Assembly (NCBI RefSeq): GCF_000186865.1
Contig: NW_008705562.1
Span: 2,061,141 to 2,125,140, forward strand
Length of the DNA: 64,000 bases
Source of the DNA: Aureococcus anophagefferens
Taxonomy: Eukaryota > Sar > Pelagophyceae > Pelagomonadales > Pelagomonadaceae
Reading direction: 5' to 3'
Below are positions 1 to 64,000 of this stretch, piece after piece. Made by a program: the position numbers and the translations under genes. The stretch's first letter is position 1, and each line of letters starts with the position of its first letter. The notes beneath the pieces are model-generated. The model saw only the letters and a program-made list of their open reading frames with translations, searched no databases and had not been told where the DNA came from.

Positions 1-528
1 ATATCCGCGCCGCCGACGGCGGAGCCCTCGGGCGTGCCGACGTCCGTGCCGACGGCGCCGCCGACGTCCGCGCCCACGACCGCGCCCTCGGCGGGCCCCA
101 CGACGCTCTACCGGCCCTCCCCGGCGCCGTCCGCGCCGCCGACGTCCGCGCCGACGTCCGCGCCGACGGCGCCGCCCTCCGCGCCGCCGACGTCGCCGCC
201 GACGTCCGCGCCGACGGCGCCGCCGTCCGCGCCGCCGACGGCGCCGCCGACGAGCGCGCCGACGAGCGCGCCGACCGCGACCGCCGAGCCGACGGGCGCG
301 CCCACCGCCGCGCCTCCGACGCCGGCGCCGACGGAAGCGCCCTCGACCGCGGCGCCGAGCCCGAGCCCGTCGAGCGCGCCCTCCCCGCGGCCGTCGTCTC
401 CGCCGTCGCCGCTCCCGAGCCCGAGCCCGACGCTGCTCCCGACCGTCGGGGAGCCGACGTCGCTGCCGACTTCCGCGTTCCCGCCGACGTACGTGCCGAG
501 CTACGCGACGCCCGCGCCTGTGTCATAA
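1..528 (+). CDS. Pro/Thr-rich low-complexity protein, 3' end only
   Basis: The frame is open from the first base to a TAA at 526-528, so this is the C-terminal part of a gene that starts left of the window. The peptide is almost entirely short Pro-Thr-Ser-Ala units of the type PTSAPT and APPTSAP, built from repeats of cgccgacgtccgcgccgacg. Such PT/PS-rich stretches are common as mucin-like stalks or linkers of secreted and cell-surface proteins in stramenopiles, so an extracellular, O-glycosylated stalk is a reasonable inference. No folded domain, transmembrane segment or anchor signal is visible in the part present. The long minus-strand frame over the same DNA is only a mirror of the repeat. 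Confidence 0.6.
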   Translation: MSAPPTAEPSGVPTSVPTAPPTSAPTTAPSAGPTTLYRPSPAPSAPPTSAPTSAPTAPPSAPPTSPPTSAPTAPPSAPPTAPPTSAPTSAPTATAEPTGAPTAAPPTPAPTEAPSTAAPSPSPSSAPSPRPSSPPSPLPSPSPTLLPTVGEPTSLPTSAFPPTYVPSYATPAPVS

Positions 529-634
529 GGAGAGGTCGCGTCCCTTCGTCTTGTGCCTGGGACGCGAGCAGGGACGTCTGGTGCTACCTACGAGAGGAAG
601 GGCCCTTCGGACGGGGATTAGACCTAAGGAGCGG

Positions 635-2811
635 CTAGAGGAGCTCGAACGCGGGCTTCGCCTCCCGCGGCGCGAGCGCCGCGTCGACGTCGAGCGCGGC
701 CGCGCGGATCGCGCAGCCGAGGGCGACGGCCTCGTCGACGGAGACGGCCTCGCTCGCCGCGACGATCTTGGCCAGGGGCAGGCCCGTCACGCGCCGGAGG
801 AGCCGGCCGACGGCGGGCATGCGCGTCGCGCCGCCGACGAGGAGCACGGAGTCGAGCGGCGGCCCCGCGCCGTCGCCCGGGAGCGCGACGCCGGCGGCCT
901 CGCAGACGTCGCGCGTCGTCGCCTCGAGGCGCGCGAGGAGCGGCGCGCAGAGGGCCTCGAAGAGGCGCCGGGACACCGTCGCCTCGAGGTCGAGGGGCCT
1001 CCCGCCGCGCGCGCGCTTGCCGTCCTCGCCGACGCGCGCGAGGCCCCGCGCGCCCGCGACGACGTCCGCCTCCGACGACAGCGCGTGCTTGACCTGGGCA
1101 GCACAAGGGTGATTCAACGTCGCTTCAACGTGAGTGTTCCGCGCGCGCGCGTGCCGAAAAAAGCATCCGCGCTTCGAGACCGTTCCGAGAGATGATCGCT
1201 CGTCCAAAAATCAGCCGAAACGAGTGGAAAACGGCCGAGATATGAGCCTTTGAAGTTGGGAATTTCGCTCTCTTTTGCTGCCCTGTGCTTGACGCGCTCC
1301 GCCTCGGCGAGCAGGCGGAGCCGCGCCGTCGGCGCGGCGACGGGCAGGCCGTGCGCGTCGTAGAAGCGGTCGCTCAGGTGCTCCGCGAGCGCCGCGTCGA
1401 AGTCGTCGCCGCCGAGCTTCGCGTCGCCGCCCAGGCTCGCGAGCGTCGCGTTCGCGTCCGCCAAGAGGACGACGGACGCGTCGAAGGTGCCGCCGCCGAG
1501 ATCGAAGACGAGCACGCGCTGCGTCGCGCCGCCGCCGCGGACGCGCGAGCCGTAGGCCAGCGCGGCGGCCTCGGGCTCCGTGATGAGGTGCACGGCGTCG
1601 AAGCCGCCGAGGCGCGCGGCGGTGATCGTCGCCTCGCGCGCGGCGTCGTCGAAGCGCGCGGGCACGCCGACGACGGCGCGCCGCGCGTAGCCCGCCGGGG
1701 GCGCCGCGCCGGCCTCGGCGAGGCACGCGATGGCGTCGTCGCGGAGCTTGCGCACGACCTCCGCGCTGACCTCGGCGGCGGCGACGCGCGCGGGCAGCGC
1801 GGGCACTTTCAGCGTCGTCACGCCGGGGCCGTGGACGCGCGAGTCCTCGAGCGCGCCGACGCGCCGCCGCTCCTTGAGCGTCGCGTCGCGCGCGAGGATG
1901 CGCTTCACGCGCGAGCACACGGACGCGCCGTGCACCGCGTGGCCCCGGAGCGCCTCCGCGGCGTGCCCGACGACGGCCGCGACGCCCGTCTGCTCGTCGT
2001 CCCTCAGAGCCACGCGCCCCTCGAAGAAGTCCGCGTCGTCGCCGGCGACGAAGCAGACGACGGAGGGCACGAGGGGCGTGAGCAGCCGCGGCGCGCCGGA
2101 CGCGTCGACGGCGGCCACCGCGGAATTCGTCGTGCCGAGGTCGAGGCCGACGGACGAGCCCATCGACCCGAAGCCCGACGACGCCGCGGCGCCGCCCCGG
2201 GCCGCCGCCGTCGCGTTGCCCAGGAGCCAGGAGTACTCGTCGTCGTCCTGGGCGGACGCGGCGCCGTTGGCCGCGTAGGCCTCCGCGAGCGCGGCGTCGC
2301 CGGCCGCCACGGGCGCCGCGTCCGCCGCGACCTCGTCCCCGGGCGCGTCGCCGCGCGCCGTCGCCGCGAAGGCGAGGGCCGCGCGCGCGTCGAGCGCGAA
2401 GTCGACGGCGGACCCGTCGAGCACCTCGTGGCAGGACCGCACGCTGTCGAGGATCGACGCGCTCGCGGCGTCGTCCTCGCCCGCGAACTCGGCCTCGAGC
2501 TCTCCGAGGAGGCGCCGCAGCTCCGCGTCGTCGTCCTCGTTGCCGGAGAAGTAGGTCGACACGTCCACGGGCTCCTCGGCGCAGTCCATGGACGCGTGGA
2601 TCGTCACGCCCGCGTCGCGCTCCTCGCCCTCGTGGACCCAGCCCTCGTCGTCCATGACGTCGAACGAATCGCTCGACGTCGCGAAGCCGTCGCCGTCGCC
2701 GTCGAAGGCATGGCGGAGGGCGCGGCGACCGCGCGCCGGCCCGGGGGCGACGAGGGCAGAGGCGAGCCCGCAGAGTAGCAGCAGGATGCGGCCCAGCATG
2801 CGGCCCAGCAT
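635..2811 (-). CDS. Hsp70-like protein, ATPase domain only, probably plastid-targeted; one introner intron
   Basis: Two exons, 2811-1294 and 1093-635, joined across a 200-nt introner intron at a codon boundary, give about 658 residues. The chosen ATG starts a signal-peptide-like segment (MLGRMLGRILLLLCGLASALVAPG) whose ASALVAP resembles the ASAFAP cleavage site of secondary plastids. An acidic, Ala-rich region of about 200 residues follows. Then come the Hsp70 nucleotide-binding signatures: VGLDLGTTNSAV (phosphate 1), VFDLGGGTFDASV (phosphate 2) and, in exon 2, SVLLVGGATRMPAV (signature 3). The protein stops soon after the ATPase core, so the substrate-binding domain and lid are missing. It may be a regulatory or divergent Hsp70 rather than a classical chaperone. 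An in-frame GTG at 2886 could extend it but adds no signal-like sequence. The first two ATGs lie in a 12-bp tandem repeat. Confidence 0.8.
1094..1285 (-). mobile_element. Introner element, family 1, copy 1 (192 bp) inside the Hsp70-like gene
   Basis: A 192-bp insertion with terminal inverted repeats: ctgggcagca at the left and tgctgccctg at the right (complement cagggcagca). It is flanked by a perfect 8-bp target duplication, tgcttgac, at 1086-1093 and 1286-1293. The host gene is on the minus strand, where the removable intron is 1293 down to 1094 (200 nt): donor GTCAAGCA from the duplicated target, acceptor CAG from the transposon end. Removal restores the Hsp70 frame exactly (...ER|VKHALSS...). 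About 95% identical to the copy at 4266-4457. It is too short to encode a transposase, so it is non-autonomous. Confidence 0.93.
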
Positions 2812-2929
2812 GCTCTCGATTCGATTTGTGAGAGGCACCTCCAGGGGTTCAACCGTTGGATACAACCAGAAGTTGCACTTCCGCACGCGACGGCAAGTGC
2901 GTCCGCGGGCCCATACCCGAGGGGGGTGA

Positions 2930-3425
2930 CCGCCGGTATGCCTGGTAGTATGCGCCTACTATGCGGGTTTTATGCGGGTTTTATGCGGGTGGTATGCGGG
3001 TTTTATGCGGGTTTTATGCGGGTGACCGGGTGGTATGCGGCTGCTATGCTGGTCGTATGCGGGTGGTATGCGGGCAGTATGCGGGTGGTATGCGGGTGGT
3101 ATGCGGGTGGTATGCGGCTGCTATGCCGGTGGTATGCGCCTGCTATGCGGCGACCTCCGGCGGCCGTCGCCTGGGGTCGTCGACAGCGGTCGCCGGGCTG
3201 CTATGCTGGTGGTATGCGCCTGCTATGCTGGTCTTATGCGCCTGCTATGCTGGTTTTATGCGTCTACTATGCGCCTGCTATGCGTCTACTATGCGGCTGC
3301 TATGCGCCTGCTATGCGCCTGCTATGCGGGTGGTATGCGGCTGCTATGCGTCCGCTATGCGTCCGCTATGCGGCCGCTATGCGGCTGCTATGCGGCTGCT
3401 ATGCCGGTGTATGCCCGGCTGGTGT
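2930..3425. repeat. 11-bp minisatellite array
   Basis: A run of roughly 40 units of 11 bp with consensus TATGC(G/T)(G/C/T)(G/C/T)T(N)(N), for example tatgcgggtgg, tatgcgggttt and tatgcgcctgc. A non-repetitive insert of about 55 bp interrupts it near 3146-3200. The left half is dominated by tatgcgggt units and the right half by tatgcgcct, tatgcgtct and tatgcggct variants, so the array has diverged in blocks. Eleven is not a multiple of three and the unit carries no stop codon, so all three forward frames stay open; the resulting MR-LLCG-type reading frames are artefacts. It fills the space between the 5' end of the Hsp70-like gene and the 3' end of the reductase gene. Confidence 0.92.
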
Positions 3426-3578
3426 ATGCCTGGTGGTCGGCCCCCTCTGGCCCATACACGGCGACATAGAACGGCGACAGCGACGTAGGTGTTAAATGTC
3501 GGACCCCCGGCACCGCGGCGGTGGCGGGGGCCGTAGCGCGAGGGCCGCGCGGTCCGCGGGCCTCTGGATTTTCCCCCC

Positions 3579-6394
3579 TCAGTCCTGGTACTCGTCGATC
3601 GGGGACCAGATGTCGAGGAGGTAACGGCCCTGCTCCTTGAGGTCGCCGAGGGCCTTGAGGGCCGCGGCCTCGTCCGGCGCGGCCTTTGCGGCGACGAGCG
3701 CGTGCGCGAGCGCCGCGTGGACGTCCTTGGCCATGTTGTTGCCGTCGCCGCAGACGTAGACGCGGCCGTCCGTCGTCGCGAGGATCTTCGCGAGGGCCAC
3801 GGCGTCGTCGCGCATGAGGCTCTGGACGTAGACCTTCTTCGCCGTCTCGCGCGAGCACGCGAGCCGCAGGTTGCAGCCGCGCGCCGCGTGTGCCTGCATC
3901 TCCGCGCGGTAGAGCCAGTCCTGGTCGCGCGCGCGGCAGCCGAAGTAGAGCGTCGACGACGGCGGCGGCGCCGCGGCGGCCGGCGGGCGCGCGCCGGGGA
4001 TCATGGGTCGGGACCCGGGGAGCATGGGTCGGGACCCCGGCATGGCCGGCCGCGACCCGGGCATGGCCGGCCGCGACCCGGGCATCGCCGGCCGCGAGCC
4101 GGGCATCGCGGGCCGCGAGCCGGGCAGGGTCGCGGCGGGCGGCGGCGGCGCCTTGGCGGCCTTGAGGCGCGTTCGGTGGTCGAGGAAGCCCATGAAGGGC
4201 GCGACGCCCGTGCCCGGCCCGATCATGACGACGGGCGCGTCCGGGTCCTCGGGCAGCTGGAACGCCTGGGCAGCAAAAGGGTGATTCAACGTCGCTTCAA
4301 CGTGAGTGTTCCGCGCGCGCGCGTTCCGGGAAAAGCATCCACGCTTCGAGGCCGTTCCGAGAGATGATCGCTCGTCCAAAAATCAGCCGAAACGAGTGGG
4401 AACCGGCCGAGATCGGAGCCTTTGAAGTTGGGAATTTCGCTCTCTTTTGCTGCCCTGTGGAACGCCTCCGACGCCTTGAGGAAGACCTTGAGCGTGAGTG
4501 CCGGCGCCTCGCCCCGGAGGAAGGGCGCGAGCGTCTCCTCGAGCCAGGTCGTGCAGACGCCCTCGCGGTCGTGGAGCACGTCCGGGCCCGCGAGGCCGTG
4601 TTTGGCCGCGACGCCGGCGCCCGCGGTGAAGCGGACGACGGAGAAGGCGACGGCGGCGACGCCGTGGCGGCTCCGGCCGTCGGGCGCCAGCGGCGACGAC
4701 GCGACGGAGTAGTAGCGCGCCGACAGGGCCGGGAGCGCCCGCGCGAGCGCCCTCGCCGTCGGCGGCCGGCACGACTTGAGCGCGCCGAGGAGCTCGTAGG
4801 CCCGCAGCTTCGGCGCGGCGACGCAGGCCTCGTAGAGCTTGGCGCCCGCGGGGCGGGCGGCGAGGGCGAGGCAGGCGTCGCGGTCCCTCGCGTCGCCGCA
4901 CCACGCCGCGAGCGCGCGGAGGAGCGGCCGCGTCGGCGCCGCGCTCAGGTCCCGGCCCCACTCGAGGTCGTCGCCCAGGGCGGCCGCGTCGACGCCCAGG
5001 GCCTTCGCCGCCGCCGCGAGCGCCGGCGGCGGGTTCGGGCACTTGATGCCGATGGAGTCGCCGGGCTCGTAGCGCGCGCCCGAGCCCGCCAAATCGAACT
5101 CGCAGTGGATGACGCGGCGGTCGCCCTCGTTGCAGAGGTCGCGCGCGGCGACGACGGGCGCCTCGAAGGGCTTCGCCGCCGTGTGGGTCCCGCCGCGGCC
5201 CGCGTCCTCCGCGGCGGCCTCGGCGACGGCTTCGGCGACGGTCTCGTCGTCGGCGTCGCGCGGCGGTTTCGGGAGCTGCGCGGCGTCGAGACCCCCCGGC
5301 GCCGCCGCGAGGAACCTGGCCACGTCCAGCGCCTCGACGAGGCACGTCGCGCCCGCGGGCAGCGGGCCGAGGCAGTCCCTCGGCTCCGCGGGCTCGCCCA
5401 GGTCCGCCGCGGCCTCGACGACGCCGCCGTCCGCGAGCGCGCCGACGGCCGCGAGCGCGCCCCAGAGGCCGCAGACCCAGGGGTCGACGACGGCCTCGAG
5501 GCCCGTCGCCTCGTCGGCGCAGGCCAGCCCGTAGAACCGCTCGCCCCCGAGCTCGCCGAGGCGCTTGTCGATGGTCTTGCCCACGTGGCAGAACTTGTCG
5601 TAGTTCGTGTCGCCGAGGGCCAGCACCGCGTAGCGGACGCCCGCGAAGAGGTCCCCGGGCTGGCTCCGCTTGCGCGCGAAGCGCCAGAAGCGGTCCGCGC
5701 TGTCCGGCGCGTCGCCGTTGCCCGTCGTCGACGTCACGCAGACGCAGACGGACCCGGGGCCGAGCACCTGGCCGCCGTCGGCGCGGCGGTCGCGCCACGA
5801 GTCGAGCGGGCCGACGACGACGTCGCAGGCGGGCGACCGCGCCCGCAGCTCGTCGCCGATGTCCGCGGCGATGCAGGACGCGTTGCCCGTCTGCGACCCG
5901 TAGAGCACCGCGACGACGCGCGGCGCGGCGCCGTCCACAGCGACCGCGGCGGCCGCGGCCGGCGCGGCCGCGCCGCCCGCCGACGGCTGGAGCTTGGCGA
6001 CGACGGCGTCCTGGAAGGCGGCCGCCGTCGTCGCCTCGACGAGCGCCGTCGCGCCGAGGGCCGCGAGCCGCGCGGAGAGCGCCGCGCCGCACGCGCCGTC
6101 GCCTAGATCGACGACGGCGACGAGCAGGTCGTCGAGCCGGTCCTCGCTCCGCTTCAGGAAGCGCCAGAAGCGGTCGTAGCCCACGTCCTGGCCGCCGTCG
6201 CCCTCGGACGCGAGGACGACGGTCACGCTCCGCGCCTCGCTCAGCGAGCTCGCCGCCTTGCGCGTCAGGCCCGCGCAGCCCGCCTCGTCGCAGCCCGCGG
6301 CCTTGAGCTTGCTCTCCAGCGCGTTGGCGTAGGCCTCAGCCCGGGCCAGGTCCTTGCCGCCGAAGAGCACGGCGTCGCGCGCGATCTCGGCCAT
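3579..6394 (-). CDS. Diflavin reductase, methionine synthase reductase-like, with an extra degenerate flavodoxin domain; one introner intron
   Basis: Exons 6394-4466 and 4265-3579 give about 871 residues. The protein has an FMN flavodoxin domain (about 158-315: [34 protein letters not shown]). The stretch [14 protein letters not shown] and the [14 protein letters not shown] that follows fit methionine synthase reductase best. A ferredoxin-reductase-like FAD part ([21 protein letters not shown]) and an NADPH part ([42 protein letters not shown]) follow. It would pass electrons from NADPH through FAD and FMN to cob(II)alamin-bound methionine synthase. Residues 1-135 look like a second, decayed flavodoxin. 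The ATG at 6394 is the first good start; it is divergent from LSG1 with 178 bp between. NADPH-cytochrome P450 or sulfite-type reductases are less likely alternatives. Confidence 0.82.
3993..4134 (-). repeat. In-frame 21-bp repeats coding PGSRPAM heptapeptides
   Basis: Inside the NADPH-binding half of the reductase lie about six in-frame 21-bp units encoding PGSRPAM, then the variants [14 protein letters not shown] and PGARP. They sit between the [12 protein letters not shown] loop and the [13 protein letters not shown] strand, where the enzyme family normally has a short surface loop. The frame is kept, so the repeats should form a flexible Pro/Arg-rich insertion, and copy number is likely to vary between strains. 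Confidence 0.85.
4266..4457 (-). mobile_element. Introner element, family 1, copy 2 (192 bp) inside the reductase gene
   Basis: Same length and ends as the copy at 1094-1285 (ctgggcagca ... tgctgccctg), with about ten substitutions over 192 bp and no indels. The perfect 8-bp target duplication is tggaacgc at 4258-4265 and 4458-4465. On the host minus strand the removable intron is 4465 to 4266 (200 nt). It begins GCGTTCCA, a GC donor, and ends CAG. Exact removal gives ...[12 protein letters not shown]..., which matches the reductase family. The only GT in the duplicated target lies two bases further in and would shift the frame, so a GC-AG intron is the only precise reading seen. Confidence 0.93.
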
Positions 6395-6572
6395 GGTCTC
6401 GGCAGCAGCAGCACGTCGAAGCCGGCGCCGATGACGACGGCGGTGTCTGAAGATGAAGTCTGAGGAAGCTGGCGAAGCCGAAGGAGCTGTCGCAGGTGCC
6501 GCCGCCTTGCATCGGCTTCGGCTTCGGCATCGCCCGTCGACGGCAGCGCGTTCCGCGCGCAACACACGAGCC
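6395..6572. promoter_or_regulatory. Divergent promoter region, reductase (-) / LSG1 (+)
   Basis: These 178 bp separate the start codons of two divergent genes and must hold both 5' UTRs and at least part of both promoters. No TATA-like box is obvious. The sequence is locally less GC-rich (cgacggcggtgtctgaagatgaagtctgag). Confidence 0.35.
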
Positions 6573-8561
6573 ATGCCCGACATCAAGCGCACGCGCAAGG
6601 GCCGGCCCGGCCCGAAGGCGCAGCGCTCGGCGTTGATCGTCGCGAGCGGCAAGTCGAGCGGCCGCGACGCCCAGGTGCAGCCGAAGCGCGAGTCGGCGCC
6701 GCGGCCGAGCAAGCCGAGCATGCTGAGCGTCTTCGAGGCCGGCGACAGCGTCGAGGCCTTCCTCGAGCGCGCGACGGAGAAGGAGGAGGCCTACGAGACG
6801 GCGCGGGGCCTCGAGCAGTCGCGCGCGGTCTACGTCGACCCGGACCTCGCGGCCGACGCCGCGCGCGCGGCCCGCGGCGTCATCCTCGCGCCCGGCGCGA
6901 CCGCGCCGCTGCCCAAAGCCGCCAAGGGCGCGCTCTTCGCCCCGCTGGACGTCCCGAAGCGGCCGGCCTGGGACGCGACGACGACGGCCGAGGTCTTGGA
7001 CGCGCGCGAGCGGTCGTCGTTCGTCGACTGGCGGCGCGCGGTCGCGGCGCTGGAGGAGCGGGAGCGCAAGCGCCGGGAGGCGGCGCGGGCGGGCAAGCGG
7101 CTGGCGCCGTCGGCGTCCGTGTCGACGCCCTTCGAGCGCAACCTCGAGGTCTGGCGCCAGCTCTGGCGGACCTTGGAGCGGAGCGACGCGGTGCTCCTGC
7201 TCGTCGACGCGCGGTGGCCCGACTTCTACGCGAACCCGGACCTCATCGCCTACGCGCGGAGCCTGGGGCGCGAGGTGCTCATCGTCGTGAACAAGGCGGA
7301 CTACCTGCGGCCGGCGCAGCGCGAGGCCTGGGCCGCGCACTTTCGCGCGGAGCTCGGGCTCGAGACGGCGTTCTTCTCCGCGCGCCAGGAGCAGGCGGCG
7401 CTCGACGAGGAGGGGCGGCGGGCGCGCGACGCGGCGCTCGCGGCCGAGGCGCCGACGGACGCGGACGACGCGGCGCCGGCGCCGCGGCCCGAGGTCGAGG
7501 CGGCGACGGACGACGCGCCGAAACCCGAGGCGGCCGTCGAGGCGGCCGACGCGCCGCCGGACGCGGACGACGCGGCGCCGACCCCCGCGACGCCGCCCGC
7601 GGCGCGCGCCGCGACGACGCGGCTCCTGGGCCGGCGCGAGCTCCTCGCGCGCGGCGAGGCGCTCGCGAGGGCCTCGCGCGCCGCGCGCGGCGACGACAAG
7701 GAGGGCCGCCCCCACTGCGTGGGCCTCGTGGGCTACCCGAACGTGGGCAAGAGCTCCTGCGTCAACGTGCTGCGGGACTGCGACGCCTACGCGCACGGCG
7801 TCGGCGCGCGCGCGGGCGTGTCCGCGACGCCGGGGAAGACGAAGCACCTGCAGACGCTGCTCGTCGGCGACGACTTCGAGCTCTGCGACTGCCCGGGCCT
7901 CGTGTTCCCCGCGCTCGTCGCCGGCGGCGCGGCGGAGCTCATCTGCGCGGGCGTCGTGCCCATCGCGCGCATGCGCGAGCCGCTCGCGGCGTGCCAGGTC
8001 GTCGCGGATCGGACGCCGCGCGCGCTCTTCGACGCGCTCTACGGCACGGAGCTCTGCCGGCAGGCGGGCCCCCTGGACGCGCGGGTCCTCCTGGACGCGG
8101 TCTGCGAGCGGCAGGACTACCTCTGCGCGGGCTCGGGCGCCTTCGACCACAACCGCGCGGGCCGCGAGGTCGTGCGCGCCTACGTCGACGGCGTCCTGCT
8201 CCACTGCCACGCGCCGCCGGGCCTCGCGGGCGACGCCCTCGCGGCGTTCCGCGCGGACACGCGCGAGACCGCGACGGGCCGCTGCTCCGCGCTCCGCGCG
8301 AAACTCGAGGACGTCGCGAGGCGCGCGCGCGCGGGCCGCGCGCACCACGTCGGCGTGCTGTCGTCCGTGGCCGCCGCGGGCTTCGACGTGCCCGACGTCG
8401 ACGCGCGCGACGCGCCGCCGCCGCCGCCGCCGGAGCCCGAGGTCCGCGCGAAGGTCGTCTCGAAGCGCAACAACAAGTTCGGCAAGAAGGGCCGCAAGTT
8501 CCGCGACCGGGACCCCTACGCGCCCGCGGTGGGCGGGGGGGAGGGGGGGCTGGACTTTTAA
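6573..8561 (+). CDS. LSG1: Large-subunit GTPase 1 (LSG1), 60S ribosome biogenesis
   Basis: A single exon of 662 residues starting [15 protein letters not shown]. The GTPase motifs are circularly permuted as in the YlqF/YawG family: the G4 motif VVNKADYL comes first, then G1 GYPNVGKSS, then G3 DCPGLVFP. Upstream, [15 protein letters not shown] and [19 protein letters not shown], and the phrase [11 protein letters not shown], match LSG1. An Ala/Asp/Pro-rich spacer of about 70 residues separates the two halves of the G domain. The C-terminus is basic ([19 protein letters not shown]). LSG1 acts in the cytoplasm, releasing the export adaptor Nmd3 from pre-60S subunits. The TAA at 8559-8561 lies close upstream of the antenna gene. 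Confidence 0.9.
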
Positions 8562-8795
8562 GTAAGGGGATGTCTTCTGTTTCAACTGAGTCGTGTGGGG
8601 ACTCCTGCGTTTAGCGCCTTTGCGCGCAAGGTTTGGTGCCGCCGCCGGTCGGACAAAAAATACGCAAATCCTTTGGAGCTGAAGTCGCGTCGACAACGCG
8701 CATCCTTGTCGACCAAGAGACCTCAAGTGATTATGCGAGCCGCGGCGTCCTGAATTCGCACCGCGTAACCCCCGCGCGCCCTCCGGCGACCTCCC

Positions 8796-9704
8796 ATGCA
8801 CCCCTGCATCGCCCTCGAGCGACCGCGCAAGCTTTTGGGCAACGCGAGAGACGGGGCGCCCCGCTTGATCGCCCACCCTCCCAGCATCGCCTGCCGGCTC
8901 CATTTTCCACGCTTCCGCCCGCGCGCGCAATCGTTTGACCCCGCCCTCCCCTCTCGCAGGAAGCTCATCCTCGCCCTCGCCGCCCTCGCGCCCGCCGCCG
9001 CCTTCGTGGCGCCGGCCGCCCAGTCCGCGACCGTCAAGGTCCAGGAGACCAAGGCCGACCTCGAGGCGCTCGCGGTCAAGCTCAACCCCGTCGTGGGCTA
9101 CTACGACCCGCTCGGCCTCGCCGACGCCGACCTCTGGGGCCGCGGCAACGAGTACACCATCGGCTGGCTCCGCCAGGCCGAGATCAAGCACGGCCGCGTC
9201 GCCATGGCCGGCTTCGTCGGCTACTGCCTCCACGCGAACGGCGTCCAGTTCCCGATCCACATCCCGGGCGACTACTCGACCAAGTCCCCCGCGGAGCTCT
9301 GGGACCAGATGCCCGAGGCGGGCAAGTGGCAGATCATCCTCTTCGTCGGCTTCCTCGAGTTCTGGTCCGAGTCCGGCGCGGGCGGCGCGCACTACACCAA
9401 GGGCGGCAAGCCCGGCGCGTTCCCCTCGTTCAACTCGCCCGCCGCCGGCGACGAGTACAAGATCCCCCACCCCGTGCCCCTCGACCTCTTCGACCCGGCC
9501 GGCCTCTCCAAGAACGCGTCGCCCGAGAAGAAGGAGCGCGGCCTCCTCATCGAGATCAACAACGGCCGCCTCGCGATGCTCGGCCTCTTCGGCTTCCTCG
9601 CCGAGTCCAAGGTGCCCGGCTCCGTCCCGGCCCTCTCCTTCATCCCCGCCTACGACGGCGACTACATGGCCCCCTTCGCCGCCAACTTCCACGTCTTCAA
9701 CTAG
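8796..9704 (+). CDS. Fucoxanthin-chlorophyll a/c light-harvesting protein (5' end uncertain)
   Basis: The secure part runs from about 8961: KLILALAALAPAAAFVAP is a signal peptide ending in an ASAFAP-like plastid site. The mature antenna follows, with helix 1 AEIKHGRVAMAGFVGY and helix 3 LLIEINNGRLAMLGLFGF, the chlorophyll-ligand E..H/N-x-R motifs of the LHC family. It inserts in thylakoid membranes and passes energy to the photosystems. The in-frame ATG at 8796 gives 302 residues, but the first 55 (MHPCIALERPRK...) do not belong in front of a signal peptide. A splice acceptor (ctctcgcag, ending 8959) sits directly before GAAGCTC, so most of 8798-8959 is probably intron and the Met codon may be completed across the junction. 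Three-helix topology and length fit FCPs. Confidence 0.88.
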   Translation: MHPCIALERPRKLLGNARDGAPRLIAHPPSIACRLHFPRFRPRAQSFDPALPSRRKLILALAALAPAAAFVAPAAQSATVKVQETKADLEALAVKLNPVVGYYDPLGLADADLWGRGNEYTIGWLRQAEIKHGRVAMAGFVGYCLHANGVQFPIHIPGDYSTKSPAELWDQMPEAGKWQIILFVGFLEFWSESGAGGAHYTKGGKPGAFPSFNSPAAGDEYKIPHPVPLDLFDPAGLSKNASPEKKERGLLIEINNGRLAMLGLFGFLAESKVPGSVPALSFIPAYDGDYMAPFAANFHVFN

Positions 9705-10074
9705 ACGCCGACGCCGACGCCGGCCGCGCGGTGCCCGCTGGACGGGCGGCGCACGCGGGGCCACCCACCAAACCACATATAAGTGCCTTTCCCAGGTAGC
9801 GGCGCGTGGGGCGCTGGTCGGCGGCGCGCGGCGGCGGGAGCCGATCTGGCCACGTGAGCTGGCGGCGCTAGGCCGTCGCGTAAAACCGGCGCGGTGGCTG
9901 GCGCCGGCGGGATGTGGGCCGAGGGCTTGCTCGGCGGAAAACTTGGAAGTCCGCGGGCTTGGGCAATTCCAGAGAAAAGTTTGAGTCCTTAGCTCGCACG
10001 TGCCGGCACGTCTTTACAAGTTCTAAACTACTGCACCGGCACTGCAATAAAAAAATGGGCTGCCTCTCTCGACG
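9705..10074. other. Intergenic region between the FCP and MYND genes, with a 14-bp palindrome
   Basis: These 370 bp lie between two genes on the same strand and must contain the FCP 3' UTR and the MYND promoter. The one clear element is a perfect palindrome, ACGTGCCGGCACGT, at 9998-10011. No other ORF, RNA or repeat was recognised. Confidence 0.4.
9998..10011. promoter_or_regulatory. Perfect 14-bp palindrome carrying two ACGTG boxes
   Basis: ACGTGCCGGCACGT is its own reverse complement and lies about 65 bp upstream of the MYND gene start. Each arm carries the ACGTG core bound by many bZIP and bHLH dimers in eukaryotes. The palindrome is seen; a regulatory role is inference. Confidence 0.35.
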
Positions 10075-10692
10075 ATGATCCACGGCCTCGAGGCGGAGCT
10101 CAAGCGGTCGCGGGAGATCGCGGCGGGGACGTGGACGCCCCCGCGGCACCTCGAGGCGGACTTCGCGGACGAGTTTCCCATCCCGCCAAAGGAGGCGCAG
10201 CCCGCGGAGGCGCCCAAAGCCCCCGCGCCGCCCGTGGCCTGCAGCGAGTGCAAGGCGCTCTGCGAAGAGCAGACGCTCACGTGCTCGCGGTGCAAGCGCG
10301 CGCACTACTGCAGCAAGGCCTGCCAGGTCCGGGCCTGGCGGAGCGGGCACAAGCGCGTCTGCGCGCCGGCGACGGCGTTCCGCGCCGGGCAGCGGTGCGT
10401 CGTCAAGGGCCTCCGGTCGTCGCCGGAGCTCAACGGCCGGGTCGTCGTCGTCGTGGGCCCGAGCGGCGCGGCCGGCGGCGAGCGGTGGACCGTGCGGACC
10501 GCCGCCGACGAGGCGGGCGGCGCGCGGAGGCTCGCGGTGCGGCCCGAGAACCTCATGGAATTCTGGGACCCCGCGGACCGGCCCGCGCCCCCCGAGCTCA
10601 AGACGCCGAGCCGGGAGGAGGCGATCGAGACGCTCCTGGCCTACCGCGACTCCCTCGCCGAACGCGGGCCCCTCGCGGGCGTCGGCGCGTAA
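10075..10692 (+). CDS. MYND zinc-finger protein
   Basis: 205 residues. A MYND-type zinc finger occupies about residues 59-98: CSECKALCEEQTLTCSRCKR then HYCSKACQVRAWRSGHKRVC, with the expected C-x2-C, C-x2-C, Y-C-x3-C and H-x3-C spacing. MYND fingers bind proline-rich peptides in partner proteins. A small module follows with the phrase GLRSSPELNGR and a Val-rich strand, resembling a conserved algal SH3-like segment; the same phrase occurs in the gene at 22544. The C-terminus (REEAIETLLAYRDSLAERG) is probably helical. The ATG used is the first in frame; an ATG at 10055 runs into a stop after a few codons. The product probably acts as an adaptor. Confidence 0.8.
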   Translation: MIHGLEAELKRSREIAAGTWTPPRHLEADFADEFPIPPKEAQPAEAPKAPAPPVACSECKALCEEQTLTCSRCKRAHYCSKACQVRAWRSGHKRVCAPATAFRAGQRCVVKGLRSSPELNGRVVVVVGPSGAAGGERWTVRTAADEAGGARRLAVRPENLMEFWDPADRPAPPELKTPSREEAIETLLAYRDSLAERGPLAGVGA

Positions 10693-10766
10693 CGACGTCC
10701 GTCGGACGCGACCTACGACCGTTGCGAACGTCCAGAGGCGCTCGTAGTGCGCCCCCACCGTGCGAC

Positions 10767-11822
10767 TCAGGCCGTTACGAACTTCCAGATCTTGACGAGC
10801 GCGTCGTCGCCGGCCGTCGCGAGGAGCGTCGCGTCCGCGGGGCTCCAGCGGACGGAGTTGACGTCGCCGTCGTGGGCCTTGGGCGCGTCCGCGAGGCGCG
10901 CGAACCCCGCGCCCAGGCCGTAGACCGATACGCGGTCGTCGCCGCCGCCGCTGGCGACGCGCGTCGTCGGGTCCGGGCCGACGGCGTCGCAGCTGTAGAC
11001 GCAGCGGCCGTGCGCGTTTTCGAGCGCGGCGCCGACGGTCCACGCGTGGGGCTCGCCCTCGACCCAGAGCCGCAGGACCCGGTCCGCGCCGCAGCTCACG
11101 AGGCGGCGCGACCCGTCCGGCGCCGCGACGAAGCGCAGGTCCCAGACCGTGCTCCCCGAGCCGGCCAGCGTCGCGCGGCAGCTCCAGTCGTCGCCGTCGT
11201 CGCCCCAGAGCTTGATCGAATCGTCGTAGGAGCAGCTCGCCAGCAGGTCGTCGTCCCGGAGCCGCGAGCAGGCGTCGAAGCACACGGCCTTGACGTCGCC
11301 GCCGTGGCCGTGAAGCACGGAGACGAGCTCGAAGCCCTCGTCGTCGCCGAACTCCCAGAGCCAGACGCTCTTGTCGCGGCCGCAGGTCGCCAGGAGCGTC
11401 GCCGACGCGTTCCACGCCGCGCCCTTGACCTCGTTCTCGTGGCCCTCGAGCGTCGCGATGATCTCCCACTCGAGCGGCCCGCCGCCGCCGCCGCCGCCGC
11501 CGTCGTCGTCCGCGCGGCGCCAGACGCAGCACGTGCCGTCGAAGGACACGGCCGCGAGGTAGCGCCCGCAGGGCGACCAGTCGCACTTGCGCACCGTGCG
11601 CTCGTGGGCGTCGTCGAGCGTCGACACGAGGCCCCAGGCGCCGCCGGCGCAGTGCCAGATCTTCACGCAGCGGTCGCTGCTGCAGGACGCGAGCAGGGAC
11701 CCGTCCGGGCTCCACGCCGCGTGCCAGACGCGCTCGCTGTGGCCGGCGAGGCTCGCGACGCAGGTCAGCGTGCCCGGGAGCGTCGAGTCCGTTGCCATCG
11801 GGCTCGCCTCGAGCGCGGCCAT
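10767..11822 (-). CDS. CIAO1: CIAO1, WD40 scaffold of cytosolic Fe-S protein assembly
   Basis: A single exon of 351 residues forming a seven-bladed WD40 propeller. Diagnostic phrases are ERTVRKCDWSPCGRYLA, TLEGHENEVKGAAWNAS, LLATCGRDKSVWLWEF, LLASCSYDDSIKLW and STVWDLRFV, in the order found in CIAO1/Cia1. CIAO1 is part of the CIA targeting complex, which hands [4Fe-4S] clusters to cytosolic and nuclear apoproteins, including DNA-repair enzymes such as the glycosylase encoded at 45.2-46.1 kb. A Gly run (DDDGGGGGGGG) is inserted between blades 2 and 3. Convergent with the MYND gene (74 bp apart) and divergent from the LRR/EF-hand gene (110 bp). Confidence 0.92.
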   Translation of the reverse strand: MAALEASPMATDSTLPGTLTCVASLAGHSERVWHAAWSPDGSLLASCSSDRCVKIWHCAGGAWGLVSTLDDAHERTVRKCDWSPCGRYLAAVSFDGTCCVWRRADDDGGGGGGGGPLEWEIIATLEGHENEVKGAAWNASATLLATCGRDKSVWLWEFGDDEGFELVSVLHGHGGDVKAVCFDACSRLRDDDLLASCSYDDSIKLWGDDGDDWSCRATLAGSGSTVWDLRFVAAPDGSRRLVSCGADRVLRLWVEGEPHAWTVGAALENAHGRCVYSCDAVGPDPTTRVASGGGDDRVSVYGLGAGFARLADAPKAHDGDVNSVRWSPADATLLATAGDDALVKIWKFVTA

Positions 11823-11932
11823 GCTCGCCTATAGCTATGTAGTGGCAATCTCTAGGGGCAAGGTCGGCGATGCAGTCTATGTTGCACTCGCAGCAGTTTG
11901 GCCGCACGATGGCTAGCGGGTAGAACCAAATA

Positions 11933-14428
11933 ATGGGCTGCCCGCAGTCGAAACAGAGCCCGCCGCCCGCGGTCGCACTACCACCACCAGCACAGATCAT
12001 CACCCAACCCACGGCACCCACACCAAAACCATCCAAAAAGACAACCCACACACCGTCGTCGACGCTGACCATCGCGTTCTGCCGCGACGTGCCCACGGAC
12101 GAGCTCGCGCGGCGCGTCGCCGAGCACCGCGGCGTCACGCGCGTCCTCCGCGTCGAGGCGAGCCGCCTCGGCGCCGGCGGCGGCGCGCAGCTCTCGCGGG
12201 CCGTCGTCCACGGCTTGCGCGCGTCGGAGCTCGTGGGCCTGAGCCTGGCCCACTGCGGCCTGTCGACGGCGGGCTGCGTCGCCGTCGCCCGGGCCTTCCT
12301 CGAGACGCGCCTGGCGTCGCTGGACCTCAGCGGCAACGACGTCCGCGCCGAGGGCGTCGTCGCGCTCGCGGCCGCGGTCCGCGGCCGCGGCGGCCGCGGC
12401 GCCTGGGGCCCGCCGGGGTCGCGCGTCGAGCTCCAGCTCGCCGAGAACCCCCTCGTCGGGTCGCCGCCCCACGTCGGCGTCGCCGCACTCGCGGAGCTCG
12501 TCGCCGCGCTCGCCGAGGCCGCGCCGCGGCGGAAGGCGCTCGGCCTCGCGGCCGTGGGCCTGCGCTTCGGCGGCGACTCGGCGCCGGGGCGCGCGCTGCT
12601 GGACCAGCTCGCGCGGAGCCGCTTCGTCCACGTGGACCTGCGCCACAACCGCCTCGACGACGCCGCGGCGCGCGCGCTCGCGGCCGCGCTCTCCGCGCGG
12701 ACGGCGCGGGAGCCGCCGGCGGACGCGGAGCCCGGCGTCGACGCCGACGCGGCCCTCGCGGCGGCCATCGGCGCCCTGGACGACCGCCACCCGCTCGCGC
12801 CCGTGCAGCCCGCCTTCGGCCTCCTGGACGGCCGCGGCGACGGGCCGTTCTGGACGCCCGCGAGCGTCGCGGAGGTCCTCTCCGCCGCCGCGAAGGCGCG
12901 CGTCGCCGAGCGGGACGTCGCCGACGTCGCCCGGGCCCGGGGGCTGCTGGCGACCGACGGGACCGTCGACGGCGACGCGTGGCGCGGCTTCGCGGCTTTG
13001 GCGCTCGCGGCCGCGCGCGGCGAGGCCGGCGCGGGCCCGCTGGAGCGCCTCGACCTGCGGGGCAACCCCATCTCGGTCGACGGCGAGGCCGCGCTCAAGG
13101 ACGCCTGGAAGGACCTGCGCGCGGCCGCGTCGGACCGGTGCCCGGGCTTCCCGACGGGGCCCGCGCCGCAGCTCCTGATCCTGGACGCGTCGAGCGACGC
13201 GCGCGACGTCAACCGGCGGGCGGCGGCGCGCCTGCGGGACGTGACCTTGTCGCTCGCCAACCGGCCGGAGGCGCCGAGGCCGAAGGCGCCCGCGCCCGTC
13301 GCGTCGAAGCCCGCCGCGCGGCCGGGCCGCGGGGACCTCTGGCGGACGATCGCGCAGCTCCTCTGCGACCTCGAGGACGCCGGCTCGGACCTGAAGGCGC
13401 TCTTCGCGTCCTGGGACAGCACGGGCGACGGCGAGATCTCCCTCCGCGAGTTCCACTCGGGCCTCTCGAACCTCCCCGGCGACGACTTCGCGGCGTTTAC
13501 GCCGGAGGACGCGGCCGTGCTCGTCCGCGAGGCCATGGACAAGGACGGCGACGCCCACGTGTCGCTCGCCGAGTTCCTGGGCTTCGCGCAGCGGGGGCGC
13601 AGGGCCCTCGCGGGGTCGCGGCTGTCCTTCGAGCAGCAGGTCGCGGCGCCGCCCGCGACGCCGGCCCCGGCGCCCGCGCCGCCGCCCGCCGCCGCGCCGC
13701 CGGCGTTGCGGGACCCCAAGCTCTGGCCCGCCGCGGCGATCAAGATCTGCAAGCTGCTCGTCATCTTCGAGAACGGCGGCCAGTCGCTCCGCGAGGCGTT
13801 CGCGGCGTTCGACAAATCCAAGGACGGCGAGCTCTCCGCGGGCGAGCTCCACCGGGGCCTGGCCGCGCTGCCGGGCGGCGTCTTCGCCGACCTCGACGTC
13901 GACGACGTCAAGCAGCTCTTCGCGGACTGCCTCGACGCCGACGACGACGGCCACGTGTCGCTCGGCGAGTTCGTCGACTTCGTCGAGCGGGGCAAGCGGG
14001 GCCTCGGCGACGCCGTGCTCGGCGTCGCCAAGGCGGCCACGCCCAAGGCGACCACGCCCAAGGCGACCACGCCCAAGGCGAGCACGCCGGCGCCGCCGAA
14101 GCGGTCGTTCTTCGACGACGACGAGCCGGTCCCCGCGCGGCGGCTCAGCGACCAGAGCGCGCGCGTCGCGAAGCTCCTGATCCTCTACGAGGACGCGGGC
14201 AACAGCCTCAAGGACGCCTTCGACAAGTTCGACAAGTCCGGCGACGGGAACATCTCCATCCACGAGCTGCTCGTCGGGCTCCAGGGCCTCGGCGCGGCCT
14301 TTGCGAACATCTCCCGGGAGGAGGTCGAGAAGATCGTCATCGACGCCTTCGACAAGGACCTCGACGACGCCCACATCTCCCTCCACGAGTTCACGGAGTT
14401 CGTCAAGCGCGCGCGGGCCGAGGCGTAA
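11933..14428 (+). CDS. N-myristoylated LRR / six-EF-hand calcium-binding protein
   Basis: 831 residues. The start MGCPQSKQS fits an N-myristoylation signal with a palmitoylatable Cys3, suggesting membrane anchoring. Residues about 50-400 carry leucine-rich repeats of ribonuclease-inhibitor type (LVGLSLAHCGLSTAG, LASLDLSGNDVRAEG, VHVDLRHNRLDD, LERLDLRGNPIS). Three EF-hand pairs follow, separated by low-complexity linkers including TPKATTPKATTPKAS. Loops visible are DSTGDGEISLRE, DKDGDAHVSLAE, DKSKDGELSAGE, DADDDGHVSLGE, DKSGDGNISIHE and DKDLDDAHISLHE. The last has one extra residue and may not bind Ca2+ normally. Each pair begins with the same helix type (KLLILYEDAGNSLKDAF), so the pairs arose by internal duplication. 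A membrane-tethered calcium sensor or scaffold is the likely role; partners are unknown. Confidence 0.82.
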   Translation: MGCPQSKQSPPPAVALPPPAQIITQPTAPTPKPSKKTTHTPSSTLTIAFCRDVPTDELARRVAEHRGVTRVLRVEASRLGAGGGAQLSRAVVHGLRASELVGLSLAHCGLSTAGCVAVARAFLETRLASLDLSGNDVRAEGVVALAAAVRGRGGRGAWGPPGSRVELQLAENPLVGSPPHVGVAALAELVAALAEAAPRRKALGLAAVGLRFGGDSAPGRALLDQLARSRFVHVDLRHNRLDDAAARALAAALSARTAREPPADAEPGVDADAALAAAIGALDDRHPLAPVQPAFGLLDGRGDGPFWTPASVAEVLSAAAKARVAERDVADVARARGLLATDGTVDGDAWRGFAALALAAARGEAGAGPLERLDLRGNPISVDGEAALKDAWKDLRAAASDRCPGFPTGPAPQLLILDASSDARDVNRRAAARLRDVTLSLANRPEAPRPKAPAPVASKPAARPGRGDLWRTIAQLLCDLEDAGSDLKALFASWDSTGDGEISLREFHSGLSNLPGDDFAAFTPEDAAVLVREAMDKDGDAHVSLAEFLGFAQRGRRALAGSRLSFEQQVAAPPATPAPAPAPPPAAAPPALRDPKLWPAAAIKICKLLVIFENGGQSLREAFAAFDKSKDGELSAGELHRGLAALPGGVFADLDVDDVKQLFADCLDADDDGHVSLGEFVDFVERGKRGLGDAVLGVAKAATPKATTPKATTPKASTPAPPKRSFFDDDEPVPARRLSDQSARVAKLLILYEDAGNSLKDAFDKFDKSGDGNISIHELLVGLQGLGAAFANISREEVEKIVIDAFDKDLDDAHISLHEFTEFVKRARAEA

Positions 14429-14633
14429 GGGGGTTAGCCGGGGATGTGCCGGGGTCTTGTATTTCTGCGAGTCATTTCTCGCGGCTGACCGAGGCGTGTG
14501 CTCTGAGGGGAAGTAGGTGCCGAAATCCACGAGCCGCGCCGCGTCGTGCCTCCTATCCTTCGTGGGCGCTTGCGCGTCATTGCCCACGGCGTCGAAACCC
14601 TCGAGACAACAGCAAACGCCCACGGCGCAAGCG

Positions 14634-15158
14634 ATGCAGGAGGCGAAGGAGGCGCCGGGCTTTCACGAGGCGTTCAACGAGGGCGGCGGCGGGGGGACGA
14701 TCCTGGAGAGGCTCGTGGCGCTCATGCCGCTGGAGGACGGACGAGACATCAAGCGCTTCACGAAAGTTTTGGACGCTCTGGACCCGCGGCGCGAGGCCGT
14801 CGGCCGCGACGAAGACGACCGGGGCGTGGTGTGGCACGCGGTGAACCACGGCGACCACATCGCGTGCCAAATTTTGCTGGAGCGCCGCGGCTTCTCCCTC
14901 GAGGTCCTAGCGCGTACGGAGCGCGGCACGGGCTCGTCCCCCTACGAGCTCGCGCTCGCCGGCGGCAAGCGCCACGTGCTCGCGATCCTGAAGAAGCACG
15001 TGGCCCCGGAGCTCGAGGAGGTCGTCGACGCGCCGCCGATGATGAGCTCGTCCAACAGCTTCACGGACTTTGACGAGCTCTGGGCGCGGGAGGACGCCGC
15101 GGCCGCCGCGCCGACGAACGGCGGCTGCTGCTGCTGCTGCGACGACGCGGCGGACTAG
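14634..15158 (+). CDS. Small ankyrin-like protein with a five-cysteine tail, function unknown
   Basis: 174 residues from ATG 14634 (MQEAKEAPGF). A longer frame opens at a GTG at 14517 but has no ATG. The middle has ankyrin-like features: WHAVNHGDHIACQILLERRG, then SSPYELALAGGKRHVLAILKKH, about two helix-loop-helix units. The C-terminus is acidic and ends NGGCCCCCDDAAD. The run of five Cys could be palmitoylated or bind metal. No enzymatic motif is seen. It is convergent with the Arf gene, with 77 bp between stops. Confidence 0.6.
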   Translation: MQEAKEAPGFHEAFNEGGGGGTILERLVALMPLEDGRDIKRFTKVLDALDPRREAVGRDEDDRGVVWHAVNHGDHIACQILLERRGFSLEVLARTERGTGSSPYELALAGGKRHVLAILKKHVAPELEEVVDAPPMMSSSNSFTDFDELWAREDAAAAAPTNGGCCCCCDDAAD

Positions 15159-15235
15159 GCGCGGCCGCGCGCGGGCGGGCTAAAGGCATAGAGCACGAGA
15201 CTAGGCAGAGATTAGCGGCGGCGCGCGGCGGTCCC

Positions 15236-16078
<843 letters not shown>

Positions 16079-16552
16079 ATGGTGTTCATCCGCGACGACG
16101 GCATCGCCGCCCCGGAACTGGTGCCCGACCGATGGGGCCACTACAAGGAAAAGGAGGAGCCCCAGGCCGAGGAGCTGGGCATCAAGCAGAAGCACGTGTG
16201 GGAGCCGGGCTGGCGCATCATCAACGAGAAGCACCGCATCGCGGAGCTGGGCATCTCCGAGGAGGACATCAAGGAGCGCTGGTGGAGCCAGGAGCGCCTC
16301 AAGCTCCAGGGCATCGAGATGCCCAAGGCGCCGAAAGACCACCTGAACCGGCTCCGGACCAAGGGCATCGACCTCTTCGCGGAGCCCCGCGGGAGCCGCT
16401 ACTCGCTCGGCGCGCCGCCGCCCTACGTGACGAACCCGCCCGAGGGGTCGCCCCTCTGGGACGAGCTCCAGAAGTTCAAGCGCGGCGAGCCCTCCTTCTA
16501 CGACACGACGAAGATCGAGGGCATCGAGGGCAGCGGCACGCCGGGCATCTGA
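16079..16552 (+). CDS. Conserved-looking hypothetical protein
   Basis: 157 residues from ATG 16079 (MVFIRDDGIAAPELVP). The same frame extends upstream to a non-ATG start. The protein is hydrophilic, rich in Glu, Lys and Trp, with likely helices (EPQAEELGIKQKHVW, HRIAELGISEEDIKERWW, ERLKLQGIE). It has no signal peptide, membrane segment or recognised domain. Balanced, non-repetitive composition with codon use like its neighbours suggests a real protein. The C-terminus is Gly-rich (EGSGTPGI). Confidence 0.6.
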   Translation: MVFIRDDGIAAPELVPDRWGHYKEKEEPQAEELGIKQKHVWEPGWRIINEKHRIAELGISEEDIKERWWSQERLKLQGIEMPKAPKDHLNRLRTKGIDLFAEPRGSRYSLGAPPPYVTNPPEGSPLWDELQKFKRGEPSFYDTTKIEGIEGSGTPGI

Positions 16553-16706
16553 GGCGGGGCTAAGGGTGCCGACGCAGCGTTTTCGGGTGGAGGGGGGGTC
16601 GCGACATGACTTAGACGTGGCCGCTCCGACTTTTTTACAAAACGTCAACAATCACTTCACCTGGAGCGTTTTTTTTCAGCAGAAATCTGTTGGTGGCAGC
16701 CGCGCG

Positions 16707-18929
16707 ATGGTGGGCTCGCCGCTGCAGCGGGCGGCCAGCCCCGTGTCGTCGACGAGCACGTGGTACGACTCGGAGCAGGCGCAGTCGGCCCTCGGCAAGA
16801 CCTTCGCGACCATGGGCGTCGTGCTCGGCAGCCCGCGGTCGCCCGCGGAGGAGATGCCGTCGCCGCTGACGACGTCGGCCCCGAGCTGGACGGCGGCCTG
16901 CGCGCGCCAGTCGCCCGTCGTCGCGGCGACGCCGACGCGGTCGCCGGCGGGCGGCCGCGGCGCGCAGCGCGACGTCGAGGCGCCGCCGCCGGCCGCGTCG
17001 CCGCCGATCCACGACCGGGGCCGCGAGTTCCTCCGCAACAAGCAGTCGAAGCTCCGCGAGCTCGAGGGCCGGCGCGACCGCCGGCACGCGCGCGAGTGCA
17101 CCTTCTCGCCCGCGCTCAAGGCGAAGCAGGACGCCGCGCCGCCGAGCCTCGGCCTCGAGGCGACGCTCGTCGAGCGCCGCGAGCGCCGCGAGCGCAAGTA
17201 CGAGAGTTTGAGAGTAGAGCTCGCGGCGACGCACGCCGAGCGGCACCGGCCGACGCCGCGCATCAACGCGTCGTCGGCGCAGCTCGCGGCGCGCAAGTTC
17301 GCCGCGGAGCCCGACGTCGCCGTCCACGAGCGGCTCTACAGGGATCACGCGGCGTCGGAGCGGAAGAAGGCGCGGTCCGCGGACCGGTCGCGGACCCACG
17401 ACGCCCGCGGCGCGAAACTCTTCGTGCCCGCGGTCGCGACGAAGCGCCGCGAAAGCCGCGAAAGCGACGGCCCGGACCGCTTCCTCCGGCTCTCGACGGC
17501 CGGCGCGGCGAAGATCGCCGCGGCGCGCGACGCGCCGCCGCCGGCGAGTAACGGCCGCGCGAGCGCGCTCTCGGGCACGTCCGCCAAGCTCGCGCGGAAG
17601 AAGCGCGCCGACGACGTCGTCCGCGTCCTCGGCGCCCTGCGGGACGGCGACGAAGGAGCCGCCGTCGGCCGATCGGACGTCGCGGACCTCTGCGTCGCGT
17701 ACCGGCGCTGGCGCTTCCTCGGCTTCGACGCGTCGAGCGACGAGCACGCCTGGGCCGAGGCCTCGGCGGCGGCGCTCTGGCGCGCGCTCGGGTTCCGGGA
17801 GGCGGACGCGGTCGACGCGCGCGCCATCGCCGAGGCCGTCGGCGACCCCGGGCCCGGCGCTCCCGGCAGACGCGTCGCGGCCTTCGCCGGCGCCGTCGCG
17901 CGCCACGCGGCGGCGCTCCGCGCGACGGACGCGGCGCGGGACGCGCGGTCGAAGCACGCCGACGCCGAGTGCACCTTCTCGCCTCGGGGCGCGACGCCCG
18001 GGAGACGGACGGCCGCGCTCGCCGCGCGCGCGGACGCGCGCGCGTGGGGCCCCCGGGGCGACGACGCCGGGGACCGCGTCGCGACGATGCGGGCCAAGGA
18101 GGCGAAGGCGGCCGCGGCCCTGAAGCGCGAGCGGGAGCGCGCGGCCGCGCGCGACGCGCGCGAGTGCCGCTTCTCGCCGGCGATCACCGCGCTCGGCGCC
18201 GCGGCGCCCCGCGGCGACGCGCCCGCGCACGTGCGGCTCCACGCGGCGGCGCCGGACCTCGCGCACCGCCGCGGGGACCGCGACTTCGCCGGCGAGCTCG
18301 ACGCCGAGTGCACCTTCGCGCCCCGGGTCAACGCGCGCGCGCCGCCGCCGCGCCGCGCGGCGCCGTCGCCGCGCGACGGCGACGCCTTCGAGCGGAGCGT
18401 CGCGCGGCTCCGCGAGGCGCGGTCGAAGCGGCTCCAGGACGCGGCCGAGGCGAGCAGGCCCGAGTACACGAACGAGTCCTACGCGCGCATGCGGCGCGCG
18501 CGCAAGCCCGAGCGCGACGCCGACGCCGCGGACGCGCCGCCGCCGCCGCCGCCGGAGGACGACGACGACGGCGGCGAGGACGAGGTCCCGCCGCCGCCGG
18601 CGTCGCCGCCCCAGCCGCCGCCGCCGGCGTCGGTGGCCTACGAGGCCCACGGCCTGTCCGAGGACGACGAGTCGCCGGAGCCGGCGCCGCCGCTCTTCTT
18701 CCTCGACGTCGCGACGGCGCCGGACGTGACGAAGCGCCTCGCCATCCACGACGACGACGACCCGGCCGCCGTCGTCGCCCGCTTCGCCCTCGAGAATTCG
18801 CTCCCGGAGGACAAGGAGCGCACGCTCCTCGCCGTCCTCGAGGGGCAGATCGCGCTCATCCGCGAGGCCGCCGGGGCCGCGACGGAGGAGGCGGAGGTCG
18901 AGGAGGAGGCGTTAAGCGCGGGGTTCTAG
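16707..18929 (+). CDS. Basic protein with repeated CTFSP motifs, possibly cytoskeletal
   Basis: 740 residues from ATG 16707 (MVGSPLQRAASP). The hallmark is a recurring motif, Ala/Arg-Glu-Cys-Thr-Phe-Ser-Pro followed by basic residues: RECTFSPALKAK, AECTFSPRGATPG, RECRFSPAIT and AECTFAPRVNAR, plus a related HRPTPRINASSAQLA. Such C-T-F-x-P-x-I/L-N motifs recur in flagellar, basal-body and other cytoskeletal proteins of protists, so a structural or microtubule-associated role is a cautious inference. Between them are charged regions rich in Arg, Lys and Ala with coiled-coil character, and a Pro/Asp-rich acidic tail (PPPPPPEDDDDGGEDE). No catalytic domain was recognised. Confidence 0.65.
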   Translation: MVGSPLQRAASPVSSTSTWYDSEQAQSALGKTFATMGVVLGSPRSPAEEMPSPLTTSAPSWTAACARQSPVVAATPTRSPAGGRGAQRDVEAPPPAASPPIHDRGREFLRNKQSKLRELEGRRDRRHARECTFSPALKAKQDAAPPSLGLEATLVERRERRERKYESLRVELAATHAERHRPTPRINASSAQLAARKFAAEPDVAVHERLYRDHAASERKKARSADRSRTHDARGAKLFVPAVATKRRESRESDGPDRFLRLSTAGAAKIAAARDAPPPASNGRASALSGTSAKLARKKRADDVVRVLGALRDGDEGAAVGRSDVADLCVAYRRWRFLGFDASSDEHAWAEASAAALWRALGFREADAVDARAIAEAVGDPGPGAPGRRVAAFAGAVARHAAALRATDAARDARSKHADAECTFSPRGATPGRRTAALAARADARAWGPRGDDAGDRVATMRAKEAKAAAALKRERERAAARDARECRFSPAITALGAAAPRGDAPAHVRLHAAAPDLAHRRGDRDFAGELDAECTFAPRVNARAPPPRRAAPSPRDGDAFERSVARLREARSKRLQDAAEASRPEYTNESYARMRRARKPERDADAADAPPPPPPEDDDDGGEDEVPPPPASPPQPPPPASVAYEAHGLSEDDESPEPAPPLFFLDVATAPDVTKRLAIHDDDDPAAVVARFALENSLPEDKERTLLAVLEGQIALIREAAGAATEEAEVEEEALSAGF

Positions 18930-19044
18930 GGCGCGAAGCGACGGGGCGACGTCGATCGAGGGGGACTGGAGCATGCTGGACTCCGTCATACCGGCGCGAA
19001 GCGAGGGGCGTTCGAAGGGGGGACTAGAGCATGCTGGACTCCGT
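18930..19044. repeat. Tandem duplication of about 55 bp at a convergent gene junction
   Basis: Copy 1 is about 18930-18986 and copy 2 about 18993-19044. Both run ggcgcgaagcga ... ggactRgagcatgctggactccgt, with small gaps and one substitution in the last 27 bp. Copy 2 contains the stop and last codons of the minus-strand YHYH gene; copy 1 begins right after the plus-strand gene's stop. Confidence 0.8.
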
Positions 19045-21181
19045 GACGGGCATGGACGACAGCGAGACCTCACGCTGGGCGTTCTGTTTGAGGAGCTGGC
19101 GGCGCTTCGCGACGACCTGCATGACGACGACGGTGGCGAGGGCCAGCACGGAGAAGCCCGCGATGGCGAGATTGGTCGAACCGCGATTCGGGCCCGGGCG
19201 CCGAGGCTTCTTCGTGGGTTCGGGCGTCGGGCTCGGCGCCGGGTTCGTCGGCTCGGGCGTCGGGCGAGGCGTCGGCGCGGGATCCGTCGGGCGAGGCGTC
19301 GGCGCGGGATCCGTCGGGCGAGGCGTCGGCTCCGGGTCCGCGGCGGCGGTCCCGCAGGGCGAGCAGTCGGCGCAGAGATCCCGCTGCGGCGGCGTGCCGT
19401 CGTCGCAATCCTGGCCGCGCTCCGGAGCGTAGCAGCCGTCGTCGACGCAGACCGCGGCCGTCGAGTCGCAGTCGCAGGCGAAGTCGCCCTCCGTCGGTTC
19501 GGGCGTCGGGCCCGGCGCGGCGCCCTCCGTCGGCTCGGGCGTCGGACCCGGCGCGGCGCCGCCGCCGCCCGAGGCCACGCACGTCGCGTACTCGACGAAC
19601 GCGCCCTTGACGCAGCGCGTGATGCCCGACGCCTCGTAGCCCGAGTCGCAGGTCACGTGGCAGCCGTTGCCGCTGTAGAGCGTGTGGCCGGGCGCGCAGT
19701 AGGAGGACGCGTACGCGCCGTTGTCCGGGTGCGCGTCGACGGTGCACGTCGACGACTCGTGGAAGAAGGTGTCCATGTTGTCGAAGAGGTTGTTGAAGAT
19801 GTTGCCCGTGACGACGTAGTAGTCCGTCATACCGCAGCAGGCGTGGTTCATGTCGTTGCCGCTCAGGTAGTCGTCGGACGACGTGAACGAGAGGAGCGCG
19901 CTCGACCCCTCCTGCTGGCTCAGGTCCGCGCGGAAGCAGAAGAGCGGGCCCGTCGTCGAGATGATCACTTCGTCGCCGTCGTCGCAGCGGTCCTTGGACC
20001 CCGCGGTTCCACAGGTGTAGTCGAAGATCTGCGTGTGGTAGTGGTACGTCGTCCCCAAATCGATGCCGTACTCGTCGGTCGTCGAATCGTCGTGCATATG
20101 ACCACCGCAATCGTCGAGGAGCGGGGATGCGAAGCCCGGCGCGTCGTCGCCGAGGTAGCGGCCGTAGATGAGGTGGCCGTCGGCGCCGAAGCCGACAATG
20201 GGCGGGTGCGACGCCGTCGACGTGTAGTTCGAAGTGCCGTACAAGCACTGGTGCGTGTCACTGAACAAGTCGCCGTGGATGTGGGGCTGGCCCGCGCCCT
20301 GGCCGACGTGGCCGTTGCAGGGCGACGCCTCGCAAGTGGGCTGGTTCCAGACGCCGCGGTTGTTCTGCGTGACCCAGTTCTGCATGCCGTTGACCGTGAT
20401 GCCGACGCCCGCGCCGTCGGGGAGGCCGTAGGCGCCGACGCCCGTGCCGTCGCTGTACGCGTACTCGACGGCCGCGTTGCCCGCCGTGCCGTCGAAGAGG
20501 TCGACGTTGTTCGTCCACGAGCCCTCGGGCAGGTCGACGACGTCGAGCGGGTACTGGAGGCTGTAGTAGCGGTCGACGGTGCGCGTCGGGTCGCCCGTGC
20601 AGTACGTCACGCCGTCGGACACGCCGAGCGGCCTGCGAGGGACGAGGTGTTTTTCTCAAGCCGGAACTCTCTCCGGACGCCGCGCGGGACGGGCTCGGCA
20701 CGTTGTTGAGGTGCGGCTCGAAGACGCCGCCCTCGCCCGACGAGAGCAGGACGAGCCACTTGTCGTTGCAGAACGCGTACTTGATGCTGGGCCCCTTGAT
20801 GACCTGTTCCAGGAACGCGCCGTCGCAGACGCCGTCCGTGCGCTGCGTGCAGTCCGACGTGCACGCGCCGCGGAAGCCCCAGTCCGAGACGTCCTCGGTG
20901 TCGCTCATGTCGAGGAACGAGATGCAGTTCGACTCGTCGCCGACGTCCGAGCGGAAGGAGCCGGACTCGCCGTCGACTGTCGGCGGGCCGCCGCCCTCGG
21001 CAGTGCACGTCGTGTACTGGTGCCGGCAGGTCGGCGCGCCGCAGTAGCCCCAGCCGCCCTCCTCCGTCGGCGCGTAGCACTCGGAGCTGCCGAGGGCGTT
21101 CGTGTTGGTCCACGTGCCGGCCTCGAGGGCTGCGTGCGCGAGAGCTGCGCCGGCGACCAGTCTCATGACGGCTGCTGCCAT
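19024..21181 (-). CDS. Secreted/type I membrane YHYH-domain protein; one 58-nt intron
   Basis: Exons 21181-20691 and 20632-19024, joined in phase 2 across a GT-AG intron (GTCCCG ... CTCGCAG), give 699 residues. MAAAVMRLVAGAALAHA is a signal peptide. A YHYH-type domain follows (NGMQNWVTQ, HIHGDLFSD, PPIVGFGADGHLIYGR, YGIDLGTTYHYHTQIFDYTCG); these His-rich motifs are typical of secreted YHYH proteins and may bind metal. Next come a sushi-like Cys segment (GHTLYSGNGCHVTCDSGYE), two EGF-like Cys clusters, and a Pro/Thr stalk (TPRPTDPAPTPRPT). A single transmembrane helix (LAIAGFSVLALATVVVMQVV) and a short basic tail end the protein. It is therefore probably a cell-surface protein of unknown activity. 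Confidence 0.83.
20633..20690 (-). other. Inferred 58-nt spliceosomal intron in the YHYH gene
   Basis: Starts GTCCCGCGCG and ends CCTCGCAG on the minus strand. Splicing joins ...HLNNVPSP to PLGVSDGVTYC in frame, and unspliced sequence runs into a frame change. It has neither inverted repeats nor a target duplication, unlike the introners. Confidence 0.75.
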
Positions 21182-21409
21182 CGTCGTTCGGGCTGCTGCC
21201 GTCGTCGCTCAGACGGCCGCCGTCGTCGTTGTTCGGGCTGCCGTCGTCGTCGTTGGCGTCGCCCAGACCAATGAAACTCTTTCGAGAAGCAGGGCGCTTG
21301 TCTGCTCTGGATATTGAGTTCATGATGCCCATGTTGCCCATGTTCGTGAGAGCAGGATCGACGGTGGTACACGTCGACGAGCCATACCGGAGAGGCAGGA
21401 TCGAGCGCA
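21182..21409. promoter_or_regulatory. Divergent promoter region, YHYH (-) / SirB1-like (+)
   Basis: 228 bp with an imperfect tandem of gctgccgtcgtcg/ttcgggctgc units near 21165-21255, then a less GC-rich stretch (ttgagttcatgatgcccatgttgcccatg). No standard core element was identified. Confidence 0.35.
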
Positions 21410-22441
21410 ATGCGGGCGGCGCTGTTGGTGCTGCTGTGCAGCAGCGTCGCCTCGGCTCTGAAGCCCGGAACCGCCGCGCTGTTGGTGCTGCTGTGCAGCA
21501 GCGTCGCCTCGGCTCTGAAGCCCGGGGCCGCCTTCTTGGACGCCGCGCGCCTGCGGACGAACTCGGCGGCGCGGGAGGCCTTTGCGGCCGAGGTGGCGCT
21601 GCCGAAGCCGGACAGCCTCAGGCTCCTGGTGGCCATCGCCGCCGAGGAGCATCCCGAGATACCCGTCATCGCCTGCACGGAGCGCGTGCGCTGCGCGCTC
21701 GACGACCTCACGGCGCGCGCGACGACGCGCGCGCGGCTCGAGAGCCTCGTGGGCGGGACGGAGGCGGACGCCGCGGCCGTCGCGCGCGCGGTCGCCGCGG
21801 CCATGTATGGGGACAACGACCAGGGCCCCGGCGACGACGAGAACGCCTTCTTCTCCGGCAACGCCGCGGACTACTACGACCCGCGCAACTCGTTTCTGGA
21901 CGAGGTGCTCGCGCGGAAGACGGGCATCCCCATCACGATGAGCCTCGTCTTCGCCGAGGCGTGCGCGGGCGCGGGCGCGAAGATGCACCTGCTCAACAGC
22001 CCCGGCCACGTCCTCGTCTGCCCGGACGCGCCGGACGAGACGTTCCTCGTCGACGCGTTCAACGGCGGCGCGATCCTCGACAACGCGCGGGGCCAGGTCG
22101 CGGGCACGGCGCCGCTCGTCGGGCTGTCGCTCGCGGCGCGGCTCCTGCGGAATCTGCGCCTGATCTACGAGCGCTCCGAGTCCTACGACCCCGTGCGCCT
22201 CCTGGGAGCCGCGGAGCGCATGCTCCTCGTCGCGGACGAGGACGTCGACGTCGTCGCGGTGCCGCTCGAGGAGCGCGCGTTCTGCCGCGTCACCGTCGGC
22301 GTCTGCATCCTCGCGCTGCGCGACGAGTCGCGCCGCGACGAAAGCTTTTGTCTCATTTCCGACGCGGCGCGCAACTACGGCCAGCAGGGCAAGGTCCTCG
22401 ACACGTTGCTGGCGGACGAGTGGTTCAAGGGGGGGGGCTAG
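21410..22441 (+). CDS. SirB1/FBXO21-type transglutaminase-like domain protein with a duplicated signal peptide
   Basis: 343 residues. The N-terminus is a 19-residue hydrophobic segment (ALLVLLCSSVASALKPG) repeated twice in tandem through a 57-bp duplication. The body carries the SirB1/transglutaminase-like signature: PRNSFLDEVLARKTGIP, ITMSLVFAEACAG, NSPGHVLV and FLVDAFNGG. This matches the domain shared by bacterial SirB1 proteins and eukaryotic FBXO21, which is an inactive or divergent papain-fold domain. A helical, TPR-like C-terminal third follows (RLLRNLRLIYERSE, YGQQGKVLDTLLADEW). The leader suggests entry to the secretory pathway or, with a following transit region, the plastid. The biochemical role is unknown. 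Confidence 0.78.
   Translation: MRAALLVLLCSSVASALKPGTAALLVLLCSSVASALKPGAAFLDAARLRTNSAAREAFAAEVALPKPDSLRLLVAIAAEEHPEIPVIACTERVRCALDDLTARATTRARLESLVGGTEADAAAVARAVAAAMYGDNDQGPGDDENAFFSGNAADYYDPRNSFLDEVLARKTGIPITMSLVFAEACAGAGAKMHLLNSPGHVLVCPDAPDETFLVDAFNGGAILDNARGQVAGTAPLVGLSLAARLLRNLRLIYERSESYDPVRLLGAAERMLLVADEDVDVVAVPLEERAFCRVTVGVCILALRDESRRDESFCLISDAARNYGQQGKVLDTLLADEWFKGGG
21419..21532 (+). repeat. 57-bp tandem duplication of the signal-peptide coding sequence
   Basis: Copies at 21419-21475 and 21476-21532 differ at only a few bases near their 3' ends. Each encodes ALLVLLCSSVASALKPG plus two residues, so the protein has two consecutive hydrophobic h-regions and two potential SVASA cleavage sites. 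Confidence 0.9.
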
Positions 22442-22543
22442 GTAATTGTTTATCGTGCGCACGGGGTGACTTTCGATGAACCTTGGCGCCTGGGAGTGCC
22501 TGGGGGGTTGCGTTCGCCGAATGCCGCAGAGTAGGAGCGCAAC

Positions 22544-23401
22544 ATGGCGTCCATTGACAAATGCATCGAGCCATCGGGGACCAACCAATGTCTTCTTAAT
22601 GGTATTGGCATCGGAGATGGCGTGGTCATTCAAGGTCTCGTGAAGCGCCCCGAGCTCAACAGCCAGAGCGGCGTCGTCAAAGCCTTGTCGCAGGAGCTCG
22701 GCCGCGTCGTCGTCGAGCTCGACGAGGGCGACGGCGGCGCCCCGGCCGCGGTCAAGGTCAAGCCGTCGAACGTCGAGGTCGCCGAGGAAGCGACGCCCCT
22801 CGACCTCGCCTCGTTACTGTTGGACGCGCAGGCGCAGGCGCTCGCGCACCCCGACACGTTCGCGGCGCCCTCGGCGAGCGCGCTCGCGCTGCTGCCGCGG
22901 CCGGGCATTGATCTGGTCAAGGTCTGCGACGGGATGGAGCGATTCTGGGTCCTCGTGCGTTCCGTCGACGGCGATCGCGTCACGGGCCGCGTCGACAACG
23001 AATTGGTGGGCGGGCAGGCCTACGCGAACCACGGCTCGGTGATCTCCTTCGAGAAGCGGCACATCTACCGGCTGATGGTCTACCTCGAGCCTCTCGAAGA
23101 GGCGTGGAAGACGGCCCGCTACCTCGGCCAACACGAGGCCGCCAAGTCCTATTTCAAGGAGCAGATCGACGGCGACGTCCCCGAGGGGCTGGGCGTCCCC
23201 GTCGAGAGCATCGCCGAGGTCGAACGCTGGTTCGCGGCGAACCCGGACGCGCTCGCGGGCACGGGCCTGGCGGTCGACGACGTCGCCTGCCACCACCTGT
23301 ATCCACGGTCGAAGGTGCCCAACGGGGACTCGATGTACTACGACAACCTCATGAACCTGTGCGTTTCGACGCGCGTCGCGGCCCTCGCCCTGGACGACTA
23401 G
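22544..23401 (+). CDS. Hypothetical protein with a PELN SH3-like motif
   Basis: 285 residues, single exon. Residues about 22-75 contain GDGVVIQGLVKRPELNSQSGVV followed by alternating strands, a motif shared with the MYND protein at 10075 and probably a small KOW/SH3-like barrel. The rest includes a beta-rich segment (FWVLVRSVDGDRVTGRVDNELV) and helices (LEEAWKTARYLGQHEAAKSYF). It ends with CHHLYPRSKVPNGDSMYYDN. The middle phrase resembles the DUF2314/TY-1-like 'V-x-G-x-V-x-N-x-L/P' fold, but this is not firm. No catalytic residues can be assigned. Convergent with the ankyrin gene. Confidence 0.62.
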   Translation: MASIDKCIEPSGTNQCLLNGIGIGDGVVIQGLVKRPELNSQSGVVKALSQELGRVVVELDEGDGGAPAAVKVKPSNVEVAEEATPLDLASLLLDAQAQALAHPDTFAAPSASALALLPRPGIDLVKVCDGMERFWVLVRSVDGDRVTGRVDNELVGGQAYANHGSVISFEKRHIYRLMVYLEPLEEAWKTARYLGQHEAAKSYFKEQIDGDVPEGLGVPVESIAEVERWFAANPDALAGTGLAVDDVACHHLYPRSKVPNGDSMYYDNLMNLCVSTRVAALALDD

Positions 23402-23403
23402 GC

Positions 23404-23511
23404 GTCCGAAACGTAACTCGCGCGACCTAGGTCCATTCCCCGACGTCCGCCACGGGCTGTCCGAAATGTAACTCGCGACCTAGGTCAATTCCTCGACGTC
23501 CTCCACGGGCT
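23404..23511. repeat. Abutting tandem duplication (55 + 53 bp) at the 3' end of the ankyrin gene
   Basis: Copy 1 (23404-23458) and copy 2 (23459-23511) both read gtccgaaaYgtaactcgcg, then acctaggtc and gacgtcc.ccacgggct, with a few substitutions and one 2-bp indel. Copy 2 contains the ankyrin gene stop (cta at 23480-23482). Copy 1 carries the equivalent, unused stop. Confidence 0.9.
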
Positions 23512-26500
23512 CGAGCTCGCCGATGACCTCCGTCCGCGTCGACGACGCCAGGCCCCCGCCGTCGTCGAGGTCGTCGTTGCCGACGGTCCAGTCGAGGGGC
23601 CAGTTGCCGTTGCGGTGGAGGCGGATGCACTCCGCGAAGTCGCCGTCCATGACCGCGTGCGACATGGCCGCGAGCTGCGTCGCCGCCGCCGCGTGGCCGT
23701 GGACGAGCGCGAGCTGGCGCGGCGTGAGGCCGCGGCGGTCGCGCGCCGTCGCGTCCGCGCCGGCGGCGAGGAGCGCGGCGACGGCCGCGCGCGCGCCGAC
23801 GCGCGCGGCCGCGTGGAGCGGCGTCAGGCCGTCGCGGTCCGGCGCGTCGAGCACCGCCGCCCGCGCGGCCCGGTCCCGGGGCGCCAGGGCCGCGAGCGCG
23901 TGGCACGCGTTGCCGTGGCCGCGGTGCGCGGCGTGCCAGAGGGGCCCCCGGCCCGCCGCGTCCGCGCGCGCGGGGTCCGCGCCCGCGCCCAGGAGGCAGC
24001 GGCACGCGTCGGCGTCGCCGGAGGCCGCCAGCACCTGGAGGCACGTCGTCCCGTTGGCGCCGTGGCGCGCGTCGACGTCCCGCGGCCGGCCCGCGACGAG
24101 CGCCGCGAGCGTCGCGAGGTCCGGCGCGCCGCACGCGCGGAGGAGGGGCGTCGCGGGCCCGCCGTCGATGGGCGCGAGCGCGTCCGCGCCGGCGTCGAGG
24201 AGCGCGGCGACGGCGCCCGCGTCGCGCTGGGCGACGGCGAGCGCGAGCGCGCGGTCGAGTAAGGCCGCGTTCGTCCGCCGCGCGGGCGCCGCGCCGTCGC
24301 CGCCCGCCGCCAGGGCCCTGGCCGCGTCGAGGGCGACGGCCACGGTGCGCAGCTCGGCCTTGGCCGACGCGTGGTCGAAGCAGGCGCGCTCCAGCGCCGA
24401 CCGGCCCAACGAGTCCGCGGCCGTCGCGTCCGCGCCGGCCGCGAGGAGCGCGTGCGCGACGGCGACGTGGCCCCGGGCCAGCGCGGCCATGAGCGCCGTG
24501 GAGCCGTCGGGCCGCGGCGCGTCGACGTCGAAGACGGCGACGCGCTGGTCCAGGAAGATGCGCACCGCGTCCAAATCGCCCGTCTCGACGGCGACGAAGA
24601 ACGGCGTCGTCGCCCTTTGCGGCGGCGGCGGCGGCGGCGCGTCCGGCGATTGCACCGGCGCCGCGTCGCCCCGGGGGAGCACGTCCGCGCCGTCGAAGAG
24701 GGCGCCGTCGCAGGGGCCCAACGGCTCGACGCCCCGGAGGAGCAGGAGCTCCGCGAGCGCGTGGCGGCGCCGCGCGACGGCGACCTGTGTGGAATTCAAC
24801 CACTGGTTTGGGTGGTCCTGACCAAACTTCAGAACTCTCTAGCTCGGTCAAATCGAAGTCGATTCGGCTGATTTTGGGACGAATCGATTGCTCTCGTCGA
24901 GCTCTCGAAGCACGGCAGAAGAACTCGTGTCGAAACGGTCGCATACGCTCACATTGAAGTCGGGTTGAAGATTCGAATTCCACACAGACGGCGACGCGGA
25001 GCAGCGGCGCGCTGTCCTCGGGCCGCGGCCGCGCGGTCGCGTCGGACCGCAGCACGACCTCCGCCGCCCGCGGCTGGCATTTCGCGGCGGCGGCGGCCAG
25101 CGCGCCGTGGAGGTGCGCCGGCGCGGGCCCCGCGGCCGGCGACGTCGCCGCGAGCGCGAGCGCGGCCTCCAAGACGTCGTCGCGGCCCGCGGCCGCGGCG
25201 CGCGCGAGCACGGTCTCGCCGCCGGGCCCCGCGGCGTCGATGGCGAAGCAGCCCCGCGCCACGAGTCTCAAAGCGCGGTCGAAGTCGCCGTCGCCGATGG
25301 CCGCGCGCATCGCGTCGAGGCGCCGCGCCGCGCGGCCCCGGCCGCGCGCGGAATCGCGCGGCGTCCGCGCGCCCAAATCCCTCGCGCCGCTGTCGGCGCC
25401 CGCGCCGAGCAGCAGCGACGCCACGGCCCCGTCGTCGGCGCGCGCCGCGCGGTGCAGCGGCGCCGCGCCCGCCGCGTCCGCCGCCGCTAAAAGCCGGCCC
25501 CGCGCGCCGTCGTCGCCCGCGTGGAGCGCGACGAGGACCGCGGCCTGTGTGGGAACCAAATCTTCAACCCGACTTCAATTTGCGCGTAATCGAACGATTT
25601 GGACCAGGCTCTTTCACTGTGCTTCGAGAACTCGACGAGAGCAATCGATCCGTCCAAAAATCAGCCGAATCGACTTCGATTTGATTGAGATCGAGAATTC
25701 TCAAGTTTGGTCAGGACCCCCCAAACCAGTGGTTGGTTTCCACACAGACCGCGGCCGCGTCGTAGGCCCGGTGGCTCGCGGCGACGTGCAACGGCGTGCG
25801 GTGGTGCGGGTCCCTCGCCAGCGCCCCGAGCGACTGGTCGCCCTGGGCGAAGCGCAGCAGCAGCGCGAGCGCCTCGACGCGGTCCGCGGCCGCCGCGGCG
25901 TGGAGCGGCGACGCGAGCGGGGCCGGCGCGCCGCCCGCGGGCGCCGGCGCGTGGACCGCGCGCCGCACGGCGTCCGCCGCCGCGCCGTCGTCGCCCTCGG
26001 GCCCGTCGAGCAACACGCGGAGCGCCCGCGCGCCGCGCGGCGCGGCCGCGGCGGCCGCGCGCGCGAGCGCGGACAGGAGCGGCGGCGCCTCGAGGTGGCC
26101 GCCGCCGCGGCCCCGCCGGTCGCCGCCCGTCGCGGCCCAGAGCGCCGCGCCGTAGTGGTCCCGCGCGTCGCCCGGCGCCAATCCCTTGGGCCGCTCCGCC
26201 GCGTCCAACAGGCCCGACGACGGCTTCGCCGCGTCGCCGCCGCGCGCGAGAACGAGCGCGAGCAGGTCGTCGTCGCCGACGTCGACGGCCAGGGCGAGGA
26301 GCGCGGCGGCGCCGGCGCCGTCGGGCGACGGCACGCAGCCCCGGCGCAGGAGCGCCGCGGACCCGATGGGCCCGAGCACGCGGCTCCCGGTTCGCGCGGC
26401 CTCGTCGACGACCAGGTCGACGCCGGCGCTGTCGCCGTCGCGGGCCGCCGCCTCAAGCGCCGCGGCGCCGTCGCCCGCGTCGAGGCGGAAGTTGCCGCGC

Positions 26501-29500
26501 GCCGCGAGCTCGGCGACGCGCGCGTAGTCGCCGCCGTCGACGGCCGCGCGCATGGCGCGCAGGCGCACCTCGACGGCGCGGCGCCGCTCGCCCGGCGGCC
26601 GCGCGTCGCCGTCGCCGCCGTCGCCGCCCGCGCCCTCGCCGCAGACGTCGACGGGCGCGCGGCCCGCGGCGTCGGGCGCCGCCGCGACCGCGCCGCAGCG
26701 GAGCAGCGCGGCGACGGCGGCGACGCGCGCGGCCCGCGCGGCCTCGTGGAGCGCCGTGGCGCCGCCGTCCTCCGGCGAAACGCGGTCCACGGCGCAGGGC
26801 GCGCGCGCGAGCGCCGCGACGACCGACGCGGAGCCTACCGCCGCGGCGATCGCGAGCGGCGCGCGGCCCCGGCCGTCGCCCGCGACGTCCGGGTCCGCGC
26901 CGACGCGCAGGAGCGCGAGCACGGCGTCGCGGCGGCCCGCCGCCGCGGCCGCGCCCAGGGCCGTGAGCTCGTGCGCGGCCGCGCCGGTCCGCACATTCGC
27001 GGCGACGCGGCACCGCCGGTTCAGGTCCACGGGGCTCCGCCCGTGGTGCAATAAAATGGCCTTGAGCACCTCGGCGGCGTCGCAGCGGCCGCCGGGCCGC
27101 GCCGATTGGACGTCGTCGACGACGTCGAGCTCGCCGTCGCTCCCCGGGGTTTTCTCGAGGTAGTCCGCGGCGTCCGCGGGCGGCCACGCGCCCGCCGCGA
27201 GGAGCAGGGGCGTGCGGCCGCCGCAGTCCGGCCGCTCCGGGTCCGCGCCGCGGGCGAGCAGGAGCGCCGCGGCCTCGCCGCGCGTCCGGCCGCCGCCGAC
27301 GAATTTCGCCGCGCCCGCGGCGCCGCCGCCGCCGCAGACGACGTGGAGCGGCGTCTCCGCGCGCGCGTCGTCGGCGGCCCGCGCGTCGGCGCCGGCGTCG
27401 AGGAGCGCCCGGGCGAGGCAGCGCTCGCCCGGGTCGTCGCCGCTTTCGTCGCCCGCCGCGCGCGGCGACCCGGGCGGCCGCGGGCAGCCGTCGAGCAGCG
27501 CGCCCGACCGCGCCGCGGCGAGGAGCGGCGTCTCGCCCGCGGCGTCGGCCCTGTTCGGGTCCGCGCCCGCGTCCAGCAGCCGCTTCGCCGCGGGCCCGTG
27601 GCCCAGGCGGCAGGCGACGAGCAGCGCGGTCACCGCGCCGTCGCGGAGGCCCGCCGGCTCGTCGACGACGTAGTTGCCCCGGTCGACGTAGCGCAGCGTC
27701 GCCGGCTCGTCGCCGCAGAGCACGGACGCGCGGAAGCGGCCCAGCGTGTGGGCGATCTGGGCGTCGCCGGCCTCGAGGGCGATGGACAGCGGCCGCTTCG
27801 GGCGCTCCGCGCCCGACGGCGTGCTCGCGAGCGGGCCGTCGCGCGGCCGCGACGCGGACGCGCCGAAGCGCAGGAGCGCCCCGACGGCGCCCTTGGCGTG
27901 GGCCGCCGTCGCCACGCGCAGGGCCGTGTGGCCCGAGTCGTCCGTGGCGTCGACGTCGAGCATCTCCGCGAGCGCGTCGCCGCCGGCGCCCGCGTCCGAG
28001 CCCGCGGACGACCGCCGGCCGAGGCCCAGCAGCAGCTCGACGTTCTCGGGCCGGTCCGCCTCGGCGGCGTAGAAGAGGGCCGTCCGTCCCCGGGCGTCGC
28101 GCTTCTGGAGCGACGCGCGCGACCCCGACCGGCGCTTGAGGCCCGCGCGCTTGAGGCCCGCGTCCGCGGCGAGCTCGGGCGCGCCGAGGAGCGTCCGCAG
28201 GACGCTCGACGCCTCGGGGAGCGCCGCCGCGAGCATGAGGGCCGTCGCGAGGCGCGGGCCGTGGGGCGCGTCGACGTCGGGCCGCTTCCGGCCCCCGTCG
28301 GGCGCGCCGCCGGCCTCGGGCGCCGCCAGAAGCGCGGACACGAGCCGCGCGTCGCGCGCGTCCGCGGCGGCGACGGAGAGCGGGCTCCGGCCCTTGGCGT
28401 CCATGGCCAGCGGGTCCGCGCCGTGGGCCAGGAGCAGCGCGCAGACGTCGCGCGCGGACGCGGCCGTCACGGGCACCGCGCGGCTCCGCGCCGCGGCCTC
28501 GGCCGCGCGGCAGAGCGCGGAGCACCCGAGCGCGTCGCGCGCGTCCACGGCGCAGCGGCCCGTGGCCAGCAGCATCTTCGCGAGGTGCGTGTCGCCCCGC
28601 GCGGCGCAGGCCATCAGCGGCGTCCGCTTCTCCGGTCCGTGGTCCGCGTGGTTCGCGTCCGCGCCGAGCGTGAGCCAGAGCTCGGCGCCCTGGCCGTCGC
28701 CGTTGGCGCAGCAGCGCAGCAGCGCCGTGAAGCGGTCGTCGGGCGCCGCGGCGCAGACGTCGGCGGGGAAGTTGGCGAGCGCCGTGCCCGCGTTCCGCGG
28801 CAGCTCGCCGTCGCGGATGACGCTCCGGACGCTCCGCGCGACGTCCGCGGCCGACGACGCGTCGAAGGCCGCGGACCCGAGGCTCGCGCGGAGGTCCCGC
28901 GTCGCCGCGACGAGCTGGCGCGCGCGCGCGGACGCGTCGGCCTCGCCGGCCGCGGCCGCGCCGACGTCCGCGACCGCGTCGCGCTGCAGCAAGGCGGCGA
29001 CGCACGCGACGTGGCCCGCGCGCACCGCGTAGACCAGGGGCGGCACGCCGTCGCCGTCCGCCGCGTCGACGACGGCGCCCGCGGCGGCGAGGGGCGCGAC
29101 GACGGCCGCGCGGCCCCGCTCCGCGGCGAGGTGGAGCGGCGTCTTTTTGGTGAGCGGGTCCGACGCCGTCGCCGTCGCGCGGCACGTGCACCGCGTGCCG
29201 TCCTCGGCCTTGGCGAAGGCGCCGCCGGCGAGGGCCATGACGACGGCGCCGTGGCCCGCGACGGCCGCGGCCTCCAGAGCCGTCTCCGGGTGGAGGCCGA
29301 AGCGCCGGTCCGGGTGCGCGAGCAGCGCGCTCCGCGCGTCGCCGTCGGCCTCGCCCGCCGCGAGCTTCGCCAGGGACCGCAGGAGCGCCCGGGCGATCTC
29401 CGCGGACCCGCGGCGCGCGCAGCAGAGCAGGGGCGTCTCCCGCGCGCCGAAGCCGTCGGCCAAGGTCGGGTCCGCGCCGGACGCCAGCAAAGCCCGCGCG

Positions 29501-30192
29501 GCGTCGAGCGCGTCCGCGCGCACGGCCCCGAGCAGGGGCGTCTCGAAGGCCTTCTCCGAGTCGCCGAGCTCGGGCCCGTTCGCCGCGGCGCCGAGGCCCA
29601 CGAGCGCGCCGATGACGTCCGCGCGGCCGCTCCGCGCGGCCGCGAGCAGCGCCGTCACGCCCCTGCCCGCGGCGTCGCGCGCGACGTAGTCCGCGGGCAG
29701 GCGCCCGCGCCGCAGGGCCAGCAGCGCCACCTCGACCTTCGCCGGCGCCGACCGCAGCGCGTCCTCCAAGTCGCCGCCGTCGCGCCGCTTCTCGCGCGCC
29801 TCGCGGAGCGGTTCCAGGAGCGTGTCCAGGTCCGTGTTCGCGACGCGGGTGAGCAGGTCGAACCAGGCCGTGACGCCCTCCTGCGTGAGGCAGTCGAGCA
29901 CGCGCCGCTTGCCCGACGCCGCGTTGAAGTCGCTGAGCGCGAGGCAGTGCGGCCGGCCGGGCTGCGGCGCGCGCAGCACCGTCGTGCCCGCGGTGATCGT
30001 CATCTCCTTGCAGTACTTGTCGCGGTTCGTCTCCGTCATGTGCGTGTTGTCGAGGCGCAGCGTCAGGTTCTCCAGGTCCGCGGCGACGCGCACCCACTTG
30101 CCGCCGGCGACGAGCGACCCTTCCCGCGTGTAGACGTAGGCGTAGCCGCTGTGCTTCAGCGAGATCTCCTCGCTGTCCTCGCGGGACCGCAT
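23480..30192 (-). CDS. Giant PH-domain plus ankyrin-repeat protein; two introner introns
   Basis: Exons 30192-25756, 25544-24996 and 24784-23480, all joined at codon boundaries, give about 2,096 residues. The ATG at 30192 opens MRSREDSEEISLKHSGYAYV. Residues about 10-125 form a PH-like domain (GKWVRVAADLENLTLRLDN, KYCKEMTITAGTTV, KRRVLDCLTQEGVTAWFDLLTRV), a likely phosphoinositide or protein contact. The rest is several dozen ankyrin units of the form G-x-TPLL-AA-x-G-x-x-x-V-x-LLL-x-x-GADP, grouped into blocks with longer loops. There is no kinase, channel or death domain. A membrane-linked scaffold is the likely role. The two introner introns lie in the ankyrin region, leaving a 549-bp exon between them. 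Repetitive coding DNA explains the many long shadow frames. Confidence 0.88.
24785..24987 (-). mobile_element. Introner element, family 2, copy A (203 bp) in the ankyrin gene
   Basis: A 203-bp insertion with perfect 13-bp terminal inverted repeats (ctgtgtggaattc ... gaattccacacag) and an 8-bp target duplication, acggcgac, at 24777-24784 and 24988-24995. The intron on the host strand is 24995-24785 (211 nt), with donor GTCGCCGT from the target copy and acceptor CACAG from the element. Exact removal gives ...[13 protein letters not shown]... in phase 0. Internally it is the reverse complement of copy B, so it lies in the opposite orientation. It contains stop codons in the host frame. Confidence 0.93.
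25545..25747 (-). mobile_element. Introner element, family 2, copy B (203 bp) in the ankyrin gene
   Basis: 203 bp with inverted repeats ctgtgtgggaaccaa and ttggtttccacacag (14 of 15 positions complementary) and an 8-bp target duplication, accgcggc, at 25537-25544 and 25748-25755. The intron on the host strand is 25755-25545 (211 nt). Exact removal needs a GC donor (GCCGCGGT) and gives ...AYDAAAVLVALHAG... An alternative GT donor six bases in would also keep frame and add two Ala. It is homologous to copy A along its length but inverted. Confidence 0.92.
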
Positions 30193-30404
30193 TGTTTTGT
30201 GGCGCTCTCGGCCCGCGCGCCACCGCGGCGGCCGCGGCGCGCCGGGCAGGCAAGCGACGCGGTGCGAACGCCGGCCGCTCGGGTGCGTCGCGCGGCGCCG
30301 CGCCACAAACAGAGGCTAATGCCTGGCCTTGGCCGAGCTTTTTTTACCGCAATTCACAAAAGATCAACGAAGCGACGTTGACCAAGTTATTGAACTTCCT
30401 CGTC
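30193..30404. promoter_or_regulatory. Divergent promoter region, ankyrin (-) / transporter (+)
   Basis: 212 bp. The part next to the transporter is AT-richer (tttttttaccgcaattcacaaaagatcaacgaagcg, about 30330-30376), a plausible core-promoter zone. No motif was recognised with confidence. Confidence 0.3.
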
Positions 30405-31624
30405 ATGATGCGAGATAAACGTTCGCTTCGAGCAATGAGGCTGCGGCGCATCGCCGCGCTCGCGTCCTTGCTCCACATTGCGCAAGGATTCCACACACCA
30501 CCCAAGCGGACACTGATGCCGCAATTGCACGCCTCCGAGGCGAAGCGCGACCTGCCGGCGCCCGCCTACCTGCTCGGCGCGTCGGCGCTCTGGGCCACCT
30601 ACCCGTCGACGATCAAGTGCCTGTTCGCCGCGCCGGGCTCGGCGATCAGCCCGGGCGAGGCGACGCTGCTGCGCTTCGTCGTCATGGCCGTCGCGACGTC
30701 GTCGGCGCTGCCCGCGGCGCCCGTCGACGACGCGGCGCCCGCGCCGCTGGCGGACCAGCTCGAGCGGCGCGTGCCGAGCAGCGTCTACGTCGCGGCGCTC
30801 GAGCTGGGCGCGCTCGGGCTCGCGGGGTCCGCGTCTCCCGCGTCCGTTCCGAAAGCCGCGCTCGACGCGCGCTTCGTAGGACGCTCTGCAACACGGCGGG
30901 CCTGGCGCGGATCCCGGCGCTCACCGGCGCCGTCGTGCTCACGTCGCTCAACGTCTGGACGCCGCTCATCGCCGCGTGCGCCGGCGCGACGGCCGCGGAG
31001 CGCGCCGTCGACGCGACGACCTGGGCGCTCTGCGCCGTCGCGCTCGCCGCGAGCGCCTACGCGCTCGTCCCCGATGCATCCGCGAACGTCTTCGAGGTCC
31101 CCGCCTTCGGCGCCGGCGAGCTCGGCTGCCTCGCGGCGTCCTTCTTCTTCGCGGCGGCGAAGGTGCGGCTGTCGTCCCACCTGAAAATCCACGACGCGGA
31201 CGCGCTGACGTCCGGCCGCGTCGTCGCGCAGTGCGGGTTGGCCGCCGCGGGCCTGGGCCTCGCCGACGAGACGAACGCGCTGCACGAGCTCCTGCCGAGC
31301 GAGCGCGGCGGCCTCGGCGTCGGGCTCCCCGCGGTGCTCGGCGAATCGGAGGCGTGGCTCGCGGGGCTGAGCGGGCCCCAGCTGTTCTGGGTCGCCGCGA
31401 GCGCGCTGCTCTCCGGCGCGGGCGCGCTCTTCTGCCAGAGCCGCGGCCAGGCGCGCGTCCCCGCGCCGACGGCCCAGCTCTACTTCTCGACGCAGCCGAT
31501 CTTCGTCGCGCTCTGGGCCTTCGCGCTCCTCCGGGAGCCCGTCACGCGCCACGAGGTCGCCGGGGGCGCCGCGCTCCTCCTCGGCTTGGCCGCGGCGCGA
31601 CGCGGGGCACAGGTCAATGGTTAG
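30405..31624 (+). CDS. DMT/EamA-family membrane transporter, probably plastid envelope; one 53-nt intron
   Basis: Exons 30405-30826 and 30880-31624, joined in phase 2 across a GT-AG intron (GTCCGC ... TTCGTAG), give 388 residues. MRLRRIAALASLLHIAQGFHTPP is a signal peptide followed by a plastid-like F-containing cleavage site. About ten hydrophobic helices follow with EamA features: AYLLGASALWATYPSTIK and, after the splice, GTLCNTAGLARIPALTGAVVLTSLNVWTPL. Near the end come QLYFSTQPIFVALWAFALLREP and GGAALLLGLAAARRG. EamA proteins move metabolites such as amino acids, nucleotide sugars or triose phosphates; the substrate cannot be told. ATGs at 30405, 30408 and 30435 are alternative starts. 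Confidence 0.8.
30827..30879 (+). other. Inferred 53-nt spliceosomal intron in the transporter gene
   Basis: Starts GTCCGCGTC and ends CGCTTCGTAG. It joins GLAG to TLCNTAGLARIP in frame, which makes a continuous transmembrane protein; without splicing the frame is lost. Confidence 0.75.
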
Positions 31625-31722
31625 GCCGAGCCGCCGAGGAGCTCCTCGCGCGGATCTCGGCGCGCCGCGGGGCACAGGTCAATGGTTAGGCCGAGTAGGA
31701 GCCGCCGAGGAGCTCCTCGCGC
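31594..31722. repeat. Tandem duplication of about 60 bp covering both 3' ends of convergent genes
   Basis: Copy 1 (about 31594-31652) and copy 2 (about 31659-31722) share ggcgcg.cgcggggcacagg, then tcaatggttaggccgag and ccgccgaggagctcctcgcgc. Copy 2 has an extra 6 bp (taggag). Copy 1 holds the transporter's stop (tag 31622-31624) and copy 2 holds the sigma factor's stop (tta 31686-31688). Confidence 0.9.
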
Positions 31723-33131
31723 TGCTCGTTGTAGTGGCCGAGGGTCATGAGGTGGTGGGGCTTGCGGAGCTTGCGGATGGCGCGCATCTCGCAGCGGCGG
31801 ACCCACTCCTTCGACTCGGCGCAGGACGCGGCGACCTGCGCGGGCGTGCAGGGCACGCCGTCCTCGAGGCCGTAGCGGAGGGAGATGACGCGCTTCTCGT
31901 CGGCGTCGAGGTCGTCCATGGCCGCGTGGAGGTCCTCGTGGAGGAGCGCGAGCTCGACGGCGGTCTCGCCCGTCGGCTCCTTGGACGCCAACGTGTCCTC
32001 GAGCTTGAGCTGGCGGCCGACCGCGCGCGCGGGCGCGGCCGCGGGCCGCGCGGACGACGTGCGCCGCTTGCCGTCGGCGGCGCGCTTGCCCGCGGCGCGG
32101 TTGAAGTTCTGCTCCGAGCCGCCGCGCGCGGGCGCGCGGCCCCGCGGCGACTCCGTCGACACCGTGTCGCCCTGGCGCGCGGCCGCGCGGACCTTGCGGA
32201 GCTTCGCGGGCGTCATCTCCAGCAGCTCCGCGAGCTCGCCGTCCGACGGCTCGCGGCCGTGCGCCGCCGTGAAGTCGCGCGTGCCGCGCTTGAGCTTGGC
32301 GAGGTCCTGGTGCACGTGCATCGGCAGCCGGATGAGCCGGCTCTGGAACGCGACGGCCCGCAGGATGGCCTGCTGGATCCACCAGCAGGCGTAGGTCGAG
32401 AACTTGCAGCCCCGCGCGGGGTCGAACTTCGTCGCCGCGCGCATGAGGCCCAGCGAGCCCTCCTGGACGAGGTCGCTGAGGCCGAGGCCCAGGCCCGTGT
32501 ACCGCTTCGCCACGGACACGACGAGGCGCATGTTCGTCGCGACGAGGGCCTGGCGCGCGGACCGGCCGTCGCGGAGCGCCTTCGTGAGCGCGCCCACGGA
32601 AGACGCGTTCGCGCGCGCGGCCCACTCCGCGCGGAAGTCGTCGGACGTGATGCCCATGAGCTCGTCCTCGAGCTCGTTCGTGCCCTTGAACCGCTTGAGC
32701 AGGTCGCCCTTGCCCTGCTCCGTCAGGATCGCGTCGCGGACGGCCTCGAGGCGCTCGAGCTCGACGGCGAGGGCGCCGAGGACGCGCTCCTCGCGCGCGT
32801 CCAGGAGCTTGCTGTCGAAGAGCATGTCCATGGAAGATTTCCGCGCCGCGCGCCGCGCGTCCGTCGTCTGCGGCGCGGGCTCGCCGTCGTCGTAGCGGCC
32901 GACGATGATGGGGTTCTGGCCCCGCGCGCGCTTCCGCGGCGCCTCGGCGACGGCCGCCTCGAGGAGCTTCGTCGCGAGCACGACGTCGTCGGGCCGGAGC
33001 TCCTCCCGCTCGATGACCGTGCTCCGCAGGGGCGCTTTGGTTCTCGGCGTGGCGATGGCGCGGAACTGGAGCGCCGAGGACGGGTGGAGGAGGAGCGTGA
33101 GGACGAGGGCGCGCAGCGCGACTTGGATCAT
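31686..33131 (-). CDS. Plastid RNA polymerase sigma-70 factor, nucleus-encoded
   Basis: 481 residues. [23 protein letters not shown] is a signal peptide with a plastid-type SSALQF junction. Sigma region 2 is clear: [18 protein letters not shown] (2.1), [20 protein letters not shown] (2.2), then [18 protein letters not shown] and [10 protein letters not shown] (2.3-3.0). Region 3 is partial ([19 protein letters not shown]). A basic Ala/Arg-rich insertion of about 75 residues separates it from region 4, which includes [18 protein letters not shown] and [18 protein letters not shown], the helix-turn-helix for the -35 element. Such factors direct the plastid's bacterial-type RNA polymerase to promoters. 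The region between the leader and region 2 is long and acidic, as in other plastid sigmas. Confidence 0.92.
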
Positions 33132-33799
33132 TTTGGGCGAAAAACGGGGTCCCGATGCCGATGCGAGCCTGTTGCGGTTTTGCGCGCGGATTTTTTCGCA
33201 CGCGAGTGCTGCGCTGCGCTCTGGAGGTTGGGAGAGCGCTTCCGTGAGTGCTGGCGACGGTGTTGGTCGCTTTTTGCGCGCGCGCAGCAGGCGGTCACGG
33301 TGACGAGATGCGGCAAGCGCTTCCTCGAGCTTGAGCCCGCCGGATCGCAGCCAAGCTCTGGCCGGGGTGGCATTCTTGAAGGGCAGATGTTGCGCGAGCG
33401 TCGCGCCCACCTGGCGTCCCAAGACCGACCCAGCTCCTCCCGGAGGCCGCCAGGCCACAAATCGCAGTCGGACGCAGCGGACCCCGGCCTGCTGGGAGCC
33501 GAGCAGGAGCCAGAACACGCGCGCCTCCGCGGCCGCGGCCGCTGGACGCTGCTGGACGCCGTCGGACGCGGACCCAGGACTCGAGCCGGTCGCCCCGGGA
33601 CTCGCTTTCGGCGCCGCACACGCGCAGGGTACCAGTCTCGGACGCGGCGGCGCGATGGGACCCGTTTGGCCTCCTTTGCAGTGGCAATTCTCGACCCCCG
33701 GCCAAGCGGAGAGAGCGGCATGGTCCTTCCAAGAGTGGAGGCATGAGCTCATGACCAGCTTAGCGCGATGGCAGCTGCTCATGACCAGCTCTTAGCGCA
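33132..33799. promoter_or_regulatory. 668-bp divergent intergenic region, sigma factor (-) / DNA polymerase (+)
   Basis: The largest plain intergenic stretch. It has mixed, locally AT-richer sequence near the sigma start (attttgggcgaaaaacgggg). Open frames on both strands lack ATG starts in good context, have no recognisable domain and overlap each other, so I read them as chance. Its right end holds a 28-30-bp tandem duplication around the polymerase start (33747-33806). Confidence 0.4.
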
Positions 33800-33806
33800 A
33801 TGGCAG
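33747..33806 (+). repeat. Tandem duplication around the DNA polymerase start codon
   Basis: Copy 1 (33747-33774) and copy 2 (33777-33806) read gctcatgaccagct(ct)tagcgc.atggcagc. Copy 2 holds the real start (ATG 33800). Copy 1 provides ATG 33768 in another frame, opening an 86-codon upstream frame that overlaps the coding start. Confidence 0.85.
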
Positions 33807-35568
33807 CGTCGCGCATCGTCATCGCCTTGGACTGCGACTGCTTCTACGCCCAGTGCGAGGTGCTGCGGACGCCGGCGCTGCGCGGCAAGCCCGTGGGCGT
33901 GCGGCAGAAGATGCTCGTCATCACCTCGAGCTACGAAGCGCGAGCCTTCGGCATCAAGAAGGGCGACAGCCTCGCCGAAGTCAGACGCAAGTGCCCGGAG
34001 ATCACGATCTGCGACGGCGAGGACCTGACCTTCTACACGGAGACGTCGAACCGCTGGCGCGCGTTCGTCGAGGCGCACTGCAAGGGTTGCGCCGTCGAGC
34101 GGCTCGGCCTCGACGAGCTCTTCGTGGACGCGACGGCGATCGTCGACAAGCGGCTGCGAGAGGGGGCCGCGGCGCCGCACACGTCGCCCGCGTGCCACGC
34201 CGCGGGCGAGGCCGGGCCGGAGCCGGCGCGCTACGCGGCGGCCGCCGCGTTCTGCGAGGACCTGCGCGCGCGCACGCGCGACGCGCTCGGCCTCGAGACG
34301 AGCGGCGGCGTGAGCTCGAACAAGCTGCTCGCGAAGCTCGCGACAAGGCCGCGTCCGTTTGACGTCGCGCGACCGGGAGAAAACGACCGTAGGTCGGTTC
34401 GTGGCACAAGCCCTACCAGCAGACGACGCTCGCGCCGACGGCCGACAACGTGCGGCTCGCGCTGCCGGACGACTTGGACGTCCGGAAGATCACGGGCGTC
34501 GGCTTCCGCGCCGCCGAGGCGCTCGCGTCGCTCGGCGTCCGCGCCGTCGGCGAGCTCCGGGATCTGCGGTCGGGCGACGGCGTCCTGGACGACGCGGCCG
34601 TCGCGCGGTTCCGCGGCCTCGCGCGCGGCGTCGACGACGACCCCGTCAAGCACACGGGCAGGGCCCGGGCGGTCGGGGTGGAGCAGAGCTTCTGGCAGCG
34701 CCGCCTCGACACCGGCGACGCGCGCGCGACGGCCGCGGCGCTCGACGAGCTCGCCGCGAAGCTCGTGCGGAAATTGCGCGTCGACCAGGCGTCCGGCGGC
34801 GTCCGCGCCGCGGAGACGGTACAGGTCTCGACGCGCAAGGCGCCGGCCGACGACGGCGCGCCGCGCCGCGGGCTCACGTCGAACCTCGCCGAGGGGCCGG
34901 CGGCGGCGCCCCCGTCGGCCGCGCCGCGCCGCGAGTCCAAGTCCGCGCGCGCGACGTTCGCGCTGCCGCGCCTCGACGAGTCCAACGCCGCCGCCGTCGC
35001 CGCGAAACTGCGGCGCGCCGCCGAGCCCCTCCTCGCTCAGCTCCACGCCAAACCCGCGAGCCTCGTCATCCTCTCGCTCGGCGTGGCGTTCAAGGCCGAG
35101 ATCGCGGGCGCGCGCGGCTCCGGCGACATCGGCGCGTTCTGCCGGAAGCCCGCCGCTGCGGCTGCTTCCGCCGCCGCCGCGCCCGCGCCGCCCGCGCCGC
35201 CGCCCGAGGAGCGGTACGCGGCGCCGTCCGGCGCGGACGTCGACGCCTCCGTGTTGGCCGAATTGCCGAAGGACCTCCGCGAGGCCGTCGAGGCGCAGAT
35301 GCGGCTCGACGCCGCCGTCTCGCGCAAGTCGCCGCCGGCGAAGCGCGCCGCCGCGGCGCCCCGCGCGTCGCCGCCGCCGAAGCGGCCAAAGTCGACCATG
35401 GCCGCCTTCCTCGCGAAGCCGCCAAGGCCGCCCGCGGCGCCGCGGCCGCCCGACGGCGGCCTCGACCGCATCCTCGAGATGGGCTTCGGCCGCGCGCGCG
35501 CCGAGGCCGCCCTCGCCGCGGCGGGCGGCGACGCGGCGCGCGCCATCGAGACCCTGCTCACGAGTTAG
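33800..35568 (+). CDS. Y-family translesion DNA polymerase, iota-like, with UBM and UBA motifs
   Basis: The catalytic start is ALDCDCFYAQCEVLRTPALRGKPVGV, with the metal-binding Asp and steric-gate region of Y-family polymerases. ITSSYEARAFGIKKG, then GLDELFVDAT with the second Asp-Glu pair, and GGVSSNKLLAKL follow. The frame changes near 34340-34415. Removing 34340-34392 (53 nt, GC-AG) gives KLVGSWHKPYQQTTLAP, close to polymerase iota. GT-AG choices (34364-34410) fit less well, and a sequencing indel is possible. A little-finger region follows, then a UBM-like helix (VLAELPKDLREAVEAQM) and a C-terminal UBA (RILEMGFGRARAEAALAAAG), which recruit the enzyme to ubiquitinated PCNA at blocked forks. 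About 571 residues. Eta or kappa type is less likely. Confidence 0.82.
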
Positions 35569-36425
35569 CGCGCTACGCCCCTGACGACGTACTCGACGAG
35601 CACCCGGGGCCCCTCGTCGTAGCCGTAGAGCGGGAGGCTCCGTTCCGCGGCCGGCGCGTCCTCCGCCGCGCCCGGCCGCGCGAGGACCGTCGCCCCGGCC
35701 ATGGCGACGCGGTCCGCGTAGGGCTTGCGCTTCAGGTCGACGCCGAAGCCCGCGCAGACGAGGCGCGTCTCCGCGTCGCGCGCCGCCAGAGCGACCAGCA
35801 GGTCGTCGAGGACCTTCGGCCGGCTGCTCACGCCGCGGATCGCGCAGTAGAGCACGGTGTAGGGCGAGAGGTCGACGTCGCGGCAGTCGGCGTTGAAAAA
35901 GGCGACGGGCGGCGCCGCCGGGTAGGCCGCCTCGAAGCGCCGCCTCGCCGCCTCGGCGACGCCGTGGCTCCGGGGGCTCAGCTCGACGCCGCGCGCCGAC
36001 GCGCCGAGCGACGCCGCGGCGAGGACGAAGGACCCGGCGGAGGAGCCCAGGTCGAGGAGCGCGTCGGCCGGGCCGAGGTCCAGGGACCGCGCGATGGCGA
36101 TCGCGCTCGCGGCGTCGAGCTCGTTGTTCGCCGGGTCGAGCCCGCTCGGCGCGTAGAGCGTCTCGAACTCCCGGCGGCTCTCGGCGTTGAAGGCCTCCCA
36201 GCCGGGCGCGCCGTGGTCGCACTTCGTCGACCGGCCCAGCGCGCCCGACGCCTCGAGGGCGCGCGCCGCCGCCGCGTCGTCGGCGCTGATCTCGAGCCAG
36301 CGCACGGGCACGGCGCCGGAGGCCAGCGTCTTGCGCGCCTCCTTGCTGCACTGCACCGTGCGCACGAGGGCCGCGTCGAGCGCCATGGCGTCGATGCTTG
36401 CGGCGAGAGCCAAGACTTTGAGCAT
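35565..36425 (-). CDS. SAM-dependent methyltransferase (class I fold)
   Basis: 286 residues from ATG 36425 (MLKVLALAASIDAMA). The Rossmann core has motif I ALLDLGSSAGSFVLAAASLG, with an acidic strand-2 end GVELSPRSHGVAEAARRR. Motif II/post I is VAFFNADCRDVDLSPYTVLYCA, and a later strand is TRLVCAGFGVDLKRKPY. The shape and the N-terminal part (ESRREFETLYAPSGLDPANNELDAASAIAIA) are reminiscent of DOT1-like methyltransferases, but the substrate cannot be assigned. The hydrophobic first 17 residues might be a weak signal or transit peptide. Its TAA overlaps the polymerase's TAG in the tetranucleotide ttag (35565-35568). Confidence 0.7.
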   Translation of the reverse strand: MLKVLALAASIDAMALDAALVRTVQCSKEARKTLASGAVPVRWLEISADDAAAARALEASGALGRSTKCDHGAPGWEAFNAESRREFETLYAPSGLDPANNELDAASAIAIARSLDLGPADALLDLGSSAGSFVLAAASLGASARGVELSPRSHGVAEAARRRFEAAYPAAPPVAFFNADCRDVDLSPYTVLYCAIRGVSSRPKVLDDLLVALAARDAETRLVCAGFGVDLKRKPYADRVAMAGATVLARPGAAEDAPAAERSLPLYGYDEGPRVLVEYVVRGVAR

Positions 36426-36478
36426 AAGACACACAGCTCAGAGCTGCTCGCAAGACACACACAGCTAGAGCTGCGCGC
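36421..36478. repeat. Imperfect 27-bp tandem repeat upstream of the methyltransferase
   Basis: aagacacacagctcagagctgctcgc is followed by aagacacacacagctagagctgcgcgc. The repeat starts at the methyltransferase start codon region and extends into its 5' flank, which is also the promoter side of the Cys-rich secreted gene. Confidence 0.7.
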
Positions 36479-36579
36479 AGGTCCCAATCGCCTCGGGTTG
36501 TTCACCGTCGCTGCATCTTTCATGCATCGTCGACGTTGCCTTTCGCCTGAGCATCGATGGGCGCCGGGGGACGCAGCCC

Positions 36580-36946
36580 ATGATGTGGCGGTTCGCGACG
36601 CTCTTGGCCTGCGCGGTCGCGTCGGCGCTCGCGGCGCCGCAGGGCCACATCCCGAACACGGCGTCGAAGCACGGCGAGCTGAGCATCTCCGACATGTTCC
36701 GCGCCGAGGTCGTCGACGGCGTCGGCTGCTGGTGGGAGGGCGACGGCTGGGACAACGTCGTCGAGTGCTGCGGCTGCGACAAATGCGACAAGTGCGTGCG
36801 CCCTTCGTCGCTCGAGCGGGCGGGCGCGTATCCCATCGACCCCCGCTCGGCCCCGCAGGCAGTGGCTCGTGAAGTGCTGCTCCTGGAACGGCCGCTGGGC
36901 GCACAAGTGCTGCCCCTGCAAGCGCGAGTACGCGAGCCCGCCCTAG
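36580..36946 (+). CDS. Small cysteine-rich secreted protein; one 67-nt intron
   Basis: Exons 36580-36795 and 36863-36946, joined in phase 0 across a GT-AG intron (GTGCGC ... CAGGCAG), give 99 residues. MMWRFATLLACAVASALA is a signal peptide. The mature peptide is short with 11 Cys: GVGCWWEGDGW, VECCGCDKCDKC, then WLVKCCSWNGRWAHKCCPCKREYASPP in exon 2. The Cys-rich pattern continues smoothly across the splice, which supports it. Reading straight through gives a 159-residue frame with no Cys after the junction. Disulphide-rich extracellular miniprotein or metal binder; no known family was recognised. Confidence 0.65.
36796..36862 (+). other. Inferred 67-nt intron in the Cys-rich gene
   Basis: GT-AG boundaries (gtgcgccctt ... 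cgcaggcag), phase 0. Splicing restores a second Cys-rich exon ending at TAG 36944-36946. An acceptor four bases earlier would give the wrong frame. Confidence 0.6.
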
Positions 36947-36991
36947 CTGGGCGCACACGTGCCGCCCCTGCGAAGCGCGCGAGCCCGTCCT
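36894..36991 (+). repeat. Tandem duplication of the terminal exon of the Cys-rich gene
   Basis: Copy 1 (36894-36944) codes for the WAHKCCPCKREYASPP end. Copy 2 (36946-36991) follows the stop and reads gctgggcgcacacgtgccgcccctgcgaag..., matching copy 1 with substitutions and small deletions. It is not in a usable frame. Confidence 0.75.
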
Positions 36992-37105
36992 CAAGGCGGT
37001 GCCCATCGCGCGCGTTCGAGGGGGCCCGTCGAGCCGCGAGTCGACCCGGGTCCCTCTAGCCGGCGCCGCGCGACTCAAAGGTCCCTCGGTGCCTCGGGTT
37101 ACGCC

Positions 37106-39151
37106 CTAGAGCCCGTGGCGCATGAGCGTGTCGTGGATGCGCGTCATCATGGGCGAGTAGCCGCAGACGTCCGGGAGGGGCATGGTGGGGAACCCCTTGT
37201 CGCGGAGCCACGCGTTGATGACGACGAAGCCCTTCTGGACCTCGCTGTGGAGCTGGTGCTGGGCCGCGTGGTCGACGTCGTAGCGGTTCCAGGCGCCCGT
37301 CTTCTGGGACTGGACGTTGTGCGTGACGACGACGTCGCGGCGCGCGAACGTCGCGCGACTCCCGTAGACCGTCGAGATCCAGTCGTCGGACCACCAGTTG
37401 CGGAAGGCCTTCGGGAAGAAGGCGTCGAAGATCTCGACGTGGGTCCGGTGGACGAAGGAGTGCGTGAGGATGCGCTCGTTCTGCGTGTCCAGCGGCCCCG
37501 CGACGCCCAGGTTCGGCGCGAGCTCCGACGCCTCGAGCGCCCTGACGTAGGTCTCGAGCCAGTCCTTGGACACCAGGATCGTGTCGTCGTTGAGCTGGTA
37601 GACGTAGTCCGCGCCGTCGTCGAAGACGGCCCGCTTCGCCATCTGGCTCACGGCCTGCGACGGCGCGCCGGACGTGTCGTCGAAGTGGACGAGCGTGAGC
37701 GAGAGCGCGGGGTCCTGGCCCCTCTTCGGGCCGTGGTCGAGCACGTGCTTGATGGTCCAGTTGCCGTAGCCGAGCCAGCGCAGCGCCTTGGTCGCGTGGC
37801 CCCGGAACGCGGACCGCATGTCCTGCCACGCGTCGCCCGTGTCGTAGAGCGCGTCGCCGCGGTCGAAGCCGAGGTAGAAGACGAACTGGTGCTTGTTCTT
37901 CCGCCAGTCGACGGACTCGACGAAGGACGCGAAGAGGTTGAACCAGAGCGGGCTCTGGTCCACGCTGCTCATGTCCGTGCCGCGGCTCGTCATCGGCACG
38001 ACGACGGCGACCTTGAGCTTCGACGCCTCGAAGGCCGACGTCGCGCCGTCGCGGCGCCGCGGGTCCGCGCTCTCGCCGGGCCGGAGGCCGCTCGCGCGGC
38101 CCGTCTTCGCGAGGTCCGCGAGCTGGGCGTCGCGCCGCGCGGCGTCCGCGGCCGCGCGCGTCGCCGCGACGTGCCGCGACGCCGCGAGGAGCCGCCGCGC
38201 GGTCCGGAGCGCGCCCGCGTCGACCTTGGACGCGTTGAAGTAGTAGTCCGCGTTCAGCTCGTCGACGGTCTCGCCGGCCCAGCCGCGCACGCCCACGCTG
38301 ACGTCGCCGCCGGCGCACTGGACGTAGCCCCGCATGAGCTCGCTGTAGAGCATGACCATGGACGGGCCCCACGTCAGCGACGGCCGCGCGTCGGCCCCGG
38401 CGTCCCAGCCGCCGTAGACGTCGTCGACCGGGAACTCGTCGCGGTACGCGTCGAAGGCGTTTTCTTCCCTGGGCGCCTCGACGGCGGGCGCCGGCTCCGG
38501 CGCCGCGGGCTTGGCCATGGGCTTGAGCTGGAACCGCTCCGCCAATCCCGCGAGCGGACTCGCGAACTCGACGATCCACGGCGCGTTCCACTCCGCGCCG
38601 GCGGGCGGCGCCTTGACGCGCGCGAACTTGCCGTTGCTCAACGCGCGGAGCCCCACGGAGCCCTCGTCGCCGTCGAGGTGCACGACCTCGAAGATGGCCT
38701 GCGGGCCCACGTCCGGCGCCGCGTCGACGTCCAAGCCCGAGAACGCGTGGCACCGGTCCGACATGTCGCGGAACTCGTCGGGCCCGACGTGGACGACGCG
38801 CCCGGGCCGCGCGGCGCAGTCCAGCGTCACGAAGGCGGCGACGTCGCTCGTCGCCGCCGCGAGGCCGTCGGCGACGTGCTCCGCCGCCGTGCCGTCGTCC
38901 GCGCCGCGCGCGTCCAGCGCGCCGTGGAGCGCCTCGGCCCACCGCCGCTGCACGTGCAGCCGCGACTCGAGGTCCTCGAGGCGCCACCCGAAGCGCCACT
39001 CCTCCGGCGACGACCGCACGGCCTCGATGTAGCGGTCGTCCCACAGCGCCTGCTGCCGCAGGTCCCAGGCGCGCCGCAGCTCGCCGTAGAATAGATAGGC
39101 GACGATCACGAGCAGCGTGTAGAGGACGCGGTTCAGCCAGGCGTCGTCCAT
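37106..39151 (-). CDS. Type II membrane glycosyltransferase-like protein with a fascin-like domain
   Basis: 681 residues from ATG 39151. MDDAWLNRVLYTLLVIVAYLFYG is an uncleaved signal anchor, placing the bulk in the Golgi/ER lumen. Residues about 110-170 (VSVGLRALSNGKFARVKAPP-like; GSVGLRALSNGKFARV is seen) resemble a fascin/beta-trefoil unit. The C-terminal 350 residues look like a GT-A glycosyltransferase: LKVAVVVPMTSRG, FVFYLGFDRGDALYD, DYVYQLNDDTILVSKDWLETYV with a DxD-like DD, then GVAGPLDTQNERILTHSFVHRTH and FFPKAFRNWWSDDWISTVYG. Substrate unknown; surface glycan synthesis is likely. The frame continues upstream past the ATG but without a plausible start. Confidence 0.75.
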   Translation of the reverse strand: MDDAWLNRVLYTLLVIVAYLFYGELRRAWDLRQQALWDDRYIEAVRSSPEEWRFGWRLEDLESRLHVQRRWAEALHGALDARGADDGTAAEHVADGLAAATSDVAAFVTLDCAARPGRVVHVGPDEFRDMSDRCHAFSGLDVDAAPDVGPQAIFEVVHLDGDEGSVGLRALSNGKFARVKAPPAGAEWNAPWIVEFASPLAGLAERFQLKPMAKPAAPEPAPAVEAPREENAFDAYRDEFPVDDVYGGWDAGADARPSLTWGPSMVMLYSELMRGYVQCAGGDVSVGVRGWAGETVDELNADYYFNASKVDAGALRTARRLLAASRHVAATRAAADAARRDAQLADLAKTGRASGLRPGESADPRRRDGATSAFEASKLKVAVVVPMTSRGTDMSSVDQSPLWFNLFASFVESVDWRKNKHQFVFYLGFDRGDALYDTGDAWQDMRSAFRGHATKALRWLGYGNWTIKHVLDHGPKRGQDPALSLTLVHFDDTSGAPSQAVSQMAKRAVFDDGADYVYQLNDDTILVSKDWLETYVRALEASELAPNLGVAGPLDTQNERILTHSFVHRTHVEIFDAFFPKAFRNWWSDDWISTVYGSRATFARRDVVVTHNVQSQKTGAWNRYDVDHAAQHQLHSEVQKGFVVINAWLRDKGFPTMPLPDVCGYSPMMTRIHDTLMRHGL

Positions 39152-39367
39152 CCTTCGACCGACTTGCGGTAGTGCGTCAGGAGCACGTGGCAGTCCTCGC
39201 CCTTGCAGAGCGTCTCCTGGATGACCTGGATCGGGCGCCGGGCGCCGTTCGGCGCGCGTCGCAGAGGAGAGCCGCAGCAGCTCGCCGCAGAGGTCCCGAG
39301 TGAGTTCTAGAGTGGGCAAACATCGGCTTCTGTTGACATCGTAGCAGCCCGCATGGACGCCTGAACC
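39152..39367. promoter_or_regulatory. Divergent promoter region between two glycosyltransferase genes
   Basis: 216 bp separating the GT-A-like gene (-) from the GT90-like gene (+). The right part is AT-richer (gtgggcaaacatcggcttctgttgacatcgtagc). A shared bidirectional promoter is possible but not shown. Confidence 0.35.
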
Positions 39368-40582
39368 ATGTCGCGGCGCCTGGCGCTGCTGGCCTGCGTC
39401 GCCGCCGCCGGTGCGGCGCCGGACAACGCCGACGTCGCGGCCTACGTGCGCGGCCTCGGCGCCGTCGTCCCGCATTGCAGCCCCGTGTCCCAGGGCACGT
39501 GCATCTACGTCGACGGCGCCGGCGGCATCGTCCACGCGCGCGACATGTACCGGACCAAGGTCGCGGGCAAGGGCAAGCAGATGCTCATGGACATGATGCT
39601 GCGCGGCGCCGTCGAGGCGCTGGCCGCGGGCGGCGCGGCGCTGCCCGGGCGGTGGACGTCGTTCAACATGGTCTACACAGCCGCGGGGCCGACGAAGCGG
39701 CGGCCCTTCCCGACGCTCGCCATCGGCAAGCGCGAGCCGCACCGGCCGGGCCTGCTCATCCCGAACCCCTTCTTCGTGTCGCCGGCCTGGTGGGCGGACC
39801 ACGCGGCGCGGACGCTCCGGCGCGCGGCGTCGCGGCCCTTCCGAGAGCGGGACAGCCGCGCGCTCTTCCGCGGGTCCTGCGGGCCCGGCGCCGCCGCGCG
39901 CCTCGAGCTGCTGCGCGTCGCGGCGGCCCTCGGGGACCGGCTCGACGTCGGCTTCACGGGCGTCGACGGCTTCCCGTCGCTCGGCGCGTGCGTCGCGGCG
40001 CTCGAGGCGAAGACGGGCCTCGCGGCGCCGCGCGGCGCGAACGTCTCCGCGGCGCACGTCGCCCAGGCCAACTACAGCGCCTACAAGTACCTCATCCACA
40101 TGCCCGGCTCGGCGACGGGCTCCTACTCGCGGAACCTCCAGTACCTCTGGACGCACGGGTCCGTCGTCCTCGTCTGGAACCACACCGCGACGGAGTGGTA
40201 CTACGGCGCGCTCGTCGACGGCGTCCACTACGTGTCCGTCGACGCGGCGACGCTGGGCGACAAACTCGCGGACCTCGAGCGCGACCCGGCGCTCCGGGCG
40301 CGGCTCGTGCGCGGCGCGCGGCGCTTCTTCGACGACCACCTCGCGGCGCCCGTACTCGTCGACCGCTGGCGCGCGGTGCTCGACGCGCTCGGCGCGGCCC
40401 AGGACCGGGGCGACCCGGCCATCCCCGAGTCGGCCTGCACCTGCGACGCGCGCCTCGCCGCGACCTACGCGGCCTGCGACCAGTGCGACGTCACGCGCCT
40501 TGGCCCCGCGGACGTCGCGCACCACGTCGGCATCGCGAAGCGCGCGCGGCCGCCCCGCGTCGCGCCCCTGGGGGGGGCTTAA
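39368..40582 (+). CDS. CAP10-like glycosyltransferase (GT90 family)
   Basis: 404 residues. MSRRLALLACVAAAGAAP is a signal peptide. The GT90/CAP10 hallmark is near the C-terminus: YSAYKYLIHMPGSATGSYSRN followed by LQYLWTHGSVVLVW and TEWYYGALVDGVHYV. Upstream, LIPNPFFVSPAWW and SRALFRGSCGPGAAARLELL also fit the family, including the FRGS motif. GT90 enzymes include protein O-glucosyl/xylosyltransferases (POGLUT) and fungal capsule xylosyltransferases, acting in the ER or Golgi on secreted proteins or polysaccharides. The C-terminus has a Cys-x-Cys and CDQC motif. No ER-retention tetrapeptide is present. Confidence 0.85.
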   Translation: MSRRLALLACVAAAGAAPDNADVAAYVRGLGAVVPHCSPVSQGTCIYVDGAGGIVHARDMYRTKVAGKGKQMLMDMMLRGAVEALAAGGAALPGRWTSFNMVYTAAGPTKRRPFPTLAIGKREPHRPGLLIPNPFFVSPAWWADHAARTLRRAASRPFRERDSRALFRGSCGPGAAARLELLRVAAALGDRLDVGFTGVDGFPSLGACVAALEAKTGLAAPRGANVSAAHVAQANYSAYKYLIHMPGSATGSYSRNLQYLWTHGSVVLVWNHTATEWYYGALVDGVHYVSVDAATLGDKLADLERDPALRARLVRGARRFFDDHLAAPVLVDRWRAVLDALGAAQDRGDPAIPESACTCDARLAATYAACDQCDVTRLGPADVAHHVGIAKRARPPRVAPLGGA

Positions 40583-40594
40583 GAAGGCAGCGGC

Positions 40595-41937
40595 CTAGGT
40601 GGCGAGCTCGAGGTCCGGCGTCGGTGCGATCTCGAGGTCCCGCGAGAAGGACACGGATCGGCGCCCGCGCGGCCGCGGCGGCGGGTCCGCGTCGACGGCC
40701 AGGCCCACGTCGCGTGCGAAAAAGCGCGTCGCGACGGACGGCGTCGGCGGCGGCTTCTGCGGGCCGAGGGCCGCGAGCTGCCGGACGACGTCCGCGCTCG
40801 CGCGCGCGCGGACGCAGTGGCGGAGGAGCTCGTCGACGGCGGCCTCGAGCTCCGCGTGGTCCGCGGACCCGTCCGTGTCGCGCGCCGCGAGGAGCGCCGC
40901 GGCGTCGCCCAGGGCCCGCTGGGCGTCGAGGACGAGGTCCGCGCGGCCGCCGGGCGCCGCCGGCGGCCGCGCGGGCGACCGCGGCCGCGCGCGGCGCGGC
41001 TCGGGCAGCGGCGGCGGCGGCGCGCGCGGGCTCGAGCACTTCCAGGCCTTCTGGGACCCGTCGGTCTTGTTCGCGCCGTGCGTCGCCTCGTCGCGCTGGT
41101 TCGCGAGCGTCGCCTCCCCCCTGAAGATGGCGTCGACGAAGCCGCCGCCGCCGGGCGCGCGCTTCCGCGGCGACGGCACCGCGAGGTCGTCGACGCGGCG
41201 CCGCCGCGGCGACCGCGGCGGCGACGCCGCCGGCGAAGCCGCGGGCCCGTCGACGAAGAGCTCCATCTCCGGGACGCTCAGGCGGTCGTCGCCGCCCGTG
41301 TCGAGTTCGCGAAACAGGAGCGCGATGTCCGCGTCGGAGCACGACCGCGGCGGGAGGTTGAGCCGGCCCCTCACGAGGGCCTCGAGCTCGCGCGGGTCCC
41401 AGGACCCGTCGTGGTCGAGGTCGGCCTGCTCGAAGAAGGCCGCCGTCGACAGGCCCTCGCGCTTGATCGCGGCCCGGAGCCGCTTCCGGATGACGCCGAG
41501 CCGCTCGGCCCGGCGGAGCGCGGCCTGCTCCGCCGCGAGCCGGTTCGCCGGGTCGAGGCAGTGGACGAGCTCGACGTCGTCGTCGGCGACGGGCGGCGCC
41601 GCCGCGTCCGTCTTGGTCGTCGCCTTCCTGCGCCGGCCGCGGAGGTAGCGCGCGAACTCCTCGCGGTCGATGGACCCGTCGCCCGTGCGGTCGATGGCCT
41701 TGAAGGACTGGCGCACGGCGTCGTCGGTCACGGACGCCGCCGTCAGCTGCAGCGCCTTGCGCAGCGTGTTGTAGAACTCCTTGTAGGACAGCGACCCGGA
41801 GCCGTCCTCGTCGGCGCGCCGCAGCAGCGCGCCGACCGTGGGCACCTTCGCCTCGACGGCGGCGACGAGCAGCCGCTGCCGCACGTGCTCGGCGATGGCG
41901 TCGGGGCTCCGCTTCGACAGCACCTTCTGCTTGTTGG
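40595..41937 (-). CDS. EF-hand protein, 5' end lost in a sequence gap
   Basis: At least 447 residues, open at its N-terminus into the run of N. Four EF-hand loops are visible: DEDGSGSLSYKE, DRTGDGSIDREE, DLDHDGSWDPRE and DTGGDDRLSVPE, in two pairs separated by a basic linker (RGRRRKATTKTD). A weak fifth may lie in ARDTDGSADHAELE. The C-terminal half is disordered, Pro/Arg/Ser-rich (SPRRRRVDDLAVPSPRKR, APPPPLPEPRRARPRSP) and could be phosphorylated. This looks like a calcium sensor with a long regulatory tail; no enzymatic domain is seen. Convergent with the GT90-like gene, with only 12 bp between stops. Confidence 0.75.
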
Positions 41938-41987
41938 NNNNNNNNNNNNNNNNNNNNNNNNNNNNNNNNNNNNNNNNNNNNNNNNNN
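41938..41987. other. Assembly gap (50 N)
   Basis: Fifty Ns; a round number suggests a placeholder of unknown or estimated size. It removes the start of the EF-hand gene and perhaps the promoter shared with the gene at 42122. Confidence 0.99.
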
Positions 41988-42121
41988 CGATTAGGGGCTG
42001 CCCGACTGATTAGGGGTGGGACATGCTCATCGATCGGGCTGCCTTGAGCACGGTCAGGCCCGAGCCATAATATAACCCCTTCTTCAATTTGCCGTTCAAT
42101 GAAGCGCGATGAAGTGACACA

Positions 42122-43849
42122 ATGGGCAGCCTGATTGTGTTGCTGCTGGCGCTCGCCGGTGCCGACGCCTCGCAGCAGTGGCGCGTGAGCGGCGGCGACG
42201 GTCCGCAGGAGACGGTGCGCGTCGACGGCCTCGAGGCGGCGCTCGCGGCGGCGGCGGCGGCGCGCGCCGAGACCATCGTCGCCGTCGCGCCGTCGGCGTC
42301 GGGCGACGCCTACGCGGCGTCGGGCGCGGCGGCGGCCGTCGACCGCTTCCTGACGACGCGCCTCGAGTACGCGCTCGCGCGCGAGCCCTTCGACGGGGGC
42401 GGCGCCGTCGAGCTCCGCTACGAGGCGTCCGCGGCGGAGCTCGCGGCCGCGTGGCGGCGGCACCAGTTCGGCCCCGGGTCCTGCGACGCCGTCGTGACGA
42501 CGGGCCAGCTCGCGTCCCTCGGCGCGACCGTGGGCAAGTACGGCCACGTGGGCCTCGACGCGCTGCGCCGGGGCTACACGATCCAGCACCCGCTCACGAT
42601 CGACAAGTGGTACATGGCGCAGGGCTCCGACGGCTTCTGCGGCGACGAGCGGGGGCGCTTCGAGTGCCTCTTCCTCCCCTGGAACCGCTGCCCGACGCGC
42701 GCGACCGTCGAGCGCCTCGACGGCGAGGCCGCGCGGCGCGGCGACGCGAAGCGGCCGACGGCGACGATGCTCGGGCCGTCGAACGCGTACAGCGGCCGCT
42801 TCGCCGTCTTCGGGTCCGCGGCGGCGAGCCTCTGCGACAAGTCGACGCCCCTCTTCGCCCGGTGCCCGCCCCACTCGAGCCTCTGCGGCGACCCGCCCGC
42901 GCCCGCGCCGCGGTGCGCCAACGTGACGCGCGCGTTCGACCTCCGCGAGGCCGAGCCCGACGAGCGGTGGGACAGCGAGCGGCGGCTGACGCTCCTCCAC
43001 CGCGCCCTCTGGGACCGGCCCGCCTGGCGCCTGCGCAACGCGACGGCCGCCGAGGAGCGGGCCTTCTACGACCGCGCGCCGTCGTTCCGCGCGGCCGCGG
43101 CCGCCGGCCGGTGCGCGTTCGTGCACATCCGCCACGGCGACAAGCTCTACGACCGCTGGCTCAGGATCCACAAGACGCGGTCCTTCGCCGTCGACCTGCC
43201 CCAGTACGTCTCCGAGGCGCTGCCGCTCCTCGGGCTCCTGGGCTCCGAGAGGCCGCACGAGGTGCTGCTCATGAGCGACGACGGCGACATGGTCGCCGAC
43301 GCGGCCGCCGTCGCCGGCGTCGCGCGCATCCACGCCGCCCCCGCGAGCCTCGGCGCCGTGTCGAGCCACTGCCGCAAGAGCGACCAGCGGTCCCTGCTCC
43401 GGCCCGCGCCGCGGCCGGGCCTCCGCTGCTCGGAGAAGCTCGGCGCGAACAGCGGCGACTGGAAGCGGGGCGTCGGGGAGCTCGCGCGCATCCTCGCGTC
43501 CCTGCGCCTCGCGGCGAAGTGCGACGCCGTCGTCCACAACTACGAGAGCAGCTTCGTCCACGTCCTCTGGCGCGACGCGTGCAGCCGCCGCGGGCCCCGG
43601 GGCTGCCAGCTCTCCTTCTCCTTCGGCAGCCAGGAGGCCTCGACGGCGGCGGCGACGAACGCCAAGCTCGGCCGCACCTGCGCCCAGCCGGCGACGCCCG
43701 AGGCCGTGCGCAAGGAGTACGGCACGGGCCGCCGGACCTGCGACCCGCCGTCGCCGCCCGTGCCCGGCCCGACGTTCTGGAGCGACGCGGCCGAGGCGTT
43801 CTTCCGACCCCTCGAGGCGCGGGCGCGGGAGCAGGAGGCCGGGGGGTAA
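42122..43849 (+). CDS. Fucosyltransferase-like secretory glycosyltransferase (GT23-like)
   Basis: 575 residues. MGSLIVLLLALAGADASQQW is a signal peptide. The best landmark is RCAFVHIRHGDKLYDRWLRIHK followed by FAVDLPQYVSEALPLL, which resembles the GDP-fucose-binding H-x-R-x-x-D-K-x motif of GT23 alpha-1,6-fucosyltransferases. Later VLLMSDDGDMVADAAA and KCDAVVHNYESSFVHVLW match the C-terminal part of that fold. Many Cys in the first 300 residues fit a lumenal protein. The likely action is transfer of fucose to N-glycans or other acceptors in the Golgi. Identification rests on short motifs, so a related O-fucosyltransferase is possible. Start chosen at the first ATG, 42122. Confidence 0.72.
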   Translation: MGSLIVLLLALAGADASQQWRVSGGDGPQETVRVDGLEAALAAAAAARAETIVAVAPSASGDAYAASGAAAAVDRFLTTRLEYALAREPFDGGGAVELRYEASAAELAAAWRRHQFGPGSCDAVVTTGQLASLGATVGKYGHVGLDALRRGYTIQHPLTIDKWYMAQGSDGFCGDERGRFECLFLPWNRCPTRATVERLDGEAARRGDAKRPTATMLGPSNAYSGRFAVFGSAAASLCDKSTPLFARCPPHSSLCGDPPAPAPRCANVTRAFDLREAEPDERWDSERRLTLLHRALWDRPAWRLRNATAAEERAFYDRAPSFRAAAAAGRCAFVHIRHGDKLYDRWLRIHKTRSFAVDLPQYVSEALPLLGLLGSERPHEVLLMSDDGDMVADAAAVAGVARIHAAPASLGAVSSHCRKSDQRSLLRPAPRPGLRCSEKLGANSGDWKRGVGELARILASLRLAAKCDAVVHNYESSFVHVLWRDACSRRGPRGCQLSFSFGSQEASTAAATNAKLGRTCAQPATPEAVRKEYGTGRRTCDPPSPPVPGPTFWSDAAEAFFRPLEARAREQEAGG

Positions 43850-44056
43850 CTCGGTTGGTGTTCTCCTGCGAGGCCTCCAGCGCCGGACTGGGCCGCCGGC
43901 AGGCGTGGCGACGGACCGCGCGCTCGGACATTTGGCGGCGAAGGTCTGACCCGAGCGCTTGACCCACTCCGGCAGCCGGTTTCAAAAAGGAGACGCCGCG
44001 GCGCGACGCGGGGAACCCTTCCAACGGCGCCGCCCCTTCACGGGTAGTTGAAACAC

Positions 44057-45148
44057 ATGGAGACGCACGGCGCGACCGCCGCACACATCACCGGCGGCGG
44101 CGCCGCCGCCCTCGACGGGCTCTACTTTCTGCTCCAGGCCGCGGAGACCGCCGCGCCGTCGACCGCCGCGCCGGAGCCCACTTTCGCGAAGAAGTCCGCC
44201 GTCGATGGCTCTGCGTCGGCGCGGAGCGGCGCCGCGCCTTCAACGCGCTTCGTACCGCGGACGGGTACGACGGAGGCGTTCGAAAAGTGGGTTTTGGAGC
44301 ACGCGGACCACCCGTACCCTACGAACGAGCTGCTCCATACCTTCGCGGACACCTGGGGCGCGCCATTCGTCTACGTCTCGGAATGGTTCAGAAACATGCG
44401 CAAGCGCAAGTACCTGCCGCTCGCGCGCGGCAAGCGCGGCCCCCACGGCGCCTTCGAGACCGCGCTCGTGGGCCTGATTCCGGCGGCGGCCCGGGAACGG
44501 GCCGGTGAAGAATACAAAGGGCGGCGACGGGCGGTGCCGCAGCTCCCGGTTTCACACCAGGCCGCCGCCGCGCCGGCCCGCGAGGCGCCCGCGCGGGCCG
44601 CGGACGTGGCCGTCCCCCGGCGCCCCGCGCCCCTTGTAGTGCACGCCCTTCTGGCGCGTGGGCCGGTCGACGAGCCCGCCGTCGCCGTCGAGCCCGTCGC
44701 CGCGGAGCCCGCCATTCAAGCTTCCGTGGAGCCCTTCCCGAAGCCCGCGGGCGTGCCGCCGCTCGTCGCGATCGCCGGCCCGCCGCCGGCGCCGGACTCC
44801 CGGACGCGCGGCGTCCTCGACCGGCTGGCGGCTCTGGCGCCGGCGCCGGCGCCGGCGCCGTTCAAGATCAAGGTCCCCTTCAAGCGACCGGCCCCCGGCG
44901 CGGCGCCCGCGGACGACGCCGAGCCCGCGGCCGCGGCCGCGGAGGCGCCGACGGTCGCGGACGAGACGGCGGTCGCGGCCCGCTCCGCGCGGCCCAAGAA
45001 GGACCCCGGCCTCGCAGCGAGCAAGGCCCTCAAGGTCGACAATCGGCGTGCGACCCAGGTCTATTCCGAGGACGACCTCTGGGCGCCGCGGAAACGCCGC
45101 GCCGTCGCCGCCTCCGCCGACGAAGCCTCCCGGCCCGCCGACATTTGA
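44057..45148 (+). CDS. TALE-type homeodomain transcription factor
   Basis: 363 residues from ATG 44057 (METHGATAAHITGG). Residues about 70-122 form a KN/TALE homeodomain: FEKWVLEHADHPYPTNELL has the PYP three-residue loop extension between helices 1 and 2. VSEWFRNMRKRKYLPLARGKR is helix 3, with the invariant W, F, N and R that contact DNA. The rest is Ala/Pro/Val-rich and probably disordered, with one KR cluster near the end (WAPRKRRAVA) that could be a nuclear signal. TALE proteins often act as heterodimers and in other algae control life-cycle switches, so a developmental or sexual-cycle role is possible but only inferred. Confidence 0.85.
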   Translation: METHGATAAHITGGGAAALDGLYFLLQAAETAAPSTAAPEPTFAKKSAVDGSASARSGAAPSTRFVPRTGTTEAFEKWVLEHADHPYPTNELLHTFADTWGAPFVYVSEWFRNMRKRKYLPLARGKRGPHGAFETALVGLIPAAARERAGEEYKGRRRAVPQLPVSHQAAAAPAREAPARAADVAVPRRPAPLVVHALLARGPVDEPAVAVEPVAAEPAIQASVEPFPKPAGVPPLVAIAGPPPAPDSRTRGVLDRLAALAPAPAPAPFKIKVPFKRPAPGAAPADDAEPAAAAAEAPTVADETAVAARSARPKKDPGLAASKALKVDNRRATQVYSEDDLWAPRKRRAVAASADEASRPADI

Positions 45149-45199
45149 GGCGGAGCCGCCCGACTCATAATACACACTCGCAAGACAAAGCCACTCTCC

Positions 45200-46098
45200 T
45201 TAGCGGCAGCTCAGGTCGAGGAGCGGGCAGGGCCCCGCGAGGGCGCACTCCTTCTTCTGGAGCTTGCCGTTCTTCGCGCAGCGCGTGCAGCACTTGCCGT
45301 GCTCCACGAGGAGGACGTGGAGCGCGAACTTGACCTCGTCGGGCACGCGGCGGTTCAGGTGCTCGTAGGCCTTCTCGCGCGTCGCGGCCTCGGGGAGCCA
45401 CTTGCACATCTTCGCGATGTGGAGCACGTGCGTGTCGACTGGAAATTCCGCTCTCCCCATGGTGAACATCATGACGCAGGACACGGTCTTCGGGCCGACG
45501 CCCTTGAACGACGACAGCGTGCGCTTGACGACGGCGTCGTCGCGCTCGCCGTGGAGCCACTGGAGGCAGGGCTCGCCGGCCGCTCCCCGGCCGGCGACGC
45601 GCGGGTCCGCCAGGATCGCGCGGACGCGCTCCATCTTGACCTCGGCCAGGCCGCCGCAGCGCACGAGCTCCTCGGCGACGCCCGCGGGCGCCGCGAGCAC
45701 CTCGGACCACGTCGGCAGGCCCGCCTTGAGGCGCTCAAAGGCCACGAGGGACGTCTTGTCCGTCGTGTTCTGCGAGAGGATCGTCCGCACGAGCGAGTCG
45801 AGGATCGACTTGCGCTGCTCGGTCGCCTTCTTGTGCTCGACGTCGCCGTGCGCAGCGACAGCGCCGCCGTCGCCTCGACGGCCGCCTCGCGCGACGGCGC
45901 GGCCCAGTCCGGGTACGGCTCCTCGGCCGCGGACTTGACCTTGGCTTTGCTGCTCGCGGCCTTGCGGCTCGTCGCCTCGGGCAGCACCTCGATCTTGCAG
46001 CTGCCCTCCGGCTTGGCGGCCTTGGGCGTGCTCGCCTTGCTCGCCTTGGCTTTCGCGGCGGCGGCTGCCTTCTTGGGGATGCGTTCGACCTTCACCAT
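45200..46098 (-). CDS. Endonuclease III-family DNA glycosylase (HhH-GPD, [4Fe-4S]); apparent frameshift
   Basis: ATG 46098 opens a Lys/Ala-rich N-terminus (MVKVERIPKKAAAAAKAKAS), a nuclear or DNA-binding tail. After EEPYPDWAAPSREAAVEATAALS the frame must shift by one base near 45855 to continue AHGDVEHKKATEQRKSIL. The HhH-GPD core follows: LVRTILSQNTTDKTSLVAFE, then SSFKGVGPKTVSCVMMFTMGR, the hairpin, with FPVDTHVLHIAKMCKWLP supplying the catalytic Asp. The C-terminus has Cys residues spaced for a [4Fe-4S] cluster (GKCCTRCAKN ... CALAGPCPLLDLSC). It matches a plant/algal Nth-like family. The PxPEE..L..LHG pattern of homologues argues that one base is missing in the assembly; a 44-nt intron is an alternative. 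Confidence 0.82.
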
Positions 46099-46235
46099 TG
46101 CACTTGCACGCTCTAGATTTCAAACGGCTGAAGTTGGCGCGCGCGAGGAGCTGCGGCGCCGCCAGCGTGGCGCTTCTTGTGAACGAGCCGATCGAGCTGC
46201 ATCTGAGCCGCCTTGCATCTGCCTTGCACCGTCGC

Positions 46236-47540
46236 ATGATGGTTGCAACAGCAAGCATGCGCTTCCTGAGCCACCGAATCGCCTTCGCAGCTCGCCGCCG
46301 CGCCGCCGCCGCGCGCTCGCAGCGCACTTTGGCCTCGTCGCGCCGCGCCGCGGCCATGGCGAGCTTCAAGGTCATGGAGGTGCTCAACAAGGCGAACCTC
46401 CTCGAGGCGTCGGGCGCGTCGATCATGCACATGGAGGTGGGCCAGCCGTCGTCGCCCGCGCCGCCGTCGGCGCGGCGCGCCGCCGAGGCCGAGCTCGCCG
46501 TCGACGCGGCCATGGGCTACACGTCCGCGAATGGCCTGCCGGAGCTGAAAAACCGCATCGCGCGATGGTACGCGGACCGCCACGGGTCGGCCGTCGACCC
46601 GGAGCGCGTCGTCGTCACGACGGGCTCCTCGGCGGGCTTCGTCCTGAGCTTCATGGCCCTCTGGGACGCCGGCGACAAGGTCGGCGTGCCGAGCACCGCG
46701 TACCCGTGCTACAGGAACGTGCTCCGGTCGCTCGGCTGCGAGGCCGTGCCCCTCGCCGGCGACGCGGGCGACCCGCGGAGCGGCTTCGAGTTCCCGACGC
46801 CGGCCCAGGTCGAGGCGGCGGCGGCGGGCGACGGCATCGCGGGCCTCATCCTGTCGTCGCCGAGCAACCCGACGGGCGCCGCGCTGAGCGCGGCGGAGCT
46901 CTCCGCGCTCGCCGCGACCTGCGACGGCGCGGGCGTGCGCTTCATCTCCGACGAGATCTACCACCACATCGCCTACGGCGCCGAGCCGTCGCCGTCGGCC
47001 GTCGACCTGCCCGGCGCCGTCGTCGTGAACAGCTTCTCCAAGTTCTTCTCGATGACGGGCTGGCGCGTCGGCTGGCTCGTGCTCCCCGCCGGCGACGCGG
47101 AGCTCGCCGGCGCCGTCGCGCGCCTCCAGCAGAACCTCTTCATCAACGCGCCGACGGTGTCGCAGATCGCCGCAACCGCCGCGTTCGACGACGTCGACGA
47201 CGCGCTCGACGGCCACGTCCGGCGCTACGCGGCGAACCGAAACGTCGTCCTCGGCGCGCTCGAGCGCATGGGCGTCGACGCGGCCCACGTCGCGCCCGCC
47301 GCGGGCGCGTTCTACGTCTACGCCGACCTCGGCGCCTACGGCGTCGCCGACTCCGTCGACCTCTGCAACCGCCTCCTCGACGACGAGGGCGTCGCCATCA
47401 CGCCGGGCGTCGACTTCGAGTTCGAGGAGGCCATCGGCAAGCGCCGCGTCCGCATCTCCTACTGTGGCGCGACGCCGGACGTCGAGGAGGCCATGGCGCG
47501 CCTCGCGCGCTGGTGGGCCGCGGGCAAGTACAAGCAGTAG
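46236..47540 (+). CDS. PLP-dependent aminotransferase, class I/II, probably mitochondrial or plastid
   Basis: 434 residues from ATG 46236. The first 45 residues are Arg/Ala/Ser-rich without acids (MRFLSHRIAFAARRRAAAARSQ), like a mitochondrial presequence. The fold-type I core follows: IMHMEVGQPSSPAPP, VVVTTGSSAGFVLSFMAL, LILSSPSNPTGAAL (Asn contacting PLP), FISDEIYHHIAYG (Asp, Tyr), and NSFSKFFSMTGWRVGWLV with the Schiff-base Lys. An Arg near the end (RRVRISYC) binds the substrate carboxylate. It belongs to the aspartate/aromatic/alanine-like subgroup Igamma; the amino-acid specificity cannot be read. Divergent from the glycosylase gene by 137 bp. Confidence 0.9.
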   Translation: MMVATASMRFLSHRIAFAARRRAAAARSQRTLASSRRAAAMASFKVMEVLNKANLLEASGASIMHMEVGQPSSPAPPSARRAAEAELAVDAAMGYTSANGLPELKNRIARWYADRHGSAVDPERVVVTTGSSAGFVLSFMALWDAGDKVGVPSTAYPCYRNVLRSLGCEAVPLAGDAGDPRSGFEFPTPAQVEAAAAGDGIAGLILSSPSNPTGAALSAAELSALAATCDGAGVRFISDEIYHHIAYGAEPSPSAVDLPGAVVVNSFSKFFSMTGWRVGWLVLPAGDAELAGAVARLQQNLFINAPTVSQIAATAAFDDVDDALDGHVRRYAANRNVVLGALERMGVDAAHVAPAAGAFYVYADLGAYGVADSVDLCNRLLDDEGVAITPGVDFEFEEAIGKRRVRISYCGATPDVEEAMARLARWWAAGKYKQ

Positions 47541-48261
47541 GGGCCGACGCAGCGCGGCTAACGAAGAGCGGTGTGGCTCGCGCCTTTTTTGGGAACTTCG
47601 AGGTGTCGCAGAACGCGGCGGCAAGTTGAATGTCAACGTGCAGCTGGACGACTTCTTCGCATTCTCGGACGACGTCGAGCTCGAGGCGCTCGTGCAGTTC
47701 GACGACCTTATCGACGACCACACCCGAACGACGACCTCGAACGCTGAGATGAACAGTTTGTGAAGCATCACACTGAAAGATCAGTGAGCGCGATCGAGCA
47801 TTGTGCGCCACTGCTCGTCCGTCGGCCTCGCGAATATCGACGTCGCCGCGCCGCGAGCCCCACCCGCGACCGTCATCAGCCCTCGGGGGCCTCACGGACA
47901 CGCACGCTCCGCCGCCGGCCATCTGCGGGACATCAACCCCCTGCTTCGTCGACGCCGAACACGAATTTCTGCGGCGAAAGAAAACGAGCAGTAGGCGAAC
48001 CGCCGCGTCTCTTCAACGCCCCACGCCGAGGCCTCGAGGCGTCGTCGAGACCTCGGCGCTCTGCTTCGAGGACTTGGCCGACGCCAGCCTCTGTACCCGC
48101 GCGCGCGCCCCGCCGCCCGCTCGTCGGAACGCGATCCCGCCGAACCGCCGACGCCCTCGTCCGCCGACCGCCACGTCGCCCAGCCCGCCCTCCCCCGCCC
48201 CCACATCGCGCGCTCCGCCGACCGCCGACACCCCTCGCCCACAGGCCGGTGAAGTGAAGCG
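47541..48261. other. 721-bp intergenic region with no recognised gene
   Basis: Holds the aminotransferase 3' UTR and the promoter and 5' UTR of the giant surface-protein gene. Open frames here (for example on the plus strand from 47801) lack ATG context, have Arg/Pro/Ser-biased composition and run on as shadows of the downstream repeats. Nothing else is seen. Confidence 0.4.
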
Positions 48262-51200
48262 ATGGCGAGAAGCGTCGTCTTGGCGCTCCTGGCCGCCCGG
48301 GCGTCGGCGCTCTGCGTCCTGCGGGACGCGACCGTCTGCTGGGGGAACGAGCACCAGTACGTCGAGAACACGGACTTGGTCGACGGCATCTACGTCGAAT
48401 TGGAGATGGCGTTCGCCGACGTCGACGGCGACGGCGACCTCGACCTCGTCGTGGGCGAATACGACGGCACCCTCAACTACTACGAGAACGTCGGGAACGC
48501 GACAGCGCCGAGCTACGAGGCCGTCACCGGCAGCGCGAACCCCTTCGACGGCATCGACGTCGGTTCCTGGAGCAAGCCCGCGTTCGCCGACGTCGACGGC
48601 GACGGCGACCTCGACCTCGTCGTGGGCACATACGAGGGCGCCCTCTTCTACTACGAGAACATCGGGAACGCGACGTCGCCGACCTACGAGGCCGTCACCG
48701 GCGCCGCGAGCCCCTTCGACGGCATCGAAGTCGGTTTCGACAGCAAGCCCGTGCTCGTCGACGTCGACGGCGACGGCGACCTCGACCTCGTCGTGGGCGA
48801 AGACGACGGCAACCTCTACTACTACGAGAACGTCGGGTCCGCGACGTCGCCGAGCTACGAGGCCGTCACCGGCAGCGCGAACCCCTTCAACGGTATCAAC
48901 GTCGGTTCCTACAGCGCGCCCGCGTTCGCCGACCTCGACGGCGACGGCGACCTCGACCTCGTCGTGGGCGAAGAGTGGGGCTCCCTCTACTACTTCGAGA
49001 ACATCGGGTCCGCGACCTCGCCGAGCTACGAGGCCGTCACCGGCGCCGCGAACCCTTTCGACGGCATCGACGTCAGTCTCCGCGACGGCATCTATCGGGA
49101 TCACAGCGCGCCCGCGCTCTTCGACGTCGACGGCGACGGCGACCTCGACCTCGTCGTATCCCTCGACGGCTTTCTCAACTACTACGAGATCGTCGGGTCC
49201 GCGGCGTCGCCGAGCTACGAGGCCGTCACCGGTAGCGCGAGCCCCTTCGACGGCATCGACGTCGGTTACCTCAGCACGCCCGCGCTCGCCGACCTCGACG
49301 GCGACGGCGACCTCGACCTCGTCGTGGGCGAATGGGCAGGCGTCCTCTTCTACTACGAGAACGTCGGGTCCGCGGCGTCGCCGAGCTACGCGGCCGTCAC
49401 CGGCAGCGCGAACCCCTTCGACGGCATCGACGACGGTGGCTTCAGTTTTCCCGCGTTCGGCGACCTCGACGGCGACGGCGACCTCGACCTCGTCGTGGGC
49501 GATTGGACCCTCACTATGGGCGTAGCGGAGGAAGGCGCCCTCAACTACTATGAGAACGTCGGGTCCGCGACGTCGCCGAGCTACGAGGCCGTGACCGGCG
49601 CCGCGAACCCTGTCGACGGCATCAAAGTCGGTGGCTACGACTTTTCATATGCGTTTGCGCCCGCGTTCGCCGACCTCGACGGCGACGGCGACCTCGACCT
49701 CGTCGTGGGCGAATACTGGGGCGGCCTCTACTACTACGACAACGTCGGGTCCGCGACGTCGCCGAGCTACGCGGCCGTCACCGGCAGCGCGAACCCCTTC
49801 GATGCCATCGCCGTCGGTTCCCACAGCACGCCCGCGTTCAGTGACCTCGACGGCGACAGCGACCTCGACCTCGTCGTGGGCGAACAGGTAGGCCTCCTCA
49901 ACTACTACGAGAACGTCGGGAACGCGACGTCGCCGAGCTACAGAGCCGTCACCGGTAGCGCGAACCCCTTCGACGCCATCTCCGTCCCTCTGAGCAGCGC
50001 GCCCGCGCTCGCCGACCTCGACGGCGACGGCGACCTCGACCTCGTCTTGGGCCAATTCGACGGCCACCTCTACTTCTTCGCGAACGGTTACTGCACGCAA
50101 GGCGACACTGCCTGCCGTGGCAGCGGCCTCTGCGATCTGACCTACGTCATCTTCTCCGAAGCGTCCTGCCAGTGCCTCGGCGGCTTCGACCACGAGGTGC
50201 CCGACGTGGTCATGCAGTGCGGCGAGTGCCAGGCGGGCTTCTACGGGAGCACGTGCGAGCCGTGCCCGCAAGGGGGTGACGAAGACCGCAACGCGCCGCG
50301 CCTCACGGACACCTGCGGCGTCGCGGGGAGCGGCCGGTCGCGCGGCTCCTGCGACGACGGTAGGGGCGGCACCGGGGCGTGCACGTGCTTCGGCGACGTC
50401 TTCTCGGGGAGCGGCTGCACGGAGGGGACGTGTCCAGCGGGGACCGTCGAGACCGCGACCTTCGATGGCTACTACAACATCGCAAACTGCACGTCGTGCG
50501 ACGCGGGCACCTTCTCGGCCGAGGGCGACCCGCAGTGTACGAAGTGCGCCGCGGGCAAGTCCTCGGCCGCGGGCGCGAGCGAGTGCGCCAGCTGCTCCGC
50601 GGGGTCGTATTCTGCTCCGGGCGCGAGCGAGTGCTCAACTTGCACAGTCAGGACGTACCAGGGCGAGACCGGCCAGTCGAGCTGCGCGCTCGCGGACGCC
50701 GGGTCCTTCGTCGACGCGATCGGCGCCTCTGAGCAGACCGCGTGCGATGCGGGCAAGTACAGCGGCTCCGGCGCGGACGAGTGCGTCGACTGCGAGGCCG
50801 GGACGTACCAGGGCGAGACCGGCCAGTCGAGCTGCGCGCTCGCGGACGCCGGGTCCTTCGTCCAAGCGGACGGCGCGTCGGAGCAGACCGCGTGCGATGC
50901 GGGCAAGTACAGCGGCTCCGGCGCGGACGAGTGCGTCGACTGCGAGGCCGGGACGTACCAGGACGCGACGGGCCAGTCGAGCTGCGCGCTCGCGGACGCC
51001 GGGTCCTTCGTCGACGCGATCGGCGCCTCTGAGCAGATCGCGTGCGATGCGGGCAAGTACAGCGGCTCCGGCGCGAGCGAGTGCGACGACTGCGCGGCCG
51101 GGACGTACCAGGGCGAGACGGGCCAGTCGAGCTGCAAGCTCGCGGACGGCGGGTCCTTCGTCCAAGCGGACGGCGCGTCGGAGCAGACCGCGTGCGATGC

Positions 51201-52950
51201 GGGCAAGTACAGCGGCTCCGGCGCGAGCGAGTGCGACGACTGCGCGGCCGGGACGTACCAGGACGCGACGGGCCAGTCGAGCTGCAAGCTCGCGGACGGC
51301 GGGTCCTTCGTCGACGCGATGGGCGCCTCGGAGCAGCGCGAATGCCCCGCGGGCTCATTCTCCGGCTCCGCTTCGGGCAAGTGCGACGACTGCGTGGCCG
51401 GCACGTTCCAGGAGCTGACGGGCCAGTCGAGCTGCGCGCTCGCGGGTCAGGGCTTCTACGTCGGGAGCACTGGAGCTTCGGAGCAGACTGCTTGCCCCGC
51501 GGGAAGCTTCTCCGGCTCCGGCGCGAGCGAGTGCGACGACTGCGCGGCCGGGACGTACCAGGACGCGACGGGCCAGTCGAGCTGCAAGCTCGCGGACGCC
51601 GGCTCCTTCGTCGACGCGATCAGCGCCTCGGAGCAGGCGGCGTGCGATGCGGGCAAGTACAGCGGCTCCGCCGCGAGCGAGTGCATCGACTGCGCGGCCG
51701 GCACATTCCAGGAGTCGACGGGTCAGTCGAGCTGCCTCCTCGCAAATGCCGGGTCCTTCGTCGATGCGATCAGCGCCTCGGAGCAGGCCGCGTGCCCCGC
51801 GGGAAGCTTCTCCGGCTCCGGCGCGAGCGAGTGCGTCGACTGTGAGGCCGGGACGTACCAGGACGCGACCGGCCAGTCGGGCTGCAAGCTCGCGGACGCC
51901 GGGTCCTTCGTGAACGAAATCGGCGCCTCGGAGCAGGCGGCGTGCGATGCGGGCAAGTACAGCGGCTCCGCCGCGAGCGAGTGCGAGGCTTGCGCGACCG
52001 GCACGTTCCAGGAGTCGACGGGCCGGTCAAGCTGCAAGCTCGCGGGTCAAGGCTTCTACGTCGGAAGCACTGGAGCTTCGGAGCAGACCGTGTGCCCCGC
52101 GGGCAACTTCTCCGGCTCCGGCGCGAGCGCATGCGACGAGTGCGAGATCGGGACCTTCAGCGCCGAGGGCGACTCATCCTGCACGTCGTGCCCCGCGGGC
52201 TTCTCGAGCAGCGCCGCCGGAGCGAGCGAGTGCAGCGCGTGCCCGGTCGGGACCTTCAAGGGCGCCGGCTCGGGGCCGTGCGTCGAGTGCGGCGTCGGTA
52301 CCTACGGACCCGAGACCGGGCAGTCGAGCTGCCTCCTCGCAAATGCCGGTTCCTTCGTCGACGACACCGGCGCATCAGAGCAGACCGCGTGCCCCGCGGG
52401 CTCGTTCTCCGGCTCCGGCGCGAGCGAGTGCGCGATGTGCGAGCGCCGGACGTACCAGTCCCTGGTGGGTCAGGCGAGCTGCGCCCTCGCGGACGGCGGG
52501 TCCTTCGTCGACTTGGCTGGCGCCTCCGAGCAGACCGCGTGCCCCGCGGGCTCGTTCTCCGGCTCCGGCGCGAGCGAGTGCGCGATGTGCGAGCGCGGGA
52601 CGTACCAGTCCCTGGTGGGTCAGGCGAGCTGCGCCCTCGCGGACGGCGGGTCCTTCGTCGACTTGGCTGGCGCCTCCGAGCAGACCGCGTGCCCCGCGGG
52701 CTCGTTCTCCGGCTCCGGCGCGAGCGAGTGCGCGATGTGCGAGCGCGGGACGTACCAGTCCCTGGTGGGTCAGGCGAGCTGCGCCCTCGCGGACGGCGGG
52801 TCCTTCGTCGACTTGGCTGGCGCCTCCGAGCAGACCGCGTGCCCCGCGGGCTCGTTCTCCGGCTCCGGCGCGAGCGAGTGCGCGATGTGCGAGCGCGGGA
52901 CGTACCAGTCCCTGGTAGATCGAGGACGGAACACTGCAGCGGAATATTGA
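48262..52950 (+). CDS. Giant secreted/surface protein, 5' part: VCBS/FG-GAP repeats then 50-residue Cys-rich repeats
   Basis: MARSVVLALLAARASALC is a signal peptide. Ten VCBS/FG-GAP-type repeats of about 57 residues follow (core FADVDGDGDLDLVVGEYDG, then LNYYENVGNATAPSYEAVTG), typical of calcium-binding beta-propellers in adhesion proteins. An EGF-like Cys segment leads into about sixteen 50-residue Cys repeats (CPAGSFSGSGASECxxC, AGTYQ, GQSSCALADAGSFV) of GCC2/GCC3, ephrin-receptor-like type. The frame meets a stop at 52948-52950 in an odd tail (VDRGRNTAAEY). A GT-AG removal of 52915-53077 would join it in frame to the next feature, which continues the same repeat, so this is most likely one gene. 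The predicted role is a cell-surface adhesin or receptor ectodomain. Confidence 0.78.
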   Translation: MARSVVLALLAARASALCVLRDATVCWGNEHQYVENTDLVDGIYVELEMAFADVDGDGDLDLVVGEYDGTLNYYENVGNATAPSYEAVTGSANPFDGIDVGSWSKPAFADVDGDGDLDLVVGTYEGALFYYENIGNATSPTYEAVTGAASPFDGIEVGFDSKPVLVDVDGDGDLDLVVGEDDGNLYYYENVGSATSPSYEAVTGSANPFNGINVGSYSAPAFADLDGDGDLDLVVGEEWGSLYYFENIGSATSPSYEAVTGAANPFDGIDVSLRDGIYRDHSAPALFDVDGDGDLDLVVSLDGFLNYYEIVGSAASPSYEAVTGSASPFDGIDVGYLSTPALADLDGDGDLDLVVGEWAGVLFYYENVGSAASPSYAAVTGSANPFDGIDDGGFSFPAFGDLDGDGDLDLVVGDWTLTMGVAEEGALNYYENVGSATSPSYEAVTGAANPVDGIKVGGYDFSYAFAPAFADLDGDGDLDLVVGEYWGGLYYYDNVGSATSPSYAAVTGSANPFDAIAVGSHSTPAFSDLDGDSDLDLVVGEQVGLLNYYENVGNATSPSYRAVTGSANPFDAISVPLSSAPALADLDGDGDLDLVLGQFDGHLYFFANGYCTQGDTACRGSGLCDLTYVIFSEASCQCLGGFDHEVPDVVMQCGECQAGFYGSTCEPCPQGGDEDRNAPRLTDTCGVAGSGRSRGSCDDGRGGTGACTCFGDVFSGSGCTEGTCPAGTVETATFDGYYNIANCTSCDAGTFSAEGDPQCTKCAAGKSSAAGASECASCSAGSYSAPGASECSTCTVRTYQGETGQSSCALADAGSFVDAIGASEQTACDAGKYSGSGADECVDCEAGTYQGETGQSSCALADAGSFVQADGASEQTACDAGKYSGSGADECVDCEAGTYQDATGQSSCALADAGSFVDAIGASEQIACDAGKYSGSGASECDDCAAGTYQGETGQSSCKLADGGSFVQADGASEQTACDAGKYSGSGASECDDCAAGTYQDATGQSSCKLADGGSFVDAMGASEQRECPAGSFSGSASGKCDDCVAGTFQELTGQSSCALAGQGFYVGSTGASEQTACPAGSFSGSGASECDDCAAGTYQDATGQSSCKLADAGSFVDAISASEQAACDAGKYSGSAASECIDCAAGTFQESTGQSSCLLANAGSFVDAISASEQAACPAGSFSGSGASECVDCEAGTYQDATGQSGCKLADAGSFVNEIGASEQAACDAGKYSGSAASECEACATGTFQESTGRSSCKLAGQGFYVGSTGASEQTVCPAGNFSGSGASACDECEIGTFSAEGDSSCTSCPAGFSSSAAGASECSACPVGTFKGAGSGPCVECGVGTYGPETGQSSCLLANAGSFVDDTGASEQTACPAGSFSGSGASECAMCERRTYQSLVGQASCALADGGSFVDLAGASEQTACPAGSFSGSGASECAMCERGTYQSLVGQASCALADGGSFVDLAGASEQTACPAGSFSGSGASECAMCERGTYQSLVGQASCALADGGSFVDLAGASEQTACPAGSFSGSGASECAMCERGTYQSLVDRGRNTAAEY
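48421..50075 (+). repeat. 171-bp tandem repeats coding VCBS/FG-GAP units
   Basis: The string gacctcgacctcgtcgtgggc recurs at 48436, 48607, 48778 and 48949, a 171-bp (57-residue) period that continues with small length changes for ten units. Each codes DxDGDGDLDLVVG, a Ca2+-binding loop. Confidence 0.9.
50580..52920 (+). repeat. 150-bp tandem repeats coding 50-residue Cys modules
   Basis: Period exactly 150 bp: tgcgatgcgggcaagtac ends at 50760, 50910, 51060 and 51210, and cgcgatgtgc ends at 52440, 52590, 52740 and 52890. The last units, from about 52440, appear identical over 150 bp, so recent homogenisation or assembly collapse is likely. The same 150-bp phase resumes at 53500-53930 in the 3' part. 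Confidence 0.92.
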
Positions 52951-53077
52951 GGAGGCGGTCTCTTCGGGGCGGCGCAGGCTTTGGGCCTCGCGGCGTACGC
53001 TTTCGGGGTCGGCGCTCGGCTCTGCGACCGTCGACGTCGAATTGAGCTCCGAAGGCATACTCGCAGCGACCGTGGAG

Positions 53078-56000
53078 ACTGACGCTCCACCTGGAGGATT
53101 TTCCACCGGCGAGACCTCGTCTTGTCCCCCGGGCAAGTTCTCGTCGAGCGGGGCGTCCGAGTGCGTCGAGTGCGAGCGCGGGTCATATACCGATGCGAAA
53201 GGTCAGAATGTCTGCAAGTTAGCCAGCGCGGGAAGCTTTGTTCCCTGGGCGGCCGCTTCCGAGCAGCAAGTCTGCCCACCTGGGAAGTACACGGCCGGAC
53301 AAGGCGCGCACGCGTGCTCGAACTGCCTGCCCGGGGCGTTCCAGCCCGACTCCGGTGCGGTTACGTGCAAGCTCGCGAAAGCCGGCTACTTTTGCGCGGA
53401 CGAAGGCGCCTCGAACCAAACGGAGTGTCCCGCTGGAAAGCATTCGAGCTCGGGCGCCGCGAACTGCACGGATTGTGATCTCGGTCAGTACGCGCTTCCG
53501 GGGGCATCGACGTGCACGCTGGCGAGCGCTGGAAGCTTTGTTGCAGCTCAGGGCATGTCTAAGCAGGCTGAATGTCCGGCTGGAAAGTACTCAGGCTCGG
53601 CGGCCGAGAGCTGCACAGAGTGTCTGCCCGGATCTTTCGCGGCCAAGGAAGGTTTGACGGTTTGCACGCTGGCGAGCGCTGGAAGCTTTGTTGCAGCTCA
53701 GGGCATGTCCAAAGAGGACGAATGTCCGGCTGGAAAGTACTCTGGCTCGGCGGCCGAGAGCTGCACAGAGTGTCTGCCTGGATCTTTCGCGGCCGAGAAA
53801 GGTTTGACGGTTTGCACGCTGGCGAGCGCGGGAAGCTTTGTCGCAGCTCAGGGCATGTCCAAAGAGGACGAATGTCCGGCTGGAAAGTACTCAGGCTCGG
53901 CGGCCGAGAGCTGCAAGGATTGCGTCGCAGGTCGATATTCTGGCCCGGGCGCGGACACGTGCGAGCTCGCGGAAGCCGGCAACTTTTGCGCAGACACGGG
54001 CGCCTCTGCAGAAGTGCCGTGCAAAGCCGGGAGCTACTCAGGCGCCGCGGCCTCAAAGTGCACCCCGTGCGCCGAAGGATCTTATGCTTCCAAGCAAGGA
54101 TCGGCGACCTGCACGGCCGCGTCGGCGGGCAGCTTTGTCGCGAAGCCGGGCGCGACCTCAGAAGTCCGCTGCGAATCAGGAGAACGCAGCGGCGTCGGCC
54201 AGAGCAAGTGCGAGCAGTGTCAGCCCGGCACCTACGCGTCCGATGCCGGGTCTACGACGTGCGATCTCTGCGAAGCGGGCACGTTCGCCGAGGAGAGCGG
54301 CAAGAGCGCGTGCGACGAGTGCCCGGCCGGCAAATACGCGAGCGCGGTTGGATCGACGATGTGCTCGATCGCGAACGCGGGCTCCTATACCTCAGAAGAC
54401 GGCGCCACCTCGCAAGAGCTTTGCCCGGCGGGCACGATTAGCCGCCCCGGCGAGAGCAAGTGTACGAACTGTCCCGCGGGCTCCTACGCCGCCGAGGACG
54501 GCTCGACGTCGTGCGTCCTCGCGAACGCCGGCTCTTACGTCGCCAGAGACGGTGCGTCCCAACAGGAGCCCTGCAAAGCGGGCACTCTGAGCGGCGCCGG
54601 GCAAACGTCCTGCGACTTGAGCCCGGCGGGATCGTACGTCCCGCGGTCGGGCGCCTTCGCCGCGGTCATCGCGGACGCGGGCTACGTCGTCGAGGAGGAG
54701 GGCGGTTCGGAACAGACGAAGTGTCCACCCGGTTCCTACTCGGGCGCGAAGGCCTCTACGTGCACGCTCTGCGAGCCCGGCCGCTACGCGAACCTCGAAG
54801 CGGCCGCCACTTGCGAAGCCGCTCCTCCGGGCAAGTTCGCGTGGGTCCACGGTGCCGTCGCGCCGTCGTCGTGTCCCGCGGGGCGATACTCCGGATCCGG
54901 CGCGGTCTCCTGCACGCTGTGTCCCGATGGGCAAACCAGCGATCGGGAGTCGGCGACGTGCAGACCCGTCGACGCCGGCTCCACGAACGCGGAACTCTCC
55001 ACGGTCACCGTCGAGATCTCTTCCGCGCTCGTGCTCGAGGGCTTGGACGCGGACCGCTTTCCCGACGACGAAGCGGCTCTTCAGGCCTTTGCATCCGCAG
55101 TCCAGGAAAGCATTCACTCGGATGAGGTCTACGACGTGCCAGCGCGGGACGTGCATCTCGCCGCTCGCCGTCGTCTCGCGACGGCGGCGAACCACGATCA
55201 AATCTCCTTCGTCGCCTACGCGAACTACACCCTCGTTCCCGGAGAGGAACTCGACCTCGACCGGTTCAAGGATGGCTTCCAGGACACGCTGCTCTCTTCG
55301 ATATCGACCGGAGACGCGCAAAGTGCGCTCGACGACCGCGCGGCCGGCACGTCGCTCGCGTCGGCGGCCATCGACGAGGCGTCGAGCGCGGCGACCATCA
55401 CTGGAAGCACGGAGGTCGCGGTTACCGAAGCTCGCTCGACGACGGACGCGCTCGTCGTCGAGTGCCCCGCGGGGACCATTTCCGCCGCCGGCGAGAGCGA
55501 CTGCACGCCGTGTTCGCGCGGGACGTACTCGGACGCTCTCGGTCAGACAAGCTGCAAGCTCGCGTCGCCCGGCACGTTCGTGCCGGTCGAGGGCGCCTCG
55601 GCCGCGACGCCGTGTCCCGTCGGGACGTTTTCGGGTGCCGCGGCGTCGTCCTGCACGCCGTGTCCTCTGGGCTACTACAACAATCTCACGAAGCAGTCCG
55701 CGTGTCAGCTGTGTCTCGCTCCGACCTACACGCTCGAAGAGGGCAAGACCTACTGCGACGCGTGCCGCGAGGACTACTACTGGGACTCGAGAACGTACGC
55801 CAAACACGCCGAGGAGAAGCTCCTTGACGAAAACAAACAGCCGCTGCCGTGCGAGGAGTGCTGCGTCGAGTGCGACGACGCGTGCGAAGGCGGCGTCGAG
55901 ACGTGCGCGAACTGTCCCCAGGGCGCGCGCACGACCTTGGAGACGATGGACCTGAAGAAGAATTTCTGGCGCGCGTCGATCGACGCGACGTCGATCTACG

Positions 56001-57811
56001 AATGCACCCTCGAAGAGTCGTGCAAAGGCGGAGCCAACAGCTCGTGCGCGCGCGGCCACAAGGGCCCGCTGTGCGGCGCGTGCGAGGCCCACTACTTCTA
56101 CGACACGGCCGCGAACCGCTGCGTGGACTGCGGCAACAAGATCGAGGCCCGCGGGGACAACATCATCGGGACCGTGCTGGCCGTCCTATTTGTCGTCGCG
56201 GCCATCGGCGTCGTGATGCGAAAGTTTGGCCTCTTCACCGTTTTGGGTCACGGGGTCGACGCGATTCGCGAAGTCGTCCAGGGCGAGGCAGTCGAAGATA
56301 TCGCGAAGGCAAAGCTCGAGGAGCATTACGAAGATGACGAAGATGGAGAGGCCGCCGGCAGCGACACGCAGAGCGCCGACGACGAGGAGTCGTCGGGACG
56401 ATCCACGGAGCAGAACGTCATGACGAAAGTGAAGATCGTCATCGCGACGTACCAGATCGCGTGCAGCATCCCGTGGTCGCTCCCGCAAGTACGTTTTCCC
56501 GCCATCTTCGAAGAGGCCCTGAAGCTGGGATCCGTCGTGAATCTAAGCTTCATCAGCTTCGCCAAGGCGGAGTGCTTCGGAGATTTCGACTACTTCGACA
56601 AGCTTCTCTTCGTGACCCTGCTCCCCGTCGTCTTCGTCCTCTTGATCGCGGTCGGATTCGGGCTCCGCTACGCGTGCGTGGATCGGTCGCGGCGGGACGA
56701 GATCCTCTCCGGGGCTTCGTATTGGATCCTCTTCACGCTCTACGTCCTCGTGCCTTCGACGTCCGCGTACTGCCTGCGGTATTTCGCGTGCGCCAAGTAC
56801 GACGGCGGCTACGGCGAGGGTGTCAACGTCCTGCGCATCGACCCGACGATCAGCTGCGACAGCCCGTCGCACGACGCGTGGCTGCCCTACGTGCTGTTCT
56901 CGATCGTCGCCTACCCCGTCGGCGTGCCCCTCGGCTTCGCGTGCCTGCTCTGGCGGTTACGGCGGCGGCTGGACCCCGACGTGGACCATCAAACGGTTCG
57001 AACGCCTTCAGGACGGACCATCGGCGAAGCGGGCGCCGACGCGGCGAACCAGGAGGACGAGCACTTCCTCCACGAGGCGCTCGAGCGGCACGCGGAATCG
57101 ATGGTCCAGTTCCAGAAGCTCGAGGTGCGGGCGAACGACCCGACGCTGGAGAGCGTGCGCTTCCTCTACGAGGAGTTCAAACCGAGCTGCTTCATGTTCA
57201 TGGTCTACGAGGTCTCCCGCCGCATCTTCCTCACGGGGTGCCTGTCCATGTTCGTGCCCGATTCCATCTCCCAGANNNNNNNNNNNNNNNNNNNNNNNNN
57301 NNNNNNNNNNNNNNNNNNNNNNNNNNNNNNNNNNNNNNNNNNNNNNNNNNNNNNNNNNNNNNNNNNNNNNNNNNNNNNNNNNNNNNNNNNNNNNNNNNNN
57401 NNNNNNNNNNNNNNNNNNNNNNNNNNNNNNNNNNNNNNNNNNNNNNNNNNNNNNNNNNNNNNNNNNNNNNNNNNNNNNNNNNNNNNNNNNNNNNNNNNNN
57501 NNNNNNNNNNNNNNNTCTTCGCGACGGACAATCTCGAGCAGCACGGCGGCGTCTTCTCGGGCAAGGTGTTCGCGAGCCTCCTCGTCGTGCTCCTCGCGTC
57601 CACGCTTCTGATCGCGCTCTGGCTGATCATCCTCGCGAACTTTAGCGGCGACGACTTGCGCTCCTGCTTCGTGGGATCGCGGCGCGGCCTCCTCGACGTC
57701 CGCCGCTCGCTGTCGGGGCTGGTCGCGCCGCGGAGCCCGAAGGACGGCGGCGGCGAAGACGTCCCGGTCGAGGCCGGCGCCGTCCAGGCGGAGCCCGTCG
57801 CCGGGATCTGA
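53078..57811 (+). CDS. Giant surface protein, 3' part: Cys-rich repeats and multi-pass membrane domain (contains a gap)
   Basis: Continues the 50-residue Cys repeats (CPPGKFSSSGASECVECERG and on), then a SEA-like or linker block (LSTVTVEISSALVLEGLDA ... LAARRRLATAANHDQISF). More Cys modules follow, then a juxtamembrane Cys cluster (CARGHKGPLCGACEAHYFY). The C-terminal part has several hydrophobic helices: IIGTVLAVLFVVAAIGVVM, LLFVTLLPVVFVLLIAVGFG, YWILFTLYVLVPSTSAY, YVLFSIVAYPVGVPLGFACL and, after the 240-N gap, VLLASTLLIALWLIILANF. An acidic cytoplasmic loop (EEHYEDDEDGEAAGSD) lies after helix 1. The architecture matches large receptor-like proteins of stramenopiles with unknown ligand. The frame is maintained across the gap. 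The true upstream exon is probably the feature at 48262-52950. Confidence 0.78.
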   Translation, partial: TDAPPGGFSTGETSSCPPGKFSSSGASECVECERGSYTDAKGQNVCKLASAGSFVPWAAASEQQVCPPGKYTAGQGAHACSNCLPGAFQPDSGAVTCKLAKAGYFCADEGASNQTECPAGKHSSSGAANCTDCDLGQYALPGASTCTLASAGSFVAAQGMSKQAECPAGKYSGSAAESCTECLPGSFAAKEGLTVCTLASAGSFVAAQGMSKEDECPAGKYSGSAAESCTECLPGSFAAEKGLTVCTLASAGSFVAAQGMSKEDECPAGKYSGSAAESCKDCVAGRYSGPGADTCELAEAGNFCADTGASAEVPCKAGSYSGAAASKCTPCAEGSYASKQGSATCTAASAGSFVAKPGATSEVRCESGERSGVGQSKCEQCQPGTYASDAGSTTCDLCEAGTFAEESGKSACDECPAGKYASAVGSTMCSIANAGSYTSEDGATSQELCPAGTISRPGESKCTNCPAGSYAAEDGSTSCVLANAGSYVARDGASQQEPCKAGTLSGAGQTSCDLSPAGSYVPRSGAFAAVIADAGYVVEEEGGSEQTKCPPGSYSGAKASTCTLCEPGRYANLEAAATCEAAPPGKFAWVHGAVAPSSCPAGRYSGSGAVSCTLCPDGQTSDRESATCRPVDAGSTNAELSTVTVEISSALVLEGLDADRFPDDEAALQAFASAVQESIHSDEVYDVPARDVHLAARRRLATAANHDQISFVAYANYTLVPGEELDLDRFKDGFQDTLLSSISTGDAQSALDDRAAGTSLASAAIDEASSAATITGSTEVAVTEARSTTDALVVECPAGTISAAGESDCTPCSRGTYSDALGQTSCKLASPGTFVPVEGASAATPCPVGTFSGAAASSCTPCPLGYYNNLTKQSACQLCLAPTYTLEEGKTYCDACREDYYWDSRTYAKHAEEKLLDENKQPLPCEECCVECDDACEGGVETCANCPQGARTTLETMDLKKNFWRASIDATSIYECTLEESCKGGANSSCARGHKGPLCGACEAHYFYDTAANRCVDCGNKIEARGDNIIGTVLAVLFVVAAIGVVMRKFGLFTVLGHGVDAIREVVQGEAVEDIAKAKLEEHYEDDEDGEAAGSDTQSADDEESSGRSTEQNVMTKVKIVIATYQIACSIPWSLPQVRFPAIFEEALKLGSVVNLSFISFAKAECFGDFDYFDKLLFVTLLPVVFVLLIAVGFGLRYACVDRSRRDEILSGASYWILFTLYVLVPSTSAYCLRYFACAKYDGGYGEGVNVLRIDPTISCDSPSHDAWLPYVLFSIVAYPVGVPLGFACLLWRLRRRLDPDVDHQTVRTPSGRTIGEAGADAANQEDEHFLHEALERHAESMVQFQKLEVRANDPTLESVRFLYEEFKPSCFMFMVYEVSRRIFLTGCLSMFVPDSISQXXXXXXXXXXXXXXXXXXXXXXXXXXXXXXXXXXXXXXXXXXXXXXXXXXXXXXXXXXXXXXXXXXXXXXXXXXXXXXXXXFATDNLEQHGGVFSGKVFASLLVVLLASTLLIALWLIILANFSGDDLRSCFVGSRRGLLDVRRSLSGLVAPRSPKDGGGEDVPVEAGAVQAEPVAGI
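57276..57515. other. Assembly gap (240 N) inside the surface-protein gene
   Basis: 240 Ns equal 80 codons, and the reading frame is the same on both sides, so the gap size may be a true estimate. It hides part of the membrane domain. Confidence 0.99.
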
Positions 57812-58113
57812 AATCCTACTTGTACTTGTATGTTCCCATGTTAATCCCATGTATGATAACGTCGCGCATGGCACGGCTCAAACTTGGATGCTCCCCGACG
57901 CGCGTGGTTCCCCGCGATCCCCTTCAATAACTTCGTCAACGACACAGATTGCTTGACCTTTCCCCCTCTGCAATGGACGTCGAGAGGCCTTGGTGAGCGT
58001 CGTCGCGACGCGGGCGGCGCGGTCCGGCGGCGTGTTCGAGAGCGTCTCGAGCGTCGCGGGCGTCGCGGGCGACGCGGGTGTCGCGGGCGACGAGAGCGCC
58101 CCGCGAAGAGACG
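57812..58113. other. 302-bp intergenic region upstream of the TPR-DnaJ gene
   Basis: AT-richer at its left end (cctacttgtacttgtatgttcccatgttaatcccatgtatgataacg, about 57813-57860), which fits the 3' UTR of the preceding gene. The right half is a gcgtcgcgggcgacgcgggtgtcgcgggcgac repeat-like tract just before the start codon. Confidence 0.35.
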
Positions 58114-60267
58114 ATGGCCGCGGCGCAGCCGACGGTGATCCTGCGGCAGAAGAAGACCGACGACGGCACCCAAAAAAAACAAGCGCCATTAAAGCTCTCC
58201 CTGCCCGCGAGCTGGATCGACGCGCCGTGCCTGAAGCTGCTGGACACCTGGGGCAAGAGGAAGAAGCTGCGGAGCGAGGCGCTGTGCCTCGAGGCCGGCG
58301 ACGGGACGCCGATCCCCGAGGAGTGGCCCATCGAGGCCGCGCTCATGCTCTACGGCGAGGAGGACGACGACGAGGTGCCGCACGCGACGCTCTTCGTCGC
58401 GCCGCGCGAAGAGGCGGACGCGCTCCGGGCCGCGGCGACCGCCGAGGCCGAGCAGGTCTTCGAGGAGCGCGAGCGCGAGGCCGCGGCGGAGGGCCACGCG
58501 GGCGCGGCGGCCGCGCGCGTCGCCGACGCCGCGCGCGACGGTTTGGCGCGGCGCGCGGCCGCCGCGTACGACGGGGGCGACTTCGTCGACGCCGCGGCGC
58601 TCTACGGCGAGGCGCTCGCGCACGCGGCGCGCGCGTCCAAGGTCGACTGGCCCGGCCGGTCGGCGGCGCTCGCGAACCGCGGCGCCGCGTGCCTCATGCT
58701 CGGCCGCTTCGCCGAGGCCGCGGCGGACTGCGGCGCGGCGCTGAAGCTGGGCGCGCTCGCGCGGCCGGACCGCGTCGCCGTGCGCTGCGGCCGCGCGCAC
58801 CTGCGCCAGGGCCACTTCGGGCGCGCGGAGAAGAAGTTCCGGAGCGTCGCCGCCGACGGCGCCGCGGCGACGGGCGACGGCCGCGACGCCGCGCTCGCCG
58901 ACGCGACGGACGCGGCGCGCGGCGCGGACGAGGCCGCGGCGGCGGGCGCGGCGATCCGGCGCGCGCGGCGCGAGCTCGAGTCCGCGGAGACCCACGGGCG
59001 CGACCGCCACGAGAGCTGCCTGAAGCTGGCGCGGAAGGTGCGGGCGGTCGCGCCCGCGTGCGCCGAGGCCGCGGAGCTCGCGTTCCACGCGCTGTGCCGG
59101 CTCAAGCGCTGGGACGAGGCCGGCGGCGTGCTGGCCAACGTGCCCGCGCTCCTCGAGCGGTCGGCGACGTCGGGCGTCGGCGCGTTGCCGGGTACGCTGG
59201 ACCGGCGGACGAGCCGCGAGGTGCTGCAGTGCCTCGCGTACGGCACGTCCAAGGCCTGCTCCGTCGACGCGGCCGTCGCGTGCTGCCGGCGCTGGGCCGA
59301 CGCCTGCCCGCGGTCGCGGGACTGGTGCGAGGCCCAGCGCGGCAAGCTCGCGGAGCTCGGGCGCCTCAAGGCCGCGGGCGACGCGGCGTTCCGCGGCGGC
59401 GACGCGCGGAGCGCGGAGGCGTGGTACGCGAAGGCGCTCCAGCTGGACGACGACCACCCCGTGCTCCACAACAACCGCGGCGCGGCGCTCCAGGCCATGG
59501 GCGACGCTTTGGGCGGCGCCAACGCGTGCCTCAAGGCCTTGGAGAAGATGCCGCGCTACCCGAAGGCGCGGCTCCGGCGCGCGCGGTGCCTGGCGCAGGC
59601 CGCGGCGGTTTCGGGGCACGAGCGGCAGAAGCAGGGCGAGCCGTTGCGGTTGGAGGCCAAGGCCCTCGACGACAACACGGTCGTCAAGCGCCTCGAGCAG
59701 TCCGTCGCGGAGTTCGAGGCCTACTTCGAGGACTGCGCGGCCTTCCGCCTCAAGACGCAGGACTGCGGCCGCGACGCGCCGCCGCCGCTCGTCGCGGACC
59801 CGGCGGCGACGGCGGAGCTGAGGGACGCCGAGGGCCGGTTGCGGGCCGTGCTCCACGACATCGACGCGCGGCGGAAGCGCCGCGCGAAGATGGACGCGGA
59901 CGAGCGCGAGCGCGAGATGTACGACGAGTACCAAAAGTACGTGAAGCAGTTCGCGCAGCGCCAAAAGGCCGCGCCGCCGCCGGCGAACGCCAAGGGCCCG
60001 CCGCCGGGCAGCCGGCCCGCCGGCGCGCGGACGGCGGCGCCGCGGGCGCCGGGCAAGACGTTCTACGACGTCCTCGGCGTCGGCCGCGACGTCACGGCCG
60101 CGCAGCTCAAGAAGCGGTACCGCCAGCTCGCGCTCAAGCTCCACCCGGACAAGAACCGGGACCCGAACGCCGAGGAGCAGTTCCGCGAGCTCCACGCGGC
60201 CTACGAGGTCATCAACGACCCGAAGCAGAAGGAGCTCTACGACCTCGACACGTTCGGCGAGCCGTAA
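58114..60267 (+). CDS. TPR and J-domain co-chaperone (DNAJC7-like)
   Basis: 717 residues from ATG 58114 ([14 protein letters not shown]). TPR units lie at about 150-250 ([63 protein letters not shown]) and 430-520 ([41 protein letters not shown]). The J domain is at the C-terminus: [20 protein letters not shown] then [21 protein letters not shown], with the catalytic HPD that stimulates Hsp70 ATPase. The order TPR then J matches DNAJC7/TPR2, which shuttles clients between Hsp90 and Hsp70. A hydrophilic N-terminal extension of about 130 residues with a possible CS/p23-like or unrelated fold ([20 protein letters not shown]) is extra. Stop 10 bp from the CorA gene's stop. Confidence 0.85.
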
Positions 60268-60277
60268 CCGGATTTTA

Positions 60278-62053
60278 CTAGACGACCGTCAGCGCGGGCT
60301 CGCGCCGCGGCGGCCGCGGGAGGAGCGGGTTCTCGAGGTCCGAGTCGCCGCGGCGGCGGCGGCGGGCCCCGTCGTCGTGTTCGCGCGGCGCCGTCTGCGC
60401 CGCGGGCAGGAACCGCTTGAAGAAGCCGCCCGCGCGCGTCGGGTGGCACGAGCCGCCGAGGACCGCGGGCGCGGCGCCGTCGCGGCGCCGCCGCCGCGCG
60501 CGGCCGCCGCGGAAGCAGCGCCGGTAGCACTCGCGGAGCCCCAAGAACGCCGCGAAGAGGGCCACGTAGGCCGTCGTGCAGAGCCAGAACGTGCGGTAGG
60601 CGAGCGGGTTGTTCTCCTCGGGGATGTCGTTGAAGTTCATGCCGTAGACGCCCGTCATGAACTGCATGGGCAGGAAGATGCAGGTCACGACGGTCAGCGC
60701 GTACATGGTGCGGTCCATGCGCCGCTGGTGGAAGCGCTCGAACTCGTCGTCGAGCACCTCGCACTCGCGCAGCAGCGCGTTGAAGTCGTCCTGGAGCTCC
60801 TCGACGTTGTCGACGGCGTCGCGGACGAACGAGTTGTAGCGGTCGCCCAGGAGCGCGTCCTTGTCGTCGATGAGCTTCGTCAGCAGGCGGTGCAGGGGCT
60901 TGGCCAGCCGGCTCAGCCGCTCCAGGTCGAGCTTGAGCGCCCGGAGCTCGCCGAGGTCCGACTGGTAGCCGGACGACCGGAGCTCCCCGCGCTGCGCCGC
61001 GACGGCGCGGTGGAAGGCCGCGGCGACGGGGAACGTCGAGTCGACGACGGCGTCCAAGATGCGGTAGGCGAGGAAGGGCGCGCCCTCCTCGCGGAGCTTC
61101 GTGTAGCTCTTCCGCAGCTCGGCGCGCACGCGGCCGCTCCAGTGGCGCGGCGCGCGCTCGTCGGCGAAGGTCACGAGCGTGTCGCCGCCGCGCAGGGGGA
61201 CGAAGATGGACACGTTGTGGATGGCGATGGCCGGCGTGAGGCCCGAGTCCTCCGGCGCCGCCGCGCCGACGCGGAACACGGGCGCGACGATGTGGAGGTG
61301 CTCCGCGTAGCGCTCCGCCTTGGGCCGCTGCGACTGGGTGAGGGCGTCCTCGAGGGCCAGCGGGTGGAGCCCGAACTTGACGCCCAGCAGCTTCAGCGCC
61401 GCCTCGCCGCCGCGCGCCTCGATCCACCGCGTCCGCGCCCAGTCCGCCTTCCCCGACCGCAGGAACTCGCGCGTGCCCCGGAACTCGCCGGCCGTGCACG
61501 TGTTGTCGCTAAAGTCCGTGACGCTGTAGCTCACGGGGAGGTCGCCGCAGCCCGCCGGCGGCAGGAGCTGGTCGTACATGAGCGACCGCGCCGCGTCGAC
61601 GAACGCCGCGAAGTCGACCTGGCGCTCGAGGTCCTGCGCCTCCGGGGCCTCGTCCCCGAAGGGCGGCGGGCGGGGCCACTCGAGGGACCGCGCCCGCGGC
61701 GACTCGGGCGCGGGCGGGGGCGACGCCTGCGCCCGCGACCCCTCGCGCAGCGACCCGACGGACGACGACCGCGGGCCGCCCAGCCCGTACTTCGTGAGCG
61801 TCGGGTAGACCTCCCCGAAGGAGATGCGCCCGTCGGCGTCCTGGTCCGCGCGCATGAAGATGGTCCGCAGCCGCTCGTGGGACAGCGACCACCATTCCTC
61901 CAGCTCGAGCTCCTCGCGCTCGAGCTCCCCGAAGGCCGACTCGGCGCGCGTGCCCTTGGCCTTCCACAGCTCGCTCGGCACGCTCCAGGACCGCGCCGTC
62001 GTCCCGGGCGAGGGAGGCCGCGGCGGCGGCCGCGGCGACTCGTGCGGCGGCAT
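60278..62053 (-). CDS. CorA-family Mg2+ transporter with an N-terminal EF-hand
   Basis: 591 residues from ATG 62053 ([14 protein letters not shown]). Residues about 60-100 hold an EF-hand: LSHERLRTIFMRADQDADGR then ISFGEVYPTL. The CorA cytoplasmic domain follows (SVTDFSDNTCTAGEFRG, KLLGVKFGLHPLALEDALTQ, RPKAERYAEHLHIVAPVF). The long stalk helix (DRYNSFVRDAVDNVEELQDD) leads to transmembrane helix 1, FLPMQFMTGVYGMNF, with the family's signature GMN selectivity motif. Helix 2 is TFWLCTTAYVALFAAFLGL. A basic tail ends the protein. CorA forms pentameric Mg2+ channels. The EF-hand suggests Ca2+ control. A TTG-started extension to 62152 is not needed. Confidence 0.9.
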   Translation of the reverse strand: MPPHESPRPPPRPPSPGTTARSWSVPSELWKAKGTRAESAFGELEREELELEEWWSLSHERLRTIFMRADQDADGRISFGEVYPTLTKYGLGGPRSSSVGSLREGSRAQASPPPAPESPRARSLEWPRPPPFGDEAPEAQDLERQVDFAAFVDAARSLMYDQLLPPAGCGDLPVSYSVTDFSDNTCTAGEFRGTREFLRSGKADWARTRWIEARGGEAALKLLGVKFGLHPLALEDALTQSQRPKAERYAEHLHIVAPVFRVGAAAPEDSGLTPAIAIHNVSIFVPLRGGDTLVTFADERAPRHWSGRVRAELRKSYTKLREEGAPFLAYRILDAVVDSTFPVAAAFHRAVAAQRGELRSSGYQSDLGELRALKLDLERLSRLAKPLHRLLTKLIDDKDALLGDRYNSFVRDAVDNVEELQDDFNALLRECEVLDDEFERFHQRRMDRTMYALTVVTCIFLPMQFMTGVYGMNFNDIPEENNPLAYRTFWLCTTAYVALFAAFLGLRECYRRCFRGGRARRRRRDGAAPAVLGGSCHPTRAGGFFKRFLPAAQTAPREHDDGARRRRRGDSDLENPLLPRPPRREPALTVV

Positions 62054-62194
62054 GTCACCGGCGGGCCGCCATTCTGGGCGTGAAGCAGGCGCGCCGGGGC
62101 TGCCGAAAAAGGGGCTCTTTACGCTTTCACTCTTGTTTTTGGCCGGGTTCAAGCGCTCTGCATCATCCCCACGGTGCCGTGGCGAAGTCTCGGC

Positions 62195-63325
62195 ATGGTC
62201 CTAATGGGCTACTGCGACGCCTGCCGCGGCCTGCCGTCGCACACCAATCCGCTGATCGCCTGCGCGTCGTGCCCGCGGCGCTTCCACGCGGCCTGCGCCG
62301 GCGTCGACGTCGACGCCGCGACGCAGGCCGCACCCTGGTCCTGCGACTCCTGCGCGCCGCCGCCGACGCCGCCGCCGACGCCGCCGCCCGTCGCCGTCGT
62401 CGACCTGAGCGACGGCTCCGCCGTCGCGGCGCACGCGCCGGCGCTCGCGGCGGCGCTCCTCGGCGTCGGCGCCGTGCAGCTGATCCTGCCGCCGGCGCTC
62501 GCGGCGCTCAACGCGCGCGCGTTCGAGCTCTGGGCCGAGTTCTTGGCCAAGCCGGAGGCCTACAAGGCCGCGTTCGCCATCGCCGACGGCGCCGTCGCCG
62601 ACGGCTACCACGCGGTCGGCGCCGTCGCGCCGTACTACAACGCGCACCGGTCCGGCGTCATCTACGAGGGCGACGCGCTCGCGCCGCTCCTCGCGGGCGT
62701 CGACTTCGAGGCCCGCGTCGCCGAGTGGCGCGACGCCTGCCGGGCGCTCGCGGCGGACGTCCTCGACGCCGTCGCGGGCGAGCGCGGCGCGCCGCGGGGG
62801 CCGTTCGCGGCGGGCGGCGCCTTCGACGCGCGGCGGGGCGGCCAGTTCCACGTGAAGCGGACGCACTGCGCCGCGGCGGACGGCGCCGTGCTGCTGCCGC
62901 CGCACCGGGACCCGAGCCTGCTGTCCATGGTGAACCACGTCGCGCCGTCGCCCGTGGCCCCGGGCGGCGCGGGGCTGGAGATCTACGGCGGCGGACGCTA
63001 CCGGCCCATCGCCGTCGCGGGCGTCGGCGTCTGCACGATCCTGGCCGGCAGCCTCTTGGCGTCCGTGCTGCCGGGCGTCGTCAGCCCGAAGCACCGCATC
63101 GTCGCGACCTTCGACGCGGACACGCCGCGGCTCGCGGCGACGTTCTTCTTCCAGCCGCGCGACGACGCGCGGATCTGCGACCTCCGCGCGCCGGAGAAGG
63201 CGCGCCGCGGCGCGCCGACCTACGCCCAGTGGCGGAAGAAAGCCTACGGCCGCTACTACAAGGCGACGCAGAGCCGCCTCGCGAAGCTGGAGGCGCGGGA
63301 GGAGCTGCGGTCGCAGTCGCGATAA
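62195..63325 (+). CDS. PHD-finger 2-oxoglutarate/Fe(II) oxygenase
   Basis: 376 residues. Residues about 4-55 form a C4HC3 PHD finger (YCDACRGLPSHTNPLIACAS, CPRRFHAACAG, WSCDSC), which usually reads histone tails. After a Pro/Thr linker comes a DSBH oxygenase of isopenicillin-N-synthase type: VAVVDLSDGSAVAAHAPAL is the N-terminal lid. LLPPHRDPSLLSMVNH carries the H-x-D iron ligands, and SPKHRIVATF carries the distal His with the 2OG-binding Arg. FHVKRTHCAAADG precedes them. It should use O2 and 2-oxoglutarate to hydroxylate or demethylate an unknown substrate, possibly in chromatin given the PHD. ATG 62195 is the first in frame; 62204 is an alternative. Confidence 0.8.
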   Translation: MVLMGYCDACRGLPSHTNPLIACASCPRRFHAACAGVDVDAATQAAPWSCDSCAPPPTPPPTPPPVAVVDLSDGSAVAAHAPALAAALLGVGAVQLILPPALAALNARAFELWAEFLAKPEAYKAAFAIADGAVADGYHAVGAVAPYYNAHRSGVIYEGDALAPLLAGVDFEARVAEWRDACRALAADVLDAVAGERGAPRGPFAAGGAFDARRGGQFHVKRTHCAAADGAVLLPPHRDPSLLSMVNHVAPSPVAPGGAGLEIYGGGRYRPIAVAGVGVCTILAGSLLASVLPGVVSPKHRIVATFDADTPRLAATFFFQPRDDARICDLRAPEKARRGAPTYAQWRKKAYGRYYKATQSRLAKLEAREELRSQSR

Positions 63326-63337
63326 CGCTACGTCCGA

Positions 63338-64000
63338 CTAGAACGCGGCGCCGCCCGGCGCGACGACCTGGGCCTGGAGCACGGCGAGGGGCGCCGCGGC
63401 GGGCACGTGCCAGCCGTACTCGAGCTTCTGGCCCGCCGCGTCGACGGCGTAGATCCGGGGCGCGGGCTCGCGGCCGTCCTCGTCGACGCGCCAGCCCGTC
63501 GCCGACGGGTAGTCGAGGCAGCAGGCCGAGCTGTAGAGGTCGCCCGCGTTCTCCTCGAGCTTGTCCTTGTCGCCGATGAACCAGTTGTAGCGGTTCGTCC
63601 GCGCGCGGACGAGCACGTATTGTCCCATGCGGTAGAGCCTACCAAGCATGACGGTGACGAATTCTCATCGTTTTCCCACCCCACATCTCTCAAAAATCGT
63701 CACGGCCACAGGACGCTGGGTAGAGCGGCGAACCGTCGTGCGTGCCCTCGCGCGCGTACTGGCCGTTGCACGGCGCGTAGCCCGCCCCTTCGACGACGAA
63801 GGCCGCGGGGCCCTCGTCGATGGCCCGGAAGCAGGGCACTGGCTCACACCCTTTGGGGCCCGCGTCCCAGCCGAAGAGCGGCGGCAGCCGGGTATCGTCG
63901 CCGTCGAGCTGGCGGTAGTAGTCGCCGCCGTCCCAGAGCTCGTCGAGCTTGTCCTCGTGGACGATGCACCAGCCGCCGGAGTAGCGCACGAGCCACAGAC
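63338..64000 (-). CDS. Tandem-repeat protein of unknown function, 3' end; one 76-nt intron
   Basis: The gene enters from the right edge. Exons from beyond 64000 down to 63715, and 63638-63338, join in phase 2 across a GT-AG intron (GTCCTG ... CTTGGTAG). The peptide has two related units of about 95 residues. Unit 1: WCIVHEDKLDELWDGGDYYR, then PPLFGWDAGPKGCEPVPCFRAID. Unit 2: RYNWFIGDKDKLEENAGDLY, then SATGWRVDEDGREPAPRIYAVD. Between them lies GAGYAPCNGQYAREGTHDGS followed by PLYP, a motif (NGxY...GxxxGxPxY) seen repeatedly in algal proteins. No function can be assigned. Without the splice the frame stops at 63690. Convergent with the oxygenase gene, 12 bp apart. Confidence 0.68.
63639..63714 (-). 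other. Inferred 76-nt intron in the right-edge gene
   Basis: Starts GTCCTGTGGC and ends CTTGGTAG on the minus strand, phase 2. It joins GSPLYPA to LYRMGQYVLV, giving an unbroken second repeat unit. Other donor/acceptor pairs tried in this stretch lose the frame. Confidence 0.65.

Follow-up and report, generated by a model that had tools for sequence, protein, structure and literature searches.

Two families of short repeated elements in genes of Aureococcus anophagefferens are, judging from the DNA, very probably introners whose splice donor comes from the duplicated target and whose acceptor is a CAG at an element end, the number of acceptor-bearing ends setting the orientation that can work in a gene. 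In the proposed mechanism, non-autonomous DNA transposons of short length, bounded by inverted ends and flanked by 8-bp target duplications, would become spliceosomal introns on landing in a gene, with the first two bases (GT or GC) of the duplication lying upstream on the coding strand acting as the donor and the element's own end, CAG, acting as the acceptor. The intron would consist of the duplication plus the element, so its removal would be exact. The acceptor state of an end would be set by its three terminal bases, mainly by base 2 (CTG read inward is CAG read outward). Family 2, with an acceptor end on both sides, would work in either orientation; family 1, with a single acceptor end, would work only when that end lies on the 3′ side of the gene, and the family-1 subfamilies, whose bodies are nearly the same and whose acceptors sit on opposite ends, would flip in gene orientation together with that end.

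Materials and methods

The window is the whole stretch of 64,000 nucleotides of A. anophagefferens DNA analysed here; it is 73% GC, and its genes, among them those for a chlorophyll a/b-binding protein and a sigma-70-like protein, are those of a photosynthetic eukaryote. The assembly searched comprised 49 Mb in 86 contigs. Profiles of family 1 (192 bp) and family 2 (203 bp) gave 36 and 56 full-length copies, respectively, in the sampled DNA, which consisted of the window, 20 random 10-kb stretches, 20 of the other 39 best family-1 places and the best 40 family-2 places. The random stretches contain about 49 kb of N, with two of these loci (L010 and L022) entirely N, and a run of N also occupies positions 57276-57515 of the window. 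Family-1 copies fetched by similarity over-represent the subfamily of the query, and an unbiased subsample was counted separately. Because the genome-wide patterns demanded exact ends, their counts cover only some of the copies; the family-2 pattern, for example, misses copy B of the window.

For strand calling, 20 long open reading frames (ORFs) of the window with high third-position GC were compared with Pfam, and the 16 of them that matched at E up to 0.001 were used to train a codon model, which uses no element information. In leave-one-ORF-out trials on 500-nt pieces, this model called both strand and frame correctly in 479 of 480 cases. The table of element ends against gene strand comprises 85 genic copies. 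Seven of the 92 copies were left out, two for lack of a coding call (L005, L030) and five for shifted ends (L071, L058:996, L042, L003:312, L073:353); by eye, GT/GC and CAG also fit the shifted-end copies, L073:353 excepted, two of them with one duplication mismatch. The protein check was based on 20 conceptual peptides, from which ten with recognisable domains, five per orientation, were chosen.

Results

Two inverted copies of one element in an ankyrin gene

Copies A and B (Table 1) are inverted copies of one MITE-like element. Copy A and the reverse complement of copy B are identical at 170 of 203 positions in an ungapped comparison, against 112/229 for the same-strand alignment, and the pair is the longest among the four inverted repeats listed for the window. 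The termini of both copies read CTGTGTGG and CCACACAG, and each copy is enclosed by its own exact 8-bp repeat, ACGGCGAC around copy A and ACCGCGGC around copy B. The host is a minus-strand ankyrin-repeat gene (Pfam Ank_2, E 1.9e-33 and 2.3e-66 in the two flanking ORFs). When both elements are precisely removed, the gene is open across 1,520 + 183 + 434 codons, with both putative introns in phase 0; each element left in place would add 211 nt, which is no multiple of three. The two copies thus look like exactly removable, introner-like insertions. Family 2 is not a chance pattern, since its exact-end pattern matched the genome 294 times against 0 for the reversed control. The preliminary description, made from the letters of the window, had already proposed that the copies are mutual reverse complements with a duplication each, that both lie in phase 0 in this gene and can be removed without loss of frame, and that a CAG is available at either terminus. 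All of this was confirmed, and both ends of family 2 indeed appear able to serve. It had named no donor; the donors predicted here are GT for copy A and GC for copy B.

Table 1 Elements, duplications and predicted splice features. Positions refer to the window, except for the two larger siblings, which are numbered within their own loci (L011, L081)
Feature	Position	Strand	Details
Copy A, family-2 element	24785..24987	+	203 bp; body against gene
Copy A, predicted acceptor CAG	24787-24785	-	
Copy A, target duplication, downstream on coding strand	24777..24784	-	GTCGCCGT
Copy A, target duplication, upstream on coding strand	24988..24995	-	GTCGCCGT; first two bases, proposed GT donor
Copy A, proposed intron	24995-24785	-	
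Copy B, family-2 element	25545..25747	-	203 bp; body along gene
Copy B, predicted acceptor CAG	25547-25545	-	
Copy B, target duplication, downstream on coding strand	25537..25544	-	GCCGCGGT
Copy B, target duplication, upstream on coding strand	25748..25755	-	GCCGCGGT; first two bases, proposed GC donor
Copy B, proposed intron	25755-25545	-	
Ankyrin gene, open frame upstream of copy B	25756..30315	-	1,520 codons
Ankyrin gene, exon between copies A and B	24996..25544	-	549 nt, 183 codons, open
Ankyrin gene, open frame downstream of copy A	23483..24784	-	434 codons to stop
Family-1 element	1094..1285	-	192 bp; duplications 1086-1093 and 1286-1293, coding GTCAAGCA; along minus-strand Hsp70-like gene
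Family-1 element	4266..4457	-	192 bp; duplications 4258-4265 and 4458-4465, coding GCGTTCCA; along minus-strand flavodoxin/FAD-binding gene
Larger sibling	L011 6986-7487		502 bp; family-1-type ends, both reading CAGGGCAGGAAAAG inward and so without outward CAG; exact 8-bp repeat
Second sibling copy	L081 301-779		479 bp; family-1-type ends, no outward CAG; without matching 8-bp repeat; no coding signal in flanks

The two family-1 copies of the window read CAGGGCAGC...GCTGCCCAG on the coding strand, with an outward CAG at one end only. Including one duplication, the length is 211 bp for family 2 and 200 bp for family 1, and the consensus strings of the families share, by eye, the core CGGCTGATTTTTGGACGA. 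An 8-bp duplication with at most one mismatch was found for 35 of 36 family-1 and 54 of 56 family-2 copies. Genome-wide, exact ends at family-1 length were found in 1,016 one-ended copies (520 + 496), six two-ended copies and none without an acceptor end, and the reversed control gave 0; for family 2, 294 two-ended and seven one-ended copies were found, again with 0 for the reversed controls. Single family-1 ends occurred 2,691 times, against seven for the control. The expectation that family 1 has CAG at one end only therefore holds for 1,016 of 1,022 exact-ended copies.

Frame and protein continuity after removal

Continuity of the reading frame on precise removal was demonstrated in both families: the frames on the left and right matched in 34/34 family-1 and 52/53 family-2 copies with at most one duplication mismatch, and the same frame test on uninterrupted coding DNA was passed in 1,300 of 1,406 cases. 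Retention, at the same time, would shift the frame in 83 of the 85 genic copies and introduce an in-frame stop in 73. In seven of the ten chosen peptides, a Pfam domain spans the junction left by removal, six times above the curated cut-off; these domains are myosin, ABC1 and chloride channel for elements lying along the gene, and myosin, ligand-gated channel and SNF2, plus a PH match below the cut-off, for elements lying against it. Among the other three peptides searched against Pfam, one had no match and two had the domain elsewhere than at the junction. Compared with a solved myosin, the myosin host L063 has no gap near the junction, which falls in a strongly conserved stretch; in the SNF2 host L056, the junction is ungapped against a solved structure, and the nearest gap, of one residue, lies about seven residues upstream.

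It is extremely improbable that these copies are ordinary MITE insertions that break genes or accompany their decay, given that the frames are intact and in register after precise removal, that domains cross the junction and that GT/GC and CAG are invariant in the genic copies. The elements have the features expected of introners, namely, many near-identical copies at unrelated gene positions, a frame restored on removal and candidate splice sites, GT/GC and CAG, at the boundaries.

The donor dinucleotide

The duplication copy lying upstream on the coding strand begins with GT or GC in all 32 family-1 and all 53 family-2 genic copies (85/85), where these dinucleotides have a background frequency of 0.19 for the coding strand and 0.22 for the opposite one. 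GC accounts for 16/32 of these putative donors in family 1 and 25/53 in family 2, and no extended donor consensus beyond GT/GC was found among the genic copies.

A donor inside the element, GTGG at bases 5-8, might be used instead together with the CAG end, so that the element would carry both splice sites and 12 extra bases (eight of duplication and four of element), that is, four codons, would stay in the message. Such a 12-base mode is described for one introner family of an Aureococcus sp. (PMC9860276, Fig. 2F legend), and an inner GT is present at bases 5-6 of the donor side in 50/53 family-2 copies, including 23 of the 25 with a GC-starting duplication. This mode needs no GT/GC in the duplication, yet all 53 family-2 copies have one there; the inner GT is lost in three of the 53, the first bases of family 1 (CAGGGC) offer no inner donor, and four added residues would break the conserved myosin stretch of L063. 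With the duplication GT/GC invariant, use of the inner donor is disfavoured and highly improbable, and the first two bases of the duplication are retained as the predicted donor.

Acceptor ends and orientation

The coding-strand 3′ end of the element is CAG in 85 of 85 clean-ended genic copies. In family 2, the 53 genic copies comprise 27 with the body along the gene and 26 with it against the gene, and the 46 two-ended ones divide into 25 and 21; the orientation of the latter is independent of sequence similarity, as the nearest neighbour had the same orientation with a frequency of 0.496, equal to the shuffled value of 0.496. The 39 one-ended copies (32 of family 1 and seven of family 2) all have their CAG on the 3′ side of the gene, with the body reversed in 11 of them. 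When the CAG is at the right end, 28 copies lie along and 0 against the gene; when it is at the left end, 0 lie along and 11 against (Fisher 6e-10). All 32 genic family-1 copies follow this pattern, six of them being reversed copies with nearly the same body and the acceptor at the other end. The family-1 subfamilies thus carry the acceptor CAG at opposite ends of nearly the same body; in the six reversed copies, the non-acceptor end reads inward CAG in four and CGG or CCG in the other two. In the unbiased subsample, family 1 lies along the gene in five copies and against it in six, and family 2 in four and six. Family 1 as a whole is unbiased because it contains two polarity subfamilies with CAG on opposite ends. 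So, in the sequences sampled, orientation in genes goes with the acceptor end and not with the body.

These counts modify what had been predicted for the two families. The strand-bias comparison proposed in the preliminary description was run on the 85 genic copies: two-way insertion of family 2 without bias was found as expected (27:26, and 25:21 for two-ended copies), and the overall bias foreseen for family 1 was absent (5:6). The one-way orientation expected of family 1 is seen for the CAG end (3′ side in 32/32) and not for the family body.

Exceptions to the usual number of acceptor ends are the six two-ended family-1 copies (on C4, C9, C13 twice, C19 and C21) and the seven one-ended family-2 copies. 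Two of the latter, C9:496656 and C14:852344, are the sampled copies L053 and L054, and both fit the rule.

A further comparison is possible between the two ends of one element. In family 2, CTG has been lost at the donor-side end in 7/53 copies and at the acceptor-side end in 0/53 (Fisher 0.013), and the next five positions (bases 4-8) have changed 13 times on the donor side and ten times on the acceptor side. As far as these substitutions tell, the constraint is on the three bases serving as the predicted acceptor.

It is unlikely that orientation and the GT/GC dinucleotide stem from insertion itself, through a transposase preference or a link to transcription, rather than from later selection for splicing. 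Insertion would agree with the frequency of GT/GC at the duplication start on the non-coding strand in family 1 (15/32), with the presence of GT/GC at a duplication start in L005, L030 and L050, which have a weak or no coding call, and with the enrichment of the copies in coding DNA (coding criteria passed by 90/92 copies vs 1,406/2,000 random positions), a setting with few non-coding copies in which target preference is inseparable from selection. In family 2, however, the two ends are equal and the body is oriented at random, so that a preference insensitive to the gene cannot explain why GT/GC occurs on the coding strand in 51/51 copies and on the other strand in 10/51; nor does insertion explain why CTG is kept solely at the acceptor-side end within one element. 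We infer that the elements are spliced and that selection removes wrongly oriented copies. For family 1, a certain target preference may exist in addition, given its opposite-strand GT/GC of 15/32 against 0.22. The phases of family 2 (14/5/32) also depart from the 19.9/13.7/17.4 expected from donor availability (p 5.6e-5): phase 2 is in excess (32/51), and the last exon base before the duplication is C in 65%. The phase-2 excess and this C perhaps reflect a target preference.

The orientation of family 1 could also be set by some other one-sided signal in the body, such as a branch point or a pyrimidine tract, which the CAG merely accompanies. The branch motif YTNAY precedes the acceptor in 25/26 family-1 copies lying along the gene. 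It precedes the acceptor in 18/27 family-2 copies along the gene as well, is absent from all six reversed family-1 copies, and is found in only 8/26 reversed family-2 copies, and therefore does not explain orientation. Its rarity in reversed copies, like the lack of an extended donor consensus, counts against the introner reading. The six reversed family-1 copies have nearly the same body, yet their frame is continuous and their CAG is on the 3′ side; the terminal repeat of the family-1 subfamilies differs at base 9 too. A body signal is accordingly disfavoured as the determinant of family-1 orientation and very unlikely, and the terminal CAG is kept as the probable one.

Related elements without an acceptor end

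The larger siblings listed in Table 1 have ends of the family-1 type. The L011 sibling has a coding signal on one side only and two stops on the other side; its joined coding score was -2 with 240-nt flanks and 23, margin 60, with 300-nt flanks, which just passes the coding criterion. As one clean case without an acceptor, it is consistent with the view that the acceptor is made by base 2 of the terminal repeat. Beyond families 1 and 2, a scan of the sampled DNA for inverted ends combined with 8-bp repeats yielded 36 candidates, among them the L011 sibling; most of the 36 are apparently GC-rich or tandem-repeat matches. At 48405-52985 of the window, one plus-strand frame contains long coding tandem repeats whose periods are 171 and 150 bp.

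Discussion

Introners of Aureococcus are associated with 8-bp target duplications. Those of A. anophagefferens, as Huff, Zilberman and Roy are said to have described in Nature in 2016, are short non-autonomous transposons that carry one splice site and co-opt the other from the duplicated target. Earlier work has documented introners that combine inverted ends, target duplications and a donor taken over from the target (PMC9860276, PMC7789003). A. anophagefferens introners are described as always having direct repeats, constant-length terminal inverted repeats and canonical splice motifs (PMC7789003); a characteristic length of ~210 bp, and a 210-bp intron peak in a pelagophyte that is linked to introners, are mentioned elsewhere (PMC9481584). 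The present elements, of 211 and 200 bp, are like A. anophagefferens introners in terminal inverted repeats, duplication and length, and the features of the pelagophyte type (terminal inverted repeats, an 8-bp duplication and ~210 bp) were all found in them. In a protein search, one protein had a named relative at 51% identity in an unclassified pelagophyte, beside closer matches of up to 99%, which is suggestive of a pelagophyte host. They differ in that two families with different numbers of acceptor ends are present and in that orientation flips with the acceptor end.

The survey of Gozashti et al. 2022 (PMC9860276) describes a carried 3′ site with a 5′ site from the duplication in Symbiodinium (Fig. 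2B), and some families in which GC makes up as much as 50% of the donors; the co-opted donor, the inverted ends and the GC donors are alike here. The Aureococcus sp. case of the same text (Fig. 2F), with both splice sites carried and 12 bp added, is unlike the elements described here. The search in that survey also compared same- and opposite-orientation introns, and two-way insertion was therefore at least foreseen. The introners of Amoebophrya (PMC7789003) are repeated introns with inverted and direct repeats, as here; unlike the present GT/GC...CAG boundaries and 8-bp duplications, they have mostly non-canonical splice sites and variable direct repeats of 3-5 nt. A rule linking orientation with whether or not each end is an acceptor was not found in the literature within reach of the search, partial texts included, a reach that stops short of Huff et al. 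2016. The one-end/two-end orientation rule may be new.

Insertion and later selection for splicing are hard to separate as causes of introner orientation. The subfamilies described here vary naturally at the terminal bases, with a body that stays nearly the same, and orientation in genes tracks those bases; they thus offer evidence, at the level of DNA, suggesting that the transcribed strand filters insertions, with one base singled out. In a wider form of the proposal, which we consider slightly better than an even bet, the presence of zero, one or two acceptor ends, which depends mainly on base 2 of each terminal repeat, would sort related transposons into plain MITEs outside reading frames (such as the 502-bp sibling in L011), one-way introners (family 1) and strand-blind introners (family 2). 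If true, it would take one or two point changes to make an intron generator out of an ordinary MITE and to determine which orientation survives in genes.

MITEs of the hAT type have 8-bp duplications and CAGGG-like ends. The 8-bp duplication of the present elements is similar, as is the non-acceptor end of family 1, which reads CAGGG inward. A Pfam search of the species' own genome gave no match for the hAT dimerisation domain (PF05699) or for KDZ, with the respective controls likewise silent, and no match for MULE, with controls that did respond.

Additionally, the 549-nt exon between copies A and B is a multiple of three in length and lies between two phase-0 introns that are 84% complementary. 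If these introns pair in the pre-mRNA, this exon could be more readily skipped or circularised, with the frame kept.
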